A stretch of DNA of 57,138 nt from a virus. The translations under genes and the position numbers were made by a program. This document shows positions 1 to 57,138 of the stretch, piece after piece (within the stretch, counting starts at the first letter, position 1; the number at the start of each line of letters is the position of its first letter). Below the pieces are notes generated by a model. That model did no database searches. It was given only the letters and a program-made list of their open reading frames with translations, and was not told where the DNA came from. Location: IMG/VR virus record IMGVR_UViG_3300028384_001023, positions 1 through 57,138 of that record. The stretch is one strand, 5' to 3'.

Positions 1-584
1 ATGGCATTAAGTATCCTAGCGTTACAACAATATTAAGCATCATCAATGAAGAAGCTATTCGGGCTTGGAAGGCTCGAGTAGGCGAAGATGAGGCTGCAAA
101 GATCGGTCATCGCGCGAGTAGCCGTGGTACTGCAGTGCATGCAATCATCGAAAGGTACTTAAAAAATGAAGATACAACAGACTATCTCCCACATATTAGG
201 CAAAGTCTTGAAAACTTGCGGCCAATTCTTGATCAATCTATCGGGAAAATCTTTGGCCTCGAAACTGCTCTTTATAGTCGCCATCTTGGGATGGCTGGTC
301 GTTGTGACTGTGTAGCGGAGTTTGACGGTGTACCATCAATCATCGATTTCAAAACGTCTCGCAGAGTCAAGAAGAAAGAAAATATTTCTAACTATTTTGC
401 TCAAATGTCCGCTTACGCGATCATGTTTGAAGAACGCACTGGGATGCCTATCACGAATACGGTAATCATCATGGATGTCGATGATAACGAACCTATGGTA
501 TTCAAAGAACATCGTGACAACTACGTAGATCTCTTACTTGAGACCAAAGCAGAATACGATAGACGAAAACTTTTTTCACATTAA
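1..584 (+). CDS. PD-(D/E)XK exonuclease, 5' end outside window
   Basis: An open frame (codons in phase with position 3) runs from the window edge to the TAA at 582-584. The visible part begins GIKYPSVTTIL and continues through a conserved RGTAVH segment. The nuclease core is GRCD, about 20 residues further on an IIDFKTS strand (the D-x-K of the PD-(D/E)XK fold), and then a conserved QMSAYA helix. This layout is typical of the Cas4/RecB-like exonucleases of marine T4-like phages, probably acting in DNA replication, recombination or host DNA breakdown. An ATG at 135 lies inside the conserved domain and is unlikely to be the true start. The N-terminus is missing, so total length is unknown. Fold assignment is fairly secure; the biological role is inferred. 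Confidence 0.75.
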   Translation, partial: GIKYPSVTTILSIINEEAIRAWKARVGEDEAAKIGHRASSRGTAVHAIIERYLKNEDTTDYLPHIRQSLENLRPILDQSIGKIFGLETALYSRHLGMAGRCDCVAEFDGVPSIIDFKTSRRVKKKENISNYFAQMSAYAIMFEERTGMPITNTVIIMDVDDNEPMVFKEHRDNYVDLLLETKAEYDRRKLFSH

Positions 585-597
585 TTAAAAAAAACTG

Positions 598-626
598 TTT
601 ACATTCTCCCTCTATTATGGTATAAT
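598..626 (+). promoter_or_regulatory. Sigma70-like phage promoter, copy 1
   Basis: TTTACA (598-603), a 17-base spacer ending TGG, then TATAAT (621-626). An A-rich tract (587-594) precedes the -35 box, like an UP element. The sequence after the -10 box (AGATCTATAAT) is shared with copies at 10440 and 18317. It drives the 655 gene cluster. Confidence 0.8.
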
Positions 627-654
627 AGATCTATAATAAAGAAGGAGCTATATT

Positions 655-840
655 ATGAGATACGAAGTTGAAATCTTAGAAGCACAAGAATTTGCTTGTG
701 AATATTACAATATCCCACGTCAAGAATTTGTAGAAAAAGCTGCAATACGCTATCCATCAATTAAGCGTCAAGCACAGTTATTTTTGTATGCAGTAAAAGC
801 ATATGATCAAATACAAGAAGATATGCGGGAGATTGCGTAA
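655..840 (+). CDS. Small hypothetical protein, 61 aa
   Basis: First gene after the promoter at 598-626, with a good ribosome site (AAGGAGC) about 8 bases before its ATG. The product is soluble and helical, rich in Glu, Gln and Tyr, without a recognisable motif. Its stop overlaps the next ATG by one base (TAATG), so the two are translationally coupled. I do not recognise the family. The position suggests an early phage protein of unknown role. Confidence 0.7.
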   Translation: MRYEVEILEAQEFACEYYNIPRQEFVEKAAIRYPSIKRQAQLFLYAVKAYDQIQEDMREIA

Positions 841-1004
841 TGAGAAATACTTATCCTTACAAATACGGTGAATTGAAAGTAGCTGCTGATATGCTTGCTA
901 AGATGATTAACGGTATGCCATCAATCACCTCTAAAAACCCTCACATTGCTGCACAAGCAAAGATGCTAGAAGATTTAATCAAACAACAAGAGGAGCGTAT
1001 ATGA
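840..1004 (+). CDS. Small hypothetical protein, 54 aa
   Basis: ATG at 840-842 overlaps the previous stop (TAATG), and its own TGA overlaps the ATG of the nucleotidase gene (ATGA at 1001-1004). The product starts MRNTYPYKYG and continues as a predicted helix with Met, Ala and Lys, ending KQQEERI. The tight overlap on both sides and the AGGAG near its 3' end, which serves the next gene, support real coding. No function recognised. Confidence 0.65.
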   Translation: MRNTYPYKYGELKVAADMLAKMINGMPSITSKNPHIAAQAKMLEDLIKQQEERI

Positions 1005-1522
1005 TTTATTTAGATATGGACGGTGTGATTGCAGATTTCTTTGGTGGTATCGAACGTAAGTTTGGTATCGATCATTGGAAAGAACTTGACTTCAAAGAAC
1101 AGGTATTTGCACAATTGAAATACACCGATTTCTTTTATCGGTTACCACCTTTTGATACTTCAGACGAGTTAGTCAGACAAGTAAAGCTACTTGCTCGGGA
1201 AAACGACATTGATTGGGGTATCTGTTCGTCTCCTTTACGTGGTGATGATCATAACTCAGCATATTGGAAACGCCAATGGCTACAGTTGTTTGATTATATG
1301 CCAAAGGTACATAATTGTATCTTTACTTCAAACAAGCATAAGTATGCGTGGTCTGAGATCGATCGTAAACCAAACATTCTCATTGATGATAAGCCTGAAA
1401 ATATCATGAGATGGGAAAATAAAGGTGGTCTAGGTATTCGCTATCAAGCAAACGAAGATGACTTCGAAGAGTATCTAGTTCCTGAATTGTTAGAAGCACT
1501 TGATATAAGGAGACAACATTGA
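1001..1522 (+). CDS. HAD-superfamily 5'(3')-deoxyribonucleotidase-like phosphatase
   Basis: A 173-residue protein opening MIYLDMDGVIADF, the HAD motif I DxDGV with nucleophile Asp5 and acid Asp7. Motif II may be ICSSP (about residue 74), a Lys-containing stretch lies near TSNKHKYA, and motif III/IV is ILIDDKPEN (about 127). Size and motifs fit the small 5' deoxyribonucleotidases of phages, which dephosphorylate (d)NMPs. A role in nucleotide-pool handling during replication is inferred. It overlaps both neighbours by four bases in one operon. An AGGAG site precedes the start. Confidence 0.75.
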   Translation: MIYLDMDGVIADFFGGIERKFGIDHWKELDFKEQVFAQLKYTDFFYRLPPFDTSDELVRQVKLLARENDIDWGICSSPLRGDDHNSAYWKRQWLQLFDYMPKVHNCIFTSNKHKYAWSEIDRKPNILIDDKPENIMRWENKGGLGIRYQANEDDFEEYLVPELLEALDIRRQH

Positions 1523-1752
1523 TTACTATTTTAAATCTACGTACTGAGTTCGAGGATATCACTGCAGATTATAATATGTCTGTGACTGGTTCTAATATAG
1601 ATACTATTGATTGGTTCATAGAGAATGGTCATAGATCAAACTCTCTTCGTAATGGTTTTGTGAGAGCTAAAGAAATAGCAACCATTATAAAGGAGTACTA
1701 CAATGGCTGCACAGAAGAAACTCGAAGCTGGGAGTCATTACGAACACTTTGA
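1519..1752 (+). CDS. Hypothetical protein, 77 aa
   Basis: Starts at TTG 1519, overlapping the nucleotidase stop, with AAGGAGA upstream. The product contains TADYNMSVTGSNIDT and a helical C-terminal part. It ends 50 bases inside the next gene, which is read in another frame. No family recognised. The overlapping 3' part may be dispensable, so the reading frame is moderately supported. Confidence 0.5.
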   Translation: MITILNLRTEFEDITADYNMSVTGSNIDTIDWFIENGHRSNSLRNGFVRAKEIATIIKEYYNGCTEETRSWESLRTL

Positions 1753-2041
1753 CAAGGACGGAGACGGAATCGTTAGCGATGAAGAATTTGCCCTTGAAAG
1801 AGAGATGATGAGAGCAGATAACGAAGATAAGAAAGAAGATCAAATCCGCCGAATGGCGTGGTTTGCTTTATGGGGTATGCTATTATATCCTGTTGGTATA
1901 TTCGCGGCTGACATGGTAGGATACGAATCTTCGGGTCAGTTACTAGCAGATATTGCACCTACTTATTTTATGTCGATATCTGTATTAGTTGGTGCATTTT
2001 TTGGAGCTCAGGCTTATACAAAAACAAAAACTGGAAAGTAA
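1703..2041 (+). CDS. EF-hand membrane protein, 112 aa
   Basis: Residues about 14-29 form one canonical EF-hand loop, DKDGDGIVSDEEF, with acidic ligands at positions 1, 3, 5 and 12. A charged linker follows, then two hydrophobic segments (about 53-72 and 83-104) that look like membrane helices, and a short basic tail. This suggests a calcium-sensing or calcium-binding protein anchored in the inner membrane. The start is an ATG after AAGGAG at 1690. Single EF-hand plus two TM proteins recur in marine T4-like phages as unknowns; a role in lysis timing or membrane remodelling would be a guess. Confidence 0.7.
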   Translation: MAAQKKLEAGSHYEHFDKDGDGIVSDEEFALEREMMRADNEDKKEDQIRRMAWFALWGMLLYPVGIFAADMVGYESSGQLLADIAPTYFMSISVLVGAFFGAQAYTKTKTGK

Positions 2042-2755
2042 ATGAATATTTCTACGTTATGTCCTACTTGGCAAAGACCTCGTAGTTGTGAGTTGATGAT
2101 ACAAAGTTGGCTAACTAATACAAAAAACTCAGAGCTACATATTTACGTGCAAGATGGTGATCCATGTCATGATGAATATGTAGCTCTGAGTACTCAGTAC
2201 CCGCAATTAAAATGGACTTTTGGACCTCGTCATACGACTGGAGTTTTATGGAATAAACTCTATGGTTCCGCACGTGCAGATATCATACATTTAGGTAGCG
2301 ATGATCTCAACTTTCGGACGAAAGATTGGGACGAAAAGGTTTCTAAAATAGTAAACGAACACTTCCCTGACGAAGTCTATAATATCTCACTATGGGAAGG
2401 AAACTCTGATAAGCATCAAGGCATGATGTGTCGTCATCCTATCGTATCTCGAAAGATGATCGAACGACTAGGATATTTCTTTCCTCCATTCTTTATTCAT
2501 TATAATGTTGATTGCTGGTGGGCAGACATAACCAAGGCCATAGGACGTTTCGCTATCGTAAGAGATATCGTAGTTGGTCATGTGAGAGAGAACGCAACTG
2601 AAGAAAATGATTGGCGTGAAGAACACAAGACATCTGCAGAAGCAAATCGAAACGATAATCTATGGGCTCATAGAGACAAATATGTGATGCGTACAAGTAT
2701 TAATAGATATAAGAATATGGATATTAAAGCATTAAGGAAAATGATTGACAAATGA
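2042..2755 (+). CDS. Glycosyltransferase family 2-like protein
   Basis: Begins MNISTLCPTWQRP, the usual first strand of a GT-A fold, and has a metal-site-like acidic motif HLGSDDLNF (about residues 82-90). A second conserved patch, IHYNVDCWWADI, lies in the acceptor half. The 237-residue length fits a minimal GT-A domain. It would transfer a sugar from a nucleotide donor; donor and acceptor are unknown. First gene of a + strand modification island, starting one base after the previous stop and overlapping the epimerase by four bases. Confidence 0.7.
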   Translation: MNISTLCPTWQRPRSCELMIQSWLTNTKNSELHIYVQDGDPCHDEYVALSTQYPQLKWTFGPRHTTGVLWNKLYGSARADIIHLGSDDLNFRTKDWDEKVSKIVNEHFPDEVYNISLWEGNSDKHQGMMCRHPIVSRKMIERLGYFFPPFFIHYNVDCWWADITKAIGRFAIVRDIVVGHVRENATEENDWREEHKTSAEANRNDNLWAHRDKYVMRTSINRYKNMDIKALRKMIDK

Positions 2756-3753
2756 AGATTTTTATAACTGGAATAGCTGGATTTCTTGGTAGTCATTTAG
2801 CTGATAGGTTTATTGAGCTTGGTCATGATGTAGTTGGAAACGATAATCTGATTGGAGGTTATGAAGATAACGTCAATCGCAAGGCTACATTATACAAAGT
2901 AGATTGTTGTGATCATGAGAGGATGAGAGACATCTTAGAAGGTGTCGATATTGTAGTACATGCTGCAGCTACAGCACATGAAGGTCTAAGTGTTTTTAGT
3001 CCTGATTTTATCACAAAAAATATATTTCAAGCAACAGTGTCTACAGTAAGCGCAGCTATCGCAAACGATGTAAAGCGATTTGTATTCTGTACTTCAATGG
3101 CCCGATACGGTGACCAACAAGTGCCGTTTCATGAAGACATGTCTCCTATGCCTGTTGATCCATACGGTATTGCTAAAGTAGCATCTGAACAAGTGTTGAA
3201 GTGTTTGGCCGAAACTCATGGTATGGAATGGAACATTGCTGTGCCACATAATATCGTTGGTCCTCGACAAAGATACGACGATCCATTTCGAAATGTGATG
3301 AGTATCATGATCAATCGAAACTTACAAGGTAAACCATCGATCATTTATGGTGACGGCATGCAAACACGTTGTTTTTCCTATGTAGATGATTGTACTGCAT
3401 GTTTAGAAAAGATGGCTTTAAATCCAGATATTACGAGTCAGATCATTAACATTGGGCCTGATGAAGGTACTATCACGATCAAAGAACTCGCTGAACTCGT
3501 TGCTGCTGAGACAGGATGTAATCAACAACCACAACATATGCCAGATAGACCACGAGAAGTTAAGCATGCGATGTGTTCATCGGATAAAGCACGTGATTTA
3601 CTCGACTATCAAACTACAGTAGATGTCCGTACCTCTGTCTCTCGAACTACAGAATATATAAGAAGTAGAGGTTGGCGAAAGTTTGATTATACATTCCCTA
3701 TTGAAATCGTCAACGAAAAAACACCGAAGACTTGGAAAGATAGGTTAATGTAA
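2752..3753 (+). CDS. NAD-dependent sugar epimerase/dehydratase (extended SDR)
   Basis: A 333-residue extended short-chain dehydrogenase. The nucleotide-binding motif GIAGFLG is at residues 7-13, Thr/Ser of the active site at about 114-115, and the catalytic YxxxK at Tyr138/Lys142 (PYGIAK). The C-terminal half keeps GDGMQTRCFSYVDD, typical of UDP- or GDP-sugar 4-epimerases and dehydratases. It should interconvert a nucleotide sugar in the cytoplasm and so feed the neighbouring transferases. Substrate cannot be told from sequence. It overlaps the genes on both sides by 1-4 bases. Confidence 0.85.
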   Translation: MKIFITGIAGFLGSHLADRFIELGHDVVGNDNLIGGYEDNVNRKATLYKVDCCDHERMRDILEGVDIVVHAAATAHEGLSVFSPDFITKNIFQATVSTVSAAIANDVKRFVFCTSMARYGDQQVPFHEDMSPMPVDPYGIAKVASEQVLKCLAETHGMEWNIAVPHNIVGPRQRYDDPFRNVMSIMINRNLQGKPSIIYGDGMQTRCFSYVDDCTACLEKMALNPDITSQIINIGPDEGTITIKELAELVAAETGCNQQPQHMPDRPREVKHAMCSSDKARDLLDYQTTVDVRTSVSRTTEYIRSRGWRKFDYTFPIEIVNEKTPKTWKDRLM

Positions 3754-4331
3754 TGACAACAAGAGTTGAAATGCTAAAAGGTTTCCCACGTGGAATGACA
3801 GTATGTGAAGCTGGTACAAGGACTTGTGATTATACAAAATACATGGCTGGTAAATGGTTAGATGCGAAGAAAGTATGGATGATAGATTACCAAGATGAGA
3901 AGGTAAATCAAAACTTTGCAAAGGTCCACGAGAAATGTCAATTTATTCAAGGAAGATTTGACGAAGTAATACCACAAATCGGTGAGATCGATATGGTGTA
4001 TATTGATGGTTGGCATTCTTATGAAGATGTATCTCGAGATCTTCGTGATTTTGATCCTATTACAAAAAGGTATTTTGCTGGTCATGACTGGATTCCAGAA
4101 GATGCACCAATGGATTTTCATAATCCAAAGAAACATAAGTTTGAAGTAAGACAGGCAGTAACTGATTGGTTAGAAGAGACAGGCTACTATCTAACGTTTG
4201 TGACTGACGATCTTAGCAATAGACAACATGACCCTGACGCTAAAGGCGGTCAAAAACCTCTATACTCTTGGGTAGTTTCGAAGACTGAAGAAGACCGTGA
4301 TTTATTTTTGGAGAATTTAAATGCCACTTGA
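3753..4331 (+). CDS. Class I SAM-dependent methyltransferase-like protein (1)
   Basis: 192 residues with a Rossmann-like start MTVCEAGTRTCDYT (motif I region, residues 15-28), an acidic end of strand 2 (MIDYQDEK), then EIDMVYIDGWHSYEDV, the D-G-x-H pattern of FkbM/TylF-like or macrocin-type O-methyltransferases. It probably methylates a sugar or lipid-linked acceptor; this is inferred from the island context. It overlaps the previous gene by one base and the next, also a methyltransferase, by 11 bases. Confidence 0.6.
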   Translation: MTTRVEMLKGFPRGMTVCEAGTRTCDYTKYMAGKWLDAKKVWMIDYQDEKVNQNFAKVHEKCQFIQGRFDEVIPQIGEIDMVYIDGWHSYEDVSRDLRDFDPITKRYFAGHDWIPEDAPMDFHNPKKHKFEVRQAVTDWLEETGYYLTFVTDDLSNRQHDPDAKGGQKPLYSWVVSKTEEDRDLFLENLNAT

Positions 4332-4857
4332 TACACTTGATGTAATTTATAATAGGAATAAAACACCTAAGATTGGTTGGGGTGATAAAGGTACATTTCA
4401 TAGTTATATTGGTTACTATGCAGCAACATTTGAAGAATTCCGCGAAAGCGCAAAAAATGTACTTGAAATCGGTGTTAAAGGCGGACATTCTCTTAATATG
4501 TGGAAACAGTATTTCACTAATGCACATGTAATTGGAGTCGATATTAAACAACGTGATACTGTCTGCCCTACATGTCAAGTCATTTGGGGAGATGCTACGC
4601 TAAAAGAAACATTTACAAATGTACCAAAACTTGATATAATTATAGATGATGGTTCACATGATATCGAACATCAAATTAAATCTTTTGAGATCTTATGGCC
4701 TAAACTGAAAAAAGGTGGAGTCTATATCATTGAAGATGTTCAAGATATTGATTCAACTCAGGACAGATTAATGGCACTCGATGAGTCTGCTGTTTTACAT
4801 GACTTCAGAAAATTTCTTGGCAGATACGATGACGTGGTAGTTGAGTATAGAAAATGA
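4321..4857 (+). CDS. Class I SAM-dependent methyltransferase-like protein (2)
   Basis: 178 residues. Motif I VLEIGVKGGHSL (about 47-58), GVDI at strand 2, IIIDDGSHDIEHQ (about 103-115) and GGVYIIEDVQ at strand 5. This matches the MycE/cephalosporin-hydroxylase-like methyltransferase group, which acts on sugar hydroxyls in antibiotic pathways. The D-D-G-S-H motif is like that of its upstream neighbour, so the two may be distant paralogues. Likely role: O-methylation of a sugar built by this island (inference). Confidence 0.7.
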   Translation: MPLDTLDVIYNRNKTPKIGWGDKGTFHSYIGYYAATFEEFRESAKNVLEIGVKGGHSLNMWKQYFTNAHVIGVDIKQRDTVCPTCQVIWGDATLKETFTNVPKLDIIIDDGSHDIEHQIKSFEILWPKLKKGGVYIIEDVQDIDSTQDRLMALDESAVLHDFRKFLGRYDDVVVEYRK

Positions 4858-5636
4858 AAAGAATGATATATCAGGTGTATGTTGGTAAGAGACGTCGTCT
4901 CTATGACCATTGTACACAATCGGTAAAGCAGTATTGTGATGAACATGGAATCGACCATGTAGTCCAACGTTCACCAATCCTGATGATTAAACCAGATCCT
5001 TTCATGACGAATAGACATCCTCGAGCCACAGAGCCTCTTGGATGTTTACCTATCTTTGAAAAGGAATGTGCGTTTGCTCATTGGCCAAAATATGATCAGA
5101 TCGCTATCATAGATTCAGACATTTGGATTAGACCAGGTGCACCAAATATCTTTGATGAGTTAGGTACTGAAGATTTTGCTGGAGTGGTCGAAAGACAAAT
5201 GCCTCTCACAAAACAACACCGCAGATCAGTTGATAACTATGCTCAAGCTCAATATAGATCACTACGCGATGTTGAATGGAATTGGGAAAAAGGTAATGGT
5301 GCTGACTATATCAATATGGGCATGATGCTAATGAATAAATCCTTTGAGAAATACTTAAAAGGACAAACACCTCATCAGTTCCTTAAAAGACAGGAGTTCA
5401 AGCCTTTTATTGATGGTGCTGGAGATTGGAAGTGGTCGACCGATCAAACACTTTTAAACTGGTGGATTCGTAAAGAGCGAATGAAGATCAAACAGCTTGA
5501 CTGGAAATGGAATGCTCTTTATACCGCAATGGATAATAAGATGATCAAAAGTGCGCACTTTGTACATTTCTTTAAACAACAAAGTCTACCTCATAATGGT
5601 GAAAACATCGAAGAGTTAATGAAACTGGTAGGGTAA
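4854..5636 (+). CDS. Glycosyltransferase-like protein, tandem copy A
   Basis: 260 residues with a GT-A style DxD in IAIIDSDIWI (about residue 83), the conserved start IYQVYVGKR, IKPDPF, LPIFEKE, and STDQTLLNWW near the C-terminal third, ending with a SAHFVHFF motif. It is clearly paralogous to the next gene (same motifs in the same order), so the pair arose by tandem duplication. Expected to add sugars in the cytoplasm; acceptor unknown. It overlaps the preceding gene by four bases. Confidence 0.7.
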   Translation: MKRMIYQVYVGKRRRLYDHCTQSVKQYCDEHGIDHVVQRSPILMIKPDPFMTNRHPRATEPLGCLPIFEKECAFAHWPKYDQIAIIDSDIWIRPGAPNIFDELGTEDFAGVVERQMPLTKQHRRSVDNYAQAQYRSLRDVEWNWEKGNGADYINMGMMLMNKSFEKYLKGQTPHQFLKRQEFKPFIDGAGDWKWSTDQTLLNWWIRKERMKIKQLDWKWNALYTAMDNKMIKSAHFVHFFKQQSLPHNGENIEELMKLVG

Positions 5637-5637
5637 A

Positions 5638-6426
5638 TTGAAAAAATTAATATATCAAGTATATACTGGAGATCGCAGTAAATTATATAATCACTGTACT
5701 AAGTCTGTACGTAGATATGCAGATCGTATTGGTGCAGATTATAAAGTACAACGATTACCTATCTTAAACATTAAACCAGACCCGTTCAGGACGAATAGAA
5801 CTGGAAAAGCTGGTGGATGGGCAAAACATGGTTATATGCCTATCTTCGAGAAAGAGAATGTCTTTAATGAGTTTGATAACTATGATATGTGTTGTGTGAT
5901 TGACTCTGACGTTTACGTAAGAGAAGATGCTCCTGATATATTCGATGAATTAAACGGTGAAGCAGTTGGTAGTGTTTATGAATGTGATTTGCCAATCGGT
6001 AAAGAATACAGAGATAAGATCAGAGGATATTCATTCAATATAGTAAATGGTCTGGATGTAAAATGGCCAAAGACCGATGACAGAAGAGGATATGACTTCT
6101 TCAATTCTGGTGTTATGCTTTATGATTCAAAAAAGATGAAAGAGGTACTAAACGGCATGGGCCCAAGAGAGTTTCTAGAACAGCCCATGTTAAAAGATTT
6201 TATTGATGGAGTTGGCTCTCTTCGATGGCAGTCAGATCAGATGACTCTTAACTATTGGTTCTTAAAGAAAAAAGTAAAAGTAAATAGGATGGATTGGAAA
6301 TGGAATGCTCTCTTTTCTGCAGTAAATGAAGACAGAATCAAAGATGCATATTTCGTACATTTCTTTTTGAAAGATTATTTACCTGAAAAGGGCGAAGACG
6401 TAGAAGGTTTGATGAAACTAATATGA
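5638..6426 (+). CDS. Glycosyltransferase-like protein, tandem copy B
   Basis: 262 residues starting at TTG 5638, one base after the stop of copy A. Shared with copy A: IYQVYTGDR, INIKPDPFRTNR-like segment, MPIFEKE, CVIDSDVYV (DxD), FIDGVGSLRWQSDQ, and DWKWNALF followed by AYFVHFF. Divergence is substantial, so the duplication is not recent. Like its twin it is probably a GT-A sugar transferase, and the pair may add two successive sugars. Confidence 0.7.
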   Translation: MKKLIYQVYTGDRSKLYNHCTKSVRRYADRIGADYKVQRLPILNIKPDPFRTNRTGKAGGWAKHGYMPIFEKENVFNEFDNYDMCCVIDSDVYVREDAPDIFDELNGEAVGSVYECDLPIGKEYRDKIRGYSFNIVNGLDVKWPKTDDRRGYDFFNSGVMLYDSKKMKEVLNGMGPREFLEQPMLKDFIDGVGSLRWQSDQMTLNYWFLKKKVKVNRMDWKWNALFSAVNEDRIKDAYFVHFFLKDYLPEKGEDVEGLMKLI

Positions 6427-7136
6427 TTAATAATAAAAAACTCTTTATCCATATTCCTAAAAATGGTGGTATGACTATTCGCCATACTACAAGCATTCTA
6501 TACGACAAGATCATCGTGCCTAAACTTAATCTCCTAATTAACGGAGAGTATCAAGATGCATTTGTGAAAAAAATGAAACAAATGAAAAGGCCAAATATTC
6601 CTGCAGAGCATGCACGATGGCAAGATATGAGTGTGAGTTTACGTATGGCACACGATGCATTTGCTATTGTACGTAATCCATGGGATAGAGTAGTATCACG
6701 CTATATGTTTAAGGCATATCAAACTCCTGGTTATCTTGAAGAAGTTTCATTCGAACAGTTTATTGAAGAGCGTCATGAATACGAAGGTGAAGCTGGTGAC
6801 TATACTTGGCATTTGGCAATTAAGGGATGGTTTCCAGCAGCAGATTATGTCACTGATAAAAAAGGTAATCTTAAATGTGATATGATGAGATTTGGAAATA
6901 TGCACGAAGACGTAGCAAAATACTTCCAATTACCAGCATCAACGAAGTTTACTATTCGCAATGTGTCAAACGGTCAAAAAAATAACGATCGAAGTAAAGT
7001 AATAGATAGAAAACCATATCAAGAGTTTTATAACGATAAGACTATTCAAATCATTGCTGATCATTATAAAAAAGATATTGATCTATGGGGATTTGATTTT
7101 GACACAGAAGCACAAAAGAATTATTGGAATGTATAA
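6423..7136 (+). CDS. Sulfotransferase family protein
   Basis: 237 residues. The 5'-phosphosulfate-binding motif is FIHIPKNGGMTIR (about 8-20) and the 3'-phosphate-binding motif is FAIVRNPWDRVVSRYMF (about 80-96, with Arg84 and Ser92). Both match PAPS-dependent carbohydrate sulfotransferases of the Sulfotransfer_2 type. It would move sulfate from PAPS to a sugar hydroxyl; the donor must come from the host. Its place between glycosyltransferases suggests sulfated glycans on the virion or host surface. It overlaps the previous gene by four bases. Confidence 0.75.
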   Translation: MINNKKLFIHIPKNGGMTIRHTTSILYDKIIVPKLNLLINGEYQDAFVKKMKQMKRPNIPAEHARWQDMSVSLRMAHDAFAIVRNPWDRVVSRYMFKAYQTPGYLEEVSFEQFIEERHEYEGEAGDYTWHLAIKGWFPAADYVTDKKGNLKCDMMRFGNMHEDVAKYFQLPASTKFTIRNVSNGQKNNDRSKVIDRKPYQEFYNDKTIQIIADHYKKDIDLWGFDFDTEAQKNYWNV

Positions 7137-7834
7137 TGAAAGCATTTGTAATTACTGTACGTGGTCATAGACAAGATGAGATTCAATCAGACTTATGCTT
7201 AAGATCTATGGCAGAAACACCAGGCTGGGAACCTGATCAACTATACGGTTATACGGCAAAAGATAAAGACTTATTCGAAGGACGTTGGGGTTTTCCAATG
7301 ATTGAGAATGCTCGGCTACGGGCATTTGAGAAAGAAGATCTACATCGTTTTTTGACGAAGAAAGCCTGTTTCTATAATCACGTGAGACTATGGGAAAAGT
7401 GTATTGAACTAGACGAGCCGATCGCATTCATCGAATCTGACACGGTTTGTATTAGACCGTGGGAAGAACCAGAATGGGAAGAAGTACTCATACTGAATGT
7501 AGAATCTGCGATGTCAAATGAGAGAGGTCCTATCGGACCATCAGAACAGTTGCTAACAAAATATAGAGATGGTTTACAACCAGGAATTCATAGCTTTCAT
7601 AAAGCGCCGACTAAATATCATCGAGATAATCGTATGAAAGGTTATGCGCATAATCCAGGTAATGGTGCATATGCATTTACTCCAAAAGGTGCTAAACGGC
7701 TACTCGAAGCAGCAAAGAATGGTATAGATCAAGGAGATCTATTTGTGAACGCGTCTAATGTAAAGATGCAGTATGTATTTCCTTCATACTTTACTTTCAG
7801 TGGACCTAATTTAGGGTTAAGTCATGGCTTTTAA
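7136..7834 (+). CDS. GT25-like (LPS type) glycosyltransferase, copy 1
   Basis: 232 residues from the ATG at 7136, chosen over the in-frame ATG at 7124 because it overlaps the preceding stop (TAATG) and gives MKAFVITV, the same start as copy 3. Family features: ACFYNHVRLWEKC, IAFIESDTVC (the ExD of the GT25 family), and NGAYAFTPKGAKRLLEAA. GT25 enzymes transfer galactose or related sugars in LPS synthesis. First of three divergent GT25-like genes in a row. Confidence 0.7.
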   Translation: MKAFVITVRGHRQDEIQSDLCLRSMAETPGWEPDQLYGYTAKDKDLFEGRWGFPMIENARLRAFEKEDLHRFLTKKACFYNHVRLWEKCIELDEPIAFIESDTVCIRPWEEPEWEEVLILNVESAMSNERGPIGPSEQLLTKYRDGLQPGIHSFHKAPTKYHRDNRMKGYAHNPGNGAYAFTPKGAKRLLEAAKNGIDQGDLFVNASNVKMQYVFPSYFTFSGPNLGLSHGF

Positions 7835-8522
7835 AGCGCATATTATAACGATTAATAATCATGCAATATCTGAAGCCGCATCAGATGCATGTATCATGTC
7901 ACACGATCAAGTAAAGAATGACTTTGATATAGAAGTATATGATGCTGTAACTCCACCCAATACAGGAGATATGATAAACAAATATGGGCTGAAATGGAAT
8001 TATCCATGGGAAGGTGTAGAACTTGATATGGCTGCAGGTTTACGTAAGAGCGCTTATCGTACTGCCGATCCTTTAGCTCGTATCGCATGTGCATTATCAC
8101 ATTATGACTTATGGGTTCGATGTGCAGATTCAGAGCCAATGATGGTACTCGAACATGATGCTCGTTTCATGCATAAAGTGCCTTATGAAAAAATACTTGA
8201 TACAAATTTCAATATCGTAGGTATTAATGATCCAATCGGTGCTACACGAAGAGCACGACTCTTTGCCGAGAAGATACAAACCGCGAATAAATTTGTTACT
8301 CCTGTACCGAGTATTGATAACTTTGATGTTCCTCAAGGTTTAGCTGGAAACAGTGCATACATAATTAAACCAGCTGGAGCTAAAGCTTTAATTAAAGCTG
8401 TAAAAGACTATGGATTATGGCCGAATGATGCTATCATGTGTAAACAACTGATTAAGAGAATGGGTGTGACAAAGAAGTATTATACGGTCGTACAAGGATT
8501 ACCATCAACTACTACGGATTGA
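7824..8522 (+). CDS. GT25-like glycosyltransferase, copy 2
   Basis: 232 residues; MAFKAHIITI start, ACALSHYDLW (the conserved GCxxSH-like position), MMVLEHDARF (ExD) and NSAYIIKPAGAKALI near the end. Same module order as its neighbours, so a diverged paralogue. Overlaps copy 1 by 11 bases. Donor and acceptor unknown. Confidence 0.7.
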   Translation: MAFKAHIITINNHAISEAASDACIMSHDQVKNDFDIEVYDAVTPPNTGDMINKYGLKWNYPWEGVELDMAAGLRKSAYRTADPLARIACALSHYDLWVRCADSEPMMVLEHDARFMHKVPYEKILDTNFNIVGINDPIGATRRARLFAEKIQTANKFVTPVPSIDNFDVPQGLAGNSAYIIKPAGAKALIKAVKDYGLWPNDAIMCKQLIKRMGVTKKYYTVVQGLPSTTTD

Positions 8523-8524
8523 AC

Positions 8525-9178
8525 ATGAAAGCCTTTGTAATTACAATTGAACACTTTGAAAAATCAGTACAATCAGCCAAGCGTTGTATTAAATCTGGTA
8601 AAAAGTATGGACTTGATATCGAGATGTGGAAAGCAACCACTCCTTCTGACAGACCTCACAAGATTCTCGAATCTAAAGACATTCCTATCCAACCATTTAA
8701 TGAGATCTATTCAAGAACTACAAATTGTATGGCAGCATTCTGTTCTCATATGTCTCTATGGGAACATTCTATCGCCATCGATGAACCAGTTATCGTATTC
8801 GAACATGATGCCATTGTGACAGGAACATTACCCGAAGACTTACAGTTTGATCGTGTAATTACATTTTCTAAGCCTTCGTATGGATCTTATAATACTCCTA
8901 TAACAGTTGGTGTTCAGCCACTGGTACAGAAAAGCTATTTTGGTGGAGCACACGGATACATAGTTACTCCTGAAGGATCACGACAACTGATAGAAGGAGC
9001 AAAGAAAAATCCAGCTTCTACAGATGTATTTTTGAACCTAAATAATTTTCCATGGCTAGAAGAATATTATCCATGGACTTGTATCGCTGCAGATGGTTTT
9101 ACGACTATTCAAGTAGAAGCAGGTTGCCAAGCAAAACATCGTTATGGCGAAGGGTATGTAATCGAAGATGTCAAATAA
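8525..9178 (+). CDS. GT25-like glycosyltransferase, copy 3
   Basis: 217 residues from ATG 8525 (a TTG at 8519 is also open). Starts MKAFVITIEHFEKS; contains AAFCSHMSLWEHS, VIVFEHDAIV (ExD) and GGAHGYIVTPEGSRQLI. This completes the run of three GT25-like genes. All three keep the acidic motif, so all may be active. Overlaps the next gene by 11 bases. Confidence 0.7.
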   Translation: MKAFVITIEHFEKSVQSAKRCIKSGKKYGLDIEMWKATTPSDRPHKILESKDIPIQPFNEIYSRTTNCMAAFCSHMSLWEHSIAIDEPVIVFEHDAIVTGTLPEDLQFDRVITFSKPSYGSYNTPITVGVQPLVQKSYFGGAHGYIVTPEGSRQLIEGAKKNPASTDVFLNLNNFPWLEEYYPWTCIAADGFTTIQVEAGCQAKHRYGEGYVIEDVK

Positions 9179-9836
9179 AAAATTAGAAAAGGCCTTTTTA
9201 ACGGGCTGTGATGCGACAACAGAATGGCAGCTACCGTTCTTTATTAAGAAGTATAAAGAGTTTAATCATAAAACTCCTCTCATCGTATGCGACTTTGGTA
9301 TGACAGAAAAAACGATGGAGACAGTAAACAAACATCCTGATATTAACATCGTAATGTCATATCCAAAGAAAGACATGGTAGAGAAAGGTTGGTTTTTAAA
9401 ACCAATGACTATGTTTAATGCACCTGCAGAACAACTCTGTTGGTTTGATACTGACTGTATTTTTCATGCAAACGTAGATAATATCTTCGACCACTTCGTT
9501 GAAAATAAACTAAACATGGTAGAAGATAAACCCTGGTCAATGCGTAGAGGAGAAGTGTGGCATAATTCGGGTGTCGTAGGTATGATAGGAAAGCCTCACA
9601 TCTTGTATCATTGGGTAGATGCAGTACGAAAGAATCCATCAGTAGGCGACCAAGAAGTACTTCATAGTATCTTAACTCCAATCACCCGTCTACAACATAT
9701 CAATACAATCTTGAATAGATATAACGTATTGCGGTTACAAGTAGAACATGATGGATATAAAGGAAAGATTCATGTGATGCATTGGACAGGCAAAAAAGGC
9801 AATGATAGAATTAAGGAGTTGATGAAAAATGGCTAG
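9168..9836 (+). CDS. Glycosyltransferase-like protein (GT-A)
   Basis: 222 residues. AEQLCWFDTDCIF carries a DxD motif (about residues 95-97); other landmarks are GWFLKPMTM, a WHNSGVVG acceptor-site-like segment and a C-terminal IHVMHWTG motif, whose His often binds metal in GT8-like enzymes. Likely a nucleotide-sugar transferase of the same pathway. Overlaps its neighbours by 8-11 bases. Confidence 0.65.
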   Translation: MSNKKLEKAFLTGCDATTEWQLPFFIKKYKEFNHKTPLIVCDFGMTEKTMETVNKHPDINIVMSYPKKDMVEKGWFLKPMTMFNAPAEQLCWFDTDCIFHANVDNIFDHFVENKLNMVEDKPWSMRRGEVWHNSGVVGMIGKPHILYHWVDAVRKNPSVGDQEVLHSILTPITRLQHINTILNRYNVLRLQVEHDGYKGKIHVMHWTGKKGNDRIKELMKNG

Positions 9837-10458
9837 AGTAGTACACCTGATTGGTAACGGTGATAGCGCTATGCTGTATCAAAAGTTTGAAGAACGAAAA
9901 GGCTTGAAACTGACATGCAATATCCCACCCTTTGAGGTTCCTGATGCTTATGCTACGTGCATTGTAGATTTTAAGTTCATTGATACGATCAAAAAGGGTG
10001 AATTAGATCCTCGAGGTCAATGGATTTGTGGTGTACGACCAAAGATGTATTGCGAGAAACATGTCAATTGGCATATGAAGGTCGCTCATCGCATCAAAGA
10101 ATTCTATACAAAAAAGCCTAAGTATGCAAAAAATTACACTGACTTTAATTGTGGTCATTTCGCAGCATATTATGCATTAGAAAAACTCAAAGCCGATGAA
10201 ATCCATATGTACGGCTTTGACTCAATACTTGATATGAACTTACGTAGCTACACAGATCTCGTATTGGGATCAGATCGTGGTGCTATGAATAACGTCAGAC
10301 TATCAGGAAATTGGCGCCCGATTTGGGAAAATATGTTCAAAGAATTTAAGAACGTAAACTTTCACCTCTATCATTTTCATAATAAAGCAAAGATCAAGGT
10401 GGCTGATAACGTAGAAATTCACGTTATACCAAAAAAAGGTTTACAAGCTGCTGGATAA
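9829..10458 (+). CDS. Unknown protein of the modification island, 209 aa
   Basis: The N-terminal VVHLIGNGDSA resembles the nucleotide-binding turn seen in some sialyltransferase-like GT families, and EIHMYGFDSILD is another conserved-looking motif. I cannot name a family with confidence; a transferase using a CMP- or other nucleotide sugar is possible. It is the last gene of the island. The next promoter (10440-10468) overlaps its final codons. Confidence 0.5.
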   Translation: MARVVHLIGNGDSAMLYQKFEERKGLKLTCNIPPFEVPDAYATCIVDFKFIDTIKKGELDPRGQWICGVRPKMYCEKHVNWHMKVAHRIKEFYTKKPKYAKNYTDFNCGHFAAYYALEKLKADEIHMYGFDSILDMNLRSYTDLVLGSDRGAMNNVRLSGNWRPIWENMFKEFKNVNFHLYHFHNKAKIKVADNVEIHVIPKKGLQAAG

Positions 10459-10468
10459 GTGGTATAAT
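10440..10468 (+). promoter_or_regulatory. Sigma70-like phage promoter, copy 2
   Basis: TTTACA (10440-10445), 17-base spacer ending TGG, TATAAT (10463-10468), then AGACCTATAAT as in copies 1 and 5. It overlaps the 3' end of the 9829 gene and drives the metalloprotease and desaturase genes. Confidence 0.8.
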
Positions 10469-10494
10469 AGACCTATAATTGAGAGAGGTTTATT

Positions 10495-10914
10495 ATGATT
10501 TATTTGGATATCGAAAATGGTACTGCAGAAGAAAGAGCTCTGGCAAAAGAAGCTTTTTACTTTGCTATCGAAAAGTTAATGCCACGTAAGAAAAACTTAG
10601 ACGTAACAATCACATTTGTTGACTTTACTGATTCTGTTGATGGATATCATGAATATATAGATAAGGGCGAACATAATATCGAGTTACAAACTGGTTTATC
10701 TCAAGAAGACCTAATCACTGTGGTATTTCATGAAATGGTTCATGTACGTCAGCATGAACGAAATCAATTGAAAGATCGTGGTGTAATCAAAGTTTGGAAC
10801 GGTGTAGAATATTTAAGTCTATATAGCACCACAGAAGAATATATGTCTCTACCTTGGGAAAAAGAAGCATATCAACTACAGGAAGAACTGTACAATGAGT
10901 ATTTGTCCATATAG
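10495..10914 (+). CDS. HExxH zinc metalloprotease-like protein
   Basis: 139 residues with a zinc motif HEMVH (His79, Glu80, His83) followed by VRQ. A candidate third ligand is Glu122 or Glu124 in PWEKEAY. The small size and PWE-type downstream motif fit minimal phage metallopeptidases. Cytoplasmic, no signal peptide. Possible roles are host protein cleavage or protein maturation. First gene after promoter copy 2, with GAGAGG upstream of the ATG; overlaps the desaturase by 20 bases. Confidence 0.65.
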   Translation: MIYLDIENGTAEERALAKEAFYFAIEKLMPRKKNLDVTITFVDFTDSVDGYHEYIDKGEHNIELQTGLSQEDLITVVFHEMVHVRQHERNQLKDRGVIKVWNGVEYLSLYSTTEEYMSLPWEKEAYQLQEELYNEYLSI

Positions 10915-11719
10915 ATTATTTGTTGCTATAGCTATACATGCTTTAGCAGCAACATTTATATACAATAATATCTATACCGAAGGTTTATATTGGCAGGTGC
11001 CAGTTGTGATTGGCCTTGTCTTATTACAGGTTTTTACTGTATCAACTTTCTTACATAAGATGTTATCACACCGTGTTTGGAAATTCAAGTATAAGGTACT
11101 TGATTGGTTTTTTGCAACATTCGCTATGACAATTGGTCATGTATTTCCTGGTGATCCACTCACATGGTCTGTTATCCATCGATTGCATCATGCCCACGTT
11201 GATAAAGATATGGATCCACATAGTCCATCTCGAGTTGGCTTATTAGTATCTCACTTTCATCTATGGAAACCACCTGTATGGGAGGAAGTAGATCGTAAGT
11301 ATTATTTTGATTTGATGAAACACTATCGACATCTCTTCTTCTTTAGTCAATATCCTATTGCAATCGCTGTTGTATTATGGCTATCAGTATTTTTATTATT
11401 TGGTATCGAAGGTGTTGCTTTACTTGGTATGGCATCTTTCGTTGAGTTTCATGGATTAGGTGTTATTGACGCATACTCACATGCAGAAGGTGAAGGTAAG
11501 ACTCGTAGCATTCCGTGGTGGTTAGTCGCTATCGGTCTAAACGATCCTGAAGGCTCTTATCATAAAGAACATCATGATCATCCTGATGTCTATAGCTTTA
11601 ATCCTACTTGGATCGATTATCCTTCTCGTATTATGGAGATCTTATCAACGATAGGTCTAGTTGAAATTAAAGGTAGAAAGTTCAAGAATCGTAATGAAGT
11701 ATTTGAAGGTAAAGTTTGA
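10895..11719 (+). CDS. Membrane fatty-acid desaturase
   Basis: 274 residues with all three di-iron histidine boxes: HKMLSH (54-59), HRLHH (95-99) and HKEHH (223-227). Hydrophobic segments lie near 7-25, 32-54, 68-90, 153-172 and 173-190. This is the acyl-lipid/acyl-CoA delta-9 desaturase pattern. It should introduce double bonds into fatty acyl chains at the inner membrane using O2 and host electron donors. An auxiliary metabolic gene; with the FabF-like gene at 16525 it points to phage control of membrane lipid composition. Confidence 0.85.
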   Translation: MSICPYRLFVAIAIHALAATFIYNNIYTEGLYWQVPVVIGLVLLQVFTVSTFLHKMLSHRVWKFKYKVLDWFFATFAMTIGHVFPGDPLTWSVIHRLHHAHVDKDMDPHSPSRVGLLVSHFHLWKPPVWEEVDRKYYFDLMKHYRHLFFFSQYPIAIAVVLWLSVFLLFGIEGVALLGMASFVEFHGLGVIDAYSHAEGEGKTRSIPWWLVAIGLNDPEGSYHKEHHDHPDVYSFNPTWIDYPSRIMEILSTIGLVEIKGRKFKNRNEVFEGKV

Positions 11720-12500
11720 TACTGGTAAATCTCTAGACATCTACCCGTTTCTCGACGATTTCAGCCAAATGTGGTTCGAAGAAGTTGAGAAAAACGTTCA
11801 TGACATTTGGGAAAGAGACCGAATACACGGTCTTAATGATCAATGGACTGAAGATACGTTGATTACTAAGCTGCAGTCATGTATCAAGATGATTAGACAT
11901 TATAGAGAACTACCTGATACAAACGACTTAAATAAACTACACACATATTTTGAAGAGATGATGGAGCCAGAATACTTTAATAAGGCTCCTAGTCTCGTAC
12001 AAAAATATATTATTGAGTTTAATACTCTAATACATCACTTAGAGAGTTTAGGTAGTACGAGAATCGTATGTACGTTTAAACATCGTGATCGTTATTTACT
12101 CGACGAATCTATGCAAAAGAGATTTAATTTTGATCAAAAACCTGGAACTGTTTGTATAAATTATTGTCATGTAGGTAAACCATTATATGATATTTACCAC
12201 GACGAAGACAATCATGTATCGAAGATAGTAAATCAAGAGGCTTGGTCAGCAGACTTCACGATCATTTATCAACATGGTAAACATAAATCATTTGACTCAC
12301 AAGCTGAAAAATGGTGTGACGATAATTGTGTATCTCCGAGATCATGGGGATTAATTGACGTTGGTAGAACTGATACGACCGCAGAAGAAATTAGTAATAT
12401 TAAGTATATAGAAGAATTATCAATTGAAATTGATCATGAAGAGGCTTATGCTGCAGAATGGCAAAATATGATGGACTTATACCAAACAGACAACGTTTAG
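11694..12500 (+). CDS. Conserved unknown protein, 268 aa
   Basis: Start placed at ATG 11694 (a TTG at 11661 is open but lies further inside the desaturase gene). Landmarks: helical N-terminal half with MIRHYRELP, then TVCINYCHVGKPLYDIYHDED and a later SADFTIIY. It resembles, from memory, an uncharacterised protein common in marine T4-like phages. No catalytic motif is evident. It overlaps the desaturase by 26 bases and the aminotransferase by 43. Confidence 0.6.
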   Translation: MKYLKVKFDTGKSLDIYPFLDDFSQMWFEEVEKNVHDIWERDRIHGLNDQWTEDTLITKLQSCIKMIRHYRELPDTNDLNKLHTYFEEMMEPEYFNKAPSLVQKYIIEFNTLIHHLESLGSTRIVCTFKHRDRYLLDESMQKRFNFDQKPGTVCINYCHVGKPLYDIYHDEDNHVSKIVNQEAWSADFTIIYQHGKHKSFDSQAEKWCDDNCVSPRSWGLIDVGRTDTTAEEISNIKYIEELSIEIDHEEAYAAEWQNMMDLYQTDNV

Positions 12501-13534
12501 TCTCTAAGTCACCTGATAGGTGGCAGTTTGGATATATAAAAAATGGACAAAAACAAATTGACCCTCTTTTGGGTCTTGGTTGCTATACTCTTGGTTTTGA
12601 CAGAGCTGACATTGTTGAATATGTTTCTAATAACCTATTAAAAAACGTTTACGATAATGCTGAAGACTTATTTGGGTCAGATGATTCAGAATTATACTTA
12701 AACGATATTGCTTTTCAGTTACAAGAAAAATTGTTTAATAAAACTGGTTACCACAGTTTTTACGCTTTATCAGGTAGCGATGCTAATGAAGGTGCTATAA
12801 AGCTTTCAGCTGCCGCGCATAAGCTAAGAGGTAACCAAGATAAAAGAGGTGTGATTAGTTTTTACGGTAGCTATCATGGTAGTACGTATCTGAATTATAG
12901 TATGGGAGATGAAAATTTATTTAGTGATCCATTCTATAACTTAATGAAACCTGATTGGATACGTAAGATTCGCTTCGAAGATCTAACAAAGGTTCCATGG
13001 GATAAGATAATGTGTATAGTCATTGAGTCACGTCAATGGGCTAGTGGATTAAGAGAACCACCAAAAGCTTTTTGGAATCAATTAGAAATCATACGAAAAA
13101 CATTTGATGTTGATATTATCATCGATGATATTTTCATGGGCGGAGGCAAGACTGGCGATTGGTGTGGATGGAAAAGTTTACCTATTAAACCAGATATATT
13201 CACACAAGGTAAAGGCATTACAGGAGGTTATTTTCCCTTATCGGCCACTCTCTACTCAGAGCGTATCGCTAAATTATTACCAGACGATTTCTTATGGGAA
13301 CATGGATTTACTTATAGCTTCTCATCTTCAGGCATACTCAGTTGTCTTAAGTTTTTGGAGCTATATGAAGAATGTGATTATATTTCTGTAAACTCTCGAG
13401 CAAATGAAATATTGAAAGATAAAGCAGTTGCTAGTTATGGAAATATATATTACATGGGAGCTAAAGGTTTCCTTGTTGTACCTTTAAATGCAACTGATGA
13501 ATACTTTGAAATGTTAGGAGGATATTATGACTGA
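12458..13534 (+). CDS. Class III PLP-dependent aminotransferase
   Basis: 358 residues. ALSGSDANEGAIKL binds the cofactor phosphate, FYGSYHGST is the ring-stacking motif (about 135-143), IIDDIFMGGGKTG holds the PLP-N1 aspartate (223/224), and TQGKGITGGYFPLSA holds Schiff-base Lys252. The family includes glutamate-1-semialdehyde and omega-amino transaminases, usually 420-450 residues, so this copy is short at both ends. A role in making an amino sugar or other polyamine-like building block is inferred. It overlaps the preceding gene by 43 bases. Confidence 0.8.
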   Translation: MAKYDGLIPNRQRLVSKSPDRWQFGYIKNGQKQIDPLLGLGCYTLGFDRADIVEYVSNNLLKNVYDNAEDLFGSDDSELYLNDIAFQLQEKLFNKTGYHSFYALSGSDANEGAIKLSAAAHKLRGNQDKRGVISFYGSYHGSTYLNYSMGDENLFSDPFYNLMKPDWIRKIRFEDLTKVPWDKIMCIVIESRQWASGLREPPKAFWNQLEIIRKTFDVDIIIDDIFMGGGKTGDWCGWKSLPIKPDIFTQGKGITGGYFPLSATLYSERIAKLLPDDFLWEHGFTYSFSSSGILSCLKFLELYEECDYISVNSRANEILKDKAVASYGNIYYMGAKGFLVVPLNATDEYFEMLGGYYD

Positions 13535-13634
13535 AATAGAAGCACTGAAAAAAGATAACGCAGAACTAACAAAGGCTTTGTATGCAGCCTACGCTCGCAT
13601 TAAAGAGCTCACAGAAAAAAGCGAAAAAAATTAA
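13527..13634 (+). CDS. Tiny coiled-coil protein, 35 aa
   Basis: ATG at 13527 follows a strong AGGAGG site (13516-13521) and overlaps the aminotransferase stop by eight bases. The product (MTEIEALKKDNAELTK... ending EKSEKN) has hydrophobic residues at heptad spacing, as in a short leucine-zipper-like helix. The strong ribosome site supports translation. Function unknown. Confidence 0.6.
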   Translation: MTEIEALKKDNAELTKALYAAYARIKELTEKSEKN

Positions 13635-13653
13635 AAAAAAGTGAAAAAAACTG

Positions 13654-13682
13654 TGTACAATCTGCCCAAAGCATGGTATAAT
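13654..13682 (+). promoter_or_regulatory. Sigma70-like phage promoter, copy 3
   Basis: TGTACA (13654-13659), 17-base spacer ending TGG, TATAAT (13677-13682), followed by ATACCTATAAAA. Long A tracts (13624-13650) lie just upstream. Drives the small genes from 13719. Confidence 0.8.
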
Positions 13683-13718
13683 ATACCTATAAAATGAAAA
13701 AAGCTGAGGAGCTAAACA

Positions 13719-13883
13719 ATGAAAAAAGTTATCGAATATTTTACCATCACTGCAACCATGGAAAACGGTGACAAGTGGGAAACACGTCGTCATACACGTG
13801 ACGGTTTGACTGATGTTATCAACTCTATCTGGAAAGATGACAAAGTCGTATCATTCTCTGTTGTTGAAAAGGTGGCTGCATAA
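13719..13883 (+). CDS. Small hypothetical protein, 54 aa
   Basis: ATG at 13719 follows GAGGAGC and promoter copy 3. The product begins MKKVIEYFTITATMENG and looks like a small beta-rich fold with a central helix and the ending SFSVVEKVAA. Its TAA overlaps the next ATG (TAATG). No family recognised; likely an early host-takeover type protein by position only. Confidence 0.7.
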   Translation: MKKVIEYFTITATMENGDKWETRRHTRDGLTDVINSIWKDDKVVSFSVVEKVAA

Positions 13884-14167
13884 TGGAAAAGGCATTAGTA
13901 GATTATATCTTAGCACAACGTGCTGAAGCAGAAGCATTTACTGCAGCTGCACCTGGTAACTTTATGGGTATGCTTCCACATCCAGACGAGTTTGTTTATT
14001 GGTCAAGTCGTGTGCCAACTGGTACAATGGCTGAGTTCGAGCGGATTGAGCTTGAAGAGTCAGCGTACTATATGGCTGCAGATGCGATGAGCAAGTCTTA
14101 TGCTCGTTTCATTAGTCCTAAACTGTCAGAGATGACAAACGGTGAGCTACACCATTCGTACACGTAA
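13883..14167 (+). CDS. Hypothetical protein, 94 aa
   Basis: Coupled to the previous gene through TAATG. The product is mostly helical with an Ala-rich N-terminal part (RAEAEAFTAAAPG) and a Glu-rich middle (EFERIELEESAYY). No motif recognised. Its 3' end is overlapped by the 53-residue gene at 14142. Confidence 0.65.
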   Translation: MEKALVDYILAQRAEAEAFTAAAPGNFMGMLPHPDEFVYWSSRVPTGTMAEFERIELEESAYYMAADAMSKSYARFISPKLSEMTNGELHHSYT

Positions 14168-14303
14168 GTTATGGCATTGTCTCGTAGCTCCTGATGGAGT
14201 ACACTATTATGATGAGATAGATAGTATCATGGGTCCTTACAAGAAGGCAAAGCGAGAGACAGTAAAGGACATCATCTCATATATCGAATTCCAGCGAGGT
14301 TGA
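14142..14303 (+). CDS. Small hypothetical protein, 53 aa, GTG start
   Basis: Frame opens with GTG at 14142 inside the previous gene and ends at TGA 14301-14303. The product starts MSYTIRTRKLWHCLVAPDG and ends ISYIEFQRG; composition is protein-like and basic. The upstream ribosome site is weak, so translation may rely on coupling. The last codons form one arm of the 11-bp inverted repeat at 14289-14335. Moderate confidence only. Confidence 0.5.
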   Translation: MSYTIRTRKLWHCLVAPDGVHYYDEIDSIMGPYKKAKRETVKDIISYIEFQRG

Positions 14304-14335
14304 GTATTAGCTCCTCTCTCGCTCCCTCGCTGGAA
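14289..14335. repeat. 11-bp perfect inverted repeat / stem-loop
   Basis: TTCCAGCGAGG (14289-14299) is perfectly complementary to CCTCGCTGGAA (14325-14335), with a 25-base loop. The first arm lies in the 3' end of the 14142 gene and the stop codon is in the loop. No U-run follows, so it is not a classical rho-independent terminator; it may protect or punctuate the mRNA. Confidence 0.7.
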
Positions 14336-14650
14336 CACAAATGGAAAGTCCTGAGTAAGACTAACTCGCGGGGTACAAAGTTAGAAGCAATGTTGCTTAC
14401 TATACCACGTCATGTGAAGAAGAGAAAACTGCTTTTTTTAAATTGTCGAACGAGTAAAAACGTGGTTAAGCCGGGAACGACTATAAATAAAGACACCGGT
14501 AGGAAGAGGGTAATCCTTCATAAGAAACCCTCATAACAAATGGAGAATGCATCCAGCACGTATATACTGGCTCTGCTTAATTTAAGGGTGATGCCTTAAT
14601 ACATCCGCGGTGGCCAACGGTTAGCCACCAACTTAATATTGGAGAAAAAC
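14304..14650 (+). other. Gene-poor hairpin-rich region, possible structured RNA or leader
   Basis: No convincing gene. Besides the 11-bp repeat at its edge it holds CTAACT/AGTTAG (14361-14384, 6 bp), AAGCA/TGCTT (14385-14398, 5 bp with a 4-base loop), GAGGGT/ACCCTC (14506-14532), TTAAGG/CCTTAA (14582-14599, 6-base loop) and GGTGGC/GCCACC (14609-14629). A late-type box lies inside at 14482. A TTG-initiated frame (14300-14536) is open but has no ribosome site. A long structured 5' leader for the 14651 gene, or an independent small RNA, are both possible. I saw no tRNA cloverleaf. Confidence 0.45.
14482..14489 (+). promoter_or_regulatory. T4-type late promoter box
   Basis: Exact TATAAATA inside the gene-poor region. 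If used, transcription would start near 14496 and give a leader of about 150 bases containing three of the hairpins before the 14651 gene. Confidence 0.45.
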
Positions 14651-14857
14651 ATGATTGCAATTATCGGTCTGTTAGCACTCTTCTCAGTTAATGAGCGTGA
14701 GTTCTTAGACGAAAAACTTAAATGGAACGAACAGGGCTATAACTATTGGGCACAGATTGGTTGTCGTGCACCAGATCCAAATGCCAAGTCGATCACGATT
14801 AAAACACCGATTGGAAATGAGTACGTATGCTTCAAACAAGTGAAACGCCCAGAGTAA
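14651..14857 (+). CDS. Small protein with hydrophobic N-terminus, 68 aa
   Basis: Start at ATG 14651, which has GGAG at 14641-14644 (an in-frame TTG at 14639 overlaps that site and is rejected). The first 11 residues (MIAIIGLLALF) are hydrophobic and may be a short membrane anchor or signal. The rest is soluble with two cysteines (IGCRAPD and YVCFKQ). Function unknown. Confidence 0.6.
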   Translation: MIAIIGLLALFSVNEREFLDEKLKWNEQGYNYWAQIGCRAPDPNAKSITIKTPIGNEYVCFKQVKRPE

Positions 14858-14994
14858 ACATAGGTGATTATCTTCTATGTTGTATATCGGCATGGATGAT
14901 GACACAATCGATACTTAATGGTAGTGTGTTTTGGTTTTTGATTGGTTACATGCTTTTTGTTAACTATGCAGTATGGAGAAAAGAAAATGTCTGA
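14827..14994 (+). CDS. Small two-helix membrane protein, 55 aa
   Basis: ATG 14827 inside the end of the previous gene, with GGAAATGAG upstream, to TGA 14992-14994 inside the start of the next. The product has two hydrophobic stretches (around YLLCCISAWMM and VFWFLIGYMLFV) and a basic end WRKENV. It fills what would otherwise be an unexplained 130-base gap. Size and topology would suit a holin- or antiholin-like protein, but that is only a possibility. Confidence 0.55.
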   Translation: MLQTSETPRVNIGDYLLCCISAWMMTQSILNGSVFWFLIGYMLFVNYAVWRKENV

Positions 14995-15247
14995 TGATTT
15001 TGATTTTGGTTTCACTGCGGTAGATGAAGCAGAACTCGATGTAGTAAAAAAGAAGCAAGAGACTATTGACCTACTTGATGTTGGTCAAAATGTGACTCAA
15101 GATAAGCTCGATCGTTTGTATAATGCTATCACACCTCTGCTTAATAATCTCAAAAAGAATCCTGAAAAGGACTATATCCTCTGGCCTAATCGCGTCGAGA
15201 AGGTTGATCAGTTTGAAGACATGCTGAGAAAAATTTACAATTCGTAA
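14987..15247 (+). CDS. Hypothetical acidic protein, 86 aa
   Basis: ATG at 14987 with GGAGAAAAG upstream was preferred to an ATG at 14942 that lacks a ribosome site. The product starts MSDDFDFGFTAVDEAELD and has a helical, charged body ending MLRKIYNS. Conserved small proteins with this DFDFGFT-like start are common in marine T4-like phages, but no function is known to me. Confidence 0.65.
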   Translation: MSDDFDFGFTAVDEAELDVVKKKQETIDLLDVGQNVTQDKLDRLYNAITPLLNNLKKNPEKDYILWPNRVEKVDQFEDMLRKIYNS

Positions 15248-15256
15248 AAAAAAGCA

Positions 15257-15285
15257 TGTACAACTGTGTGATTATATGGTAGAAT
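15257..15285 (+). promoter_or_regulatory. Sigma70-like phage promoter, copy 4
   Basis: TGTACA (15257-15262), 17-base spacer ending TGG, TAGAAT (15280-15285), then ATACC. A tract of A residues at 15246-15253 precedes it. It drives the 15318 gene and probably the envelope-protein set behind it. Confidence 0.75.
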
Positions 15286-15317
15286 ATACCAGTAAAATTG
15301 ATAATGAGGAGTTTACT

Positions 15318-15566
15318 ATGGCTAAAATGGCAATCACTAAAGGTATGACACAAGACGAGCGTCTTGCAGTTATTCGTAGACATTCTGCTAAATTTACTAA
15401 AAAGCTAAAGCGTAACCAGCGTGTACGTAAGACTGAGACCGAATCATATGAAAAGTATGATAATGGTAATAACATCTATGCGTGGACAGATGCTCCACAA
15501 TATGCGGAGAAATATTATGGTGAGCAGATGCGCGATACCATTGCTATGGATAATGATTGGAACTAG
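15318..15566 (+). CDS. Hypothetical basic protein, 82 aa
   Basis: ATG 15318 follows GAGGAG; an in-frame ATG at 15276 overlaps the promoter and is rejected. The product is basic in its first half (KFTKKLKRNQRVRK) and polar in the second. A nucleic-acid-binding role is possible from charge only. The next gene starts 50 bases before its end in another frame. Confidence 0.65.
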   Translation: MAKMAITKGMTQDERLAVIRRHSAKFTKKLKRNQRVRKTETESYEKYDNGNNIYAWTDAPQYAEKYYGEQMRDTIAMDNDWN

Positions 15567-15813
15567 TGCGTCAGCACAAGATTGTTTCTATGAGCAACGT
15601 TCAAAGTATGAAGACGGTACTGTTGTCAATTCAATTACTCAATACGATTGTAAGACACCACCCGAAGTCATCTATATAGAACGTGATAAGCCCGAGGAAC
15701 CAAAGCCTCGTTTTGATACGCCGTCCTTTTTCTTTGGTGCCACAGCGAAGAAAGACCTCGACACTGTGCTAACTGGACTGCTTTCGACCGTAGTGAGTAT
15801 AGGTGGATTATGA
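15517..15813 (+). CDS. Secreted (signal-peptide) protein, 98 aa
   Basis: Start set at ATG 15517 because GGAG lies 8 bases upstream and because it yields a full signal peptide: MVSRC, hydrophobic core AIPLLWIMIG, then TSASA with cleavage expected before QDC. The mature part is about 78 residues with two cysteines that could pair (DC...YDC) and a hydrophobic C-terminal segment (VLTGLLSTVVSIGGL). Likely periplasmic or membrane-attached. It overlaps the upstream gene by 50 bases. Confidence 0.65.
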   Translation: MVSRCAIPLLWIMIGTSASAQDCFYEQRSKYEDGTVVNSITQYDCKTPPEVIYIERDKPEEPKPRFDTPSFFFGATAKKDLDTVLTGLLSTVVSIGGL

Positions 15814-15935
15814 TTAGGTTGGGAATTGGATTCATTGCTGGAGTTGTGACAGTAGTGTTTTATCCAGAAGTTTTAGATTGGTTTACTACTTCTGGAATGA
15901 GAGATCAATTGATTGATAGATTGGAATCGTTATGA
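15810..15935 (+). CDS. Small single-span membrane protein, 41 aa
   Basis: ATG 15810 overlaps the previous stop (ATTATGA). The N-terminal half (LGIGFIAGVVTVVFY) is one membrane helix; the C-terminal half is amphipathic. Its TGA overlaps the ATG of the lipoprotein gene. The order secreted, membrane, lipoprotein suggests an envelope-acting set. Confidence 0.6.
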   Translation: MIRLGIGFIAGVVTVVFYPEVLDWFTTSGMRDQLIDRLESL

Positions 15936-16528
15936 GAAATATCATCGCATTAAGTATGGTGACTGCACTCGCAGCATGTTCGAACAAGGTTCCACCTGAT
16001 TCAGTAATGTCTCAGATGGAATATGATTACAAGATGAAGCAAGTCGAAAATCAAATCGACGATATGCCTAATTGGTATGAAGAGCCACCTGTAAAAGACG
16101 AAGCTGTCTATGCTGTTGGTACAGCAGTTACTCCAAACCTGCAATTGTCAGTTGATATTGCTGTACTATCGGCTAAGACTACTCTTGCTGATCGTGTTGA
16201 CTCTCGACTTCGTTCACAGCTCAAGACTTTTAAAGGTCGTGTGGGTGCGGATGATTTTGACAGTCAAGTAACTCAAGAGTTTGAACAGGTTACTCGCAAC
16301 TTAATCGCCGATGCTGACGTCGCTGGGTATCGGGTAAATAAGAAAAAGATCGTACAAAACGGTACACAGTATCGAGCGTATGTTCTTCTTGAGTATACCG
16401 ACCTTGAAGCAAAGAAGGTCTTACGTAATCGTTTGATGAAGAGTCGTATGGTTATGGGCAAGATTGAGGCTACAAAGGCTTGGGACGAATTGAATGAAGC
16501 TGTAGAGAAAGAACTAAATCGTCAATGA
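15932..16528 (+). CDS. Lipoprotein, LPP20-like, 198 aa
   Basis: The N-terminus MRNIIALSMVTALAAC is a signal peptide with a lipobox ending at Cys16, so the mature protein should be lipid-anchored. The body contains PNWYEEPP, VYAVGTAVTPN and a C-terminal alpha/beta domain resembling LPP20-type outer-membrane lipoproteins, with a YVLLEY strand. Phage lipoproteins can act in superinfection exclusion or lysis (outer spanin); at this length an envelope-modifying role seems more likely than a classical spanin. It overlaps the FabF gene by four bases. Confidence 0.7.
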   Translation: MRNIIALSMVTALAACSNKVPPDSVMSQMEYDYKMKQVENQIDDMPNWYEEPPVKDEAVYAVGTAVTPNLQLSVDIAVLSAKTTLADRVDSRLRSQLKTFKGRVGADDFDSQVTQEFEQVTRNLIADADVAGYRVNKKKIVQNGTQYRAYVLLEYTDLEAKKVLRNRLMKSRMVMGKIEATKAWDELNEAVEKELNRQ

Positions 16529-17667
16529 AAAGAGTAGCTGTAACCGGCATTGGGATGATCGACGCATTAGGTAATAATCCTAAAGATTGCTTCGATCATC
16601 TCTTAGATGATAACATCTATGATCGTCACTTTGATGATATCGTGTATCCACGTAAGGCTGTCAAAGTTGATCGTTGTCATATGCCGACTACAGATACGAT
16701 ATTACCAGAAGACTTTAATCCAAAGCTTCTGAAGAACATGCCAAGATCTATGCATACTGGATTGCATAGTGTACATCAGGCACTACAAGATGCAAATATA
16801 GAATATAGCTCTAACGTAGGTGTTTTCTATTCTACCTGTTGTAGTAAAGATGGTTTATATGAGATGATGGCTATTACTGAACGCATGCATCCTCTCAAGG
16901 CATTAAATTTACCAGTTGATTCAACTGCTGGTGTAATATCACAACATTATGGTTATACAGGAATTAACTTTGCTGCTCAGTCAGCATGTGCCACTGGTCT
17001 TGTTACTATTGATATGGCTATGAAGTTCTTAGATCAATATGATTATGTTATCGTCGGTGGATCAGATAATGGTGTCAACGAGGTAGATCTCGAGGTTTTT
17101 ACTTCGTTACGTGCTCTTGGTAATAAGTCGATGCCGTTTGATAAAAACCGCGAAGGGTTTGTCATGGGCGAAGGCGCTGGTTGTATGATACTAGAACGAG
17201 AAGAGAACGCAGTTGCTCGAGGTGCCAAGATATATGGTTATCTGTATCCTGTTGCCCATGCATCTGATGCGTTCGATCGTACTAATCCAAGTGGAGTTGG
17301 CGCAGTAACAGTGATGAATAAAGCTATGAATAATGCAGAAGTCTTTGATGTTGACTACGTTAATGCACATGGTACGTCGACTATGATCGGGGATCAAGTA
17401 GAATATGCATCAGTTTCGGAGGTTGGAGAGTATTTAATCACATCGAATAAAGGCAAGATAGGTCATACTTTTGCTGCAGCAGGAATACTCGAGACTATTT
17501 ACTCTTTACTTTCTATTCAACATAACATTATACCTCATACACAAAATTGTATCGATACAGAATTTGATAGGGTGGTAAAAACCCCTATTAAAACAAATGT
17601 CGACTTTGTATTAAATAATTCATTTGGGTTTGGCGGTAAGTGTGCATCACTGGTAATTAGTTCATGA
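16525..17667 (+). CDS. fabF: Beta-ketoacyl-ACP synthase II (FabF-like)
   Basis: 380 residues with the complete KAS catalytic set: nucleophile Cys155 in SACATG, His282 in VNAHGTST, Lys311 and His314 in NKGKIGHTFAAAG, and the C-terminal NNSFGFGGKC gating loop. Typical FabF proteins have about 412 residues, so it is slightly short but not truncated in any motif. It should condense malonyl-ACP with acyl-ACP, and FabF-type enzymes raise the share of long or unsaturated acyl chains. It overlaps genes on both sides by four bases. With the desaturase at 10895 it forms a lipid-oriented auxiliary set. Confidence 0.9.
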   Translation: MKRVAVTGIGMIDALGNNPKDCFDHLLDDNIYDRHFDDIVYPRKAVKVDRCHMPTTDTILPEDFNPKLLKNMPRSMHTGLHSVHQALQDANIEYSSNVGVFYSTCCSKDGLYEMMAITERMHPLKALNLPVDSTAGVISQHYGYTGINFAAQSACATGLVTIDMAMKFLDQYDYVIVGGSDNGVNEVDLEVFTSLRALGNKSMPFDKNREGFVMGEGAGCMILEREENAVARGAKIYGYLYPVAHASDAFDRTNPSGVGAVTVMNKAMNNAEVFDVDYVNAHGTSTMIGDQVEYASVSEVGEYLITSNKGKIGHTFAAAGILETIYSLLSIQHNIIPHTQNCIDTEFDRVVKTPIKTNVDFVLNNSFGFGGKCASLVISS

Positions 17668-18308
17668 TAGAAATATTCGATCATCCTTATCCTAATCATT
17701 TTTTGAAGGATTACTATAACTTCTTCAACGATAACGATAATGCTATCACTGATGAAAAAAATCCTGTCAAAAAGCATGTTCATAATTCATACATAAACAA
17801 CGTGGGAATAGCACTTAGTTTTATGGGCAACTATCAACACATATATCGTGATTGGATTCGATTAAACAATTTTAGATTTATGTTTAAATTAGAACCAGAT
17901 AAGCCAACTATGTGGCCACATATAGATTTTGAACCAGAAGACTGTCCCTCGCTGCGCTCGCGAGTAAAGCGTATATTAATATACGCGAACGAGGTCTGGG
18001 ATGATACCTGGGGAGGAGGCACCTACTTCTCACCTTTCGACATGTACGAGTGCACACATAGATATACACCTCGTACGAGTAAGAAGACATTTATCGAAAA
18101 TGCTGAGAGAGTAGTAAATAAACCTGGTAGAGCAGTAGTATTTGATGTTGATGATTATCATTTGCCTCAAGAGTTTAGTGGTAATACTCATCCACGCTTT
18201 ATATACGGAGGTCTATTAGTTAGACCTGATTCAGCAGAATTATTAGATCAGTTAGAAGTACCAAATAAAGAGACTGGTCGACCTGTTATTGGTCTGAAAA
18301 AAAATTAA
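17664..18308 (+). CDS. 2OG-Fe(II) oxygenase
   Basis: 214 residues with a double-stranded beta-helix iron site: His86 and Asp88 in WPHIDFEP, His166 in DDYHLPQ, and the 2-oxoglutarate Arg178 in HPRFIYGG. The family hydroxylates protein side chains, lipids or small molecules. It starts inside the FabF stop (ATGA overlap), so the pair is co-translated; a hydroxylated acyl product is one idea, protein hydroxylation another. An 18-bp palindrome lies within its coding region at 17969. Confidence 0.75.
   Translation: MIEIFDHPYPNHFLKDYYNFFNDNDNAITDEKNPVKKHVHNSYINNVGIALSFMGNYQHIYRDWIRLNNFRFMFKLEPDKPTMWPHIDFEPEDCPSLRSRVKRILIYANEVWDDTWGGGTYFSPFDMYECTHRYTPRTSKKTFIENAERVVNKPGRAVVFDVDDYHLPQEFSGNTHPRFIYGGLLVRPDSAELLDQLEVPNKETGRPVIGLKKN
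17969..17986. repeat. 18-bp perfect palindrome within the oxygenase gene
   Basis: GCGTATATTAATATACGC reads the same on both strands. It is nested between CTCGCGAG (17957-17964) and an outer CCTCG/CGAGG pair (17947-17951, 17990-17994). The encoded residues (around VKRILIYANE) look like normal protein, so it is coding, but a protein-binding site or mRNA hairpin could be superimposed. Confidence 0.6.
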
Positions 18309-18316
18309 AAAAAGCA

Positions 18317-18345
18317 TGTACAACGCCGTGAAAGTGTGGTAGAAT
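18317..18345 (+). promoter_or_regulatory. Sigma70-like phage promoter, copy 5
   Basis: TGTACA (18317-18322), 17-base spacer ending TGG, TAGAAT (18340-18345), then AGATCTATAATT, nearly identical to copy 1. Drives the 18374 gene and the gp33 block. Confidence 0.8.
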
Positions 18346-18373
18346 AGATCTATAATTGGAATGGAGCTATTAT

Positions 18374-18733
18374 ATGACTATGCATTTAGTACGAGGTATG
18401 AGCAGCCTCAATAGTAAAAAGCGAAAGAATAAACGTTCTCCTGGTTGGGAGAAAGCCCAATCTGAACATGATAAATGGTTGATGTCACGTGGTGTGCATC
18501 CTTCTCAACTCAAAAATCAGGAGAAATCAAATGGCGCGAGTATTCCGAATTATGCAAAATCACGTTCGAAGCTCAAAACGTCGGACATCATTACACCCAT
18601 CGCGGGAAAGCGAAAAGCTCAAGAATACACAGGAGACTATGTCACTGGACTTGCAACCATGCACAAGTCAAACACAGTACCGGTCGGTCGAGGAGATAAC
18701 CCAGAAGTATACGCACAAATGAGGAGAAACTAA
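18374..18733 (+). CDS. Hypothetical basic protein, 119 aa
   Basis: ATG 18374 lies after GGAATGGAGC and promoter copy 5; an in-frame TTG at 18356 lies at the predicted transcription start and is rejected. The product is very basic near its start (KKRKNKRSPGW), followed by EHDKWLMSRGVHPSQL, a segment I associate with uncharacterised T4-like phage proteins. Nucleic-acid binding is plausible from charge. One base separates it from the next gene. Confidence 0.65.
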   Translation: MTMHLVRGMSSLNSKKRKNKRSPGWEKAQSEHDKWLMSRGVHPSQLKNQEKSNGASIPNYAKSRSKLKTSDIITPIAGKRKAQEYTGDYVTGLATMHKSNTVPVGRGDNPEVYAQMRRN

Positions 18734-18734
18734 T

Positions 18735-19868
18735 ATGGCTATTCGTAAGAAAAAGAAAGCACCGATTAGACGTCGTACTGGTATCGTAGGTGCACCTCTT
18801 GAAAAAGGTTTTGAAGCTGTACAGTCATACTTTCAAACTGAAGTATCAAATGCTGATATATCAAAGGTGTTGAAGTCTTATGTGCGTGAACATCATAAGA
18901 AGTCTATTAACAAGGAATATATCCTTGCATGCCCTGAATATAAGTTCTACGTATCACCTTCTCATGCAGCAACTGCGTTTTGGATTACACATGCACCAAA
19001 GTCTAAAGATACTGATCGTTCACGCTCATATTCAGATTACTTGCATAAGTATCTGTCTACGCTCATTGCAATGGGTAAAGAACTATATCTCGAAAAGCAG
19101 ATGAAGCAACGAGACTCTGACACGAAGCCATCTATATCACCGATGGAAAGATTACAACGTAAGATCTCAAGTACTGTTATGCAAGATATCTTAGAATTAG
19201 AAGATAAATGGATCGATGGAGAGCATGATGCTACTCTCGATCTATATCAAGAGTTTAAGCGGCATGGACTACCAGCGTCAGCGACGAAGGTAGTACGTGA
19301 ATACATTGAGGGTCTATATGATGACTACAATGCCGCTTATACGAAGAGCGATCCAGATGCAGTTGAAGGATACTCACATTTAACACGCCCTCAGCTCAAG
19401 AAAAGAGTAAGTGTTTGTGAGTCTATGTTATCTGATCTCGATCGTCTTCAGTCTGCTGCTAAAGCTACTCGTAAAGTACGTAGTAAGCAACCAAAGGCAG
19501 CAGACAAACAAGTCGCTAAGGTCAATTACAAAGTAGAGGACACAGAGTTCAAGATCGTTTCTATAGCTCCTCTTCAGATCGTTGGCTCTCGCCGCCTCTA
19601 TACCTTCAATACGAAGACAAGAGTGATGACCGAATATGTGACTAATGCTGCATCAGGCTTCGAAGTATCTGGTTCGACGCTAAAAAATATTGATACAACT
19701 GTGAGTCGTTGTACCAGACTTCGAAAGCCTGATGCTTTTATTCCTATCGTACAGAAGAAAACGCATCTTCAAATCGATAAAGAGTGGAAGCAATTAACCA
19801 CTAAGACAACAGTGCCTAACGGTAGAATCAACAAAGATACAATCTTATTGAGAGTGATGGATAAATGA
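18735..19868 (+). CDS. Conserved unknown protein of the gp33-gp32 block, 377 aa
   Basis: Begins with a basic leader MAIRKKKKAPIRRR, then a largely helical protein with a charged middle (KVRSKQPKAADKQ) and a beta-rich C-terminal third starting KIVSIAPLQIVGSRRLYTFNTKTR. It is longer than T4 gp59 (helicase loader, about 217 residues) and I do not see gp59 motifs. Placement just before gp33 and gp32 suggests a role in DNA metabolism or late transcription. It overlaps gp33 by four bases. Confidence 0.6.
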   Translation: MAIRKKKKAPIRRRTGIVGAPLEKGFEAVQSYFQTEVSNADISKVLKSYVREHHKKSINKEYILACPEYKFYVSPSHAATAFWITHAPKSKDTDRSRSYSDYLHKYLSTLIAMGKELYLEKQMKQRDSDTKPSISPMERLQRKISSTVMQDILELEDKWIDGEHDATLDLYQEFKRHGLPASATKVVREYIEGLYDDYNAAYTKSDPDAVEGYSHLTRPQLKKRVSVCESMLSDLDRLQSAAKATRKVRSKQPKAADKQVAKVNYKVEDTEFKIVSIAPLQIVGSRRLYTFNTKTRVMTEYVTNAASGFEVSGSTLKNIDTTVSRCTRLRKPDAFIPIVQKKTHLQIDKEWKQLTTKTTVPNGRINKDTILLRVMDK

Positions 19869-20110
19869 GTGAAGTAACAGAACAGTTCTTGAGTAAGAGT
19901 AAATTCTCTAAACTCGTAGAAACAACAGTAGCAGATAAAGCAATCAGTTATATGGAAGCTATCTTGCATCTTTGTGAAAAGAATGATATCGAACCAGAAG
20001 ACGTGAAGAAGTTCGTTAATCCTATTATCAAAGACAAACTTGAAGCTGAGGCCATGGCTCTCAACTTCTTACCTAAAACATCTTCTATTGACTCATCACT
20101 TTTCGATTAA
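19865..20110 (+). CDS. 33: gp33-like late-transcription coactivator
   Basis: 81 residues, helical, ending in a hydrophobic-acidic tail (SIDSSLFD) of the type that docks on the sliding clamp. Length, position directly upstream of gp32 and the tail fit T4 gp33, which bridges the phage sliding clamp and host RNA polymerase at late promoters. TATAAATA boxes before structural genes in this window fit its presence. Core helices are poorly conserved between phages, so assignment rests on context and tail. Confidence 0.7.
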   Translation: MSEVTEQFLSKSKFSKLVETTVADKAISYMEAILHLCEKNDIEPEDVKKFVNPIIKDKLEAEAMALNFLPKTSSIDSSLFD

Positions 20111-20126
20111 GACGAGTATATATAGA

Positions 20127-20155
20127 TGTACATACAACGCAATACAGTGTATAAT
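20127..20155 (+). promoter_or_regulatory. Sigma70-like phage promoter, copy 6 (gp32)
   Basis: TGTACA (20127-20132), 17-base spacer, TATAAT (20150-20155). It lacks the CTATAA element after the -10 box that the first five copies share. About 30 bases of leader precede the gp32 ATG, with GGAG at 20180-20183. Confidence 0.75.
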
Positions 20156-20190
20156 ACAAAACATATTTCAGTAAATACGGAGAATAATAT

Positions 20191-21114
20191 ATGTCATTCC
20201 AAAATCTAAAACGCAATCGCGATCAAATTTCCAAACTCGTTCAAGCAGCAGAAGCAGCTGGTGGTGGTGCATCAGGTGAAAAGAAAAACTATGATGACGA
20301 ACGTATTTGGAAGCCAACCGTAGATAAGGCAGGTAATGGTTATGCAGTACTACGATTCTTGCCGGCCGCCGAAGGTTCTGAACTACCATGGGTCAGATAC
20401 TGGGATCACGGCTTCAAAGGCCCAACCGGTCTATGGTATATCGAAAACAGCCTTACATCTATTGGTCAGCCTGATCCAGTTGGAGAACTCAACTCCCGGT
20501 TGTGGAATTCTGGCCACGAAGAAGACAAAGAAAAAGCCAGAAGTCAAAAGCGCAGACTCCATTATGTAGTCAACGCATTGGTCGTATCAGACCCTTCTGC
20601 TCCACAAAACGAAGGTCGTGTTGTACTCTATAAGTTCGGCAAGAAGATCTTTGACAAGATCACCGATAAGATGCAGCCTGAATTTGCGGATGAGACACCT
20701 GTAAATCCATTTGATATGTGGGAAGGTGCTGACTTTAAATTGAAGATTCGTCAAGTCGAAGGCTATCGTAACTACGATAAGTCAGAGTTTGCATCACAAT
20801 CTGCTCTCTTTGATGGAGACGAAACAAGGCTTGAAGAGACTTACAATAAGCTGCATAACTTGTCAGAATTTGCAGATCCAAAGAACTATAAGACTTATGA
20901 TGAGTTAAAAGCAAAACTTGCACGAGTTCTTGGTGAAGAAGCTGTAAATGGAGGTGCACCTCAAATGTCTCAGATGGCTCAGATGAATGAGCCAATGGCA
21001 GCTCCAGCTATGCCCGTAACAGAAGCTACACAGCCTGTTACAGCTGCTGAGATGAGCAGTCAAGACGACGATGATACGATGTCATACTTTGCTAAACTGG
21101 CAAACGACGACTAA
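20191..21114 (+). CDS. 32: Single-stranded DNA-binding protein gp32
   Basis: 307 residues. N-terminal basic helix (LKRNRDQISKL) for cooperative binding; OB-fold core with NGYAVLRFLP, PWVRYWDHGFKGPTG, QKRRLHYVVNALVV, KFGKKIFDKI and PFDMWEGADFKLKI; acidic C-terminal tail (SSQDDDDTMSYF). It coats single-stranded DNA in replication and recombination. The zinc-binding Cys/His cluster of T4 gp32 is replaced: the segment reads ENSLTSIGQPDPVGE and the whole protein has no cysteine. Its stop interlocks with the convergent gene on the other strand. Confidence 0.9.
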   Translation: MSFQNLKRNRDQISKLVQAAEAAGGGASGEKKNYDDERIWKPTVDKAGNGYAVLRFLPAAEGSELPWVRYWDHGFKGPTGLWYIENSLTSIGQPDPVGELNSRLWNSGHEEDKEKARSQKRRLHYVVNALVVSDPSAPQNEGRVVLYKFGKKIFDKITDKMQPEFADETPVNPFDMWEGADFKLKIRQVEGYRNYDKSEFASQSALFDGDETRLEETYNKLHNLSEFADPKNYKTYDELKAKLARVLGEEAVNGGAPQMSQMAQMNEPMAAPAMPVTEATQPVTAAEMSSQDDDDTMSYFAKLANDD

Positions 21115-22823
21115 TCTCTTGCAAACACTGGTGGTTCGGTGACGCCAATCAGGCCGCCACCGACCACTGTTGTTTCATTTCCACCCATAATATTATAACT
21201 ATCACCACCGATAGCTACACCTCCAGCACCCATCATATTATCATAACCAGAAGTCGTAGTTGATTGTAGGTTATTTGCTGTTTGAGGTTGAAGCTTCGAA
21301 GCACTCATGATTGGATCTTGATATCCAGTCGATGCATTATCTAAGTTCATGCCGACACTAGTATCAGTTGGTGTTGGAGCTCCGATACCATTAAGCATAT
21401 CATTTACCCAACCAAATCCATAGCCAAATGAATCGACCTTTTGACCTAGCATAAACTGTGCTAAGCCTTTACCTACAGCGCCAGCGCCTAAATAACCAGC
21501 TATACCACCAAGAGCACCGCCTATCAGTGTACCTGGACCTGGGAATACACTACCTAATGCAGCACCCAACATCGCTCCACCACCAGAACCAAGGACTGCA
21601 GATATTACTCCAGCTAAAGGAGCTATTTTACTTTCCATTGAACCAGGGGCGTTAAGGATACTATAGATGTCATAAGCACCAAATAAGTAACCTATACCAG
21701 GTGCACGTAAGAACTTAGCAATGCGAGGAAATTTATTTGATGTAGCGGCATTTGTAACGGCCGTATTAAGTCTTTCATTTTTTACTATTTGATTTGTCTT
21801 TTTATCTAGGATAGCACCATCTTTGGCCTTATATAAACCTTCTGCAGCAAGTTGTTTAGATGATAGTTTGCCTGCTTGTTTAGTTAATTGTCCTCGATCA
21901 AGCGTGGTCTTCGTTGCTGCTGTTACTCCTGCAGCTCCTACACCAGGAGGAGCTAATGATTCTGCAGCCTTACTTAATCCTGATAATGCGAGGGCACCAG
22001 CACCAAGTTTGGCTATCGTCTTTGTTAGTATTCTGAGTGTTCCACCTGGTTTGATCATTAGCGCTAATGCACCAAACGTGATGGCCATGTCATCTAAGTT
22101 TTTATAGAAATCTTCACTTGTGACTTCGCCTCGTAATAGAGCATTTAATCCTGTAAATGAATCACCGACAATGTTATTGATCTTTGCAACTATCTCATCA
22201 GTAGTAGGGATTAAACCTTCTACACCAAATACACCGTCAAACCATGTTGAAAACTTTCCCCATCCAATTTCGAATGACTCAACCAGTTTTGTTAACTGTT
22301 CTTCTGTAGCTTTTATGTTTTCAGGTGTAGCTAATGCACCACCAATCAAACCGATAGCACCGAGGCGTTTGCCAAATATGCGTAAGATACCATAACCAGT
22401 CAGTCCACGTCCAACAGCATTTGTTACTTCTTCACTAAATCCCTGTGATTGAAGATAGTCTGCTACTGCTTCTGCCATGATGAAGGCTAATCCACCACGT
22501 AAGAGTCCACCAACTAAGCCTTTACCAAGCAATGCACCCATACCAGGAATACCGAGACCCATGAGTGTATTTTCCATGCTACCGAATAGGTTACCACCTG
22601 TCTTCGGTCTGGCTGCAGCTTGCCGTTCACGAGACTTTTCGAGTCTTTCTTCGGCCTGTGTTTCTAACTCATCGGTCTCATTACTCTCGAGCTTAATCAA
22701 GAAGTTTGAAAAGTTATTATTCAAGGCTTGTAGCTGAGAGTTATTCTCACGCATCACTTGACCCTGATCTTTGAGCTCTTCATTCTGATCGTTGAGTTGG
22801 GCTGCTACTTCTTTAAGACTCAT
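21111..22823 (-). CDS. Tape-measure-like tail/baseplate-hub protein (T4 gp29 position)
   Basis: 570 residues. The N-terminal 80 are a polar coiled coil (NDQNEELKDQ... EERLEKSRER), then a Gly-rich hydrophobic body with several membrane-like segments (near 95-120, 140-170, 250-290, 400-450) and a low-complexity C-terminus rich in Gly, Thr and Asn. That is a tape-measure profile, and the length is close to T4 gp29 (590). It lies directly downstream of gp26-gp51, where tape measures follow their chaperones in many tailed phages. Sequence identity to gp29 was not tested. It ends tail-to-tail with gp32 (stops overlap by two bases). Confidence 0.6.
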   Translation of the reverse strand: MSLKEVAAQLNDQNEELKDQGQVMRENNSQLQALNNNFSNFLIKLESNETDELETQAEERLEKSRERQAAARPKTGGNLFGSMENTLMGLGIPGMGALLGKGLVGGLLRGGLAFIMAEAVADYLQSQGFSEEVTNAVGRGLTGYGILRIFGKRLGAIGLIGGALATPENIKATEEQLTKLVESFEIGWGKFSTWFDGVFGVEGLIPTTDEIVAKINNIVGDSFTGLNALLRGEVTSEDFYKNLDDMAITFGALALMIKPGGTLRILTKTIAKLGAGALALSGLSKAAESLAPPGVGAAGVTAATKTTLDRGQLTKQAGKLSSKQLAAEGLYKAKDGAILDKKTNQIVKNERLNTAVTNAATSNKFPRIAKFLRAPGIGYLFGAYDIYSILNAPGSMESKIAPLAGVISAVLGSGGGAMLGAALGSVFPGPGTLIGGALGGIAGYLGAGAVGKGLAQFMLGQKVDSFGYGFGWVNDMLNGIGAPTPTDTSVGMNLDNASTGYQDPIMSASKLQPQTANNLQSTTTSGYDNMMGAGGVAIGGDSYNIMGGNETTVVGGGLIGVTEPPVFARD

Positions 22824-22824
22824 G

Positions 22825-23010
22825 TTATCCTCGTGCTTGTTGCGCCTGGATTTCTTTCTCTTTCAAATAATCTAGTAACATGTTCACGTATATCTCCCTC
22901 TCCCAGGGAATCATTGTATCGAGTTCTGTCAAAGAGTAACTAAAATGTTGAATCAATTGAAAGTTCGTACGATAATAGTTCTCTAGTGTCTCATGAGAGA
23001 GGTTGATTAG
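22825..23010 (-). CDS. 51: gp51-like baseplate hub assembly factor, no normal start codon
   Basis: The frame reads (L)INLSHETLENYYRTNF and goes on through SLTELDTMIPWEREIY to QQARG, stop at 22827-22825; about 60 residues. MIPWEREIY is characteristic of the small T4 gp51 family, which helps hub assembly. There is no ATG, GTG or TTG at the N-terminus; the only in-frame ATGs (in DTM and VNM) would delete half the domain. Expression is proposed by -1 frameshift from gp26 at the adjoining UUUUUUC, or by initiation at AUC (23007-23005) nine bases after GGAGGA. One base separates it from the tape-measure gene ATG. Confidence 0.75.
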   Translation of the reverse strand, partial: LINLSHETLENYYRTNFQLIQHFSYSLTELDTMIPWEREIYVNMLLDYLKEKEIQAQQARG

Positions 23011-23711
23011 AAAAAATCCTCCAGTCCTTTCAGCTGTCTTTCGTTATGGTGATTACATTCAGTACAATAAAAATCAACGTCTTGTTTGATCGAAGGCATG
23101 TTCTCTAAGTAACCTGTCAACTTCTCAAACTGTGTAGTCGTAAGTGAATCGATAAAGGCTTTTACCTCATCACGTGGTTCATCACGAATTGCAATCACTT
23201 CATCTTCTGTTGCGACTGTATCAATACAATTAATCAATAACTCCATCATCACTTCGGTTTGTGGTGTATCATCGGTAATGACATTTTGTAAAAAGTAATC
23301 ATAACTTGGATGCTTCATCTTTACAGTAATGTCATCAGTCAACTTAATCTCATTCTCTTGTATAGTACCTTCGACCTTAATATCATCAAGACGAATGTGT
23401 ACCTCGTTATCTACAGAGCAATTAGAGCACTGCATCATCAACTGTGAAGATTCTCCTACAGACTTTGTACGAATCATAGTAAACATATAGTCTACGTCAT
23501 ATGTGGTTAACTCGTTGATGTTTACATTTTCAACACATGAGTTAATAGTATCCATGATCGCCCGTAACACGGACTTTTTATCTTGTGACTCTCCAGCTAA
23601 AAGTAGTACCTTCTGTTCTTTAACCAGAAACGGACGATACCTGACTTCTTTCTGTGTTGAAGGTATGACTAAATCATATTGTGGAGAATCATTCAATTTT
23701 GGTAATGCCAT
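23007..23711 (-). CDS. 26: gp26-like baseplate hub / tail assembly protein
   Basis: 234 residues. The T4 baseplate-hub gp26 family pattern is visible: IPSTQKEVRYRPFLVKEQK near the N-terminus, YDVDYMFTMIRTKSVGE in the middle, and two CxxC pairs (Cys95/98 and Cys216/219 followed by HH) that could bind zinc. It acts in hub assembly, probably as a chaperone-like partner of the tape measure. ATG is preceded by AGGAG (rc of 23714-23721). The 3' end carries the slippery sequence described separately. It lies ten bases after the tube-like gene. Confidence 0.8.
   Translation of the reverse strand: MALPKLNDSPQYDLVIPSTQKEVRYRPFLVKEQKVLLLAGESQDKKSVLRAIMDTINSCVENVNINELTTYDVDYMFTMIRTKSVGESSQLMMQCSNCSVDNEVHIRLDDIKVEGTIQENEIKLTDDITVKMKHPSYDYFLQNVITDDTPQTEVMMELLINCIDTVATEDEVIAIRDEPRDEVKAFIDSLTTTQFEKLTGYLENMPSIKQDVDFYCTECNHHNERQLKGLEDFF
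23010..23016 (-). promoter_or_regulatory. Candidate -1 ribosomal frameshift site (U UUU UUC)
   Basis: Reading the - strand, the last sense codons of gp26 are UUU UUC, preceded by U of GAU, giving the X XXY YYZ heptamer in the correct phase and followed at once by UAA. A -1 slip reads on as CUA AUC AAC into gp51, producing a predicted 295-residue gp26-gp51 fusion. GGAGGA abuts the heptamer upstream; a weak CUCU/AGAG stem is possible eight bases downstream. Confidence 0.6.
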
Positions 23712-23720
23712 TTATCACTC

Positions 23721-24350
23721 CTAGAATATATTACCTAGTCCTGTACTCGCAGATATCCAACCTTGGCTACTAACATTTGGCTGCCATTCGGTATACGATA
23801 ATTGAACAGTAACTTGTACAAGACCATCAAGCTCATTGTTTAATTCAATAGAATTTACTGATGTCGGGAATGCTTCAAGCAATTTGACACCATAGACTGT
23901 GTTTCCTCCAAGCCCAATATTTACATTTAGTGGACCAAGACTTACGTTTTTATTAATGATTGGTTTTCTTAGTTGGTGTATTTCAACAGTTGCAGCATAT
24001 TCACTCTTATACTTCGCTTCGTAAGTATTATTATTGTAAACGTAATTTCTCCAACTATCGAAGTATTCAACAACTCCATAATCGTTCATGACATAAAATG
24101 TCATGCTTACATCTGGATTGGCATAACCATAGGCTATCTTCTCATTGACCATACCAATCTGTCTATCAGATGTTAATATTTGTTTTCCAGGCAATTCAGC
24201 ACTAGCACATAATAGGTTTAACGAATTACCTCCGAGTAATCCACCTAAAAATCCTGATATTTGACCTGGTAACACGACTAAAAATTGGTTACTTCGAGCG
24301 AAACCAAGTTTGATCGATGCTAATGATTTGAGTTGATCGATTGTTGCCAT
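23721..24350 (-). CDS. Tail-tube-fold protein, probably gp54-like tube initiator
   Basis: 209 residues. N-terminal LGFARSNQFLVVLPG followed by LLCASAELPGKQI is the start of the gp19/gp54/gp48 tail-tube fold; MTFYVMNDYGVVEYFDSWRNYV and VQLSYTEWQP near the end complete it. It could be the baseplate tube initiator (gp54) or an extra tube protein; gp54 is favoured because the other baseplate-hub genes are here. A Gly-rich loop (GGLLGGNSL) is inserted near residue 35. Its ATG overlaps the upstream stop by one base. Confidence 0.65.
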   Translation of the reverse strand: MATIDQLKSLASIKLGFARSNQFLVVLPGQISGFLGGLLGGNSLNLLCASAELPGKQILTSDRQIGMVNEKIAYGYANPDVSMTFYVMNDYGVVEYFDSWRNYVYNNNTYEAKYKSEYAATVEIHQLRKPIINKNVSLGPLNVNIGLGGNTVYGVKLLEAFPTSVNSIELNNELDGLVQVTVQLSYTEWQPNVSSQGWISASTGLGNIF

Positions 24351-24940
24351 TAAACCATCCGCCTTGAATCTCTATAAACTTGTGCTTTCGTTCCCTTTTC
24401 AAAGTCAGCTGTAGGCAAGAAAGTTGCAATCTCCCATTCAGGAGCATTTACCCTTGCCATCCTACTCTTAACGTGCTGTGTCAAATAGTGCTTGTAACAA
24501 GGCTTGAAGTACCTTAAGTTAGATACACGCTTTAACAAACTATAGTTAACATTAAACCTTGTTGATTCATCATATGCTTTATTATTCAAATTATTTAAAA
24601 GTTCATCAAGTAATTTAGCTCGTAGTATAGGAGGTAGATAATGTAAGTTGAGACCATAAAACCCTTTTGGTGCTGGTCCAACAATGATCACGAGTGGAAA
24701 CCTATCATAGTAAGGAAGTTTATCTTTATGCTTTGGATCATAGAAGAACATGTTCATTGAACCGATGAGAGGGTTCTGTCTGTTCACTAATCGAACATCT
24801 TCATCTTGTAATAGCTCTCTACGATTAACACGTCTTAGCTCTTGAGATTTGCGTCTGAACCAATCGCGTGACTGTTTTGTGCGTGGATTAATTCCAGCTC
24901 TAAATGCATCAATAGTTAGCTTTTGAAATAAACTTGCCAT
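24350..24940 (-). CDS. Conserved structural-region protein, 196 aa
   Basis: Basic protein with DAFRAGINPRTKQSRDWFRRK, NMFFYDPKHKDKLPYYDRFPLVII, FYGLNLHYLPPILRAKLLD and a C-terminal EIATFLPTADF. From memory these segments recur in many T4-like marine phages next to gp4 and baseplate genes, but I cannot tie them to a T4 gene number. A virion or DNA-packaging role is likely from context. A late box (24946-24953) lies only six bases before the ATG, and there is no clear ribosome site, so translation might start on a nearly leaderless mRNA. Confidence 0.6.
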   Translation of the reverse strand: MASLFQKLTIDAFRAGINPRTKQSRDWFRRKSQELRRVNRRELLQDEDVRLVNRQNPLIGSMNMFFYDPKHKDKLPYYDRFPLVIIVGPAPKGFYGLNLHYLPPILRAKLLDELLNNLNNKAYDESTRFNVNYSLLKRVSNLRYFKPCYKHYLTQHVKSRMARVNAPEWEIATFLPTADFEKGTKAQVYRDSRRMV

Positions 24941-24945
24941 ACGTC

Positions 24946-24953
24946 TATTTATA
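24946..24953 (-). promoter_or_regulatory. T4-type late promoter box (- strand)
   Basis: TATTTATA on +, so TATAAATA on -. It ends six bases before the ATG at 24940, placing the expected transcription start at or next to the start codon. It sits in the gap after the gp4 stop. Confidence 0.5.
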
Positions 24954-24954
24954 A

Positions 24955-25437
24955 CTATTTTTTACGTTTTCTGTATGGCTTCAGCGGCTTAAGAGGCTTA
25001 ATAGCTTTCAATATCTTCATTTCTCGTAGAGTCTTCTCAGTCCAGATTTGGAATTCCCATCCTCGATCCTTAGCATAACTATTCGCCGCTTCCCACTTAT
25101 TCATGTTCTTAACATATGTCATCGCTTCGCCGATATATCTTTTTGATTTATCGGGTCGTTTAGGTGGTTCAGTCTCTTTGTCTGGCTTGATTTCAATTAA
25201 AACAGTCCTACCATCATTATAGTGTATTAGTAAATCTACATAGTACCGATGATATTTCTTATCGATATCCCATTTATAAGGCACGACTATTTCTTCTGAT
25301 GACCAATACTTGATATCAGGGTTTCTATCACACCATGCAAAACAAGCTCTTTCCCATGAAGATCGATACGTGACCTTATCTGGGTCTCCCTTGTATTTGC
25401 TTATCTTCTTTACTTTGTATTTTCCAGAATATGCCAT
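24955..25437 (-). CDS. 4: gp4-like head completion protein (nuclease fold)
   Basis: 160 residues beginning MAYSGKYKVKKISKYKGDP, then the family hallmark YRSSWERACFAWCD, YWSSEEIVVPY, and the core HRYYVDLLIHYNDGRTVLIEIKPDKE, where D...EIK resembles a PD-(D/E)XK active site. T4 gp4 completes DNA-filled heads before tail joining. The C-terminus is a Lys/Pro-rich tail (KPLKPLKPYRKRKK). First gene of the - strand morphogenesis group, behind the late box at 25467-25474; no strong ribosome site is visible. Confidence 0.85.
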   Translation of the reverse strand: MAYSGKYKVKKISKYKGDPDKVTYRSSWERACFAWCDRNPDIKYWSSEEIVVPYKWDIDKKYHRYYVDLLIHYNDGRTVLIEIKPDKETEPPKRPDKSKRYIGEAMTYVKNMNKWEAANSYAKDRGWEFQIWTEKTLREMKILKAIKPLKPLKPYRKRKK

Positions 25438-25444
25438 TTTTAGA

Positions 25445-25452
25445 TATAAATA
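25445..25452 (+). promoter_or_regulatory. T4-type late promoter box for gp48
   Basis: Exact TATAAATA followed by GGTTTACA. Expected start near 25459, giving a leader of about 27 bases with AAGGAAA before the gp48 ATG at 25486. Confidence 0.7.
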
Positions 25453-25466
25453 GGTTTACAGATTTT

Positions 25467-25474
25467 TATTTATA
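25467..25474 (-). promoter_or_regulatory. T4-type late promoter box for gp4 (- strand)
   Basis: TATTTATA on +, TATAAATA on -. It faces the gp48 box across 14 bases, so each transcript must begin inside the other promoter. This single 30-base element would fire both late operons. Confidence 0.65.
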
Positions 25475-25485
25475 AGGAAAATGGT

Positions 25486-26676
25486 ATGCCACCTTACGCT
25501 GGAAGAAACTTAAATCCTCGACAGACACCACAGCATGGCTATGATGAAGTTCCAGGTACTTCAACAGGAGCAAGTGATAATAATACTGTAACCACCGTTT
25601 ATAATAAAAAGACTAGCTCAGAAGCAAAGCCATCTGTTAGTAAACCAGTAAGTCTTCGATATCCACTTGAAAATCAAGATAGATACGCTGCATCAATAAA
25701 ATTTGAAGTGCATACAGTAAACCCATATATGATTAATCAATCAGGTGCTGAAAGCCTACTCAATCAGAGATTTTTGGCCCAAATGACTGGCGCTGCTACT
25801 AGCGGTGTTTCTGAATCTCAAGCGCAAGTAGATCAAAAAGATAAAGATCAAGCTGCACATGATGCTGCGATAGCAAAAGCTAAAAAAGACAATCTCGAGG
25901 CTCAAAGATCTGGAAGTATAACAAACAGAGATTTAGGCATGACTACCAAGCCTCTCAATCGTGTGGCTAAACTGTATTTTCCTTTGGCTGTACAATCACA
26001 AGATAACGCACAATACACAGAAGCAAATCTAGGACCAGGAGGTGCAACTGCATTAGGTGCTATGAGAGATGGTAGCGGTATAATGAGCTCTTTATATCGT
26101 GGTTCTACAGAAGGCTTGGTTGATGTTTTTAATCTTGTAAAAGGACAAGCTAGTCAAGAAGCTGCTCAACTAGCAGCAGCTCGAATTGTGCAAAAGTTTC
26201 AAGGTACTGGTTTAGGTCAAGCAGCACAGATTGGCTTGCAGGTCAGGATTAATCCAAATAGTCGTACTATGTTTCAAGGTGTAACTATCCGTCAGTTTTC
26301 TTTCTTATTTAAATTTATAGCGAAGTCGGCTAATGAAGCAGAAGAAATCAGGCAGCTGATTAAATTATTTAGAAGTGAATTATATCCAGAATCATTGGGT
26401 AGTAGATTAGGCTTACCACTTGGCTATAAGTTCCCTAATCTATTTAAGATTACATATCAATATAATGATAGAGCAAATCCATATATGCCTCAACCTTTAC
26501 TGTGTTATCTAAGAGATGTAAATACAACTTATAATCCACAGTCTATGAGTTGGCATGAAGATGGTGCACCAACAGAAATTGATATGACTCTCTCGTTCCA
26601 AGAGTTCAGAGGTCTTACGAAGCAAGATATTGAAAGTGGTTCTGATGGAACAATCACATACGGAGGAGCACATTAA
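25486..26676 (+). CDS. 48: gp48-like baseplate tail-tube cap
   Basis: 396 residues. A polar N-terminus precedes SLRYPLENQDRYAASIKFEVHTVNP, typical of the gp48 family; an Ala/Lys/Gln-rich helix (about 120-145) is inserted; VAKLYFPLAVQ and the C-terminal tube-like part (FQGVTIRQFSFLFKFIAKSANEAEEI ... MTLSFQEFRGLTKQD) complete it. gp48 sits at the hub-tube junction and primes tube growth. First gene of the + strand baseplate operon; its stop overlaps the gp53 ATG. Confidence 0.8.
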   Translation: MPPYAGRNLNPRQTPQHGYDEVPGTSTGASDNNTVTTVYNKKTSSEAKPSVSKPVSLRYPLENQDRYAASIKFEVHTVNPYMINQSGAESLLNQRFLAQMTGAATSGVSESQAQVDQKDKDQAAHDAAIAKAKKDNLEAQRSGSITNRDLGMTTKPLNRVAKLYFPLAVQSQDNAQYTEANLGPGGATALGAMRDGSGIMSSLYRGSTEGLVDVFNLVKGQASQEAAQLAAARIVQKFQGTGLGQAAQIGLQVRINPNSRTMFQGVTIRQFSFLFKFIAKSANEAEEIRQLIKLFRSELYPESLGSRLGLPLGYKFPNLFKITYQYNDRANPYMPQPLLCYLRDVNTTYNPQSMSWHEDGAPTEIDMTLSFQEFRGLTKQDIESGSDGTITYGGAH

Positions 26677-27458
26677 TGGATTTCTTTAAGTTTTTTCCTC
26701 GTACTCTCTACGTATATGGAAATGAAGCAGAAGATATTGGGACTGGAGATGTACAGACACAATTTGTACATGATCTATCAACTTATGTTGAAGTGATCGA
26801 CCAAGTACGACAAAACTCAGCATTTCATCTTAAGTATTATATACAAGAAAATGAAAGACCAGATCAAGTATCGTATAAACTATATGGAAACACTAATTTT
26901 CATTGGACTTTCTTCATGATGAACGAAAACTTGAGATCTCAAGGTTGGCCATTAAGTAATATCGAACTTGAAAAAAGGATACACAAAGACTTTCCACATC
27001 TCGTCTTTACAACAAATACTGATTTGACGAATCACTTTTTACCAGGTCAAATTGTAGTTGGTTCGACGTCAAATGCCCGAGCTAGAGTTTTAAGGCGTAA
27101 TCTCGATCTTGGTCAGATCATCGTTGAACCACTTAAAAACTTAGTGAATGTAAATGCTAAGTTTACAGTGAACAGATCAGAGTTTGTTACTTCGAAGTCA
27201 GTAAATGCTATACAAACACAAACAGCATTTTTTGATATTACAAATGAATATGAGTCTGTACGATATTATACAAATTCTTCGGGTCGTATTGTTGATATTG
27301 ATCCTTCGCAAGCACAAAATCTATCAGCCACATACATACCTGTCACACAAGAGGAATTCTATCATAAAGAGAATGATACACTAAAGGAAATTAATGTTAT
27401 CAAGCCTGAACTGATAGGAGAAGTCACCGCAGCTTATAAGCAAGCGTTGAGTAAATAA
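26676..27458 (+). CDS. 53: gp53-like baseplate wedge protein
   Basis: 260 residues. N-terminal FFKFFPRTLYVYG and YYIQENERPDQVSYKLYGNTNFHWTFFMMN are hallmarks of the T4 gp53 wedge family, with a LysM-like character around the PDQVSYKLYG segment. gp53 joins wedges to the hub. Starts on the last base of gp48 and ends on the first base of the next gene. Confidence 0.85.
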   Translation: MDFFKFFPRTLYVYGNEAEDIGTGDVQTQFVHDLSTYVEVIDQVRQNSAFHLKYYIQENERPDQVSYKLYGNTNFHWTFFMMNENLRSQGWPLSNIELEKRIHKDFPHLVFTTNTDLTNHFLPGQIVVGSTSNARARVLRRNLDLGQIIVEPLKNLVNVNAKFTVNRSEFVTSKSVNAIQTQTAFFDITNEYESVRYYTNSSGRIVDIDPSQAQNLSATYIPVTQEEFYHKENDTLKEINVIKPELIGEVTAAYKQALSK

Positions 27459-28834
27459 TGGAAAAGAATATACAAAACGACATCCACTCTTCGGGGTTTG
27501 TACTCGAGTCTGTAGAAATCAATTCATCTCGTATGATTGAACCAATCAATATGAGAGACGTGATTACAGACATTCAAATATATGAGCATATCGATAGAGC
27601 CTATCTAACTGGAGAGATGCGTTTTGTGGATTCAATGCGAGTAGCAGATCGTATGGATTTTCAAGGTGCTGAGACTGTTACTATACGAATTAAGAGAAGT
27701 TTAGAATCTCCAGTTTATGAAAAGGTTTTCGTCTTAGATTCTATCATTGATGCTAAGAAGACAAATAAAGGTACTGAAGTTTTTACGGTACACTTGATAG
27801 AAGAAATTGCCTTTAAGTCAAACTTATACAATGTAAATAGAGCATACACTGGAAGCCCATCAAATATAATTGGCAAACTACTCAAAGAATTCTTAGATAA
27901 AGATATTTCTGTATTAAACGAAGAAGAAGTCCAGCAAAATATCAGATTAATTATACCGAACATGAACGTCATGGAAGCCATTGAGTGGATAAGAGATAGG
28001 GCAACTACGAATGAAGGTTTCCCATTCTTTTGTTTTTCTACATTTGCGAGTGATCGTGTTGGATTTGTTGATCTTGAAACGATCATGAAACAAAGCCCAG
28101 TAAATGAATCTAATCCACTCATCTACTCTCCTTCTAATACCATTACAGAAGGTAACTCACGGCTTTTTAATATTACCAATTATAACTATCGTAATCAAGA
28201 GAATATGTTTAGTCTAATCGATAAGGGACTAATCGGATCAACTTATACTTTCTATGACATATTAAATTCTACTTATCATACCGAAAAGTTTAACGTAGTA
28301 AAAGACGTTGGTGAAAAAGTAACACAACTCAATAAAAGACAAACAAACTTTAACGTTGCCGAAGATTTTAACTTTGATGATTTGAATTTACAAGAGCATG
28401 ACTCTAGACATATACATCGTATTGGAGCAGTCGGTCCATATCGTACTCGGACTGGAGGGTTCAATTCACTTGATGAAACAGACGCTCTTACTGACTATAG
28501 AAGAAATGTAATCGCTGATGCACTCTTAAACTTAATGCAAAAGAGCCACGTTGCTGTTACTACAGATGGTTCTCAGTTCTTGGCTGGTTCAAACGAGGCA
28601 GAGCCTGTACATTATACTATTGGTAATTTAGTCAAGATACTATTTCCAGGAAATTATACAGATACGAACGACGATATGTTGATCGATCCTAAAAAATCTG
28701 GAGACTATATGATCTATGCTGCAAAACATACTTTTACTCTTGAGAACTATTTGTTATCGTTTGAACTGACAAAGTTGGCAAATTATAATACAGATGTTTA
28801 TCCAACTGACACCGCAGGAAATCAATACTCATGA
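27458..28834 (+). CDS. 27: gp27-like baseplate hub protein
   Basis: 458 residues. IQIYEHIDRAYLTGEMRFVDS and VFTVHLIEE are typical of the gp27/gpD hub fold, as are MEAIEWIRDRATTNEGFPFFCFST and the C-terminal DYMIYAAKHTFTLENYLLSFEL. A trimer of this protein should form the torus below the tail tube and carry the spike. Longer than T4 gp27 (391). It overlaps the OB-lysozyme gene by four bases, consistent with hub and spike being made together. Confidence 0.75.
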   Translation: MEKNIQNDIHSSGFVLESVEINSSRMIEPINMRDVITDIQIYEHIDRAYLTGEMRFVDSMRVADRMDFQGAETVTIRIKRSLESPVYEKVFVLDSIIDAKKTNKGTEVFTVHLIEEIAFKSNLYNVNRAYTGSPSNIIGKLLKEFLDKDISVLNEEEVQQNIRLIIPNMNVMEAIEWIRDRATTNEGFPFFCFSTFASDRVGFVDLETIMKQSPVNESNPLIYSPSNTITEGNSRLFNITNYNYRNQENMFSLIDKGLIGSTYTFYDILNSTYHTEKFNVVKDVGEKVTQLNKRQTNFNVAEDFNFDDLNLQEHDSRHIHRIGAVGPYRTRTGGFNSLDETDALTDYRRNVIADALLNLMQKSHVAVTTDGSQFLAGSNEAEPVHYTIGNLVKILFPGNYTDTNDDMLIDPKKSGDYMIYAAKHTFTLENYLLSFELTKLANYNTDVYPTDTAGNQYS

Positions 28835-29718
28835 TACCTTCAGCAAGAAAAGATTATTATGGTGATGAGACTCGTTGGTTTATTGGCAGAGTTATTAGTG
28901 TCAATGATCCTCTTAAGCTTGGCAGGATACAAGTTCGAATATATGGTATTCATCCTAATAGTACAGCAGACGCTGGACAAGGAGATCTTCCATGGGCATC
29001 AGTAAATTTACCAGTGACAGAGGGTGGTAGTTCTGGTATTGGAACTGTTGTAGGTATTAAACCGATGGCTCAAGTCTTTGGTTTATTTTTAGATGGTAAG
29101 AACTCACAAACTCCACTTATATTAGGCAGCATACCAAAGTTTGAAGTCAAAGAAGATAGGGTAAAACATAATACGTTAAGCGTAGGCGAAGAGAACGAAT
29201 CTTTAGATCAAGTAAACACACCTACAAGAAAAAATACAATACCAAAGAATGAGATAGATAATGTATATCTTGAAGGGACAACAAACGCAGAAAAGGCCTA
29301 TAACTATTTTTTAAGGATTGGTTATCCAAGTCATGTGTGCGCTGGTATCGTAGGAAATTTATTGATCGAATCTGGTCCAGATGATATTGATCCAACAAAA
29401 GGAAGTCAAGTTCCAGGAGAAGGATCATGGGGCATAGCTCAATGGAATCCTTCGCCAGATGCTGGTGACAGGCTCGGTAACTTGAGAGCCTATTGTTCTA
29501 ATGCTAACTTGCCTACTGATAGTTTATATTCTCAGCTTTCTTTTATTCGTTACGAGCTTGAAGAAGTACCAGAAGATTTTGGTTATTGGCCGTTAATTGG
29601 CTCTCAAGATGTAGAAGAAGCTACGCGTGTATTTGAAAAGAAATACGAAAAACCACAAGAAGGATCTTTTCCTGATCGTTTAGCGAAAGCACGCGAAATC
29701 TATGAGGCAATGTCATGA
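28831..29718 (+). CDS. 5: gp5-like hub protein: OB fold fused to tail lysozyme
   Basis: 295 residues. An N-terminal gp5/VgrG OB fold (residues about 12-100: WFIGRVISVNDPLKLGRIQVRI, PWASVNLP, ILGSIPK), a linker, then a lysozyme-like domain (about 150-295) with NAEKAYNYFLRIGYP, catalytic-type Glu180 in LLIESG, and GSWGIAQWN. This fits phage tail lysozymes that cut peptidoglycan during DNA entry. The beta-helical needle of T4 gp5 is absent here and encoded two genes downstream. Confidence 0.8.
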   Translation: MIPSARKDYYGDETRWFIGRVISVNDPLKLGRIQVRIYGIHPNSTADAGQGDLPWASVNLPVTEGGSSGIGTVVGIKPMAQVFGLFLDGKNSQTPLILGSIPKFEVKEDRVKHNTLSVGEENESLDQVNTPTRKNTIPKNEIDNVYLEGTTNAEKAYNYFLRIGYPSHVCAGIVGNLLIESGPDDIDPTKGSQVPGEGSWGIAQWNPSPDAGDRLGNLRAYCSNANLPTDSLYSQLSFIRYELEEVPEDFGYWPLIGSQDVEEATRVFEKKYEKPQEGSFPDRLAKAREIYEAMS

Positions 29719-31571
29719 CTATTAACAAGGCTCAAATCAATAATGCAGTAAAAGCCATACCTACCGATGTGCAAGCTGGTCAAAATAGCTATAAGATACA
29801 AGAACAACAAGCAAATCATATTGCTATGAAAGGTGCAGTACAAACTACTCCTGGAGGTGTAGTTGCAGGGTTTAAGGTTTTAGGTAGTGATCCAATCGAA
29901 GGATCTGTAACTATCGATGGACCTCAAGCTTGTATAGCTACTGACTCAATCGATGGTGTTAAAAAGTCTGCTTCACAAACTACTAATATCAATTTGTTAA
30001 GTCGTAAAGCTGCAGATGGTTCTCTTAGTATAGCAGTTACACAATCTACGCCAGATGGTATGAAAAAAACCATGGAAGCTACATTAAAGTCGTCTCCTAC
30101 TTCAATCGATGCCACTATTAGTTCATCTTCACCTTTACCAAATACTGCAACAAAAGCTAAAACCATTGATATAAAGAGCGAGTTGAAAAAAGTAAATACT
30201 GACTTTACACAAAAACAAACGACTAAATTAAAAAATCCTATTGGATCTAACTTTGCAAACGCGGCTCCAGGATTTTCATTTGCAAATATAGTTGGTACTA
30301 TCGCTTCTATCGTTACAGGTGGCAATCCTATGTCTTCTGTAGGAAATGTTATTAATGACTTGACTTCATTTGCTACAGATCCAGTGAGTGGTCAAAAAGT
30401 TTATACTCCTATCATCACTAATACTGGTAATACAAACTTATCTCAGACTGTGACTAAAGGATTACCAAATAACCAACAGATCAAACCCACGAGATCTCCA
30501 TTTGATATGAAAAGTAATTATAAACAGTGGGATGGTTGGTACACTATAGGTATGGAAACCGCTTCGACGTCTGGTGCGTTATACGTCTTTGAACAGATAA
30601 CTTCGGCCGAAGAATGGGAAACAGATTTAATCAATGGTTTGGCAGCTCGAGATATTACGACAATGTCTGTTCAATGGACTCGAACTCCATCAGATTGGAG
30701 CGCTACTATTCCAGAAATACAAGGCATAGTTACAACAAGACAAGACAAAAAGTATGGCAGAAAAAAAATCAATGCAAACCCCAAGGCTTATGGATTACCA
30801 GTAAATTACGTAATTAAACAAGATGGTTCTGTTTATAGAGGCAGACCTATTACAGAGCCAGTCTTTGAAGAAGACAGCAGAGCAGGTCCAATCGTAAGTG
30901 TGTTATTTGTTGCTGGATCTACAGAACCAATTGGTAATCCTGATTGGCTAAAATACTTAAGTAAAGCATCTATTAGTTCAGAGCAATTTAAGTCATTAGA
31001 TATTGGCATACAATCATTTTTAAAGTTAGTCCCAGGTGGAGAATTTGTAACTGGATCAGAGCTAACTGGTAAAAGCAACACAGGTCCAGGGTTTGATATA
31101 CGAGAATATGTACGAACAAAGTTTGGTAAAGAAAGTGTATATAGAGATTTTGATGATGTAGAAGTAAAATCATCTTCAGAATTGGCAGAGTTACCTACAG
31201 CGACAGCAGTAAAGGTAGAAGCTGACCCAAGTGAAGCTAAGAGTGTATCAGATATTAAAAAGAGTAGTGAAAAGTTCAATGAGCTAGACGTTAATACTGG
31301 TAAGAAAAAAACATTTAGCTCCGCAGAATTGACAACAAAATCCACTGGATTTGCCAATGCTGCAAGCAATATCACGAGTAGTATCGGTGCACAGAACTCT
31401 TCTATACTGAGCAATCTTGTTGATGTTGCAAAAGCAGTAACAAAGCCAATCACAAGTTTACTTAATAGAGAAACTGAACTAACTGATGATATTAAGTCTG
31501 CACAAGGAACTCGACAAGATCTCATTGAGCGAGGATACAAATATGATAAAGATAAAGGGACGTATGTATAA
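29715..31571 (+). CDS. Tail hub-associated protein with degenerate amidase-like domain
   Basis: 618 residues. The N-terminal half is Ser/Thr/Lys-rich with beta character. Residues about 272-475 follow the N-acetylmuramoyl-L-alanine amidase (Amidase_2) outline: a start resembling VVxHHT that reads MSVQWTRT, then VNYVIKQDGSVYRGRP, and an ending GSELTGKSNTGPGFDI. The zinc histidines are replaced (HH to QW, HYVI to NYVI, GHS to TGSE), so hydrolysis is unlikely and a structural or peptidoglycan-binding role is inferred. The C-terminus is helical. Placed between lysozyme and spike genes, overlapping each by 1-4 bases. Confidence 0.6.
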   Translation: MTINKAQINNAVKAIPTDVQAGQNSYKIQEQQANHIAMKGAVQTTPGGVVAGFKVLGSDPIEGSVTIDGPQACIATDSIDGVKKSASQTTNINLLSRKAADGSLSIAVTQSTPDGMKKTMEATLKSSPTSIDATISSSSPLPNTATKAKTIDIKSELKKVNTDFTQKQTTKLKNPIGSNFANAAPGFSFANIVGTIASIVTGGNPMSSVGNVINDLTSFATDPVSGQKVYTPIITNTGNTNLSQTVTKGLPNNQQIKPTRSPFDMKSNYKQWDGWYTIGMETASTSGALYVFEQITSAEEWETDLINGLAARDITTMSVQWTRTPSDWSATIPEIQGIVTTRQDKKYGRKKINANPKAYGLPVNYVIKQDGSVYRGRPITEPVFEEDSRAGPIVSVLFVAGSTEPIGNPDWLKYLSKASISSEQFKSLDIGIQSFLKLVPGGEFVTGSELTGKSNTGPGFDIREYVRTKFGKESVYRDFDDVEVKSSSELAELPTATAVKVEADPSEAKSVSDIKKSSEKFNELDVNTGKKKTFSSAELTTKSTGFANAASNITSSIGAQNSSILSNLVDVAKAVTKPITSLLNRETELTDDIKSAQGTRQDLIERGYKYDKDKGTYV

Positions 31572-33040
31572 TGTCAACCGATGATCTAAACAATATTGAA
31601 GATAATATCTCTCCTCCTCCACGATCAGGGTTTTATGATCCTCGAGGAGAGTTTCCACGTAGAGATTATATAGACGTTCAATCTACGAATAAAGCTGAGA
31701 GAGGTGTATACAGAAATGAGTTACATATCGGCGGTGGGCATGTAGCTCTGAATCTCGATATTAAACCATTGATGCCAACTAAGTATCCTTTAGCTCAAAT
31801 CAGAGAAACAATATCAGGACATGTAATTGAAACAGACGATACTTCTGGTTCTGAACGCGTCTTGATTAAACACCGTACAGGCGCGGGTATAGACCTCAGG
31901 CCTGATGGTTCTGTTATTATCAATGCACGTAATAATACTGTACGCGTCACAGCAGGTGATGAAAAGGTAATCGTAGAAGGCAACGGTGAATTAGTATACA
32001 ACGGTAATATGAAGCTTTCGGTATCTGGTAACTTAGATATTAATGTAGGCGGTGATTTTAATGTTACAACAGGCGGAGATAAGAAAGAAACCATAAAGGG
32101 AAGTACAAAATACGATGTGACAGGAAGTCAAACTACTACCATTGGTCACAATATGACAAGTAACGTTGGCGATAATCGTAGTGACGTCACATTTGGTTTT
32201 CAAAGTAATATCGTCAAGGGGAACTGGGATCAATTCATCGAAGGCGATGGAAGTATATTTGTAGGGTATAAAGATCCTGATGATGGCACTGGTAAAAAAG
32301 TCGGCACTCTAATGATGACAGGTGCACGTGATGTTGTGATGTCTTCTCAAGAAATCAACATGAACGGAGAGAAGATCGTAGCTACTGCAGATAGTGGTAC
32401 ATTTGGTGGTGAGAACGTTATCATGTACAACTATAACATGTATACTGGACATTCTATTGAAGCAGTTGATACTATCACAACTAATACTGCATATACTGAT
32501 CGAGTTAACGCAACCTCTATGCACGCTACTACTTTTCATGGTGATCTTACTGGAAGAGCAGATGAAGCAATCGCATCGGACACCGCAATCTATGCTTCAT
32601 ACGGAGGTGGACCTGGCGGGCCGGCTGGATGGACTAATACAAATACAACACATACTGCAGAGCCAGTTGATCCGAAGGCTACATTTAAACAAGACAATAC
32701 AAACATACGAGACTTGTTACATAATCAATTCCTCGGTACTCGTAGCGTGTCTGTGAATGAAGCACTAAAAGATGCATTTAGGAAAGAAAACGATTATAAT
32801 AATATAGCTGAACGTAAGCTTACTCCGGCTGAAGTAAGAGCTAAATTACGAGATCCAATTACATTAAGTAATCAAGACTTTATTACTGAGCAGCAATTAG
32901 AAAATAAACTTGGTACTGATTTTAATACTATTACACCACCAAATGGCTATGGTAGAATAGAGAATAAGAGTCAAACTCCAAAACGTGGTACACAGATATT
33001 GCCAGGTGCAGGCGGCGGCACGAATAAGAGGTTCACATGA
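31571..33040 (+). CDS. Spike/needle protein, gp5 C-terminal (VgrG-like) beta-helix
   Basis: 489 residues. After an N-terminal region with HIGGGHVALNLD and a central RTGAGIDLRPDGSVIINARNN, residues about 125-270 are a repetitive beta-helix (NGNMKLSVSGNLDINVGGDFNVTTGGDKKE and following), as in the gp5/VgrG needle. A Gly-rich stretch (YGGGPGGPAGW) and a helical C-terminus follow. It likely forms the membrane-piercing trimeric spike under the hub. With the previous two genes it makes up a three-gene version of T4 gp5. Confidence 0.8.
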   Translation: MSTDDLNNIEDNISPPPRSGFYDPRGEFPRRDYIDVQSTNKAERGVYRNELHIGGGHVALNLDIKPLMPTKYPLAQIRETISGHVIETDDTSGSERVLIKHRTGAGIDLRPDGSVIINARNNTVRVTAGDEKVIVEGNGELVYNGNMKLSVSGNLDINVGGDFNVTTGGDKKETIKGSTKYDVTGSQTTTIGHNMTSNVGDNRSDVTFGFQSNIVKGNWDQFIEGDGSIFVGYKDPDDGTGKKVGTLMMTGARDVVMSSQEINMNGEKIVATADSGTFGGENVIMYNYNMYTGHSIEAVDTITTNTAYTDRVNATSMHATTFHGDLTGRADEAIASDTAIYASYGGGPGGPAGWTNTNTTHTAEPVDPKATFKQDNTNIRDLLHNQFLGTRSVSVNEALKDAFRKENDYNNIAERKLTPAEVRAKLRDPITLSNQDFITEQQLENKLGTDFNTITPPNGYGRIENKSQTPKRGTQILPGAGGGTNKRFT

Positions 33041-33636
33041 TATTTCAAGTAGATAATGCATTTAATCCTGAAAGAAATACACCTATTACCAATAAAACGA
33101 AATTGGGTAAAGGTGTTACTATGGCTAAATTTCTTGGTGGTTATGGCAATGCTTCTAACTTTAATCATATAACTGATGATAATGAAAAGATAATCATCGC
33201 AAAGCAATATTGTTTGCATGCTGCAGCTATGAAAACCATAGCAGAAAATGAAGGACAGTTTAAAGACTATCGCCTTTTAGTCACCGAAGGTCTATACAAA
33301 AAATATGCTGGTGAAGAACTACAAATCGATAGTATTAATTTTTTAAAGTCAAAGGGAAGAGCAGTCGTTTATGAGCTGAGAGATATGTACGGAAATATAG
33401 CTCATGAAAAAACGTTTGACTTAGCACTTTATTGGAAAGATAATATCCAATTCGAAAAGATGATATTGTCTTATGACACATATTCTCCTACAGGAAATCT
33501 TCATGCCGAAATCATACTTGTAATGCCTCGTATCGTTCCTCCGTGGGAAGTAAGTTATCAAAATAAGATTGAAACAACATTTAATAATCACACTCAATCG
33601 CAAGGCGAGCTCGTAGAAATCCTGAAAAGCGTATAA
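33037..33636 (+). CDS. Unknown protein between spike and gp25, 199 aa
   Basis: Starts in the four-base overlap with the spike gene. Contains VTMAKFLGGYGNASNFNHI, YCLHAAAMKTIAENEG and ILVMPRIVPPWEVSY. No family recognised. Position between spike and wedge genes suggests a baseplate or spike-associated structural role. The late box at 33632-33639 overlaps its stop codon. Confidence 0.6.
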   Translation: MIFQVDNAFNPERNTPITNKTKLGKGVTMAKFLGGYGNASNFNHITDDNEKIIIAKQYCLHAAAMKTIAENEGQFKDYRLLVTEGLYKKYAGEELQIDSINFLKSKGRAVVYELRDMYGNIAHEKTFDLALYWKDNIQFEKMILSYDTYSPTGNLHAEIILVMPRIVPPWEVSYQNKIETTFNNHTQSQGELVEILKSV

Positions 33637-33639
33637 ATA
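33632..33639 (+). promoter_or_regulatory. T4-type late promoter box for gp25
   Basis: Exact TATAAATA overlapping the preceding stop. Expected start near 33646, only about 10 bases before the ATG at 33655, so the AAGAGG ribosome site would lie at the very 5' end of the mRNA. Confidence 0.6.
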
Positions 33640-33654
33640 GTGTAAGAGGTTAAA

Positions 33655-34098
33655 ATGGTACAAAGAGCATTTTCTACACAAGACGGTAACTTAAGTAAAA
33701 AGACCATACAAAGTGCAGTTTCTCGAGATTATTTGGATATCGATTTACTTTTTGCAAAAAGACCGTCAGGTGATTTATATAAAAAGAAACAAGCTGCAGC
33801 CGTCAAACAGGCTGTAAAGAACTTGCTTTTGACATCAGATACAGAAAAGCCATTTAATCCAACATTTGGGGCTAATTTAAATAGTGCACTCTTTGATCTC
33901 GATACAAATTACGATGCTCGTGAAATTTCAGATCAAATCGCAAATGCGATATCTATACATGAACCGAGAGCAAATGTATTGAGTGTATCAGTAGAATCAA
34001 TACCAGATCGAAACGAATTAAGAGCAACGGTTGAATTTGAAGTTATTAATATTGGAGAAGTCGTAACGCTCGAAATAAACATAGCGAGACTAAGATAA
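33655..34098 (+). CDS. 25: gp25-like baseplate wedge protein
   Basis: 147 residues of the gp25/GpW lysozyme-like wedge family. DYLDIDLLF, AVKQAVKNLLLTSDTEKPFNPTFG and the invariant EPR turn in ISIHEPRANV are all present, ending with short strands (VVTLEIN). gp25 starts sheath polymerisation and is found in nearly all contractile tails. It overlaps gp6 by one base. Confidence 0.9.
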   Translation: MVQRAFSTQDGNLSKKTIQSAVSRDYLDIDLLFAKRPSGDLYKKKQAAAVKQAVKNLLLTSDTEKPFNPTFGANLNSALFDLDTNYDAREISDQIANAISIHEPRANVLSVSVESIPDRNELRATVEFEVINIGEVVTLEINIARLR

Positions 34099-35939
34099 TG
34101 TCAACAACGATTAAGTCATCTGATCTAGATTTTAATGCTATTAAATCTAACTTAAAGAATTACTTTAAGGCTACTGATGAATTTAAAGACTATGATTTTG
34201 AAGCATCAGGCTTATCAAATATCCTTGATGTATTAGCATATAATACACACATCAATGGACTAACAGCCAACTATGCATTAAATGAATCATTTCTCAGTAC
34301 TGCTCAACTACGTAGCTCTGTTGTTTCCCATGCAAACACATTAGGATACGATGTGCGATCAATGACTGGTGCAGTTGGTTACGTAAACCTATCTGTTAAC
34401 CTTTCAGTAGTTTCAAATCGACCAGTTACCGTAGAGTTAGCAAAAGGCACACAGTTTACTGGTTCAGTAGATGGAGTATCTTATACGTTTAGAACAACAG
34501 AAACATATTTTGGTAGAGATAATGGATTTGGTGTTTATGACTTTAAAACTTCGGCTGGTTCGAGTGACATACCAATTACTGAAGGTACAGAAAGAGTAAA
34601 GACTTTCTTAGCAGGTGATAAAAGCGAAAGAACGATCTACGTAATACCAGACACAAACATGGATAAGTCGACAGCAGTTGTAAGAGTTTATGATACTGCG
34701 ACTTCATCTGCATTTACGTCATATGCTCCACTGAAGACAGCTGTTCAGGTAGATGCTGATTCAACATTCTTCACTCTTCATGAAGCACCAAATGGTTATT
34801 ATGAACTGAACTTCGGTGATGGTATTTCTTTTGGTAAATCTCCTGAACCTGGAAATAAAATTGACGTTACGTATCTCACAACAGTTGGCCCTCAAGCTAA
34901 TGACGCAGGAAGCTTTAGTGCTAATTCACCGATATCAGTTAACGGGCAAAACTATACACTTCTTGTTACGACAGCTGCCAACTCGGCTGGAGGTGCAGAT
35001 AAACAAACCGTAGAATCAGTAAAACAGTTAGCTCCATATGCTTATGCATCTCAACAAAGACTAGTGACATCTCTTGATTATAAGTCAACTATATTGAGTA
35101 ATTATACTGCAGTTGAGGATTGTGCAGTTTGGAGCGGAGATCAAAATATACCGATCGACTATGGCCGTGTATATGTATCTCTTAAGTTTGATCCAAATAC
35201 AACAGCTGCTTCTCAGGCTGCAATAAAAGATTCAATCGTAAATAACTTTACACAGAATTTGGCCGTAATGTCGATTGAAACTAAATTTACTGATCCGGTT
35301 GAAACATTTATTGAGCTGACAACAAACTTTCAATTTGATCCAGCTCTTACAGGAAGTACTCTTTATAGTACAGAAGCCGAGATCTTTAACTTTAAAAAAT
35401 CCTATTTTAAGAATAATCTAGGAAAATTTGATACAGTATACCGTCGATCAAATCTCTTGACAGAACTTGATGCTCTGAGTCCTGCTATCTTATCAACTAA
35501 ACAAGACGTGAAAGCTCAGTTACGTTTTGAACCAACAGTTGGCGTAAGTACTGATCATAAGCTATCATTCCCTATGAAGATCGCTGCACCTGATGACGTA
35601 CAACCTATAGTGACATCAACCACTTTCCAATATTTAGGAAAAGTAGCATTAATCAAAAATAAACTTGAAAGCAGTATTCTACAGATTTATGACTTAAATG
35701 GTAATGTACTGTTAGATAATGTTGGAGAATATAGAGCACAAGAGGGTATTGTGGATATCGTTGCTATAAATCCTCAAGCCCTTCTCTTTGGTGTAAATTA
35801 TATTAAAGTGAGTGTTGTTCCAGAGAATCAAAGCTTAATCAAACCTCTACGTAATTATATCTTATCGTTGGATGAAGACTTAACTTCAGCGACAGCTATC
35901 ATCGACAGACAGACAACTACATTGGAAATTGATGTATAA
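34098..35939 (+). CDS. 6: gp6-like baseplate wedge protein
   Basis: 613 residues. N-terminal SSDLDFNAIKSNLKNYFKATDEFKDYDFEASG and ILDVLAYNTHINGLTANYALNESFL are typical of gp6/Baseplate J proteins, which form the inner iris ring. GYYELNFGDGISFGKSPEPGNKIDVTYLTT is the central core. Length is close to T4 gp6 (660). It overlaps gp25 and the next gene by one base each. Confidence 0.9.
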   Translation: MSTTIKSSDLDFNAIKSNLKNYFKATDEFKDYDFEASGLSNILDVLAYNTHINGLTANYALNESFLSTAQLRSSVVSHANTLGYDVRSMTGAVGYVNLSVNLSVVSNRPVTVELAKGTQFTGSVDGVSYTFRTTETYFGRDNGFGVYDFKTSAGSSDIPITEGTERVKTFLAGDKSERTIYVIPDTNMDKSTAVVRVYDTATSSAFTSYAPLKTAVQVDADSTFFTLHEAPNGYYELNFGDGISFGKSPEPGNKIDVTYLTTVGPQANDAGSFSANSPISVNGQNYTLLVTTAANSAGGADKQTVESVKQLAPYAYASQQRLVTSLDYKSTILSNYTAVEDCAVWSGDQNIPIDYGRVYVSLKFDPNTTAASQAAIKDSIVNNFTQNLAVMSIETKFTDPVETFIELTTNFQFDPALTGSTLYSTEAEIFNFKKSYFKNNLGKFDTVYRRSNLLTELDALSPAILSTKQDVKAQLRFEPTVGVSTDHKLSFPMKIAAPDDVQPIVTSTTFQYLGKVALIKNKLESSILQIYDLNGNVLLDNVGEYRAQEGIVDIVAINPQALLFGVNYIKVSVVPENQSLIKPLRNYILSLDEDLTSATAIIDRQTTTLEIDV

Positions 35940-37012
35940 TGGCACACCGCGTTGGATCATCTGAAACACTGAAGGACTATAATACTCTTAAGCCTAATAT
36001 GCGTAAGAGTATTGTACAAGAAGCTTTACCTGAACACTACAGGGAAGATTATCCAAATCTAGTTGAATTTCTCGAAGGATACTATGACTTTTTAGATTCT
36101 GATCAATCTTTCGGCGGTATTATCAATGAACTACAAACAGTAAGAGATGTAGAAGATACAAAATTATCAGAACTAGATTATATCTTTGGTGAGCTAGCTC
36201 TTGGAGTATCGAACGACCAATTCAAAATACCACGTGAAGCTATACGAAACTTTGGTAATTTCTTTCGCGTAAAGGGCTCACTCTTTTCAGGCGAAGGTTT
36301 CTTTCGAGGTTTCTTTGATGAAGATGTAGAGATATCATATCCCAAGAAAAAGATCTTTACGATTGGTGGTCCACAGATTGGACCTAACCATGGTTACGTT
36401 ACTCAAAACGCAGCGCGCTTCCAAGTATTTTCTTTATTCATTAAATCTCCACTTTCTATATCAGCGTGGGAAGAATTGTGGAGAAAGTTTGTACACCCGT
36501 CTGGTTTTTATCTCAGCGCAGAAGTTTTACTCGAAGGCACAGATGGTATTACAATTAAGACAGACGAGTCTGTTCCAGATCCATTTAAGAATATCTTCTT
36601 CGTAGCTGATATAGCTTCAATCACAAGATCTGCTGAAGGTGAAGTATCACATCTAAATGATTATTGGGCAAATAGTTATCTATCACCTGGTGGTCATATT
36701 AATGAACCACAATATCGCACAAATCCATATCGCTTGATAGGATATTGGGCAGATTCGGATCAAGCAGCAGGTGTTGGAAGTAGACTCTATGCTAGCATTA
36801 ACGATGTTATAACTGAGTATAAAGATCTAAAAGAATGGGCAGATTGGGGTATTACATACGATAATACACTCGACTCAAACGCGACAGCTATTACATTCGA
36901 TAATACATATGAACGTTATGATATGAGGAATTTCCAAACATATCGTTCTGACCAAGGACAATTTGTGGCTCCTGGTTACATAAAGCAAGGCTATATCTTA
37001 AATAGTCCATAA
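35939..37012 (+). CDS. Baseplate wedge protein, gp7/tail-protein-I-like position
   Basis: 357 residues. LPEHYREDYPNLVEFLEGYYDFLDS followed by VRDVEDTKLSELDYIFGELALG and a KGSLFSGEGFFRGFF segment resemble the tail-protein-I-like wedge proteins that bind Baseplate J. T4 gp7 is about three times longer, so if equivalent this is a minimal form. The assignment rests on gene order after gp25-gp6 and the N-terminal pattern. The C-terminal 60 residues are Asp/Asn/Tyr-rich. Confidence 0.6.
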   Translation: MAHRVGSSETLKDYNTLKPNMRKSIVQEALPEHYREDYPNLVEFLEGYYDFLDSDQSFGGIINELQTVRDVEDTKLSELDYIFGELALGVSNDQFKIPREAIRNFGNFFRVKGSLFSGEGFFRGFFDEDVEISYPKKKIFTIGGPQIGPNHGYVTQNAARFQVFSLFIKSPLSISAWEELWRKFVHPSGFYLSAEVLLEGTDGITIKTDESVPDPFKNIFFVADIASITRSAEGEVSHLNDYWANSYLSPGGHINEPQYRTNPYRLIGYWADSDQAAGVGSRLYASINDVITEYKDLKEWADWGITYDNTLDSNATAITFDNTYERYDMRNFQTYRSDQGQFVAPGYIKQGYILNSP

Positions 37013-37019
37013 AAACTGT

Positions 37020-37027
37020 TATAAATA
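37020..37027 (+). promoter_or_regulatory. T4-type late promoter box for the 37054 fibre gene
   Basis: Exact TATAAATA followed by AGACC. Expected start near 37034, about 20 bases before the ATG at 37054, with TAGGATAG as ribosome site. Confidence 0.65.
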
Positions 37028-37053
37028 AGACCAAATACATATTAGGATAGAAC

Positions 37054-38790
37054 ATGGCAAGACAAATTATTGGAGTTGGCACAGCAGGTAATGACGGTAC
37101 AGGCGATGACCTCAGAACTGGTGCTAATAAGATAAACCAAAACTTCCAAGATTTATACTCTCAGATGACAGCTTTGAGCTTGAGTCTGAGTCTTTCAGCG
37201 ACAAACTCTAATGGTATTGGTTTTGGTTTTGATGGGGTTCTTTTTGATGGAGCTACAAAAGACTCGTTTAATACTGTTACTCGTCTTATTCCTACAGACC
37301 CTACACAAATTAATATTCAAAGTATGCAAGACAGTTCAGGTGTCTTGGCATTCTTAAGTGATATCACTCGTATTATTAATAAGCAACACATTTTAGGTAT
37401 CAAAGGAAGCGGGACAAGTTTACTTGATTCGGCCGCGGCAATCGATGCTATGTTTGCTGAAGGTTTCCTCGATTCTGCACGTGCTGTGCGTATCTCACTT
37501 GATTCTGCCGATGTCACATCTTATATCGATGCAGCATATGTCCAAGCACGGCAAACACATTATCTTGATTCTAACGCAGCTTTGAATTTCTTGATGTCAG
37601 CGCAGCAAGTCGATAGCGCCTTTGATTCAAATATCGCATCAAGAGATAGTGATATCGCAAAACTACAAGCTGATGTTCTAGCCACATCCACTGCATTTAC
37701 AGATGACATTCAAGAATCTGCAAATGCGATCAATATCTATTATACTACAGCTAGACATGATTCTGATACACTCGTCTTAGTCGACTCAGCATACGTAAAT
37801 GCACGTGTCGCTGATGCACCAAATGCACTTGACTCGGCCGAAGGCCAAGCAATGATCGAGTCAAACCTGGGTGCAGTAAATCAAGACTTAGTGCCATTAC
37901 TTGATTCTGTATACGATCTTGGTTCGCCAACTAAGAAGTGGAAAGACCTACACTTAAGTGGTAATACGATCTTCCTCGGTGGTGGTACTATATCATTTGA
38001 TAACAATGAATACACATTTGGCAATGGATCGTTAAAGTCAGAACAAGCCATCTCAATGGATTCTGGCCAAAGATTATTCTTCGCTGCCAGTGGCGCAAAC
38101 ATCACACACTCGCAGGATCCACAATCTAATTCATTGATGGTGAATGCGAATACAGTCACACTACGTACTACCGATGATGCTAAACCTGGTTGGTATATCA
38201 AGACTAACTCACCATCAAACGGTGCTTTCTCTGTCATGGGTAATGCTGGCTTGATTATGTTGCCGCATAACACGAATACTAATCGTACACAGTATAGCAC
38301 AAATGCATTCTATGATGATGACTATCGTAAAGGTGCCATTCATTATTCAACTACAGACAATCGTGTTGAGATGTCTGATTCTGATGGTTGGTTCCCAGTT
38401 TATCGCAATAACGCAGCAGTAGCATACTTTACATTCGGTCTTGATGCTGCCACATCGGGTGCATCTAATCAAGATCTGTTTACTACCAATGGCGCATCAC
38501 CTACTAACGGCTATGTAATGCCAGTCGATGGTGCGGTGACAAATATCACTGCGCGCTTTACATCTAGTTCATATGGTGGATCTTCATCTACCTTCTTGCT
38601 TGACATTGATGTGAATGGTACTACTATACAGTCAAGATCAATAGAAGTAACAGGAAATGGTACTCAAACCATGAATACTACTTGTAACGTTCCTTATAAC
38701 TCGGGAGATGCAGTATCAGTAGCTCTAACACAAGATGCGGGTCACACAGCCTCTAACACCGCAGTAATACTTAGGATTCAGGAAGACTAA
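37054..38790 (+). CDS. Tail fibre or fibre-like structural protein with DSA repeats
   Basis: 578 residues. The start IIGVGTAGNDGTGDDLRTGANKIN is common at the N-terminus of phage fibre proteins. Residues about 125-290 are peppered with DS motifs (LDSAAAIDAM, LDSARAVRIS, LDSADVTSYI, VDSAYVNARV). A conserved structural part follows (DLGSPTKKWKDLHLSG) and a C-terminal beta-rich domain ends NTAVILRIQED. Likely a trimeric fibre or whisker. Two other fibre-region proteins share the DS-rich style. Confidence 0.7.
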   Translation: MARQIIGVGTAGNDGTGDDLRTGANKINQNFQDLYSQMTALSLSLSLSATNSNGIGFGFDGVLFDGATKDSFNTVTRLIPTDPTQINIQSMQDSSGVLAFLSDITRIINKQHILGIKGSGTSLLDSAAAIDAMFAEGFLDSARAVRISLDSADVTSYIDAAYVQARQTHYLDSNAALNFLMSAQQVDSAFDSNIASRDSDIAKLQADVLATSTAFTDDIQESANAINIYYTTARHDSDTLVLVDSAYVNARVADAPNALDSAEGQAMIESNLGAVNQDLVPLLDSVYDLGSPTKKWKDLHLSGNTIFLGGGTISFDNNEYTFGNGSLKSEQAISMDSGQRLFFAASGANITHSQDPQSNSLMVNANTVTLRTTDDAKPGWYIKTNSPSNGAFSVMGNAGLIMLPHNTNTNRTQYSTNAFYDDDYRKGAIHYSTTDNRVEMSDSDGWFPVYRNNAAVAYFTFGLDAATSGASNQDLFTTNGASPTNGYVMPVDGAVTNITARFTSSSYGGSSSTFLLDIDVNGTTIQSRSIEVTGNGTQTMNTTCNVPYNSGDAVSVALTQDAGHTASNTAVILRIQED

Positions 38791-38792
38791 TC

Positions 38793-40142
38793 ATGCCAGC
38801 AATTGTAACCGACTCACTCCGAACCCTTCTTGCTCGTCAGTTCTTTGATAATTTTGTCAATGCGACTGCACGATATTATATTGGTATCGGGAGATCAGAA
38901 GTATGGGATAGTTCTGATACGGTACCTACTCCTACCAATACTCCTACTGCAATCTCAGGTGCAAGGAATCAAATGCAATCAGTGAAGAAAGTACAGGCTA
39001 CTTCACTTGTTGTACCACGATATAATTGGTCAAGTGGTACTATCTACTCACAATATGATAATACTGTTTCTGGTTATCCTACACAACCATATTATGTGAT
39101 GAACGATAATAATAACGTGTATATTTGTCTAGAGACTGGGCGCAATAATAATGGTGTTGCTGTTCCTTCAACTATCGAACCAACATCAGCAAATAATCAT
39201 TCTTTCAGATCGAGTGATGGTTATGTTTGGAAGTTCTTATTTACGGTAAGTGCAGAACGCGCCAATAACTTTATGTCATCAAATTATATGCCTGTAAAGA
39301 AGCAAGCTGCTACAGACTCAAACTCAACTGGAATACAATTAAAACAAAAAGAGATTCAAGATACTGCTATTTCTGGTGCAGTTACTTCAGTAGTAATTAC
39401 TAATGTTGGCTCAGGATATACTTCTAATCCTACAGTTACTATTTCAGGTACCGGTACAGGAGCAAAAGCGCATGCACGCATTGACTCTGCAACAGGAACA
39501 CTTGCAACGATTAAGATGCACGATTCTGGTACATCACAAATATTGGGTAGCGGTTATACAGTAGCACAAGTTAAATTAACAGGCGGTGGTGCTGGTGCAG
39601 TTCAAGGTACAGCGCGACCAGTCCTTGGACCAGATTCTGGAATTGGTGCTGATGCTCGAGTAGATTTGAAGTCTGGTGCCATCATGTTCCACACACGTAT
39701 TGAAGGAACAGACAGTAACTTTATTGTCGGTCAAGATTTCAGACAAGTCACACTCATTAAAGATATCAAAGATAGCTCAGGATCTGTTTACACAGAAACG
39801 ACTGGCAGTGTATTGAAGCGTATGACTCTCAGCACTATCGTGACTTCATTTACTCGCGATAAAAAGATTCGAGGCACTACGACTCTTGCAGAAGCATATA
39901 TCGATGATATTGATTCAAACGTAATTTATTATCACCAAACTGATAGTACAGGATTTACTGCATTCCAAGATGGAGAGGCTTTGAGTGAAGCAAATGGTGC
40001 TGGTTCAGGTATTATTGATTCGGCTCTCATACCTCCTCCTGTAGATCCGAACACTGGTGACATATTATACATAGACAATAGAGCACCTGTACTCAGGTCA
40101 GCTGTACAATCTGAAGATGTTAAAATCATTCTACAGTTCTAA
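38793..40142 (+). CDS. 8: gp8-like baseplate wedge protein
   Basis: 449 residues. ARQFFDNFVNATARYYIGIGRSEVW, NVYICLETG and SSDGYVWKFLFTVSAERAN match the general pattern of T4 gp8-type wedge proteins. The middle part carries Gly/Thr-rich beta repeats (ITNVGSGYTSNPTVTISGTGTGAKA) that look inserted relative to T4 gp8 (334 residues). It starts two bases after the fibre gene. Confidence 0.65.
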   Translation: MPAIVTDSLRTLLARQFFDNFVNATARYYIGIGRSEVWDSSDTVPTPTNTPTAISGARNQMQSVKKVQATSLVVPRYNWSSGTIYSQYDNTVSGYPTQPYYVMNDNNNVYICLETGRNNNGVAVPSTIEPTSANNHSFRSSDGYVWKFLFTVSAERANNFMSSNYMPVKKQAATDSNSTGIQLKQKEIQDTAISGAVTSVVITNVGSGYTSNPTVTISGTGTGAKAHARIDSATGTLATIKMHDSGTSQILGSGYTVAQVKLTGGGAGAVQGTARPVLGPDSGIGADARVDLKSGAIMFHTRIEGTDSNFIVGQDFRQVTLIKDIKDSSGSVYTETTGSVLKRMTLSTIVTSFTRDKKIRGTTTLAEAYIDDIDSNVIYYHQTDSTGFTAFQDGEALSEANGAGSGIIDSALIPPPVDPNTGDILYIDNRAPVLRSAVQSEDVKIILQF

Positions 40143-40151
40143 GGATTAATC

Positions 40152-43100
40152 ATGCCGCTAAATTTTAACGATACTACCTTTAATACAAGATACAGGGACG
40201 ATTTCACCGATAGTGACGGTTATTATCGTATCCTGTTTAATAGTGGTAAAGCTCTGCAAGCACGTGAACTTACGCAGATGCAAACTATCATTCAAAATCA
40301 AATCGAAAGATTTGGTAATGGCTTGTTAAAAGAGGGTGCAGTCGTAAAAGCTGGTGGTTTAACAGTCGATAATGCGTATGAGTTTGTAAAACTAGATCCT
40401 ACTTCTACAAGTACTACTGCAACTGTCGGATCTATATTAACTGGTGCTACGTCAGGAGTAACAGGTGTAGTTTTAGCCGTTGAGGCTGCATCAGGAAGTG
40501 ATCCAGCAACAATCTTTGTGCGCTATAATAATACTACAAATATTGCATTGGCTTCTACTTCACCTCGATTTACACCAGGAGAAAGTTTAGGCAGTGGACT
40601 TATAGTTCAGATAATTGACACTACTGCTAATCCAGCTGTAGGACGTGGTACTCTTGTAACTGCAGGTGAGTCAATTTTCTTTAGTCAAGGTTTATTCGTT
40701 TGGACAGAAGAGCAAACCCTAATACTTGATAAGTACAGTGATATTGCTAACGGAGAAGTAGGATTTCAAATCTTACAAGATATCATTACAGTAAATGATA
40801 CAAATAAACTCTATGATAATCAAGGCACTAATCCTAACTTAACTGCGCCTGGAGCTGATAGATATCGTGTTAGATTAAAAATTATTGAAAAGTCTGATGT
40901 ACCTGCAGGCGGAAACTTCTTACACATAGCAACAGTAAAAAATGGTGTTGTTTTTAATGTAGTAGAAGACGCTTATGTTACTCAGTTCAGTATACCTCGT
41001 GATCTTTTAGCTTTACGAATAAAGGAAAATTCGGGCGACTACATAGTAAAACCATTTAAGTTATTATTTGAAGATGATTCTGCCAATACTCATCTACTGA
41101 TGAATGTAAGCGACGGCATTGGGGTAATAGAAGGTTATCGTGTTGCTCGCAATACTCCTACTAAGATAAGAGTGGCAAAACCTACTACTACATATGAAAT
41201 CACGAATGAAGCTACTGGTATTGACTTTGGTAATTACGTAGAAGTACACAGAGATTCATCTGTAAGTGGTCCAAATACAAATACTATGCAACAATTAAAT
41301 CTGCGTGACTCTGCAGATTATAATGGTTCTACTATTGGTACTGCAAGAGTAAGAGCAATTACAGATGTTGGTGGTAATAGTTTACGTTACTCTCTATTCG
41401 ATATTCAAATGAATAGCGGTAATAACTTTCGAGAAGTAAAGAGTATTGGCACAGGATCTGGTCAATATTTTAATCCTCTTCGTCTATCAAATAATACTGT
41501 GCTGTCTGATCGTACAAATCACAGCTTGATTTTTCCATTACAAGGTACAAGACCTAGTACAATATCAAACGCATCTTTAACTCACCAATATTATATTTCA
41601 GGTACATCATCTGCTGGTGGTCAACTTACGATCGATGTAAGCACCATTGGTACACTCGATAATGCAAATGATTGGATATTCCTCACTCCTACAGGAACTG
41701 TTGATAATAGCACTCTCGGCGGATTAAATGTTGGTAGTGGTACAACAACCGTAACTGGTCTTCCTACATCAACAGCTATTAAAGCATATGTTTATGTCCA
41801 AGAGCCTTCTGCGATTGTGCGTACGAAGACAAACCAAACTGACACAAGAATTTATAAGACTATTGAAACTGTAAATGGACAACAGCAAATTAACCTCGAT
41901 GTTCCAGATGTTCATAACATTAAAGCCATCAAATTAACAGATTCAAATGGAATTGATATTGCCGATAGATTTGCGTTAGACGACGGCCGTCGTGATAATA
42001 TGTATAATTTCTCTCGTCTACTACTTAGACCTGGTGCAACAGCTCCTACAGGAAATGTTTATGTACGTTTTGATTATTTTAGTCACGGTCCAGGTAACTT
42101 CTTTGCGGCGAATAGTTATAATGGCGCTGTAAATTACGCTGATATACCAGATTATCGTAATGCAGCTGGCGAACGGATCGACATGCGTGACGTATTAGAT
42201 TTTCGCCCTGTTTCTAATGATTCTGATGGAAACTTCGCTACTTCAGGTATTTCGTACCTTCCACAACCAGCAACAGTAGTGACATCTGATAACACGTATT
42301 ACAACGCACAAGCTGGCATACTCTCAATCGACAAAGAAAATAACTTTATAGTAACACTTGGAGATCCTGCGCAGGTTGCGACTGTAGATCAGAGTTCTAT
42401 CATTGGTTTACCTCTTTATAGGTTTACATTAAATGCTAATACTTTAAATGATAGTGACTTGTCAATTTCAATTATTGATCATAGAAGATATACAATGAAA
42501 GATATTGGTATGATCGAAGATCGAATTGATAAGCTAGAAGAAGCAGTAGCACTAAATGCTCTAGAAAATAGTATATTGTCATATCAAGTTTATGATTCAG
42601 CTGGACTTGATAGAACAAGAGCAGGTATTTTTGTAGATAATTTCTATGATCATACTCGTATCGATAGATTGCCAGGTGCAGGATACAGAGCATCAATTGA
42701 TCCTCTAAAAGGCCATATGCGTCCAGGGTTTATAGAAAATAACATACGCTTGATTTACGATTCTGCAGCATCAACAAATACTATCCTAAAGGGTGATAAT
42801 GTTTACGTAAAGCATGATGAAATAAAATTCTTAGAACAACCATTTGCCTGTTTAGCAACTAAAATTAACCCGTTTACAACATCAACTTATGAAGGTAACG
42901 TAGTAGTATCACCAGCATCAGATGAATGGAGAGATATCGAAGTTGCTTCAAAGACAATGATTGATGGTGGTACAAAATTAGCCACAAATAATGCGCTGAA
43001 CTGGGACAACTGGTCTTGGAATTGGGGTGGAAAAACAGTTGATGAGTTAAAAGTAGGTGATAATACAAATACTATTACGAAAACATCTGGTAGTACAAAG

Positions 43101-43817
43101 ACAAAGACTGTGAATAAAGTAGTTTCAGAGTCTACTTTGTTAGAAGTAATTGGTCAAAGAGTGTTAAATATTGCTTTATTGCCTTATATTAGATCACGTA
43201 TAGTATCAATCAAGGCACGTGGATTAAGACCAAATACAAACGTTGCGGTATTCTTTGATGGTGATCGCTTAGAAGATTACGTAAGAGAAGCTCCATTTGA
43301 AAGATACAGCTCAACGACAAAAGATTACGGTAACACATTAAAGGGTTTATTATCACACCCAGACGGAGCTACTGCTCTTATTACAAATGCAAATGGTGAA
43401 GTAGATATCTCGTTTATGATACCGAATAATAGCTCTTATAAATATAGAGCTGGTAGCCATGAAATAAAGATTCTTGATATTACAATAGATAGAGAAGAAT
43501 TAGCTGGTACTATTGCTAGAGGTGTATACACTGCTCAAGGATATCTCGATACAGTGCACCAAGATATCAAATCAACTCGTGTGTTAGAGGTAGAAGGTTC
43601 TAAGACTACAGAAATCATCCATTATTATTCTAGCGGAGGAGACGGCCGCGGCGGCCGCACCAGCAGTGGTGGAGGCGATAATGATTATACGCCTAGTCAC
43701 TACAGCGATACTGGCGGATATTCAAACAGCGGAAGCAGGGGCCGACAAGATTATGATGGTGGTGGTGATCCGTGGGGTGGCGGCGGCTCAGATTTTGGCG
43801 GCGGCCAGTGGACATAG
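40152..43817 (+). CDS. Large tail/baseplate structural protein (DUF4815-like) with Gly-rich tail
   Basis: 1221 residues. The N-terminal YRDDFTDSDGYYRILFNSGKALQARELTQMQ pattern is that of the very large DUF4815-type virion proteins of marine T4-like phages; DYRNAAGERIDMRDVLDFRP is another landmark. The last 60 residues are low complexity: Gly, Ser, Arg and Asp with GRGGR, then GGGDPWGGGGSDFGGG, encoded by a GC-rich stretch (43625-43816) in an otherwise AT-rich gene. The Gly-rich end might be a flexible linker or adhesin loop. Confidence 0.7.
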   Translation: MPLNFNDTTFNTRYRDDFTDSDGYYRILFNSGKALQARELTQMQTIIQNQIERFGNGLLKEGAVVKAGGLTVDNAYEFVKLDPTSTSTTATVGSILTGATSGVTGVVLAVEAASGSDPATIFVRYNNTTNIALASTSPRFTPGESLGSGLIVQIIDTTANPAVGRGTLVTAGESIFFSQGLFVWTEEQTLILDKYSDIANGEVGFQILQDIITVNDTNKLYDNQGTNPNLTAPGADRYRVRLKIIEKSDVPAGGNFLHIATVKNGVVFNVVEDAYVTQFSIPRDLLALRIKENSGDYIVKPFKLLFEDDSANTHLLMNVSDGIGVIEGYRVARNTPTKIRVAKPTTTYEITNEATGIDFGNYVEVHRDSSVSGPNTNTMQQLNLRDSADYNGSTIGTARVRAITDVGGNSLRYSLFDIQMNSGNNFREVKSIGTGSGQYFNPLRLSNNTVLSDRTNHSLIFPLQGTRPSTISNASLTHQYYISGTSSAGGQLTIDVSTIGTLDNANDWIFLTPTGTVDNSTLGGLNVGSGTTTVTGLPTSTAIKAYVYVQEPSAIVRTKTNQTDTRIYKTIETVNGQQQINLDVPDVHNIKAIKLTDSNGIDIADRFALDDGRRDNMYNFSRLLLRPGATAPTGNVYVRFDYFSHGPGNFFAANSYNGAVNYADIPDYRNAAGERIDMRDVLDFRPVSNDSDGNFATSGISYLPQPATVVTSDNTYYNAQAGILSIDKENNFIVTLGDPAQVATVDQSSIIGLPLYRFTLNANTLNDSDLSISIIDHRRYTMKDIGMIEDRIDKLEEAVALNALENSILSYQVYDSAGLDRTRAGIFVDNFYDHTRIDRLPGAGYRASIDPLKGHMRPGFIENNIRLIYDSAASTNTILKGDNVYVKHDEIKFLEQPFACLATKINPFTTSTYEGNVVVSPASDEWRDIEVASKTMIDGGTKLATNNALNWDNWSWNWGGKTVDELKVGDNTNTITKTSGSTKTKTVNKVVSESTLLEVIGQRVLNIALLPYIRSRIVSIKARGLRPNTNVAVFFDGDRLEDYVREAPFERYSSTTKDYGNTLKGLLSHPDGATALITNANGEVDISFMIPNNSSYKYRAGSHEIKILDITIDREELAGTIARGVYTAQGYLDTVHQDIKSTRVLEVEGSKTTEIIHYYSSGGDGRGGRTSSGGGDNDYTPSHYSDTGGYSNSGSRGRQDYDGGGDPWGGGGSDFGGGQWT

Positions 43818-43834
43818 GTAAATAAGGATTAAAA

Positions 43835-45418
43835 ATGGCAGTAAATTCACTCGGTTACGTATCTAGTAAAAATCCTATAGCACAATCGATTTATATCGAT
43901 GAACCTACAGGCATATTTGTTACTAAGATCAAACTTTTCTTTAAGAGCCGCGTTAATCCAGGTAACGTCTATGTACCTCAAGTTTCGGTGCAGTTAAGAC
44001 CAATGCGTAATGGAGTTCCATCTATAACAGATATTATTCCTGGGTCAGTAGTATATTTAAACTCAAGTGCTATTAATGTTTCTGCAGATGGCAGTACAGG
44101 TACTGATTTTGTCTTTGATGAACCTGTATTTCTTGACGGCTTAAGAGATTACGCAATAGTGTTATATTCTGAAATACCAGATTATGAAGTTTATATTTCA
44201 GAAATTGATAAACAAATTATTGGTTCAAACTCTTTACGTGTATCAAAAAATCCTAGTATTGGTAGTTTATTCTATTCACAAAATGGAGCTACATTTACTG
44301 CCAATCAAAAACAAGATCTTAAATTCGAATTATATAGAGCAGAATTTAGGCATAAAACTGCGGAAGTAATATTACATAATGCTACACTTCCTCGTCATAA
44401 ACTTACAAATAATCCTATGCGAGTAGTGAATGGAGCTTCTGAAGTTTATGTTTATCTACCAGGACATGGGTTGACTGTAGGAGATGAAGTTGCTATTACT
44501 GGTGCTGTAGGATTTGCTAATATTGCGGCTTCAGCATTGAATGATGACCATACAATTACTAAAGTTGATGCTACAGGATACGAGTTTGATTGTGGTACGA
44601 ATGCTAATGCAGATGCTTTAGGCGGAGGAAATGCAGTACAATCATTAAGAAATATGCCTTTTTCTGCAATATATCCACATACTCAACTGATGTTACCTGG
44701 TGGGACTAGTCAAGGTTCTAGGATAAAAACTTCAACTGGTAAATCCTTTGCTGGCTTAGAAACTCCATATACAAAATCAGCTAACTATAATACTATTGCT
44801 TTGAATAATACTAGCTACAATCTTCAAGCCCCGCAGGTCGTCATGGCAGACTCTATCGAATCGGTAGAACTAGCTGGTGGAGTGAAATCCCTTGATTTAA
44901 GTATTGAAATGTCATCTAATAATACAATCGTTTCTCCGATTGTTGACTTACAACGTAGTTCAATATCTCTAATTCATAATATGATTGATAAGCAAGATTC
45001 TGCTACACGAACTGGTTTTAATACTCCAGTATTCTATGTAGGTGAAGAAGAAAAAATTGCTGGTAGCGCTGCAGCTAAACACATCACTATACCTGTAAAG
45101 TTAAGAGAAGACGCCGTAGGATTAAAGGTCATCTTAGCTGCTAATGTGCCTTCTGCTTGTGATTATCAGTTGTTTTATAGAACTACTACTGGTGATGGAG
45201 ATCTTCGTGAAGAATCATTTATTGAAATTAAACCAGAAACTCAATTTCCTAAAGATGATAATCCTCTAGTATTTAGAGAACACGAATATCTAATTGGTGG
45301 CAGAGGCGGACAATTAGATGCGTTTTCGCAGTATCAGTTGAAAATAGTAATGAGATCTACTAATAACGCTCGTGTGCCAGTATTCAAGGACTTAAGAACT
45401 ATAGCATTAGCAACATGA
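43835..45418 (+). CDS. Structural protein matching the usual C-terminal half of DUF4815-type proteins
   Basis: 527 residues. NPIAQSIYIDEPTGIFVTKIKLFFKS, VSVQLRPMRNGVPS, DFVFDEPVFLDGLRDYAIVLYSEIPDYEVYI form a beta module that, from memory, is usually fused in one long polypeptide with the upstream protein type. Here it has its own ATG after AAGGA, 17 bases downstream of the Gly-rich end. It probably assembles with the 1221-residue protein in the baseplate or fibre network. Confidence 0.65.
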   Translation: MAVNSLGYVSSKNPIAQSIYIDEPTGIFVTKIKLFFKSRVNPGNVYVPQVSVQLRPMRNGVPSITDIIPGSVVYLNSSAINVSADGSTGTDFVFDEPVFLDGLRDYAIVLYSEIPDYEVYISEIDKQIIGSNSLRVSKNPSIGSLFYSQNGATFTANQKQDLKFELYRAEFRHKTAEVILHNATLPRHKLTNNPMRVVNGASEVYVYLPGHGLTVGDEVAITGAVGFANIAASALNDDHTITKVDATGYEFDCGTNANADALGGGNAVQSLRNMPFSAIYPHTQLMLPGGTSQGSRIKTSTGKSFAGLETPYTKSANYNTIALNNTSYNLQAPQVVMADSIESVELAGGVKSLDLSIEMSSNNTIVSPIVDLQRSSISLIHNMIDKQDSATRTGFNTPVFYVGEEEKIAGSAAAKHITIPVKLREDAVGLKVILAANVPSACDYQLFYRTTTGDGDLREESFIEIKPETQFPKDDNPLVFREHEYLIGGRGGQLDAFSQYQLKIVMRSTNNARVPVFKDLRTIALAT

Positions 45419-45615
45419 AGTTATCTAAAATACAAGGCCATGATAACATGGCTATCGATGAAAACGGTGTAATACATAATATAAATAAGAATGAGATTGA
45501 AGCTGCACGTGAAAGAAAAAAACTACGTAAGCAGCGAGATGCCGAGTTAGAAGATTTAAAGAAGGACGTGAGCGAGATGAAAGATATGCTCGCTAAAATC
45601 ATAGAGAGACTATAA
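45415..45615 (+). CDS. Small coiled-coil protein, 66 aa
   Basis: Overlaps the previous stop by four bases. After a short N-terminal part (QGHDNMAIDENGVIHN) residues 25-66 form a charged helix with heptads (AARERKKLRKQRDAELEDLKKDV then EMKDMLAKIIERL), a likely oligomerising coiled coil. It could be a fibre connector or assembly factor. A late box lies within it. Confidence 0.65.
   Translation: MKLSKIQGHDNMAIDENGVIHNINKNEIEAARERKKLRKQRDAELEDLKKDVSEMKDMLAKIIERL
45480..45487 (+). promoter_or_regulatory. T4-type late promoter box inside the 45415 gene
   Basis: Exact TATAAATA in coding sequence, about 128 bases upstream of the 45615 fibre gene. It could add late transcripts for the distal fibre genes; being intragenic it may be fortuitous. 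Confidence 0.4.
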
Positions 45616-46160
45616 TGCCAAGAAAAATATTAGTAAACCTGAATAATTCTATCGGCACTTTCGTTCAAAAGACGAATGCAATGTCTGACTATGTAGGTGA
45701 CCTCGATAACCTGAATCCAGCAATCGCCGCAGCAAATTCAGACTCTAACTTAGTATCGGCCATTAATTACCTTGACTCTGCTGTAGCCCTACTGGGTGAT
45801 AGTGCCAACTTCTCATTCATGAAAGTTGATAGTGCTGTTATTAATTTCTTAACGGTTGACTCTGCAGTAATCACCACTCTACATGCAGATAGTGCATATA
45901 TAACATATGCTTCGATTAATAGTGCTGATATTAATCACCTTACTGTTGATAGTGGCGCTGTAATTAATGGTGGTCTAGTCGTTGACCGTATCACTGTTAC
46001 AGGAGATTCAACAGATGTGATTCTCCCATACGGCTCGATTGATAGTAACGAGATTCATGATAGCTCAATTAGTAGCAGACACATGGCTATGCTAGTTACT
46101 ACTCTTATTCTCGATTCAGCAGGAACTACATTAAAGACATTATATACACCAGGTAAATAA
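45615..46160 (+). CDS. Short fibre protein with 10-residue repeats
   Basis: 181 residues. Residues about 75-125 carry five consecutive 10-residue units: VDSAVINFLT, VDSAVITTLH, ADSAYITYAS, INSADINHLT, VDSGAVINGG. Such D-S-A/hydrophobic repeats suggest a triple beta-helix shaft. A DSNEIHDSSISSRHM part and a hydrophobic tail follow. Likely a small tail fibre or whisker; it shares the DSA style with the 37054 protein. Confidence 0.7.
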   Translation: MPRKILVNLNNSIGTFVQKTNAMSDYVGDLDNLNPAIAAANSDSNLVSAINYLDSAVALLGDSANFSFMKVDSAVINFLTVDSAVITTLHADSAYITYASINSADINHLTVDSGAVINGGLVVDRITVTGDSTDVILPYGSIDSNEIHDSSISSRHMAMLVTTLILDSAGTTLKTLYTPGK

Positions 46161-47390
46161 ATGACTGTACGCTCACCTTTATATTATACAGACAGTGGCA
46201 ATTTTCAAGAGTACTCATTAGTCGAACTCAATGATATTTACGCTGCAGTAAAAAGACAATTCTTAGCTTCTCCTTCGGTCGTACTCAACGTTGTGGCTTC
46301 AGGAGGAAACTTAGGTAATATATCAGAAACTCAAGTGATTGCTAGTCCAGCAAGAAGCAATAATCGTAGTTTTGGTAATAACACAGGCACACTAGGTAAC
46401 ATATCTACTGGTACTGTACAATATAGTCGTATCAATCAGGTACTCACACCTCCGGCTCAAAGCTTCAATGTTCAAAGTTTTAAGACTGGAGCATTTGGTA
46501 CAAATCCACCAATATACATGAATGATAGTGGAAACTTTGAACCATTCAATGATTCAGACTTTATCGATACGTTTGTTAAGCCCGCGGTAAATTCATTTGC
46601 ATCAGCTGCAAGCGATCCACTTTATCAAATCGCTGGTGCTGTAACACCTACAGGATACTCACGAGTATCGAATACTCCTATATACGTTGATAATAATGCC
46701 AATATTAGCGCATATGGTTCAGGAGCTTTGCCCGAAGCAAGGACTCAAGGGACAGTAATCAACAACTATTATCTTGTTCGTAAATCAAGTGGTGGAGTAA
46801 ATAACATTAGATCAGATGTTACGTATCAAATAGTAAATTTACAAGGCGTAGGAACTGGATTAAAAGTAGATGTATCAAAAATTGGCACGACATATAATTT
46901 GATTATTAATGATGGCGGTCAAAACTATCAAGCTGCTGATAGCTTCAAGATACTAGGAACTGAGCTTGGTGGTTCTACTCCTGATAATGATATCAATTTT
47001 CTAGTCAATGGTGTAGACTCTGCAAATGCTCCACAGCCATTTGCTGTCACAGCTTTAATTACCTCTGGTACTCCAGTTGCAAAAGAATACCACGTACCAG
47101 TTACTCATACAAACTCTGGTGATTTTAAAGTAATGCCAAAATCAACCTTTGATAATATGATTCAGTTAGCTGCAAAAGATGTTTCTACGTCCACTCCTGG
47201 TTATACTATCACATACGATTTTAATACTGGCCAACAGGTCGGTACAGCTATGATAGACACTCGGCTATTGAATCCAACACAAACAAGAAGAAACTATCAA
47301 ACTGGTGATACATACTATTCACAGAGAGTGCCAACTGGTGGAACACAAACTCAAGTTAACTCACATTATTTAGGAGTCACTATAACATGA
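46161..47390 (+). CDS. Virion structural protein with repeated PxYxxDSGNF motif
   Basis: 409 residues. A motif recurs about four times: SPLYYTDSGNFQEYS, PPIYMNDSGNFEPFN, TPIYVDNNANISAY and, weakly, VTHTNSGDFKVMP, each followed by a helical segment (e.g. DFIDTFVKPAV). This points to four repeated domains in a fibre or baseplate-peripheral protein. Starts directly after the previous stop. Confidence 0.65.
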   Translation: MTVRSPLYYTDSGNFQEYSLVELNDIYAAVKRQFLASPSVVLNVVASGGNLGNISETQVIASPARSNNRSFGNNTGTLGNISTGTVQYSRINQVLTPPAQSFNVQSFKTGAFGTNPPIYMNDSGNFEPFNDSDFIDTFVKPAVNSFASAASDPLYQIAGAVTPTGYSRVSNTPIYVDNNANISAYGSGALPEARTQGTVINNYYLVRKSSGGVNNIRSDVTYQIVNLQGVGTGLKVDVSKIGTTYNLIINDGGQNYQAADSFKILGTELGGSTPDNDINFLVNGVDSANAPQPFAVTALITSGTPVAKEYHVPVTHTNSGDFKVMPKSTFDNMIQLAAKDVSTSTPGYTITYDFNTGQQVGTAMIDTRLLNPTQTRRNYQTGDTYYSQRVPTGGTQTQVNSHYLGVTIT

Positions 47391-47884
47391 TTACCTCAGA
47401 AAACCTTGTACAGGCTCGTTATACTGATGACGCTCGTACTACTATTGAATGTTTAATTAAAAATGACGTAGATGATTTGATGCATTCTTTCTATGTCAAC
47501 GTTGACCCTGAGAATGTTTATTTTCAACAGTTAATGACAGTTGCATCTCTCGAAGATATTGATGCATGGTCAGAGACTTACTATGCAAATATCCGTGAAG
47601 AGATTGAGACAGTACACACCCAACTAATCGAAGCTGGCAAGGTTGATTATACACGTATTGCTGGTCCAGAAGATACTGCTCAACAAATGGAAAAGTATGC
47701 ACAGATGATGTTTGCATACGACGACACTGATACCGATCACGTTGAAAAGATGTTTAACTTGAAGCTTGAGCTGTTTGAGTTAGATGAAGTAGAAAACGCG
47801 GATAGCGCAACAAAAGAAGCTTTACGTTTAGAGGATGATCCTGTAAATCTTGTTAAACAATTATGGGATATCAGGAATCCATAG
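47387..47884 (+). CDS. Acidic protein, possible fibre assembly factor, 165 aa
   Basis: Strongly acidic and helical (DDTDTDHVEKM, LFELDEVENADSATKEA). It overlaps the preceding structural gene by four bases and is the last + strand gene before the - strand island. Acidic helical proteins at the end of fibre operons are often chaperones, but this is only positional inference. Its end overlaps the convergent gene by 14 bases. Confidence 0.5.
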   Translation: MITSENLVQARYTDDARTTIECLIKNDVDDLMHSFYVNVDPENVYFQQLMTVASLEDIDAWSETYYANIREEIETVHTQLIEAGKVDYTRIAGPEDTAQQMEKYAQMMFAYDDTDTDHVEKMFNLKLELFELDEVENADSATKEALRLEDDPVNLVKQLWDIRNP

Positions 47885-48482
47885 TGTAGTGTAATAACTT
47901 TACATTTGGGTTTACTTTATCTAAATAAAAGTAATCACCTGGGTATTTACGATTTATTTGAGTCAACCATTCTTTGGTTGGCTCTTTTATCATACGGCCA
48001 CACCATTCATCAGGTATAAATTTCAAATCGAGTCTCTTCTTAACCATGTACTCTACGAAATTCTCTTCGCCGTTTACAGGACCAGGTTTTACACCGAGTT
48101 TAATAAAATACTCTTCCCAAAAGAATTGAGATTGTACAAACTCGTCGTAGATATATCTTACGTCGTCAGGATAAAACTTATAAAAACCACCGTTGAGTTC
48201 ACAACCTGATACTTCTTCCCACCATGACCTCATACTCAAGAACTCTCCGCGTTTTATCGGATAGTTGATGATATCCATGTAGTCATTGATTAGGTCAATA
48301 TCAATATCGAGTACTACGACTGGCTCAGGACCTTGCACATTAAAGAAATTTATCTTATTCCACTGTAGCTTAAATTGTCCTTCATGCATAACTTCGATAT
48401 GCGGTATACGTTGCCGTATATGGTCTTCATAATCTAGCCCATATTTACTGCCTATGCGGCACGTATAAACCCTCAATTCCAT
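47871..48482 (-). CDS. Glycosyltransferase-like protein (- strand island, 1)
   Basis: 203 residues with a DxD-type motif VVVLDIDIDL (about residues 59-63), preceded by QWNKINFF; this K-x-x-x-F arrangement before the DxD is typical of small capsule-type GT-A transferases in phages. NGGFYKFYPDD may be the acceptor side. Last gene of the operon, overlapped 10 bases by the gene upstream. Confidence 0.6.
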   Translation of the reverse strand: MELRVYTCRIGSKYGLDYEDHIRQRIPHIEVMHEGQFKLQWNKINFFNVQGPEPVVVLDIDIDLINDYMDIINYPIKRGEFLSMRSWWEEVSGCELNGGFYKFYPDDVRYIYDEFVQSQFFWEEYFIKLGVKPGPVNGEENFVEYMVKKRLDLKFIPDEWCGRMIKEPTKEWLTQINRKYPGDYFYLDKVNPNVKLLHYTMDS

Positions 48483-49258
48483 AGTTCTTCTACCTTGTCA
48501 TACATCTGTGCTGCTTCATGTAATTCAAAATTAGTAGAGTTATTTGGATCAGTGTTGAATACACATATAATCTTGTCGTCTCTGAGTTTATGTCTTTCCA
48601 TATCATCAGGCCATTTACAACCTCGATTGAACGAGTAGTACATTGAAGGTGGTAGAAAATCAAACTTATCAAGATGACGTTGACTAATAAAATTGTCTGA
48701 TCCACCTGTGTAGATATGATAGATCCTTTCAGCGTGTTCTATACAATCATTCCAAATATCTATTAACTGAGTATCATCCCACATATAAAATCCACCATTA
48801 TTTTTGGCACCATGTCGATGCTTCCAATCAGGGTTATTTTCGTGTTCTGGATTGTGCCACCAAGATCTACCTGTCAATGGTCTTCCTTTGTACAGATTGA
48901 GTATAGGAGTCATATCGTTGTGTATGATAACGTCTAAGTCAAGTGCTATTCGTAAACCAGTTAAGCCCCAACAATACGGTTTAAAGTAGTTTAACTTTGG
49001 TCTGTCCCATAGGCGAGGCTTTCCGTTTCTCCAGTTATCTGAAGAAAACATTTCATCTGGCGTTGATTCTGGTAGGTCTCGTAGGAATGGGAGTATGGTT
49101 ATACGTTCATCTATTCCCTGTGCATCCTCTGTCTGACAGTAGAATTTAAATTCACAGGGCATATGTTTTTTAACCATATTATAAAGCCGATTGACATATA
49201 TTGGTTCATATTTGTCTCCCCACTTACTGCATATGATATTAATCATCTCTTTCGCCAA
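48473..49258 (-). CDS. Glycosyltransferase-like protein (- strand island, 2)
   Basis: 261 residues. ALDLDVIIHND holds the DxD (Asp107/Asp109), with CSKWGDKYEPIYVNRLYNMV near the N-terminus and NNGGFYMWDD and GSDNFISQR in the C-terminal half. Same architecture as its downstream neighbour: residues before the DxD include RPKLNYFKPY. Predicted cytoplasmic sugar transferase. Confidence 0.65.
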   Translation of the reverse strand: MAKEMINIICSKWGDKYEPIYVNRLYNMVKKHMPCEFKFYCQTEDAQGIDERITILPFLRDLPESTPDEMFSSDNWRNGKPRLWDRPKLNYFKPYCWGLTGLRIALDLDVIIHNDMTPILNLYKGRPLTGRSWWHNPEHENNPDWKHRHGAKNNGGFYMWDDTQLIDIWNDCIEHAERIYHIYTGGSDNFISQRHLDKFDFLPPSMYYSFNRGCKWPDDMERHKLRDDKIICVFNTDPNNSTNFELHEAAQMYDKVEELWN

Positions 49259-49865
49259 TAATCATAAATCTCTTATTATAATGATAATCATCGAATGGTA
49301 TCTCACCCTTATAGAAAGGTTTTATGATACCTGTCTGTTCTTGAAATTCTTCAAGAGATTCTACACAGTTTACATGAGCAGGTTCTTGTATGAAATCGTT
49401 TGATTGGAAAGCACACATGCCTTTGAATCTAATATCCTTCATATGCCACATATGCTCGCATGATGTATTGATTATGATATCTGCTTCAAGACTCTTCATG
49501 TCAAAGCTAATATCTCGACATTCGGTAGTAATATTACTGAACATCATCTTTGCTATATTCAATGTTCCGTGATCATAATCAACTAATACGATCTCTTTAA
49601 TATCTTTTAAATAATGTCTTAAGAGAGGAACGATTAGTGTACCATACCAAGCACCGAGTACATAGATGGTCTTATCCTTTTTTCCAGCCACAGGTGATAA
49701 TGATAGTCTTTCGACTAACCAAGATTTAGCTCTTATTTGATTTTCAGAATAAGAACGGGCGAAGTCTAAAGATCGATGCGGGTATTCTACTGCTATATGT
49801 TGTGCTATACGAGAAAATGTCCAAAATGGTATTGGACACTTAAGCATTGTTTTTGTAATAGTCAA
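49239..49865 (-). CDS. Class I SAM-dependent methyltransferase-like protein
   Basis: 208 residues. IYVLGAWYGTLIVPLL is a motif I-like glycine turn (about 67-82), EIVLVDYDHGTLNIA the acidic loop after strand 2, and DIIINTSCEHMWHM a motif IV-like segment. Substrate unknown; a small molecule, sugar or peptide is possible. It overlaps the radical SAM gene by 26 bases and the transferase gene by 20. Confidence 0.65.
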   Translation of the reverse strand: MTITKTMLKCPIPFWTFSRIAQHIAVEYPHRSLDFARSYSENQIRAKSWLVERLSLSPVAGKKDKTIYVLGAWYGTLIVPLLRHYLKDIKEIVLVDYDHGTLNIAKMMFSNITTECRDISFDMKSLEADIIINTSCEHMWHMKDIRFKGMCAFQSNDFIQEPAHVNCVESLEEFQEQTGIIKPFYKGEIPFDDYHYNKRFMIIGERDD

Positions 49866-50610
49866 AGCTTTTTCCTCCCAAGACTTGGCCGTCTACATTA
49901 CAACTAATACAAGGACTCATGATTCTTTTTCCCCTCATCATTAAATTACGATAAGAATTAAAGTAATCTGATTCCCATATATCGTGTATCCAATCTCTGT
50001 TTACATTACCAAATACTTGGCTTACGTTCCAATCATTACTGCATAGACCAACATCACCATTCCAATTTACAAACATCTTATAGAAGGGTAAGAAACATGC
50101 TCGTTCTTTATTGATTATCTTTTTATCAGACCACATTTCATTTCTGTTTACCTCTACCTCTTCTGGTAAACCAGTATAATAATGTTTGTATATACGTTCG
50201 ATATCGTATTGTTTTAAAAAAGACTCATAATGTTCTGTCATGTCTTCATCATACATAGAGACCTTTATGCAGTTAATACCTGCTTTTACAAGTTCAGCCG
50301 CAGACTCTGATGTTAGATAATCACCATTTGTTATGAGCTTTATCTGTTTTAATTGTACACCACTTTTTAGTGTTTGTACATAGTTTTTTATTTTTTTATG
50401 TAATAAAGGTTCGCCGAACCCAGCTAAGGTAATAGTTCCCTGATAATCTAAGTTTCGTAGAGAACGATTAATCGACTTAATCGTATTCATACTCATCTGC
50501 GATTTTGTATTTTCAAATCCTACACCGCGAGGGCAAAAGCTGCATGTACGGTTACATATGTCAATGAGATTCAATTCTATCGAAGAAAGGGTGTTCCTTG
50601 TTAAGCGCAC
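49840..50610 (-). CDS. Radical SAM enzyme with SPASM-like C-terminus
   Basis: 256 residues from a GTG start (50610-50608). The [4Fe-4S] site is C19-x3-C23-x2-C26 in CNRTCSFC; GFGEPLL is the SAM-binding GGE-type motif. C-terminal Cys172, Cys190, Cys234 and Cys237 (SPCISC) form a SPASM/twitch-like auxiliary cluster site, seen in enzymes that modify peptides or sugars. The substrate may be a protein residue or an amino sugar; this cannot be told. It overlaps the aminotransferase gene by 50 bases. Confidence 0.8.
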   Translation of the reverse strand: MRLTRNTLSSIELNLIDICNRTCSFCPRGVGFENTKSQMSMNTIKSINRSLRNLDYQGTITLAGFGEPLLHKKIKNYVQTLKSGVQLKQIKLITNGDYLTSESAAELVKAGINCIKVSMYDEDMTEHYESFLKQYDIERIYKHYYTGLPEEVEVNRNEMWSDKKIINKERACFLPFYKMFVNWNGDVGLCSNDWNVSQVFGNVNRDWIHDIWESDYFNSYRNLMMRGKRIMSPCISCNVDGQVLGGKSFDYYKNNA

Positions 50611-51445
50611 TTTTTGTCACCATATTACGATTAATTAATGCCATTCGGCCATATCCATCAAACTCTTTTAAGTGAAAGTGTTTGGTGAACTTATCATAGT
50701 TTTTCAACATCACATAGTTTCCATGCGAAGGAATGCATGCGTAATTCTTTTCTATATATGTCTTAGTTGCGTTCATCCTTTTGATATGATGAGGTATCTC
50801 ATCTAACATACTCGGTAAGTTTTCTGCTACTCCACCAATGCACACATGAGCTGGTCTTAGGTTTTGTATCTCGTATATGAGTGCCTCGTGGCCAATCGCC
50901 CAACCAAAACGAATTCCAGGTAACGCCAACGATTTGCTCATTGTCTTGAGGTAAAGTACGTTTGGTGTACCAAGTTTTACTGATGGAGTTTCACAAAAAT
51001 CACCGTACGCTTCGTCAATGATTACTAATTTATGTTTATCGATATATTCCTTATAGTCTTCTATAAGTTTACCATTCTCTCCATGAGGATTAGCTATATA
51101 GCAAACGTCTTGACCATGAGAAACTCCATAGAGTTTTTGAGCCATGGCTACTGGCTTCCAAGAACTGATATTTGTCAATGACATATTTTTTGATTTGATG
51201 ACTTGCATTATACGCATCAGCAGTTCGCTCAAGCCTAATCCAATAGCGATTTGTCTATTATAAACTTGATGATAATCTGCTAGTATATTATAGCATGTCG
51301 CAGTATTCGAGTATCTCGAGTAATCAAACTCGTAATGAGGCAAACCAGCATCCCAACAAACATTAGTCGAAAGATCGATTTTGTAATCTCGATGGTACTC
51401 GTCTTTTGTCCAGTCTGGTCTTATTTCCAGTAATCTTGTATCCAT
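50561..51445 (-). CDS. Class I/II PLP-dependent aminotransferase (HisC/CobD-like)
   Basis: 294 residues. NPHGENG (Asn119), VIIDEAYGDF (Asp144, Tyr147), the Schiff-base lysine Lys171 in TMSKSLALPGIRFGWAIG and Arg179 match the histidinol-phosphate aminotransferase or threonine-phosphate decarboxylase group. It is shorter than HisC (about 350), lacking much of the N-terminal arm. With radical SAM and methyltransferase genes next to it, it probably makes or attaches an unusual amino compound. Confidence 0.75.
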   Translation of the reverse strand: MDTRLLEIRPDWTKDEYHRDYKIDLSTNVCWDAGLPHYEFDYSRYSNTATCYNILADYHQVYNRQIAIGLGLSELLMRIMQVIKSKNMSLTNISSWKPVAMAQKLYGVSHGQDVCYIANPHGENGKLIEDYKEYIDKHKLVIIDEAYGDFCETPSVKLGTPNVLYLKTMSKSLALPGIRFGWAIGHEALIYEIQNLRPAHVCIGGVAENLPSMLDEIPHHIKRMNATKTYIEKNYACIPSHGNYVMLKNYDKFTKHFHLKEFDGYGRMALINRNMVTKSALNKEHPFFDRIESH

Positions 51446-52032
51446 TTGTCCTCTCTTAACTCATCTTGTTTTTTGTCTAGCATGATGTGTATTTGATCGA
51501 GAGGTCTTTCATATAAGACATAATCATTTGGAAAACGATGCTCGATAAAAGAATCAATGCCAGTAAAGACACTCATTATTTTTTCTTGATTGTCAACAAA
51601 GTATTTCCAAATATGATTCCTTTTCGTCTCTTTATTCCATGACATTACCGAAGAGTTGATAGAGCAATATCGCTGTCTGTTGCCAATCGTTTCTTCTCTG
51701 AGTTTAGCTAAGTCAACCCAACTCGTATGTAGCATTTTCATGTATAAATCAGGACGATGAATTTCGTTGATGTCACCTTTAATTACTATATCTAAGTCGA
51801 AGAATACTCCTTCTTCGATAAAGTCTTCGTCAAATAAAACCATTTTTGACCACCACTTTTGTAATCGTGTTGGAGCTTCAATAGTTTTTATATATTTAGG
51901 TAGCGTACTCGCATCATCAGTTATACAATTCATAGTGTACGGTTTATCGTAAGTACGAGATATCATACTTTCGAGTTTAATTACAAACTCATCACTATAT
52001 CTTGATCCTACCTTCACGCAATAAAAGTTCAT
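51421..52032 (-). CDS. Glycosyltransferase-like protein (- strand island, 3)
   Basis: 203 residues. FFDLDIVIKGD carries the DxD (Asp79/Asp81), preceded by QKWWSKMVLFD as in the related genes of this operon; CSINSSVMSW is the acceptor-site-like segment. Overlaps both neighbours (25 and 38 bases). Confidence 0.65.
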   Translation of the reverse strand: MNFYCVKVGSRYSDEFVIKLESMISRTYDKPYTMNCITDDASTLPKYIKTIEAPTRLQKWWSKMVLFDEDFIEEGVFFDLDIVIKGDINEIHRPDLYMKMLHTSWVDLAKLREETIGNRQRYCSINSSVMSWNKETKRNHIWKYFVDNQEKIMSVFTGIDSFIEHRFPNDYVLYERPLDQIHIMLDKKQDELREDKWIQDYWK

Positions 52033-52633
52033 ATCTATCTAACCATAATTTTGCATTTTTTGTATCTTTGTATTTATCATCAAGAGGTATACCATCAGTA
52101 AAGTGTATAGCCTTTGGGTTTTCAAATTCGTAGTAGCCTTCGAGTGTATTCCACTCAAGAGGCAAAGAACCGATCTGATCATCTTCAAGCCATTTGAATT
52201 GATGCATATAAAGAGGATGGCAATCGGCTATAAACGTTGGTGATAATAAACGATTTGCTGGATGATCACAGTTCCACAAGATCAGAGACGACCAATTCTT
52301 TCTCTCATAAGGTTTTTGTGGTTTACCATCCATCTTTTCTTCAGTATGAGGAGTGTAGTGTGGATGCTTACAAACTAGTACAGCATATTTTGGATCGATA
52401 TATTTGAGAAGTGTACGTGGTGTATCCAGGAAATAAAAATCACTATCACAGTAAAGATGCCAGCCATGATACTGCATTTGAAAAGGAACCAAAAAACGAG
52501 ACATAGAAAAACGAGTACTACCTATATGAGGCAATATCATGTTTCTCGTATAGTCTGTATCTTCATTGATAGTAGATTCACACACCTTATATTGAGGCAT
52601 GTAGTCTTCATCGTAGCCAATTACGCATTTCAT
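51995..52633 (-). CDS. Glycosyltransferase-like protein (- strand island, 4)
   Basis: 212 residues. LYCDSDFYFLD holds a DxD (Asp63/Asp65); NWSSLILWNCDHP and a C-terminal AIHFTDG complete a GT-A/GT8-like plan in which the late His helps bind metal. Start ATG 52633. Overlaps the upstream gene by 26 bases. Confidence 0.65.
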   Translation of the reverse strand: MKCVIGYDEDYMPQYKVCESTINEDTDYTRNMILPHIGSTRFSMSRFLVPFQMQYHGWHLYCDSDFYFLDTPRTLLKYIDPKYAVLVCKHPHYTPHTEEKMDGKPQKPYERKNWSSLILWNCDHPANRLLSPTFIADCHPLYMHQFKWLEDDQIGSLPLEWNTLEGYYEFENPKAIHFTDGIPLDDKYKDTKNAKLWLDRYELLLREGRIKI

Positions 52634-53276
52634 CTTCTAACTCTTCTACACCCACATTTTTTAAAGGAGCATCAAAATAATCTTGTTTTATTGTGCCATC
52701 GTAATGATCAACATTCCATGACATACCTAAATTGCCGTTCCCATATAAAATTGGTCTCACTTTACCGTCTAAATACATCTCAAGCTTTGGTTGAGATACG
52801 AGTAAAGTTGGTGTATTTGTCCAAAGCGCCATAGCCAAGAGAGTAGTTCTTTCTGCTACTACCAGATCGGCATATATCATCCAATCGAGTACATCATCCC
52901 ACTTATCTCTATAACTGAATTCTTCAATTCGATAATCTTTATATATGTTACCCGGTAAATGTATGCCCCTTGTCTTTACAGAGTAACTATTAAATCCGAA
53001 CTCTGATGCACGATAAGTTAGCACATATCCACCTCCGCCTTTCCATTGTTTTGTAAATGGCCAAAGCGAAGTAAAGACTTCTGTATCTTTATATGGAATA
53101 TCTTTTACAGTGGCGATAGTATAAGCAACCTCAAAATTATCTGGTTGTTTGAAATTTCTTGTAAGAAACTTTAATCTGTCAAGGTTTGTTTCTTTATCGC
53201 TCTCTTTAAACTTGTCTAACTTATTTTCATCAACGACTAAGAGTATAGACCAGACAAAGGGTTCAGGAGAAGCCAC
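52608..53276 (-). CDS. Unknown protein, possible GT-B-like fold, 222 aa
   Basis: Starts at GTG 53276; no ATG is available and the ribosome site is weak, so the start is uncertain (the frame stays open about 25 bases further upstream). ADLVVAERTTLLAMALWTNTPTLLVS resembles the nucleotide-sugar side of GT-B transferases, where a Thr/Ser loop faces the donor phosphate. No firm family assignment. Confidence 0.45.
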   Translation of the reverse strand: MASPEPFVWSILLVVDENKLDKFKESDKETNLDRLKFLTRNFKQPDNFEVAYTIATVKDIPYKDTEVFTSLWPFTKQWKGGGGYVLTYRASEFGFNSYSVKTRGIHLPGNIYKDYRIEEFSYRDKWDDVLDWMIYADLVVAERTTLLAMALWTNTPTLLVSQPKLEMYLDGKVRPILYGNGNLGMSWNVDHYDGTIKQDYFDAPLKNVGVEELEDEMRNWLR

Positions 53277-53295
53277 TTCATAGAACTTCTGTGCT

Positions 53296-53847
53296 TTAGT
53301 TTAATATATTATCAATGGTTGCATTATATTGATCAAGAGTACCGTTGTTGACGATATGCCAATCTACCTTTTCTTCTAGTCTATCTATAGCAGGCTGATG
53401 GCTATTAAACTCTTTTAAAATTTCGGGCTTTACAAGTTGATAAGAATTCTTTTTTCCTTGTAATCGTGGATCGAGCAGCTTTACTTTCTCATATAGTCTT
53501 TGGCACTGTGTTTCTAATGGTGCTGTAATTAACACAGTTTCAAACCTATCGTCATTATCGTTTATCCACTCAAGTAGTTCTACTGACCCAGTAGACCATA
53601 TGTCGTATCCACTGTATCTTTCTGGACTTAAAGCATCGATAAGAGATTTAAAGTGTTCTTCGAACTCTTCAAGTTCTGATTGAGTGGACTGATATGGACC
53701 AGAGATAGGAGAATGCTTAATCTTCATTGAAGCTCTTAAATCTCTATACACTACATTCATGTCAAGTATAGCTAACCCATAGGTTTCGGCACGTTTAGCA
53801 AAGGTATCAACACCGCTACCTTGCATTCCGCCAATCATTAAGGTCAT
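53296..53847 (-). CDS. P-loop nucleotide/small-molecule kinase
   Basis: 183 residues with an N-terminal Walker A-like loop GGMQGSGVDTFAK (residues 6-18, G-x-x-G-x-G-x-D/K-T type) and a LID-like region around RLYEKVKLLDPRLQGKK. This pattern fits dephospho-CoA kinase or NMP kinase relatives. The usual Walker A lysine is replaced (GVDT instead of GKST), so phosphate transfer may be altered. It could activate a precursor for the operon. Its ATG overlaps the upstream gene by four bases. Confidence 0.6.
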   Translation of the reverse strand: MTLMIGGMQGSGVDTFAKRAETYGLAILDMNVVYRDLRASMKIKHSPISGPYQSTQSELEEFEEHFKSLIDALSPERYSGYDIWSTGSVELLEWINDNDDRFETVLITAPLETQCQRLYEKVKLLDPRLQGKKNSYQLVKPEILKEFNSHQPAIDRLEEKVDWHIVNNGTLDQYNATIDNILN

Positions 53848-54566
53848 ATGATTCTCCTACTCATCATCGTATCAAAAGCCTCAATTGTCAGACCGATGAA
53901 GAACTGATATATACCATCTTCTTTAGCATGAGCGCTATGTACTAAACTCGAATCGAAGATGTAGATTTTGCCTGGTTTGATAGTATTTATATGTTTTCCA
54001 TCCATTTTCAGCATCATCTTATCAGATGTAGTACCCCATAGACGAAGATTAGGAGTAGGTAATTTAACATCGACATGCTCTTTAAAATGACCCATCTTGT
54101 CCCACTTGAGAATAGCACTACGACACATGAAATCACCAAATGCATTCGTTAATGGTTGTAGAGATTTCATATAGAATGCTGGAGTCTTCTCACGTATATC
54201 ATGATCAAATAAGATATTATCTTTGTCTTGATGATGTATGAAATGTTCATCGAGAGGCATACGTGAAGGGTCATTTTCTTCGTTCATCGAGCCTGTTACG
54301 TTTACTAGAGGTGTACCATAACGAGGATATTGTTTATGTGTATTTCCCCACTGAGTAAATTCGAATTGTGTTATTTCTTCTTTAAAGGAATCGATATCAA
54401 TGTCAATGTCAGTCTCAACAATAGGACTAGTGTGTAGTTCATAATACTGTTCTTCATTGATAGCTGGTTGAGAGATATATTTGAAGATCATAGCCATGAG
54501 TTTATCTTCAGGCTGACCCTTTAAGTGTGGATGTGTTTCGAATAGTGTTTCAAGTGCTTGTTGCAT
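53844..54566 (-). CDS. HxD...H Fe(II)/2OG hydroxylase-like protein A
   Basis: 240 residues. GHFKEHVDVKLPTPNLRLWGTT gives His164 and Asp166, and DSSLVHSAHAKEDG gives His210 (or His213) of a cupin-type iron site; the layout is close to aspartyl/asparaginyl beta-hydroxylases. N-terminal 60 residues are helical with a run of Asp/Ile (DIDIDID). Likely hydroxylates protein Asp/Asn or a small molecule. One of three adjacent hydroxylase-like genes. Confidence 0.65.
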   Translation of the reverse strand: MQQALETLFETHPHLKGQPEDKLMAMIFKYISQPAINEEQYYELHTSPIVETDIDIDIDSFKEEITQFEFTQWGNTHKQYPRYGTPLVNVTGSMNEENDPSRMPLDEHFIHHQDKDNILFDHDIREKTPAFYMKSLQPLTNAFGDFMCRSAILKWDKMGHFKEHVDVKLPTPNLRLWGTTSDKMMLKMDGKHINTIKPGKIYIFDSSLVHSAHAKEDGIYQFFIGLTIEAFDTMMSRRII

Positions 54567-55089
54567 AAACTGACCTTAAGTGTTCTATCATTGTTTCATT
54601 CGCTTTACGACACACTACGAAGTGTATACGAGGCTGTTCACTTTCATTAAATGCACTATGTTCAAATACAGTCTCGAGTTCATAGAGTTGACCTAAATGT
54701 TTCATCTCTACTCTTACTTTGTTTTCCATAAAATAGCAAGAAGAGTTAGTCTGTAGCGGTATATGCAATCGATTAGAGATGTCATAATGATATGTATAAC
54801 TCGGCTTAGAAGGGTCGAGTCTCATAAATCTACCGCGGCATATATTATACTTCTTATCTAACTCGTTGTAAACCTCTTCTACATATGTTCCTCTAAACAT
54901 TTCATTTACTATAGTAAAATCGTTTTGATTTAATTTTTGTTTAGACAAGTCTCCACTTTCATAGACATAAGTAGAACCATCTGGAGACGACACGTGTACC
55001 TGATGTGAGTCAAATGGTAAGCTATCGTAAATCTTTTGTAATGATTCGTAATCAAACTTTTCTGCTAATTGCTTCATAATCCTCATCAA
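54550..55089 (-). CDS. HxD...H Fe(II)/2OG hydroxylase-like protein B
   Basis: 179 residues. YTYHYDISNRLHIPL holds His101 and Asp103, FEHSAFNES holds His144, and PRIHFVV provides Arg154. The RLHIPL strand and the R-x-H ending are the pattern of the aspartyl/asparaginyl beta-hydroxylase family. Overlaps copy A by 17 bases. Confidence 0.7.
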   Translation of the reverse strand: MMRIMKQLAEKFDYESLQKIYDSLPFDSHQVHVSSPDGSTYVYESGDLSKQKLNQNDFTIVNEMFRGTYVEEVYNELDKKYNICRGRFMRLDPSKPSYTYHYDISNRLHIPLQTNSSCYFMENKVRVEMKHLGQLYELETVFEHSAFNESEQPRIHFVVCRKANETMIEHLRSVYATST

Positions 55090-55510
55090 AGAAAGATATT
55101 TTATATAATATCCTCTCTTTTTTCCCTTTGTTATTTACTCCATGTATTACAGAAGTATTGAGTAATGCCGTTTTATAAAGATAGTCTTTACCTTCAACCG
55201 TCACTGGAGCAGCATCTGCACTAAGAACATGATTTACAGAACACGTGGTATTATAATCAATATGTGGCATTAAGTAACTATCTGAGTCGAGTATGTAATA
55301 TCTTGGTACACCGTTTTCTAAGCCAAAATATTTACAGAATCGATTCGCCTCTTCCCATGCCCGCGGGAGATGAAGAGAATCACCCTTTAATATTTTCCAG
55401 TTTTCGTTCTTTCCATGCTTGTCATCATGATATACTTCAAATTGATTTGTTTCAGCCTCGATCAATAGATCCTCTGATTTAAAATCAAACTCTATTTGTT
55501 TTAGATTCAT
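55052..55510 (-). CDS. HxD...H Fe(II)/2OG hydroxylase-like protein C
   Basis: 152 residues, nearly only the beta-helix core. YLMPHIDYNTTCSVNHVL gives His83 and Asp85, VIHGVNN gives His123 and ERILYKISF Arg133. Same order as copy B but clearly diverged. Overlaps neighbours by 26-38 bases, so all three copies are co-translated. Confidence 0.7.
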   Translation of the reverse strand: MNLKQIEFDFKSEDLLIEAETNQFEVYHDDKHGKNENWKILKGDSLHLPRAWEEANRFCKYFGLENGVPRYYILDSDSYLMPHIDYNTTCSVNHVLSADAAPVTVEGKDYLYKTALLNTSVIHGVNNKGKKERILYKISFFDEDYEAISRKV

Positions 55511-56126
55511 GTCTCATCCTTAATGTGTGCTCATCGTATGACATTACTTTCGGCGCCCAATCTTCGATTGTATATCCATTAAATGGTAAATATACGACAT
55601 TTTGATAGCACGTAGATAATTCTCCTGGATATACTTGTACCAGTCCCTTATTATAGTTTACCCACTTCTTTGAAAATGATTGCAAAGTCTTACACATCAT
55701 TTTCCACCATAACTGTTGTCCTGATAACATAGCTCTTCGTTGTTGCATACTAATGAAATACAAGTCATACTTTAATTTCATGATATCTCTAAATGAAGAG
55801 TTTAACACCTTTAATGTAATCATAAGTTCTTCACGATGGGACCAAGATTTTCCTCTGTCTTTAGGAAACAAATACCATCGATTCATCAATCGCGCCACAT
55901 GTGGTGTATACTCTTTGATACCCGACATAAGTATTGGTTTGCCATCATGATCATATTGCACACAGTAACAAACTTGATCTGATATCTTCAAGTTCTCTTT
56001 CGTATAGTTATCGCGTAACCAATTTTTCTTATCAGATAGACAAATCTCACGGACTTTTTCGAATTCAGGATTATCATAGTCGAATATCCATAACTCACCA
56101 GCTTCATTCTTTATTCGTTTATCCAA
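55485..56126 (-). CDS. Unknown protein, first gene of the - strand island, 213 aa
   Basis: Contains WIFDYDNPEFEKVREICLSDK, VCYCVQYDHDGKPILMSGIKEY and MNRWYLFPKDRG; the strand order is faintly like a GNAT acetyltransferase, but the acetyl-CoA loop is not evident. Directly behind both an early-type and a late-type promoter. Function not assigned. Confidence 0.55.
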   Translation of the reverse strand: MDKRIKNEAGELWIFDYDNPEFEKVREICLSDKKNWLRDNYTKENLKISDQVCYCVQYDHDGKPILMSGIKEYTPHVARLMNRWYLFPKDRGKSWSHREELMITLKVLNSSFRDIMKLKYDLYFISMQQRRAMLSGQQLWWKMMCKTLQSFSKKWVNYNKGLVQVYPGELSTCYQNVVYLPFNGYTIEDWAPKVMSYDEHTLRMRHESKTNRV

Positions 56127-56160
56127 TGGATCCTCTGTCCCCTTTAACTGAATACTATGT

Positions 56161-56189
56161 ATTATATCATATTATCACGGTCTTGTAAA
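56161..56189 (-). promoter_or_regulatory. Sigma70-like phage promoter, copy 7 (- strand)
   Basis: On the - strand: TTTACA (56189-56184), 17-base spacer, TATAAT (56166-56161). Same spacing as the + strand copies. It drives the modification operon from 56126. Confidence 0.75.
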
Positions 56190-56190
56190 C

Positions 56191-56199
56191 CTATTTATT
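56191..56199 (-). promoter_or_regulatory. Possible late-type box, - strand, one mismatch
   Basis: The - strand reads TAATAAATAG before GGTTTACA, close to the TATAAATAGGTTTACA context seen at 25445. It lies just upstream of promoter copy 7, so the island may be transcribed both early and late. Confidence 0.35.
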
Positions 56200-56206
56200 A
56201 TAAATA
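56199..56206 (+). promoter_or_regulatory. T4-type late promoter box for the 56248 gene
   Basis: Exact TATAAATA, back-to-back with the - strand late-like box. Expected start near 56213, about 35 bases before ATG 56248; GAGGG is the ribosome site. Confidence 0.65.
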
Positions 56207-56247
56207 AAGTAAAATAAACATAGCATAGAGCGATTGAGGGATTTTAG

Positions 56248-56601
56248 ATGGCCCAATATGAACAGTTTACAATAGATCAGGGTTCTGATGTTGCCATAGA
56301 GCTTCATCTTGTTGACGCATCAGGAAATAAGAAGGATCTAAACGGCTATACTGGCGCTGCCACTATGAAGCGTAACTATAATAGTGACAGTGCAGATACA
56401 ACCAATTTCGCATTTGCTATCAATACTCCACCAGCTGATGGAATTATTACACTCTCGTTGACTAACGCCCAAACAGATGCATTGCGCTCTGGTAGGTATG
56501 TATTTGATGCTGAAATCCAGTATACTGATAGTAATGACAATGATATTATTGAACGGATTTTAGAGGGTAAGATAGTAGTTACACCAGCCGTTACCGTATA
56601 G
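56248..56601 (+). CDS. Small virion structural protein, Ig-like, 117 aa
   Basis: FTIDQGSDVAIELHLVDASGNKKDLNGYTGAATMK, ITLSLTNAQTDALRSGRYVFDAEI and a final strand LEGKIVVTPAVTV form a compact beta sandwich of a kind frequent in phage fibre regions. First gene behind the late box. Probably a fibre or decoration protein. Confidence 0.7.
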   Translation: MAQYEQFTIDQGSDVAIELHLVDASGNKKDLNGYTGAATMKRNYNSDSADTTNFAFAINTPPADGIITLSLTNAQTDALRSGRYVFDAEIQYTDSNDNDIIERILEGKIVVTPAVTV

Positions 56602-56609
56602 GATAACAC

Positions 56610-56825
56610 ATGGCTGATACAGAACAAACTCTCATAGCCCGAGTCATAGTCGGGACACCTGTGCGTAAGGTAACCGGAGCTCAAGCTCAAGGATTAGATG
56701 ACCTTACTGATGTAAATATTCCAGCTCCAGAAGAAAATCAAATATTGCAGTATAATGAAACTGAAGGTAAGTGGAATTCTACTTCTGCTCCTGCCGCTCT
56801 CGTCGTGAGTGGAGGTACTTTCTAA
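56610..56825 (+). CDS. Small fibre-associated protein, 71 aa
   Basis: 71 residues. AQGLDDLTDVNI followed by ENQILQYNETEGKWNS is the recurrent L-x-DLTDV ... G-x-x-L-x-Y-N-x-x-x-x-K-W motif of phage tail-fibre proteins. Likely a fibre tip or connector. Its TAA overlaps the next ATG. Confidence 0.65.
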   Translation: MADTEQTLIARVIVGTPVRKVTGAQAQGLDDLTDVNIPAPEENQILQYNETEGKWNSTSAPAALVVSGGTF

Positions 56826-57138
56826 TGGCTGCAAATAACAGAATTTCCATACTATATAGTAATTCAACTGCTGTTATACCAGACGGGTTTTTATACACCG
56901 GTGAAGTTGCATATAGTAATGCTGCTGGGGATTCTGATGGTGGCCAACGAGTATTTATCGGTACTGGCACACCAGGAGAAATTTCTACTGATGTAATCAC
57001 AATTGGTGGCCAATATTACATCGATATGGTAGATCACAAGCGTGGTCATACAGTACCTCTTAGTGCACTAATCACAGATGCAGATAATAAGATTGATTTC
57101 CTTGCTGTCGACAATATCGAGGTTGATGGCAGGACTAT
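56825..57138 (+). CDS. Virion/tail-fibre protein, 3' end outside window
   Basis: Starts in the TAATG overlap. Visible part: MAANNRISILYSNSTAVIPDG, GEVAYSNAAGDSDGGQRVFIGTGTPG, then VDHKRGHTVPLSALITDADNKIDFLAVDNIEVDG. The GELAYS/FIGxG pattern is usual at the N-terminus of long fibre or baseplate proteins of marine T4-like phages. The rest lies beyond the window. Confidence 0.6.
   Translation, partial: MAANNRISILYSNSTAVIPDGFLYTGEVAYSNAAGDSDGGQRVFIGTGTPGEISTDVITIGGQYYIDMVDHKRGHTVPLSALITDADNKIDFLAVDNIEVDGRT

Follow-up and report, generated by a model that had tools for sequence, protein, structure and literature searches.

A conserved slippery heptamer at the gp26/gp51 junction of T4-like phages suggests programmed −1 frameshifting of a tail assembly chaperone gene

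The gp26 and gp51 reading frames of the viral DNA analysed here (57,138 nucleotides; hereafter the window) very probably produce a short and a long tail assembly chaperone through programmed −1 frameshifting at the gp26/gp51 junction. We infer this slippage from the anatomy of the locus, its conservation among relatives, the codon constraint at the slip site, the selection acting on the −1 frame and the similarity by descent between T4 gp51 and the fusion, each of which was observed directly in the sequences.

All features of the locus lie on the minus strand. The gp26-type gene (23007–23711) encodes a putative short tail assembly chaperone of 234 residues (TAC-N, the equivalent of lambda gpG), which belongs to the family PF12322 T4_baseplate (E = 2e-56; 191.5 bits against a cut-off of 24.5) and matches PHROG 150 baseplate hub (E = 8e-59). 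Its 3′ end reads AAA GGA CTG GAG GAT TTT TTC TAA and, as described in the earlier note on this DNA, the terminal GAU UUU UUC UAA contains a slippery heptamer U UUU UUC (23010–23016) that has the correct 0-frame phase and abuts the gp26 stop codon (23009–23007). The −1 frame opens 34 nt upstream of this stop and runs uninterrupted into a gp51-type segment of 61 residues (LINLSHETLENYY...; 22828–23010), the C-terminal part of a predicted 295-aa fusion, which matches the gp51 family PHROG 634 (E = 2e-24). The segment ends at a TAA (22827–22825) located a single base before the ATG of the next gene at 22823, again in agreement with the earlier description, and the reported lack of an N-terminal ATG, GTG or TTG also proved correct: the first TTG is residue 19 and the first ATG is residue 33 (MIPWEREIY). 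An SD-like AAAGGA (23025–23030), whose AGGA core ends 8 nt 5′ of the heptamer, is a candidate frameshift stimulator. In-phase T TTT TTN occurs seven times in the 17,417 codons of the 60 genes called in the window, and only the gp26 copy is near a gene end. Rfam and tRNA scans across the window gave no matches.

The gene located 5′ of gp26 (23721–24350) encodes a tail tube protein (PHROG 45 tail tube, E = 4e-30), and the gene that follows gp51 (21111–22823) encodes a 570-aa protein that is the probable tape measure, as judged from its position, its length and a weak similarity. The match to a PHROG tape measure family is weak (E = 6e-7 over 57 residues), and comparison with T4 gp29 gave a negligible hhalign result and an hmmsearch score of 24 bits with high bias. 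A long ORF lies immediately 3′ of gp51 in 102 of the 128 loci compared below.

In the proposed mechanism, the majority of ribosomes would terminate at the gp26 stop codon to give the 234-aa short chaperone, while a minority would move back a single base at U UUU UUC, where both Phe-tRNAs would pair again with UUU; base pairing between 16S rRNA and the SD-like AAGGA would assist the slip. The slipped ribosomes would bypass the gp26 stop and complete the 295-aa fusion of gp26 and gp51. If these products act as lambda gpG and gpGT do, the probable tape measure protein, encoded immediately downstream, would be coated by the short form, and tail tube subunits would be brought in by the less abundant long form via its gp51 part. 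A structure model of gp26 (AlphaFold2, pLDDT 87) was compared with the PDB using Foldseek, and the matches of highest probability were chains of HK97 gp13 (2ob9, 0.63 and 0.41) and 3fgx (0.35), which were not significant (E of at least 0.65); both HK97 gp13 and 3fgx are described as tail assembly chaperones (PMC9603447). Searching PDB sequences with a profile of gp26 gave no meaningful match.

Relatives were collected from two IMG/VR scans and from isolate phage records and were chosen by protein similarity rather than by the slip motif. This yielded 170 loci carrying both gp26 and gp51, with 128 distinct junctions; the sequences are related to one another, so that junction counts overstate independence. 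In all 170 loci, isolate genomes included, gp51 lies in the −1 frame relative to gp26, and an in-frame fusion was found in none. An in-phase U UUU UUN is present at each of the 128 distinct junctions with its six U's invariant, the last base being U in 75, C in 49, A in 3 and G in 1, and an alignment of 20 junctions has no gaps over 101 columns, with the six T's again invariant. The same arrangement is seen in near relatives from two different metagenome datasets (L002 and L003/L082; gp26 ~95–96% identical), and KVP40, phiM12, Milchi, BUCT608, Desulfovibrio 7757, RHph_Y68, AsFcp_2 and IG49 carry the motif too. The proposal made in the earlier note, that the phage makes both gp26 and a gp26-gp51 fusion by −1 frameshifting, is the reading that the evidence best supports, and the comparison of junctions in related phages that the note had called for speaks for it.

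The heptamer is also constrained at the level of codon choice. Its first Phe codon is TTT in 125 of 125 aligned sequences, as against 56–82% TTT at the other conserved Phe columns of gp26. The codon preceding the slip Phe has T as its third base irrespective of the residue it encodes (Asp, Ser, Asn, Ala, Arg or Phe), and GAT usage at the other conserved Asp columns of gp26 is 73–79%. The last codon of the heptamer varies between TTT and TTC, rarely TTA or TTG, in keeping with the freedom of position Z in X XXY YYZ. In 46 of the 128 junctions the −1 frame opens no more than 3 nt from the heptamer, so that ribosomes could switch frame ahead of the stop essentially only on the heptamer. In three relatives, L070 and L076 (both near 4705–4729) and L132 (near 3998–4022), the gp26 frame continues for ~24 nt beyond the heptamer before its stop, indicating that direct contact between slip site and stop codon is not essential.

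A purine-rich SD-like element (GGAGG, GAGG, AGGA or AAGG) is located 8–10 nt 5′ of the heptamer in most of the 128 junctions. Its predicted anti-SD pairing has a mean of −6.6 kcal/mol compared with −5.2 kcal/mol in synonymous shuffles and is lower than in the shuffles in 106 of 128 junctions, while elsewhere in gp26 the difference is at most ~0.5 kcal/mol. SD stimulators are established for the −1 frameshifts of dnaX and IS elements (PMC5009743), and the conservation of this element suggests that it is likely a stimulator here. The earlier note had assigned such a role to a GGAGGA abutting the heptamer. This motif is present (23022–23017), but it is the nearest strong SD-like motif in only ~12 of the 128 junctions, and the likely stimulator is instead the conserved AAGGA/GGAGG 8–10 nt upstream. 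Downstream RNA structure was rejected as a stimulator, as folding gave z = 0.74 and consensus pairs were absent in 20 relatives. In E. coli constructs, the poly-U heptamers U_UUU_UUA and U_UUU_UUU are reported to be much less shift-prone than A_AAA_AAG (PMC5009743), and the slippage rate at gp26 may consequently be low.

The same fusion would arise from ordinary translation if RNA polymerase slipped on the T run and added one U to some transcripts, since one extra U gives the same frame. Transcript slippage is efficient on runs of nine T's (PMC5009743), and runs of 8 or 9 are found in 72 of 128 relatives, but the run is just 6 T in 52 of 128, the window included. Moreover, neither the invariant codon phase of the run nor the conserved SD-like element is needed by transcription, and we regard this explanation as improbable compared with slippage of the ribosome.

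Between the opening of the −1 frame and residue 8, 99 of 128 junctions have no ATG, GTG or TTG, and the 29 relatives with a possible start in this interval share no common start position. These observations bear on whether gp51 could be a separate protein, made either from a codon other than AUG (e.g. AUC, residue 2) or through re-initiation once gp26 has terminated. In favour of such a protein are the ATG, GTG or TTG codons near the stop in some relatives, such as the TAATG of KVP40, and the fact that SD-like elements ahead of gene ends can serve re-initiation (PMC5009743). The general lack of a usual start argues against it, however, and the invariant U UUU UUN with its codon bias plays no part in initiation. 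The conserved SD-like element, furthermore, lies ~14–17 nt from the first post-slip codon, a spacing too long for normal initiation. A separate gp51 protein as the general product of the locus therefore has a similarly small chance of being correct. In KVP40 (L161), S-CRM01 (L168), BUCT608 (L169) and RHph_Y68 (L171), the slip site is accompanied by an ATG that overlaps the gp26 stop (TAATG/TGATG), and a separate short gp51 may possibly be made there by re-initiation as well.

Downstream of the heptamer the −1 frame contains no stops, and single changes in it comprise 8019 synonymous and 2382 nonsynonymous substitutions, whereas the other two frames contain on average 4.7 and 6.7 stops and their changes are mostly nonsynonymous. 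These codon comparisons point to strong purifying selection on the −1 frame, beginning with the first residues after the heptamer. Residues L4, H6 and N16 of gp51, well ahead of the first Met, are invariant (n = 42 sequences), which argues against an internal start at Met33. A short gp51 protein beginning at an internal codon is what several public annotations imply, and in the records of C48C1 and Melnitz-3 the start lies within the segment; the conservation of residues 1–32, the selection in the same frame and the presence of the equivalent residues in T4 gp51 all speak against it, and we consider it very improbable. The main alternative named in the earlier note, a 6-versus-7 T sequencing error splitting one in-frame gene, would require a change of only one base in the tract to join both frames, but it is excluded for practical purposes, since the same −1 arrangement is shared by all 128 distinct junctions and all 170 loci, from many assemblies and isolate genomes, with none in frame.

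Programmed frameshifting at this junction also agrees with the organization of the T4 proteins. T4-type gp51 aligns with columns 13–281 of 304 of the in-silico fusion, passing through the slip site (hhalign E = 1.3e-13), while T4-type gp26 stops at the slip site when aligned to the fusion. T4 gp51 is thus the counterpart of the long form, of which the marine 'gp51' represents only the C-terminal part. The T4 proteins (Tevenvirinae) are homologous to those described here, gp26 being the short form and gp51 consisting of a gp26-like domain with the gp51 extension, but in T4 they are encoded by two separate, oppositely oriented (divergent) genes, whereas here there is a single overlapping locus with no gp51 start.

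Lambda gpG/gpGT, whose mechanism class is long established (PMC5009743), and P2 E/E′ likewise comprise an overlapping ORF pair close to genes for the tail tube and the tape measure (the latter only probable in the window) in the same order, with a −1 slip (proposed for the window) shortly before the first ORF ends and a second ORF without its own start. The present locus differs in encoding PF12322/PHROG 634 proteins, in the U UUU UUN slip site adjoining the stop, and in having an SD-like element with no RNA structure detected. The link between T4 hub assembly and the lambda G/GT scheme suggested in the earlier note holds, with T4 gp51 itself as the long form, and is largely prior art. In the Vandenendeviridae and Andersonviridae, a −1 frameshift with a conserved GTTTTT near the TAC-N end has been described, and the C-terminal extension of the chaperone is annotated as a separate gene (PMC12846349). 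The position of the frameshift and the separate annotation resemble the situation here, while the phage families and the slip sequence are different.

The gp26/gp51 frameshift in T4-like phages is itself largely prior art, as far as citing papers convey the work of Vladimirov, Gautam and Davidson 2022 (Virology 566:9–15). That study, which named the T4-like chaperones and by its title has the same subject, is cited for T4-like phages that carry a short and a fused chaperone gene (PMC10885494) and is credited with poly-T slip sequences in the TAC-N genes of T4-like phages (PMC12846349). What the present analysis possibly adds is how widely the site is conserved, the SD-like element and the way public annotation splits the gene.

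Wherever gp51 is listed in the annotated records that we inspected, it is a separate CDS and never joined to gp26. Because it is treated there as a gene of its own, in several cases with an internal start, gp51 is probably misannotated, although it is in wide use as a marker family. Within the isolate phage records (L161–L180), several gp51 CDS have internal starts, for example 2579–2683 in L162 and 2058–2201 in L165. The gp51 of cyanophages was reported to be ~20% of the usual length, and that of marine T4-like phages seemingly lacks the first ~200 residues (Sullivan et al., PMC3037559); the frameshift reading would explain this, as the missing residues would be gp26. It would also bring lambda-like and T4-like phages under one tail-assembly scheme and open to direct test whether frameshifting or duplication underlies the T4 hub genes.

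In the Ackermannviridae, gp26 ends with R ATT TTC ATY TAA (K751, Vi01, phiD3 and SNUABM-02) or G GTT TTC ATC TGA (3M), and a conserved −1 frame extension follows (281 records). By sequence comparison, these phages likely use the same chaperone frameshift with another slip site, R AUU UUC or G GUU UUC. The chances appear evenly balanced that the gp26/gp51 frameshift is ancestral and prevailing across the T4 superfamily, with the T-evens having swapped it for gene duplication and the Ackermannviridae retaining it at a different, T7-gene-10-like slip site. In the K751 (L174), Vi01 (L182) and 3M (L184) records the −1 extension of gp26 is unannotated; it has no nearby start, the first GTG or ATG lying 32–35 nt beyond the gp26 stop.

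Follow-up and report, generated by a model that had tools for sequence, protein, structure and literature searches.

Results

The window, the whole 57,138-nt stretch of DNA analysed here, comes from a marine T4-like phage and carries a 13-gene enzyme operon nested among tail-fibre genes on the - strand, at 47871-56126 (Table 1). A sequence-only reading had placed the operon correctly and noted that nearly all of its genes overlap, which holds for 11 of the 12 junctions (4-50 nt), the remaining one, F/E, being a 19-nt gap; it had counted twelve genes, although its own list sums to 14. Four of its products are probable GT-A glycosyltransferases and three are HxD...H oxygenases; the others are a radical-SAM enzyme, a PLP aminotransferase, an acyltransferase with a GNAT fold, a SAM methyltransferase, a kinase-like protein with a P-loop and one protein without an assigned fold. 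Chance ORFs are excluded because the full set of 13, in unchanged order, is present in related contigs, at least four in number (L001/L011, which are one contig, L008, L009 and L014), with protein identities to the window mostly of 42-88% and a minimum of 33% for kinase-like E in L014. Against L008, genes A-E are 48-72% and F-M 73-88% identical; block replacement of the A-E half was considered, but no recombination is claimed since synonymous sites are near saturation. No membrane-spanning segment was predicted in any of the 13 proteins. Tail or fibre genes lie on both sides, as had been reported, with 45615, 46161 and 47387 on the left and 56248 and 56610 on the right. The 3′ ends of genes 47387 and M overlap by 14 nt, and the phrog families matched by gene 56248 are annotated 'L-shaped tail fiber protein assembly'.

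Table 1. Genes and sequence features of the operon and its borders, with positions in the window.
Feature	Positions	Strand	Basis
D-S-A/G repeat fibre gene	45615..46160	+	7 DS[AG] in 181 aa
Fibre gene anchoring hotspot	46161..47390	+	homologs in 115 viral stretches
Final gene of left fibre operon	47387..47884	+	homolog in ~50/53 loci
M, probable glycosyltransferase, DID motif	47871..48482	-	cluster c0
Hairpin, possible terminator	47960..47984	+	10-pair stem then TTTT
L, probable glycosyltransferase, DLD motif	48473..49258	-	cluster c0
K, SAM methyltransferase	49239..49865	-	AlphaFold pLDDT 88; Foldseek matches are methyltransferases
J, predicted BtrN-like radical SAM/twitch dehydrogenase	49840..50610	-	PF04055 and PF13186
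I, small PLP aminotransferase, HisC/CobD-like	50561..51445	-	PF00155 E 6e-11
H, glycosyltransferase, DLD motif	51421..52032	-	phrog_1962 glycosyltransferase E 5e-13
G, glycosyltransferase, DSD motif	51995..52633	-	phrog_28018 E 1e-42
F, possibly GT-B-like	52608..53276	-	alignment of 5 homologs
E, P-loop kinase-like protein	53296..53847	-	conserved G-x-QG-x-G-x-x-TF-like motif
D, oxygenase, fold family as C	53844..54566	-	motif and Cpz10 match
C, Asp/Arg beta-hydroxylase family oxygenase	54550..55089	-	PF05118 30.3 bits, cut-off 22.6
B, 2OG/Fe(II)-type oxygenase-like (HxD...H...R)	55052..55510	-	motif conservation
A, GNAT-fold acyltransferase	55485..56126	-	AlphaFold pLDDT 78; Foldseek
Sigma-70-type extended -10 promoter TTTACA-N17-TATAAT, facing operon	56161..56189	-	11/12 matches and TG
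T4-type late promoter TATAAATA of diverging fibre gene 56248	56199..56206	+	
Right border gene, fibre assembly family	56248..56601	+	phrog_1084 E 1e-22, phrog_3304 E 8e-16

The motif residues of the three oxygenases, recognised in the earlier reading, are invariant: H101, D103, H144 and R154 in 15 sequences of gene C, H164, D166 and H210 in nine of gene D, and H83, D85, H123 and R133 in ten of gene B. Only gene C passed a Pfam cut-off, gene B had no Pfam match, and Pfam scans of all three gave no match to Tet_JBP or to any other family of DNA-base oxygenases. A single-protein scan of viral contigs returned no relatives of gene C and one of gene D, a gap that the fibre-gene alignment closed. 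Cpz10 (7v4f) is the best solved relative of both C (E 3e-25) and D (E 2e-4). Gene C keeps the HxD...H...R of this PF05118 enzyme, but the similarity is at family level only. Cpz10 is the caprazamycin beta-hydroxylase, whose substrate is a small nucleoside intermediate (PMC9814697).

The radical SAM (SPASM), aminotransferase and methyltransferase assignments were confirmed. The best solved relative of gene J is BtrN (4m7s), aligned over the whole length with an E of 3e-29; the cysteines of the radical SAM motif CxxxCxxC (C19/C23/C26) and all four of the twitch-domain auxiliary cluster (C172/C190/C234/C237) are invariant in four sequences. In butirosin biosynthesis BtrN converts a cyclitol alcohol to a ketone ahead of transamination, and both BtrN and Cpz10 stem from antibiotic pathways. 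As in the butirosin pair, the radical SAM and twitch cysteines match and a PLP aminotransferase adjoins, but the operon aminotransferase, gene I, is HisC-like and short (TIGR01141 hisC E 9e-21, under the family cut-off) and the remaining operon genes are of a glycan type. A Mosig-type radical SAM family (c12) was rejected by profile as BtrN-like. Synechococcus phage S-SCSM2R has an adjacent pair homologous to I and J between its tail genes and its long tail fibre gene (38% identity between gene I and SSCSM2R_38), and in Campylobacter phage WX1 BtrN, a probable glycosyltransferase with a DLD motif and a small aminotransferase are consecutive genes, with a tail gene nearby. Modules of this kind, in which a BtrN homolog accompanies a PLP aminotransferase close to fibre or tail genes, are represented by S-SCSM2R and the Campylobacter phages WX1, CPt10 and CP20, with S-SCSM2R and WX1 as the neighbourhoods examined; these two differ from this operon in having no detected homologs of A-D and K, and the hosts differ.

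Among the Foldseek PDB matches listed for the gene A model nearly all are GNAT acetyltransferases, so that one of the two genes left as unknowns in the earlier reading now has a fold. Homologs of gene A were found in other cassettes too, and it was swapped singly between L009 and L011 (74% identity versus 99% for its neighbours). The kinase call for gene E holds as far as the P-loop motif; structure matches were sub-threshold throughout (e.g. dephospho-CoA kinase), and no kinase family could be assigned from profile and structure-match searches. Four of five proposed sugar transferases (G, H, L and M) stood, and the fifth, F, had no detectable relative outside its own operon group, its N-terminus being ~45-60 aa shorter than those of its relatives in the alignment of five homologs. 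Homologs of gene G in phages S-SCSM2R, Mosig and DLP_6 carry glycosyltransferase annotations. Genes L and M belong to the cluster of gene H (c0) and contain DxD, and gene L is 25% identical to the L001 ortholog of H; DxD is present in L, M and H, and the best structures were glycogenins at a weak E of 0.03, the glycogenin/GT8 profile matches of L and M being weak as well. A second cluster in the window, at 2042-10458, contains a GT25 gene, of a family named for LPS biosynthesis. The family of gene K occurs in 39 of 53 loci. Its Rhizobiales homologs have glycosyltransferases alongside in 78 of 80 loci, and the single cellular cluster read fully contains an ABC exporter-like gene.

Homologs of fibre gene 46161, of which the best 80 of 115 viral stretches were kept, define a hotspot: enzyme cassettes of varied composition and orientation lie 3′ of this same fibre gene at almost every one of the 53 distinct loci. 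With baseplate divergence removed, cassette content correlated with fibre identity (partial rho 0.285, p 0.001), as it did without the window-type clade (partial rho 0.26). On the left, gene 43835 matches phrog_358 and has its Mosig counterpart in the VrlC gene region, while the right end of the island lies beyond the window; a megablast of the structural region matched no annotated phage. D-S-A-rich fibres were confined to this fibre clade and to two contigs whose fibre head is related, an oxygenase gene being visible in one of the two as well. In L193 a D-S-A fibre goes with a cassette of quite another make-up: the 3.3 kb covered has an oxygenase and two radical SAM genes, and no glycosyltransferase was seen there. 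Neither the lipid-linked initiating transferase (PF02397) nor the flippase (PF14667) was detected in seven phage records, one of them the complete genome of Mosig; the controls were positive.

The sigma-70-type promoter facing the operon is kept in four relatives with unchanged spacing, and in the window-type cassette this early-type promoter stands back to back with the late promoter of the fibre gene. TATAAATA also lies a few tens of bases upstream of structural genes 25437(-), 25486 and 37054; its pooled DNA-pattern count was not above chance, and its weight comes solely from position before structural genes and conservation. In L022, L037, L047 and L056 the K homolog is preceded by a late promoter, and several cassette types are on the same strand as the late fibre genes and placed after them. 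The hairpin, where fibre and cassette transcripts converge, was found in five relatives, the T-run not in every one.

Discussion

The operon looks more like a set for tailoring an amino sugar than one for hydroxylating proteins and then glycosylating them, since the nearest solved relatives of C and J are Cpz10 and BtrN. In the order of steps that we infer, J would oxidize a sugar hydroxyl to a ketone and I would convert this to an amine, which A would probably acylate; K may contribute a methylation, B, C and D may hydroxylate the sugar or acyl group, E may phosphorylate an intermediate, and G, H, L and M, with F as a possible fifth, would transfer sugars. Such a soluble pathway would make and decorate a short glycan that contains an amino sugar of the phage's making, and the fibre proteins of the phage itself are its most likely acceptor, a reading to which we give slightly less than even weight. 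If the fibres are the acceptor, the cassette would therefore be exchanged together with them, as a receptor-recognition or shielding module. In its favour are the whole-length match of J to BtrN and the I/J-like pairs near fibre or tail genes elsewhere, the fibre-linked hotspot with its content-fibre correlation, the late-promoter cassettes of relatives, and the lack of membrane segments in the 13 proteins and of lipid-linked sugar machinery in the seven phage records. Against it, the conserved sigma-70-type promoter is as expected for early host-acting genes while the fibre neighbours are late, the correlation could arise from physical linkage alone, and the cellular homologs of K sit in glycosyltransferase clusters. 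Nor is an acceptor protein implied, since the substrates of BtrN and Cpz10 are small molecules.

Modification of the fibres is thus favoured only narrowly over modification of the host, in which the same pathway would act early in infection on the LPS core or O-chain of the host's outer surface and block adsorption of competing phages, the cassette lying beside fibre genes since both belong to a host-recognition island. This second reading is a serious contender that we consider somewhat doubtful. The conserved early-type promoter fits it at least as well, and it is in line with the Rhizobiales K homologs within glycosyltransferase clusters and with the GT25 of the second cluster. Passages of the published account of pelagimyophage host recognition clusters likewise link GT8 glycosyltransferases to superinfection avoidance (PMC7029224). 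However, the absence of an initiating transferase and a flippase from the seven records weakens the de novo form of the capsule or O-chain synthesis raised earlier, the cassette has no membrane protein, homologous cassettes in relatives are under late control, and in other phage lineages BtrN modules adjoin fibre or tail genes.

The sequence-only reading had proposed that fibre Asp/Asn (or other residues) are hydroxylated and the new hydroxyl O-glycosylated, for example in the D-S-A units. Gene content, nesting and the content-fibre tie support it in part, but hydroxylation as the acceptor-making step seems unlikely: the three oxygenases have intact motifs and PF05118 covers protein beta-hydroxylases by name, yet the nearest solved relative of gene C is a small-molecule hydroxylase (PMC9814697), the Ser of D-S-A needs no prior hydroxylation, and J, I, A and E are left unexplained. 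The restriction of D-S-A-rich fibres to one clade and two contigs, one with an oxygenase gene, speaks for the model, but the repeats are not specific evidence for an acceptor because L193 has them with a quite different cassette and no glycosyltransferase seen. A diffusible product, such as a nucleoside-like or amino-sugar compound, would suit the antibiotic-pathway origin of Cpz10 and BtrN but is improbable given several glycosyltransferases, the fibre linkage and a cassette that contains no carrier-protein, ligase or export genes. Least probable of all is hypermodification of phage DNA or nucleotides, for which the vocabulary (kinase-like, PLP, radical SAM, methyltransferase, glycosyltransferase) resembles known base-hypermodification systems and the promoter is early-type, but no DNA-base oxygenase family was matched in the Pfam scans of B, C and D, the glycosyltransferases are several and distinct, and exchange is tied to fibre genes.

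In virion-glycosylating phages, e.g. mycobacteriophages, the phage's own glycosyltransferases are thought to act on structural proteins; the tailoring set here is far richer. A literature search, mostly outside subscription journals, turned up no work on fibre glycosylation in marine phages. The class of island is already known: passages of Zaragoza-Solas et al. 2020 (PMC7029224) describe the pelagimyophage host recognition cluster as a hypervariable island, flanked by VrlC and gp14, that combines fibre genes with glycosyltransferases and radical-SAM cassettes, and assign its glycosyltransferases to host O-chain change. The present island is likewise hypervariable, with fibre genes, glycosyltransferases and radical-SAM cassettes, in the phage family of Pelagibacter phage Mosig, but differs from the cluster as described in those passages in its BtrN-like/aminotransferase pair, GNAT gene, early promoter and fibre-content correlation. 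Its composition and regulation appear new.

More speculatively, and with some doubt on our part, marine, cyanobacterial and Campylobacter T4-like phages may share a fibre-linked module of BtrN-type oxidation and transamination that puts an amino sugar on virion fibres, with early enzymes in this clade readying the donor for late fibres and the hydroxylase/acyltransferase end being swapped piecemeal, as in an antigen locus. If the fibre is the acceptor, a swappable glycan would join protein sequence in determining which hosts these very abundant ocean phages infect, and host prediction from fibres would miss half the code. If the host surface is the acceptor, the operon would stand out as an unusually elaborate case of early surface conversion, in phages whose sequence, as far as examined, gives no hint of a temperate lifestyle. 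In both cases, the BtrN-like/aminotransferase pair offers a concrete entry point to the products of phage glycosyltransferase islands.

Organization and transcription of the cassette

The window, a 57-kb IMG/VR virus fragment, derives from a T4-like phage whose core genes are closest to annotated Phage C48C1 (Kyanoviridae), Methylophilales phage Melnitz and Pelagibacter phage HTVC008M (33-58% protein identity); Pelagibacter phage Mosig is the source of some of the closest annotated matches to its cassette and fibre genes. Thirteen ORFs (genes A to M) run from 56126 to 47871 and overlap at 11 of 12 junctions. Since all 13 are collinear in L001/L011 (one contig), L008, L009 and L014, they represent genuine genes under selection, and the operon proposed by the sequence-only reading is real and conserved, with 13 genes rather than 12. 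No membrane span-type hydrophobic stretch was found in any of the 13 proteins. Compared with all its relatives, gene F is missing ∼45-60 residues at the N terminus, probably through a deletion at the E/F junction. A hairpin at 47960-47984, antisense within gene M and kept in five relatives, marks the meeting point of fibre and cassette transcripts.

Two back-to-back predicted promoters separate gene A from the right border fibre gene (56248), and both are kept in four relatives with cassette proteins mostly 45-90% identical. The window has further sigma-70-type sites upstream of 655, 10495 and 20191, the last being the gp32 gene; late-type sites lie upstream of structural genes 25437 (minus strand), 25486 and 37054, as well as 56248. 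From this distribution of promoter classes, cassettes with the window's gene set are predicted to be early and the fibres late.

Features of the cassette and of other regions of the window
Feature	Position	Strand	Remark
A	56126 (5′ end)	-	GNAT fold (predicted); first gene
B, C, D		-	oxygenases
E		-	P-loop protein
F	52608-53276	-	no assigned family
G, H		-	glycosyltransferases
I		-	aminotransferase
J		-	radical SAM
K		-	methyltransferase
L, M	47871 (3′ end)	-	probable glycosyltransferases
Extended -10 sigma-70 site TTTACA-N17-TATAAT	between A and 56248		faces operon
T4-type late site TATAAATA	between A and 56248		faces diverging fibre gene 56248
Epimerase	2752	+	second sugar cluster
Sulfotransferase	6423	+	second sugar cluster
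Glyco_transf_25	7124	+	second sugar cluster
Several probable glycosyltransferases, two methyltransferases	within 2042-10458	+	second sugar cluster
Fatty acid desaturase	10895
Class III aminotransferase	12458
Beta-ketoacyl synthase	16525
2OG oxygenase, weak match	17664

Tailoring enzymes

The most informative assignment of the operon is that of gene J, whose profile matches BtrN over its full length (E 3e-29; next non-BtrN match 1.5e-6) and whose seven cysteines are invariant. BtrN oxidizes 2-deoxy-scyllo-inosamine to a ketone, from which a PLP aminotransferase then makes the amine. Gene I, adjoining J, encodes a PLP aminotransferase, and the operon would carry an unexpected BtrN-type amino-sugar logic. 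In Synechococcus phage S-SCSM2R, I and J homologs are adjacent in the same order between tail genes and the long tail fibre gene. In Campylobacter phage WX1 a BtrN homolog is followed by genes for a DLD-motif protein and for a small aminotransferase of class I/II, whose resemblance is weak, with a tail protein gene nearby. These arrangements indicate that such a pair is kept near fibre or tail genes across phage groups with different hosts. WX1 (L195 4246-15977) also encodes several radical SAM proteins and an amidinotransferase.

Gene K is predicted to have a SAM methyltransferase fold. Its family travels with glycan genes, since in Rhizobiales a GT4 gene and a GT28-type gene each adjoin the K homolog at 78 of the 80 genomic loci. 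In these genomes (L104-L183) the three form a conserved chromosomal cluster, to which Sinorhizobium meliloti adds ABC exporter-like and FkbM-like genes.

Gene C exceeds the PF05118 cut-off and its profile matches Cpz10 of caprazamycin biosynthesis (E 3e-25), which hydroxylates a small glycyluridine intermediate (PMC9814697). Gene D matches the same solved structures weakly, and gene B was recognised solely through its invariant HxD...H...R residues.

A fibre-linked hotspot

Searching with the left fibre gene (46161) and taking the best 80 of 115 viral loci gave 53 distinct loci. Nearly all with enough sequence have an enzyme cassette, in either orientation, downstream of the 46161 homolog; c0 cluster glycosyltransferases occur in 48 of the 53 and K-family methyltransferases in 39, alongside oxygenases, radical SAM genes, aminotransferases and further tailoring enzymes. 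About eight contigs carry the window-type cassette, and a 56248 homolog forms the right border in several loci, as in the window. A ∼90-100 aa cassette protein in three loci (L019 8058, L036 19143, L066 15171) has a late promoter motif 6 nt upstream of its start.

With VrlC-like baseplate divergence controlled, cassette similarity correlates with adjacent-fibre similarity (partial rank correlation 0.285, p 0.001; the value is 0.26 when the window-type clade is left out), although DNA linkage alone, without functional coupling, could explain this. Cassettes of L009 and L011 are 93-100% identical except for gene A (74%); on either side of it, B and the right border reach 99%. This suggests that the putative acyltransferase gene alone was replaced, which fits a locus under diversifying exchange.

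Target of the cassette

The fibre is favoured over the host surface as target by a modest margin, on location, recurrence by tail genes, fibre-content correlation, soluble enzymes and late control in relatives. Modification of the host surface draws support from the early-type promoter of the window-type cassette, from the interpretation given to pelagimyophage islands in the literature (PMC7029224), and from a second dense cluster at 2042-10458, with glycosyltransferase and sulfotransferase genes. Since K homologs in L022, L037, L047 and L056 have late sites, and some other cassettes lie downstream of fibre genes on the same strand, timing does not discriminate between the two targets. Apart from these, the region 10495-18308 has a metallopeptidase-like gene downstream of a sigma-70-type promoter, followed by the last four genes of the table; this is a possible lipid-modifying set.

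Hydroxylation of Asp or Asn to create glycan acceptors, the chemistry first proposed for the fibres, is possible but not favoured, because J, I, A and E would then have no role and the closest relatives of solved structure are small-molecule enzymes. The D-S-A repeat fibre (45615) is limited to the window clade and two contigs sharing a related fibre head. In L193 (11115-14398) this fibre type precedes two radical SAM genes and a 2OG oxygenase gene in inverted orientation, and this stretch shows no glycosyltransferases. Searches of seven phage records, including complete Mosig, detected no initiating transferase or flippase family although their positive controls worked, which makes de novo synthesis of a capsule or O-antigen unlikely.

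Taken together, the operon is a variant of a known glycosyltransferase-rich host-recognition island, to which the putative BtrN-type amino-sugar logic and the early-type promoter appear to be new.
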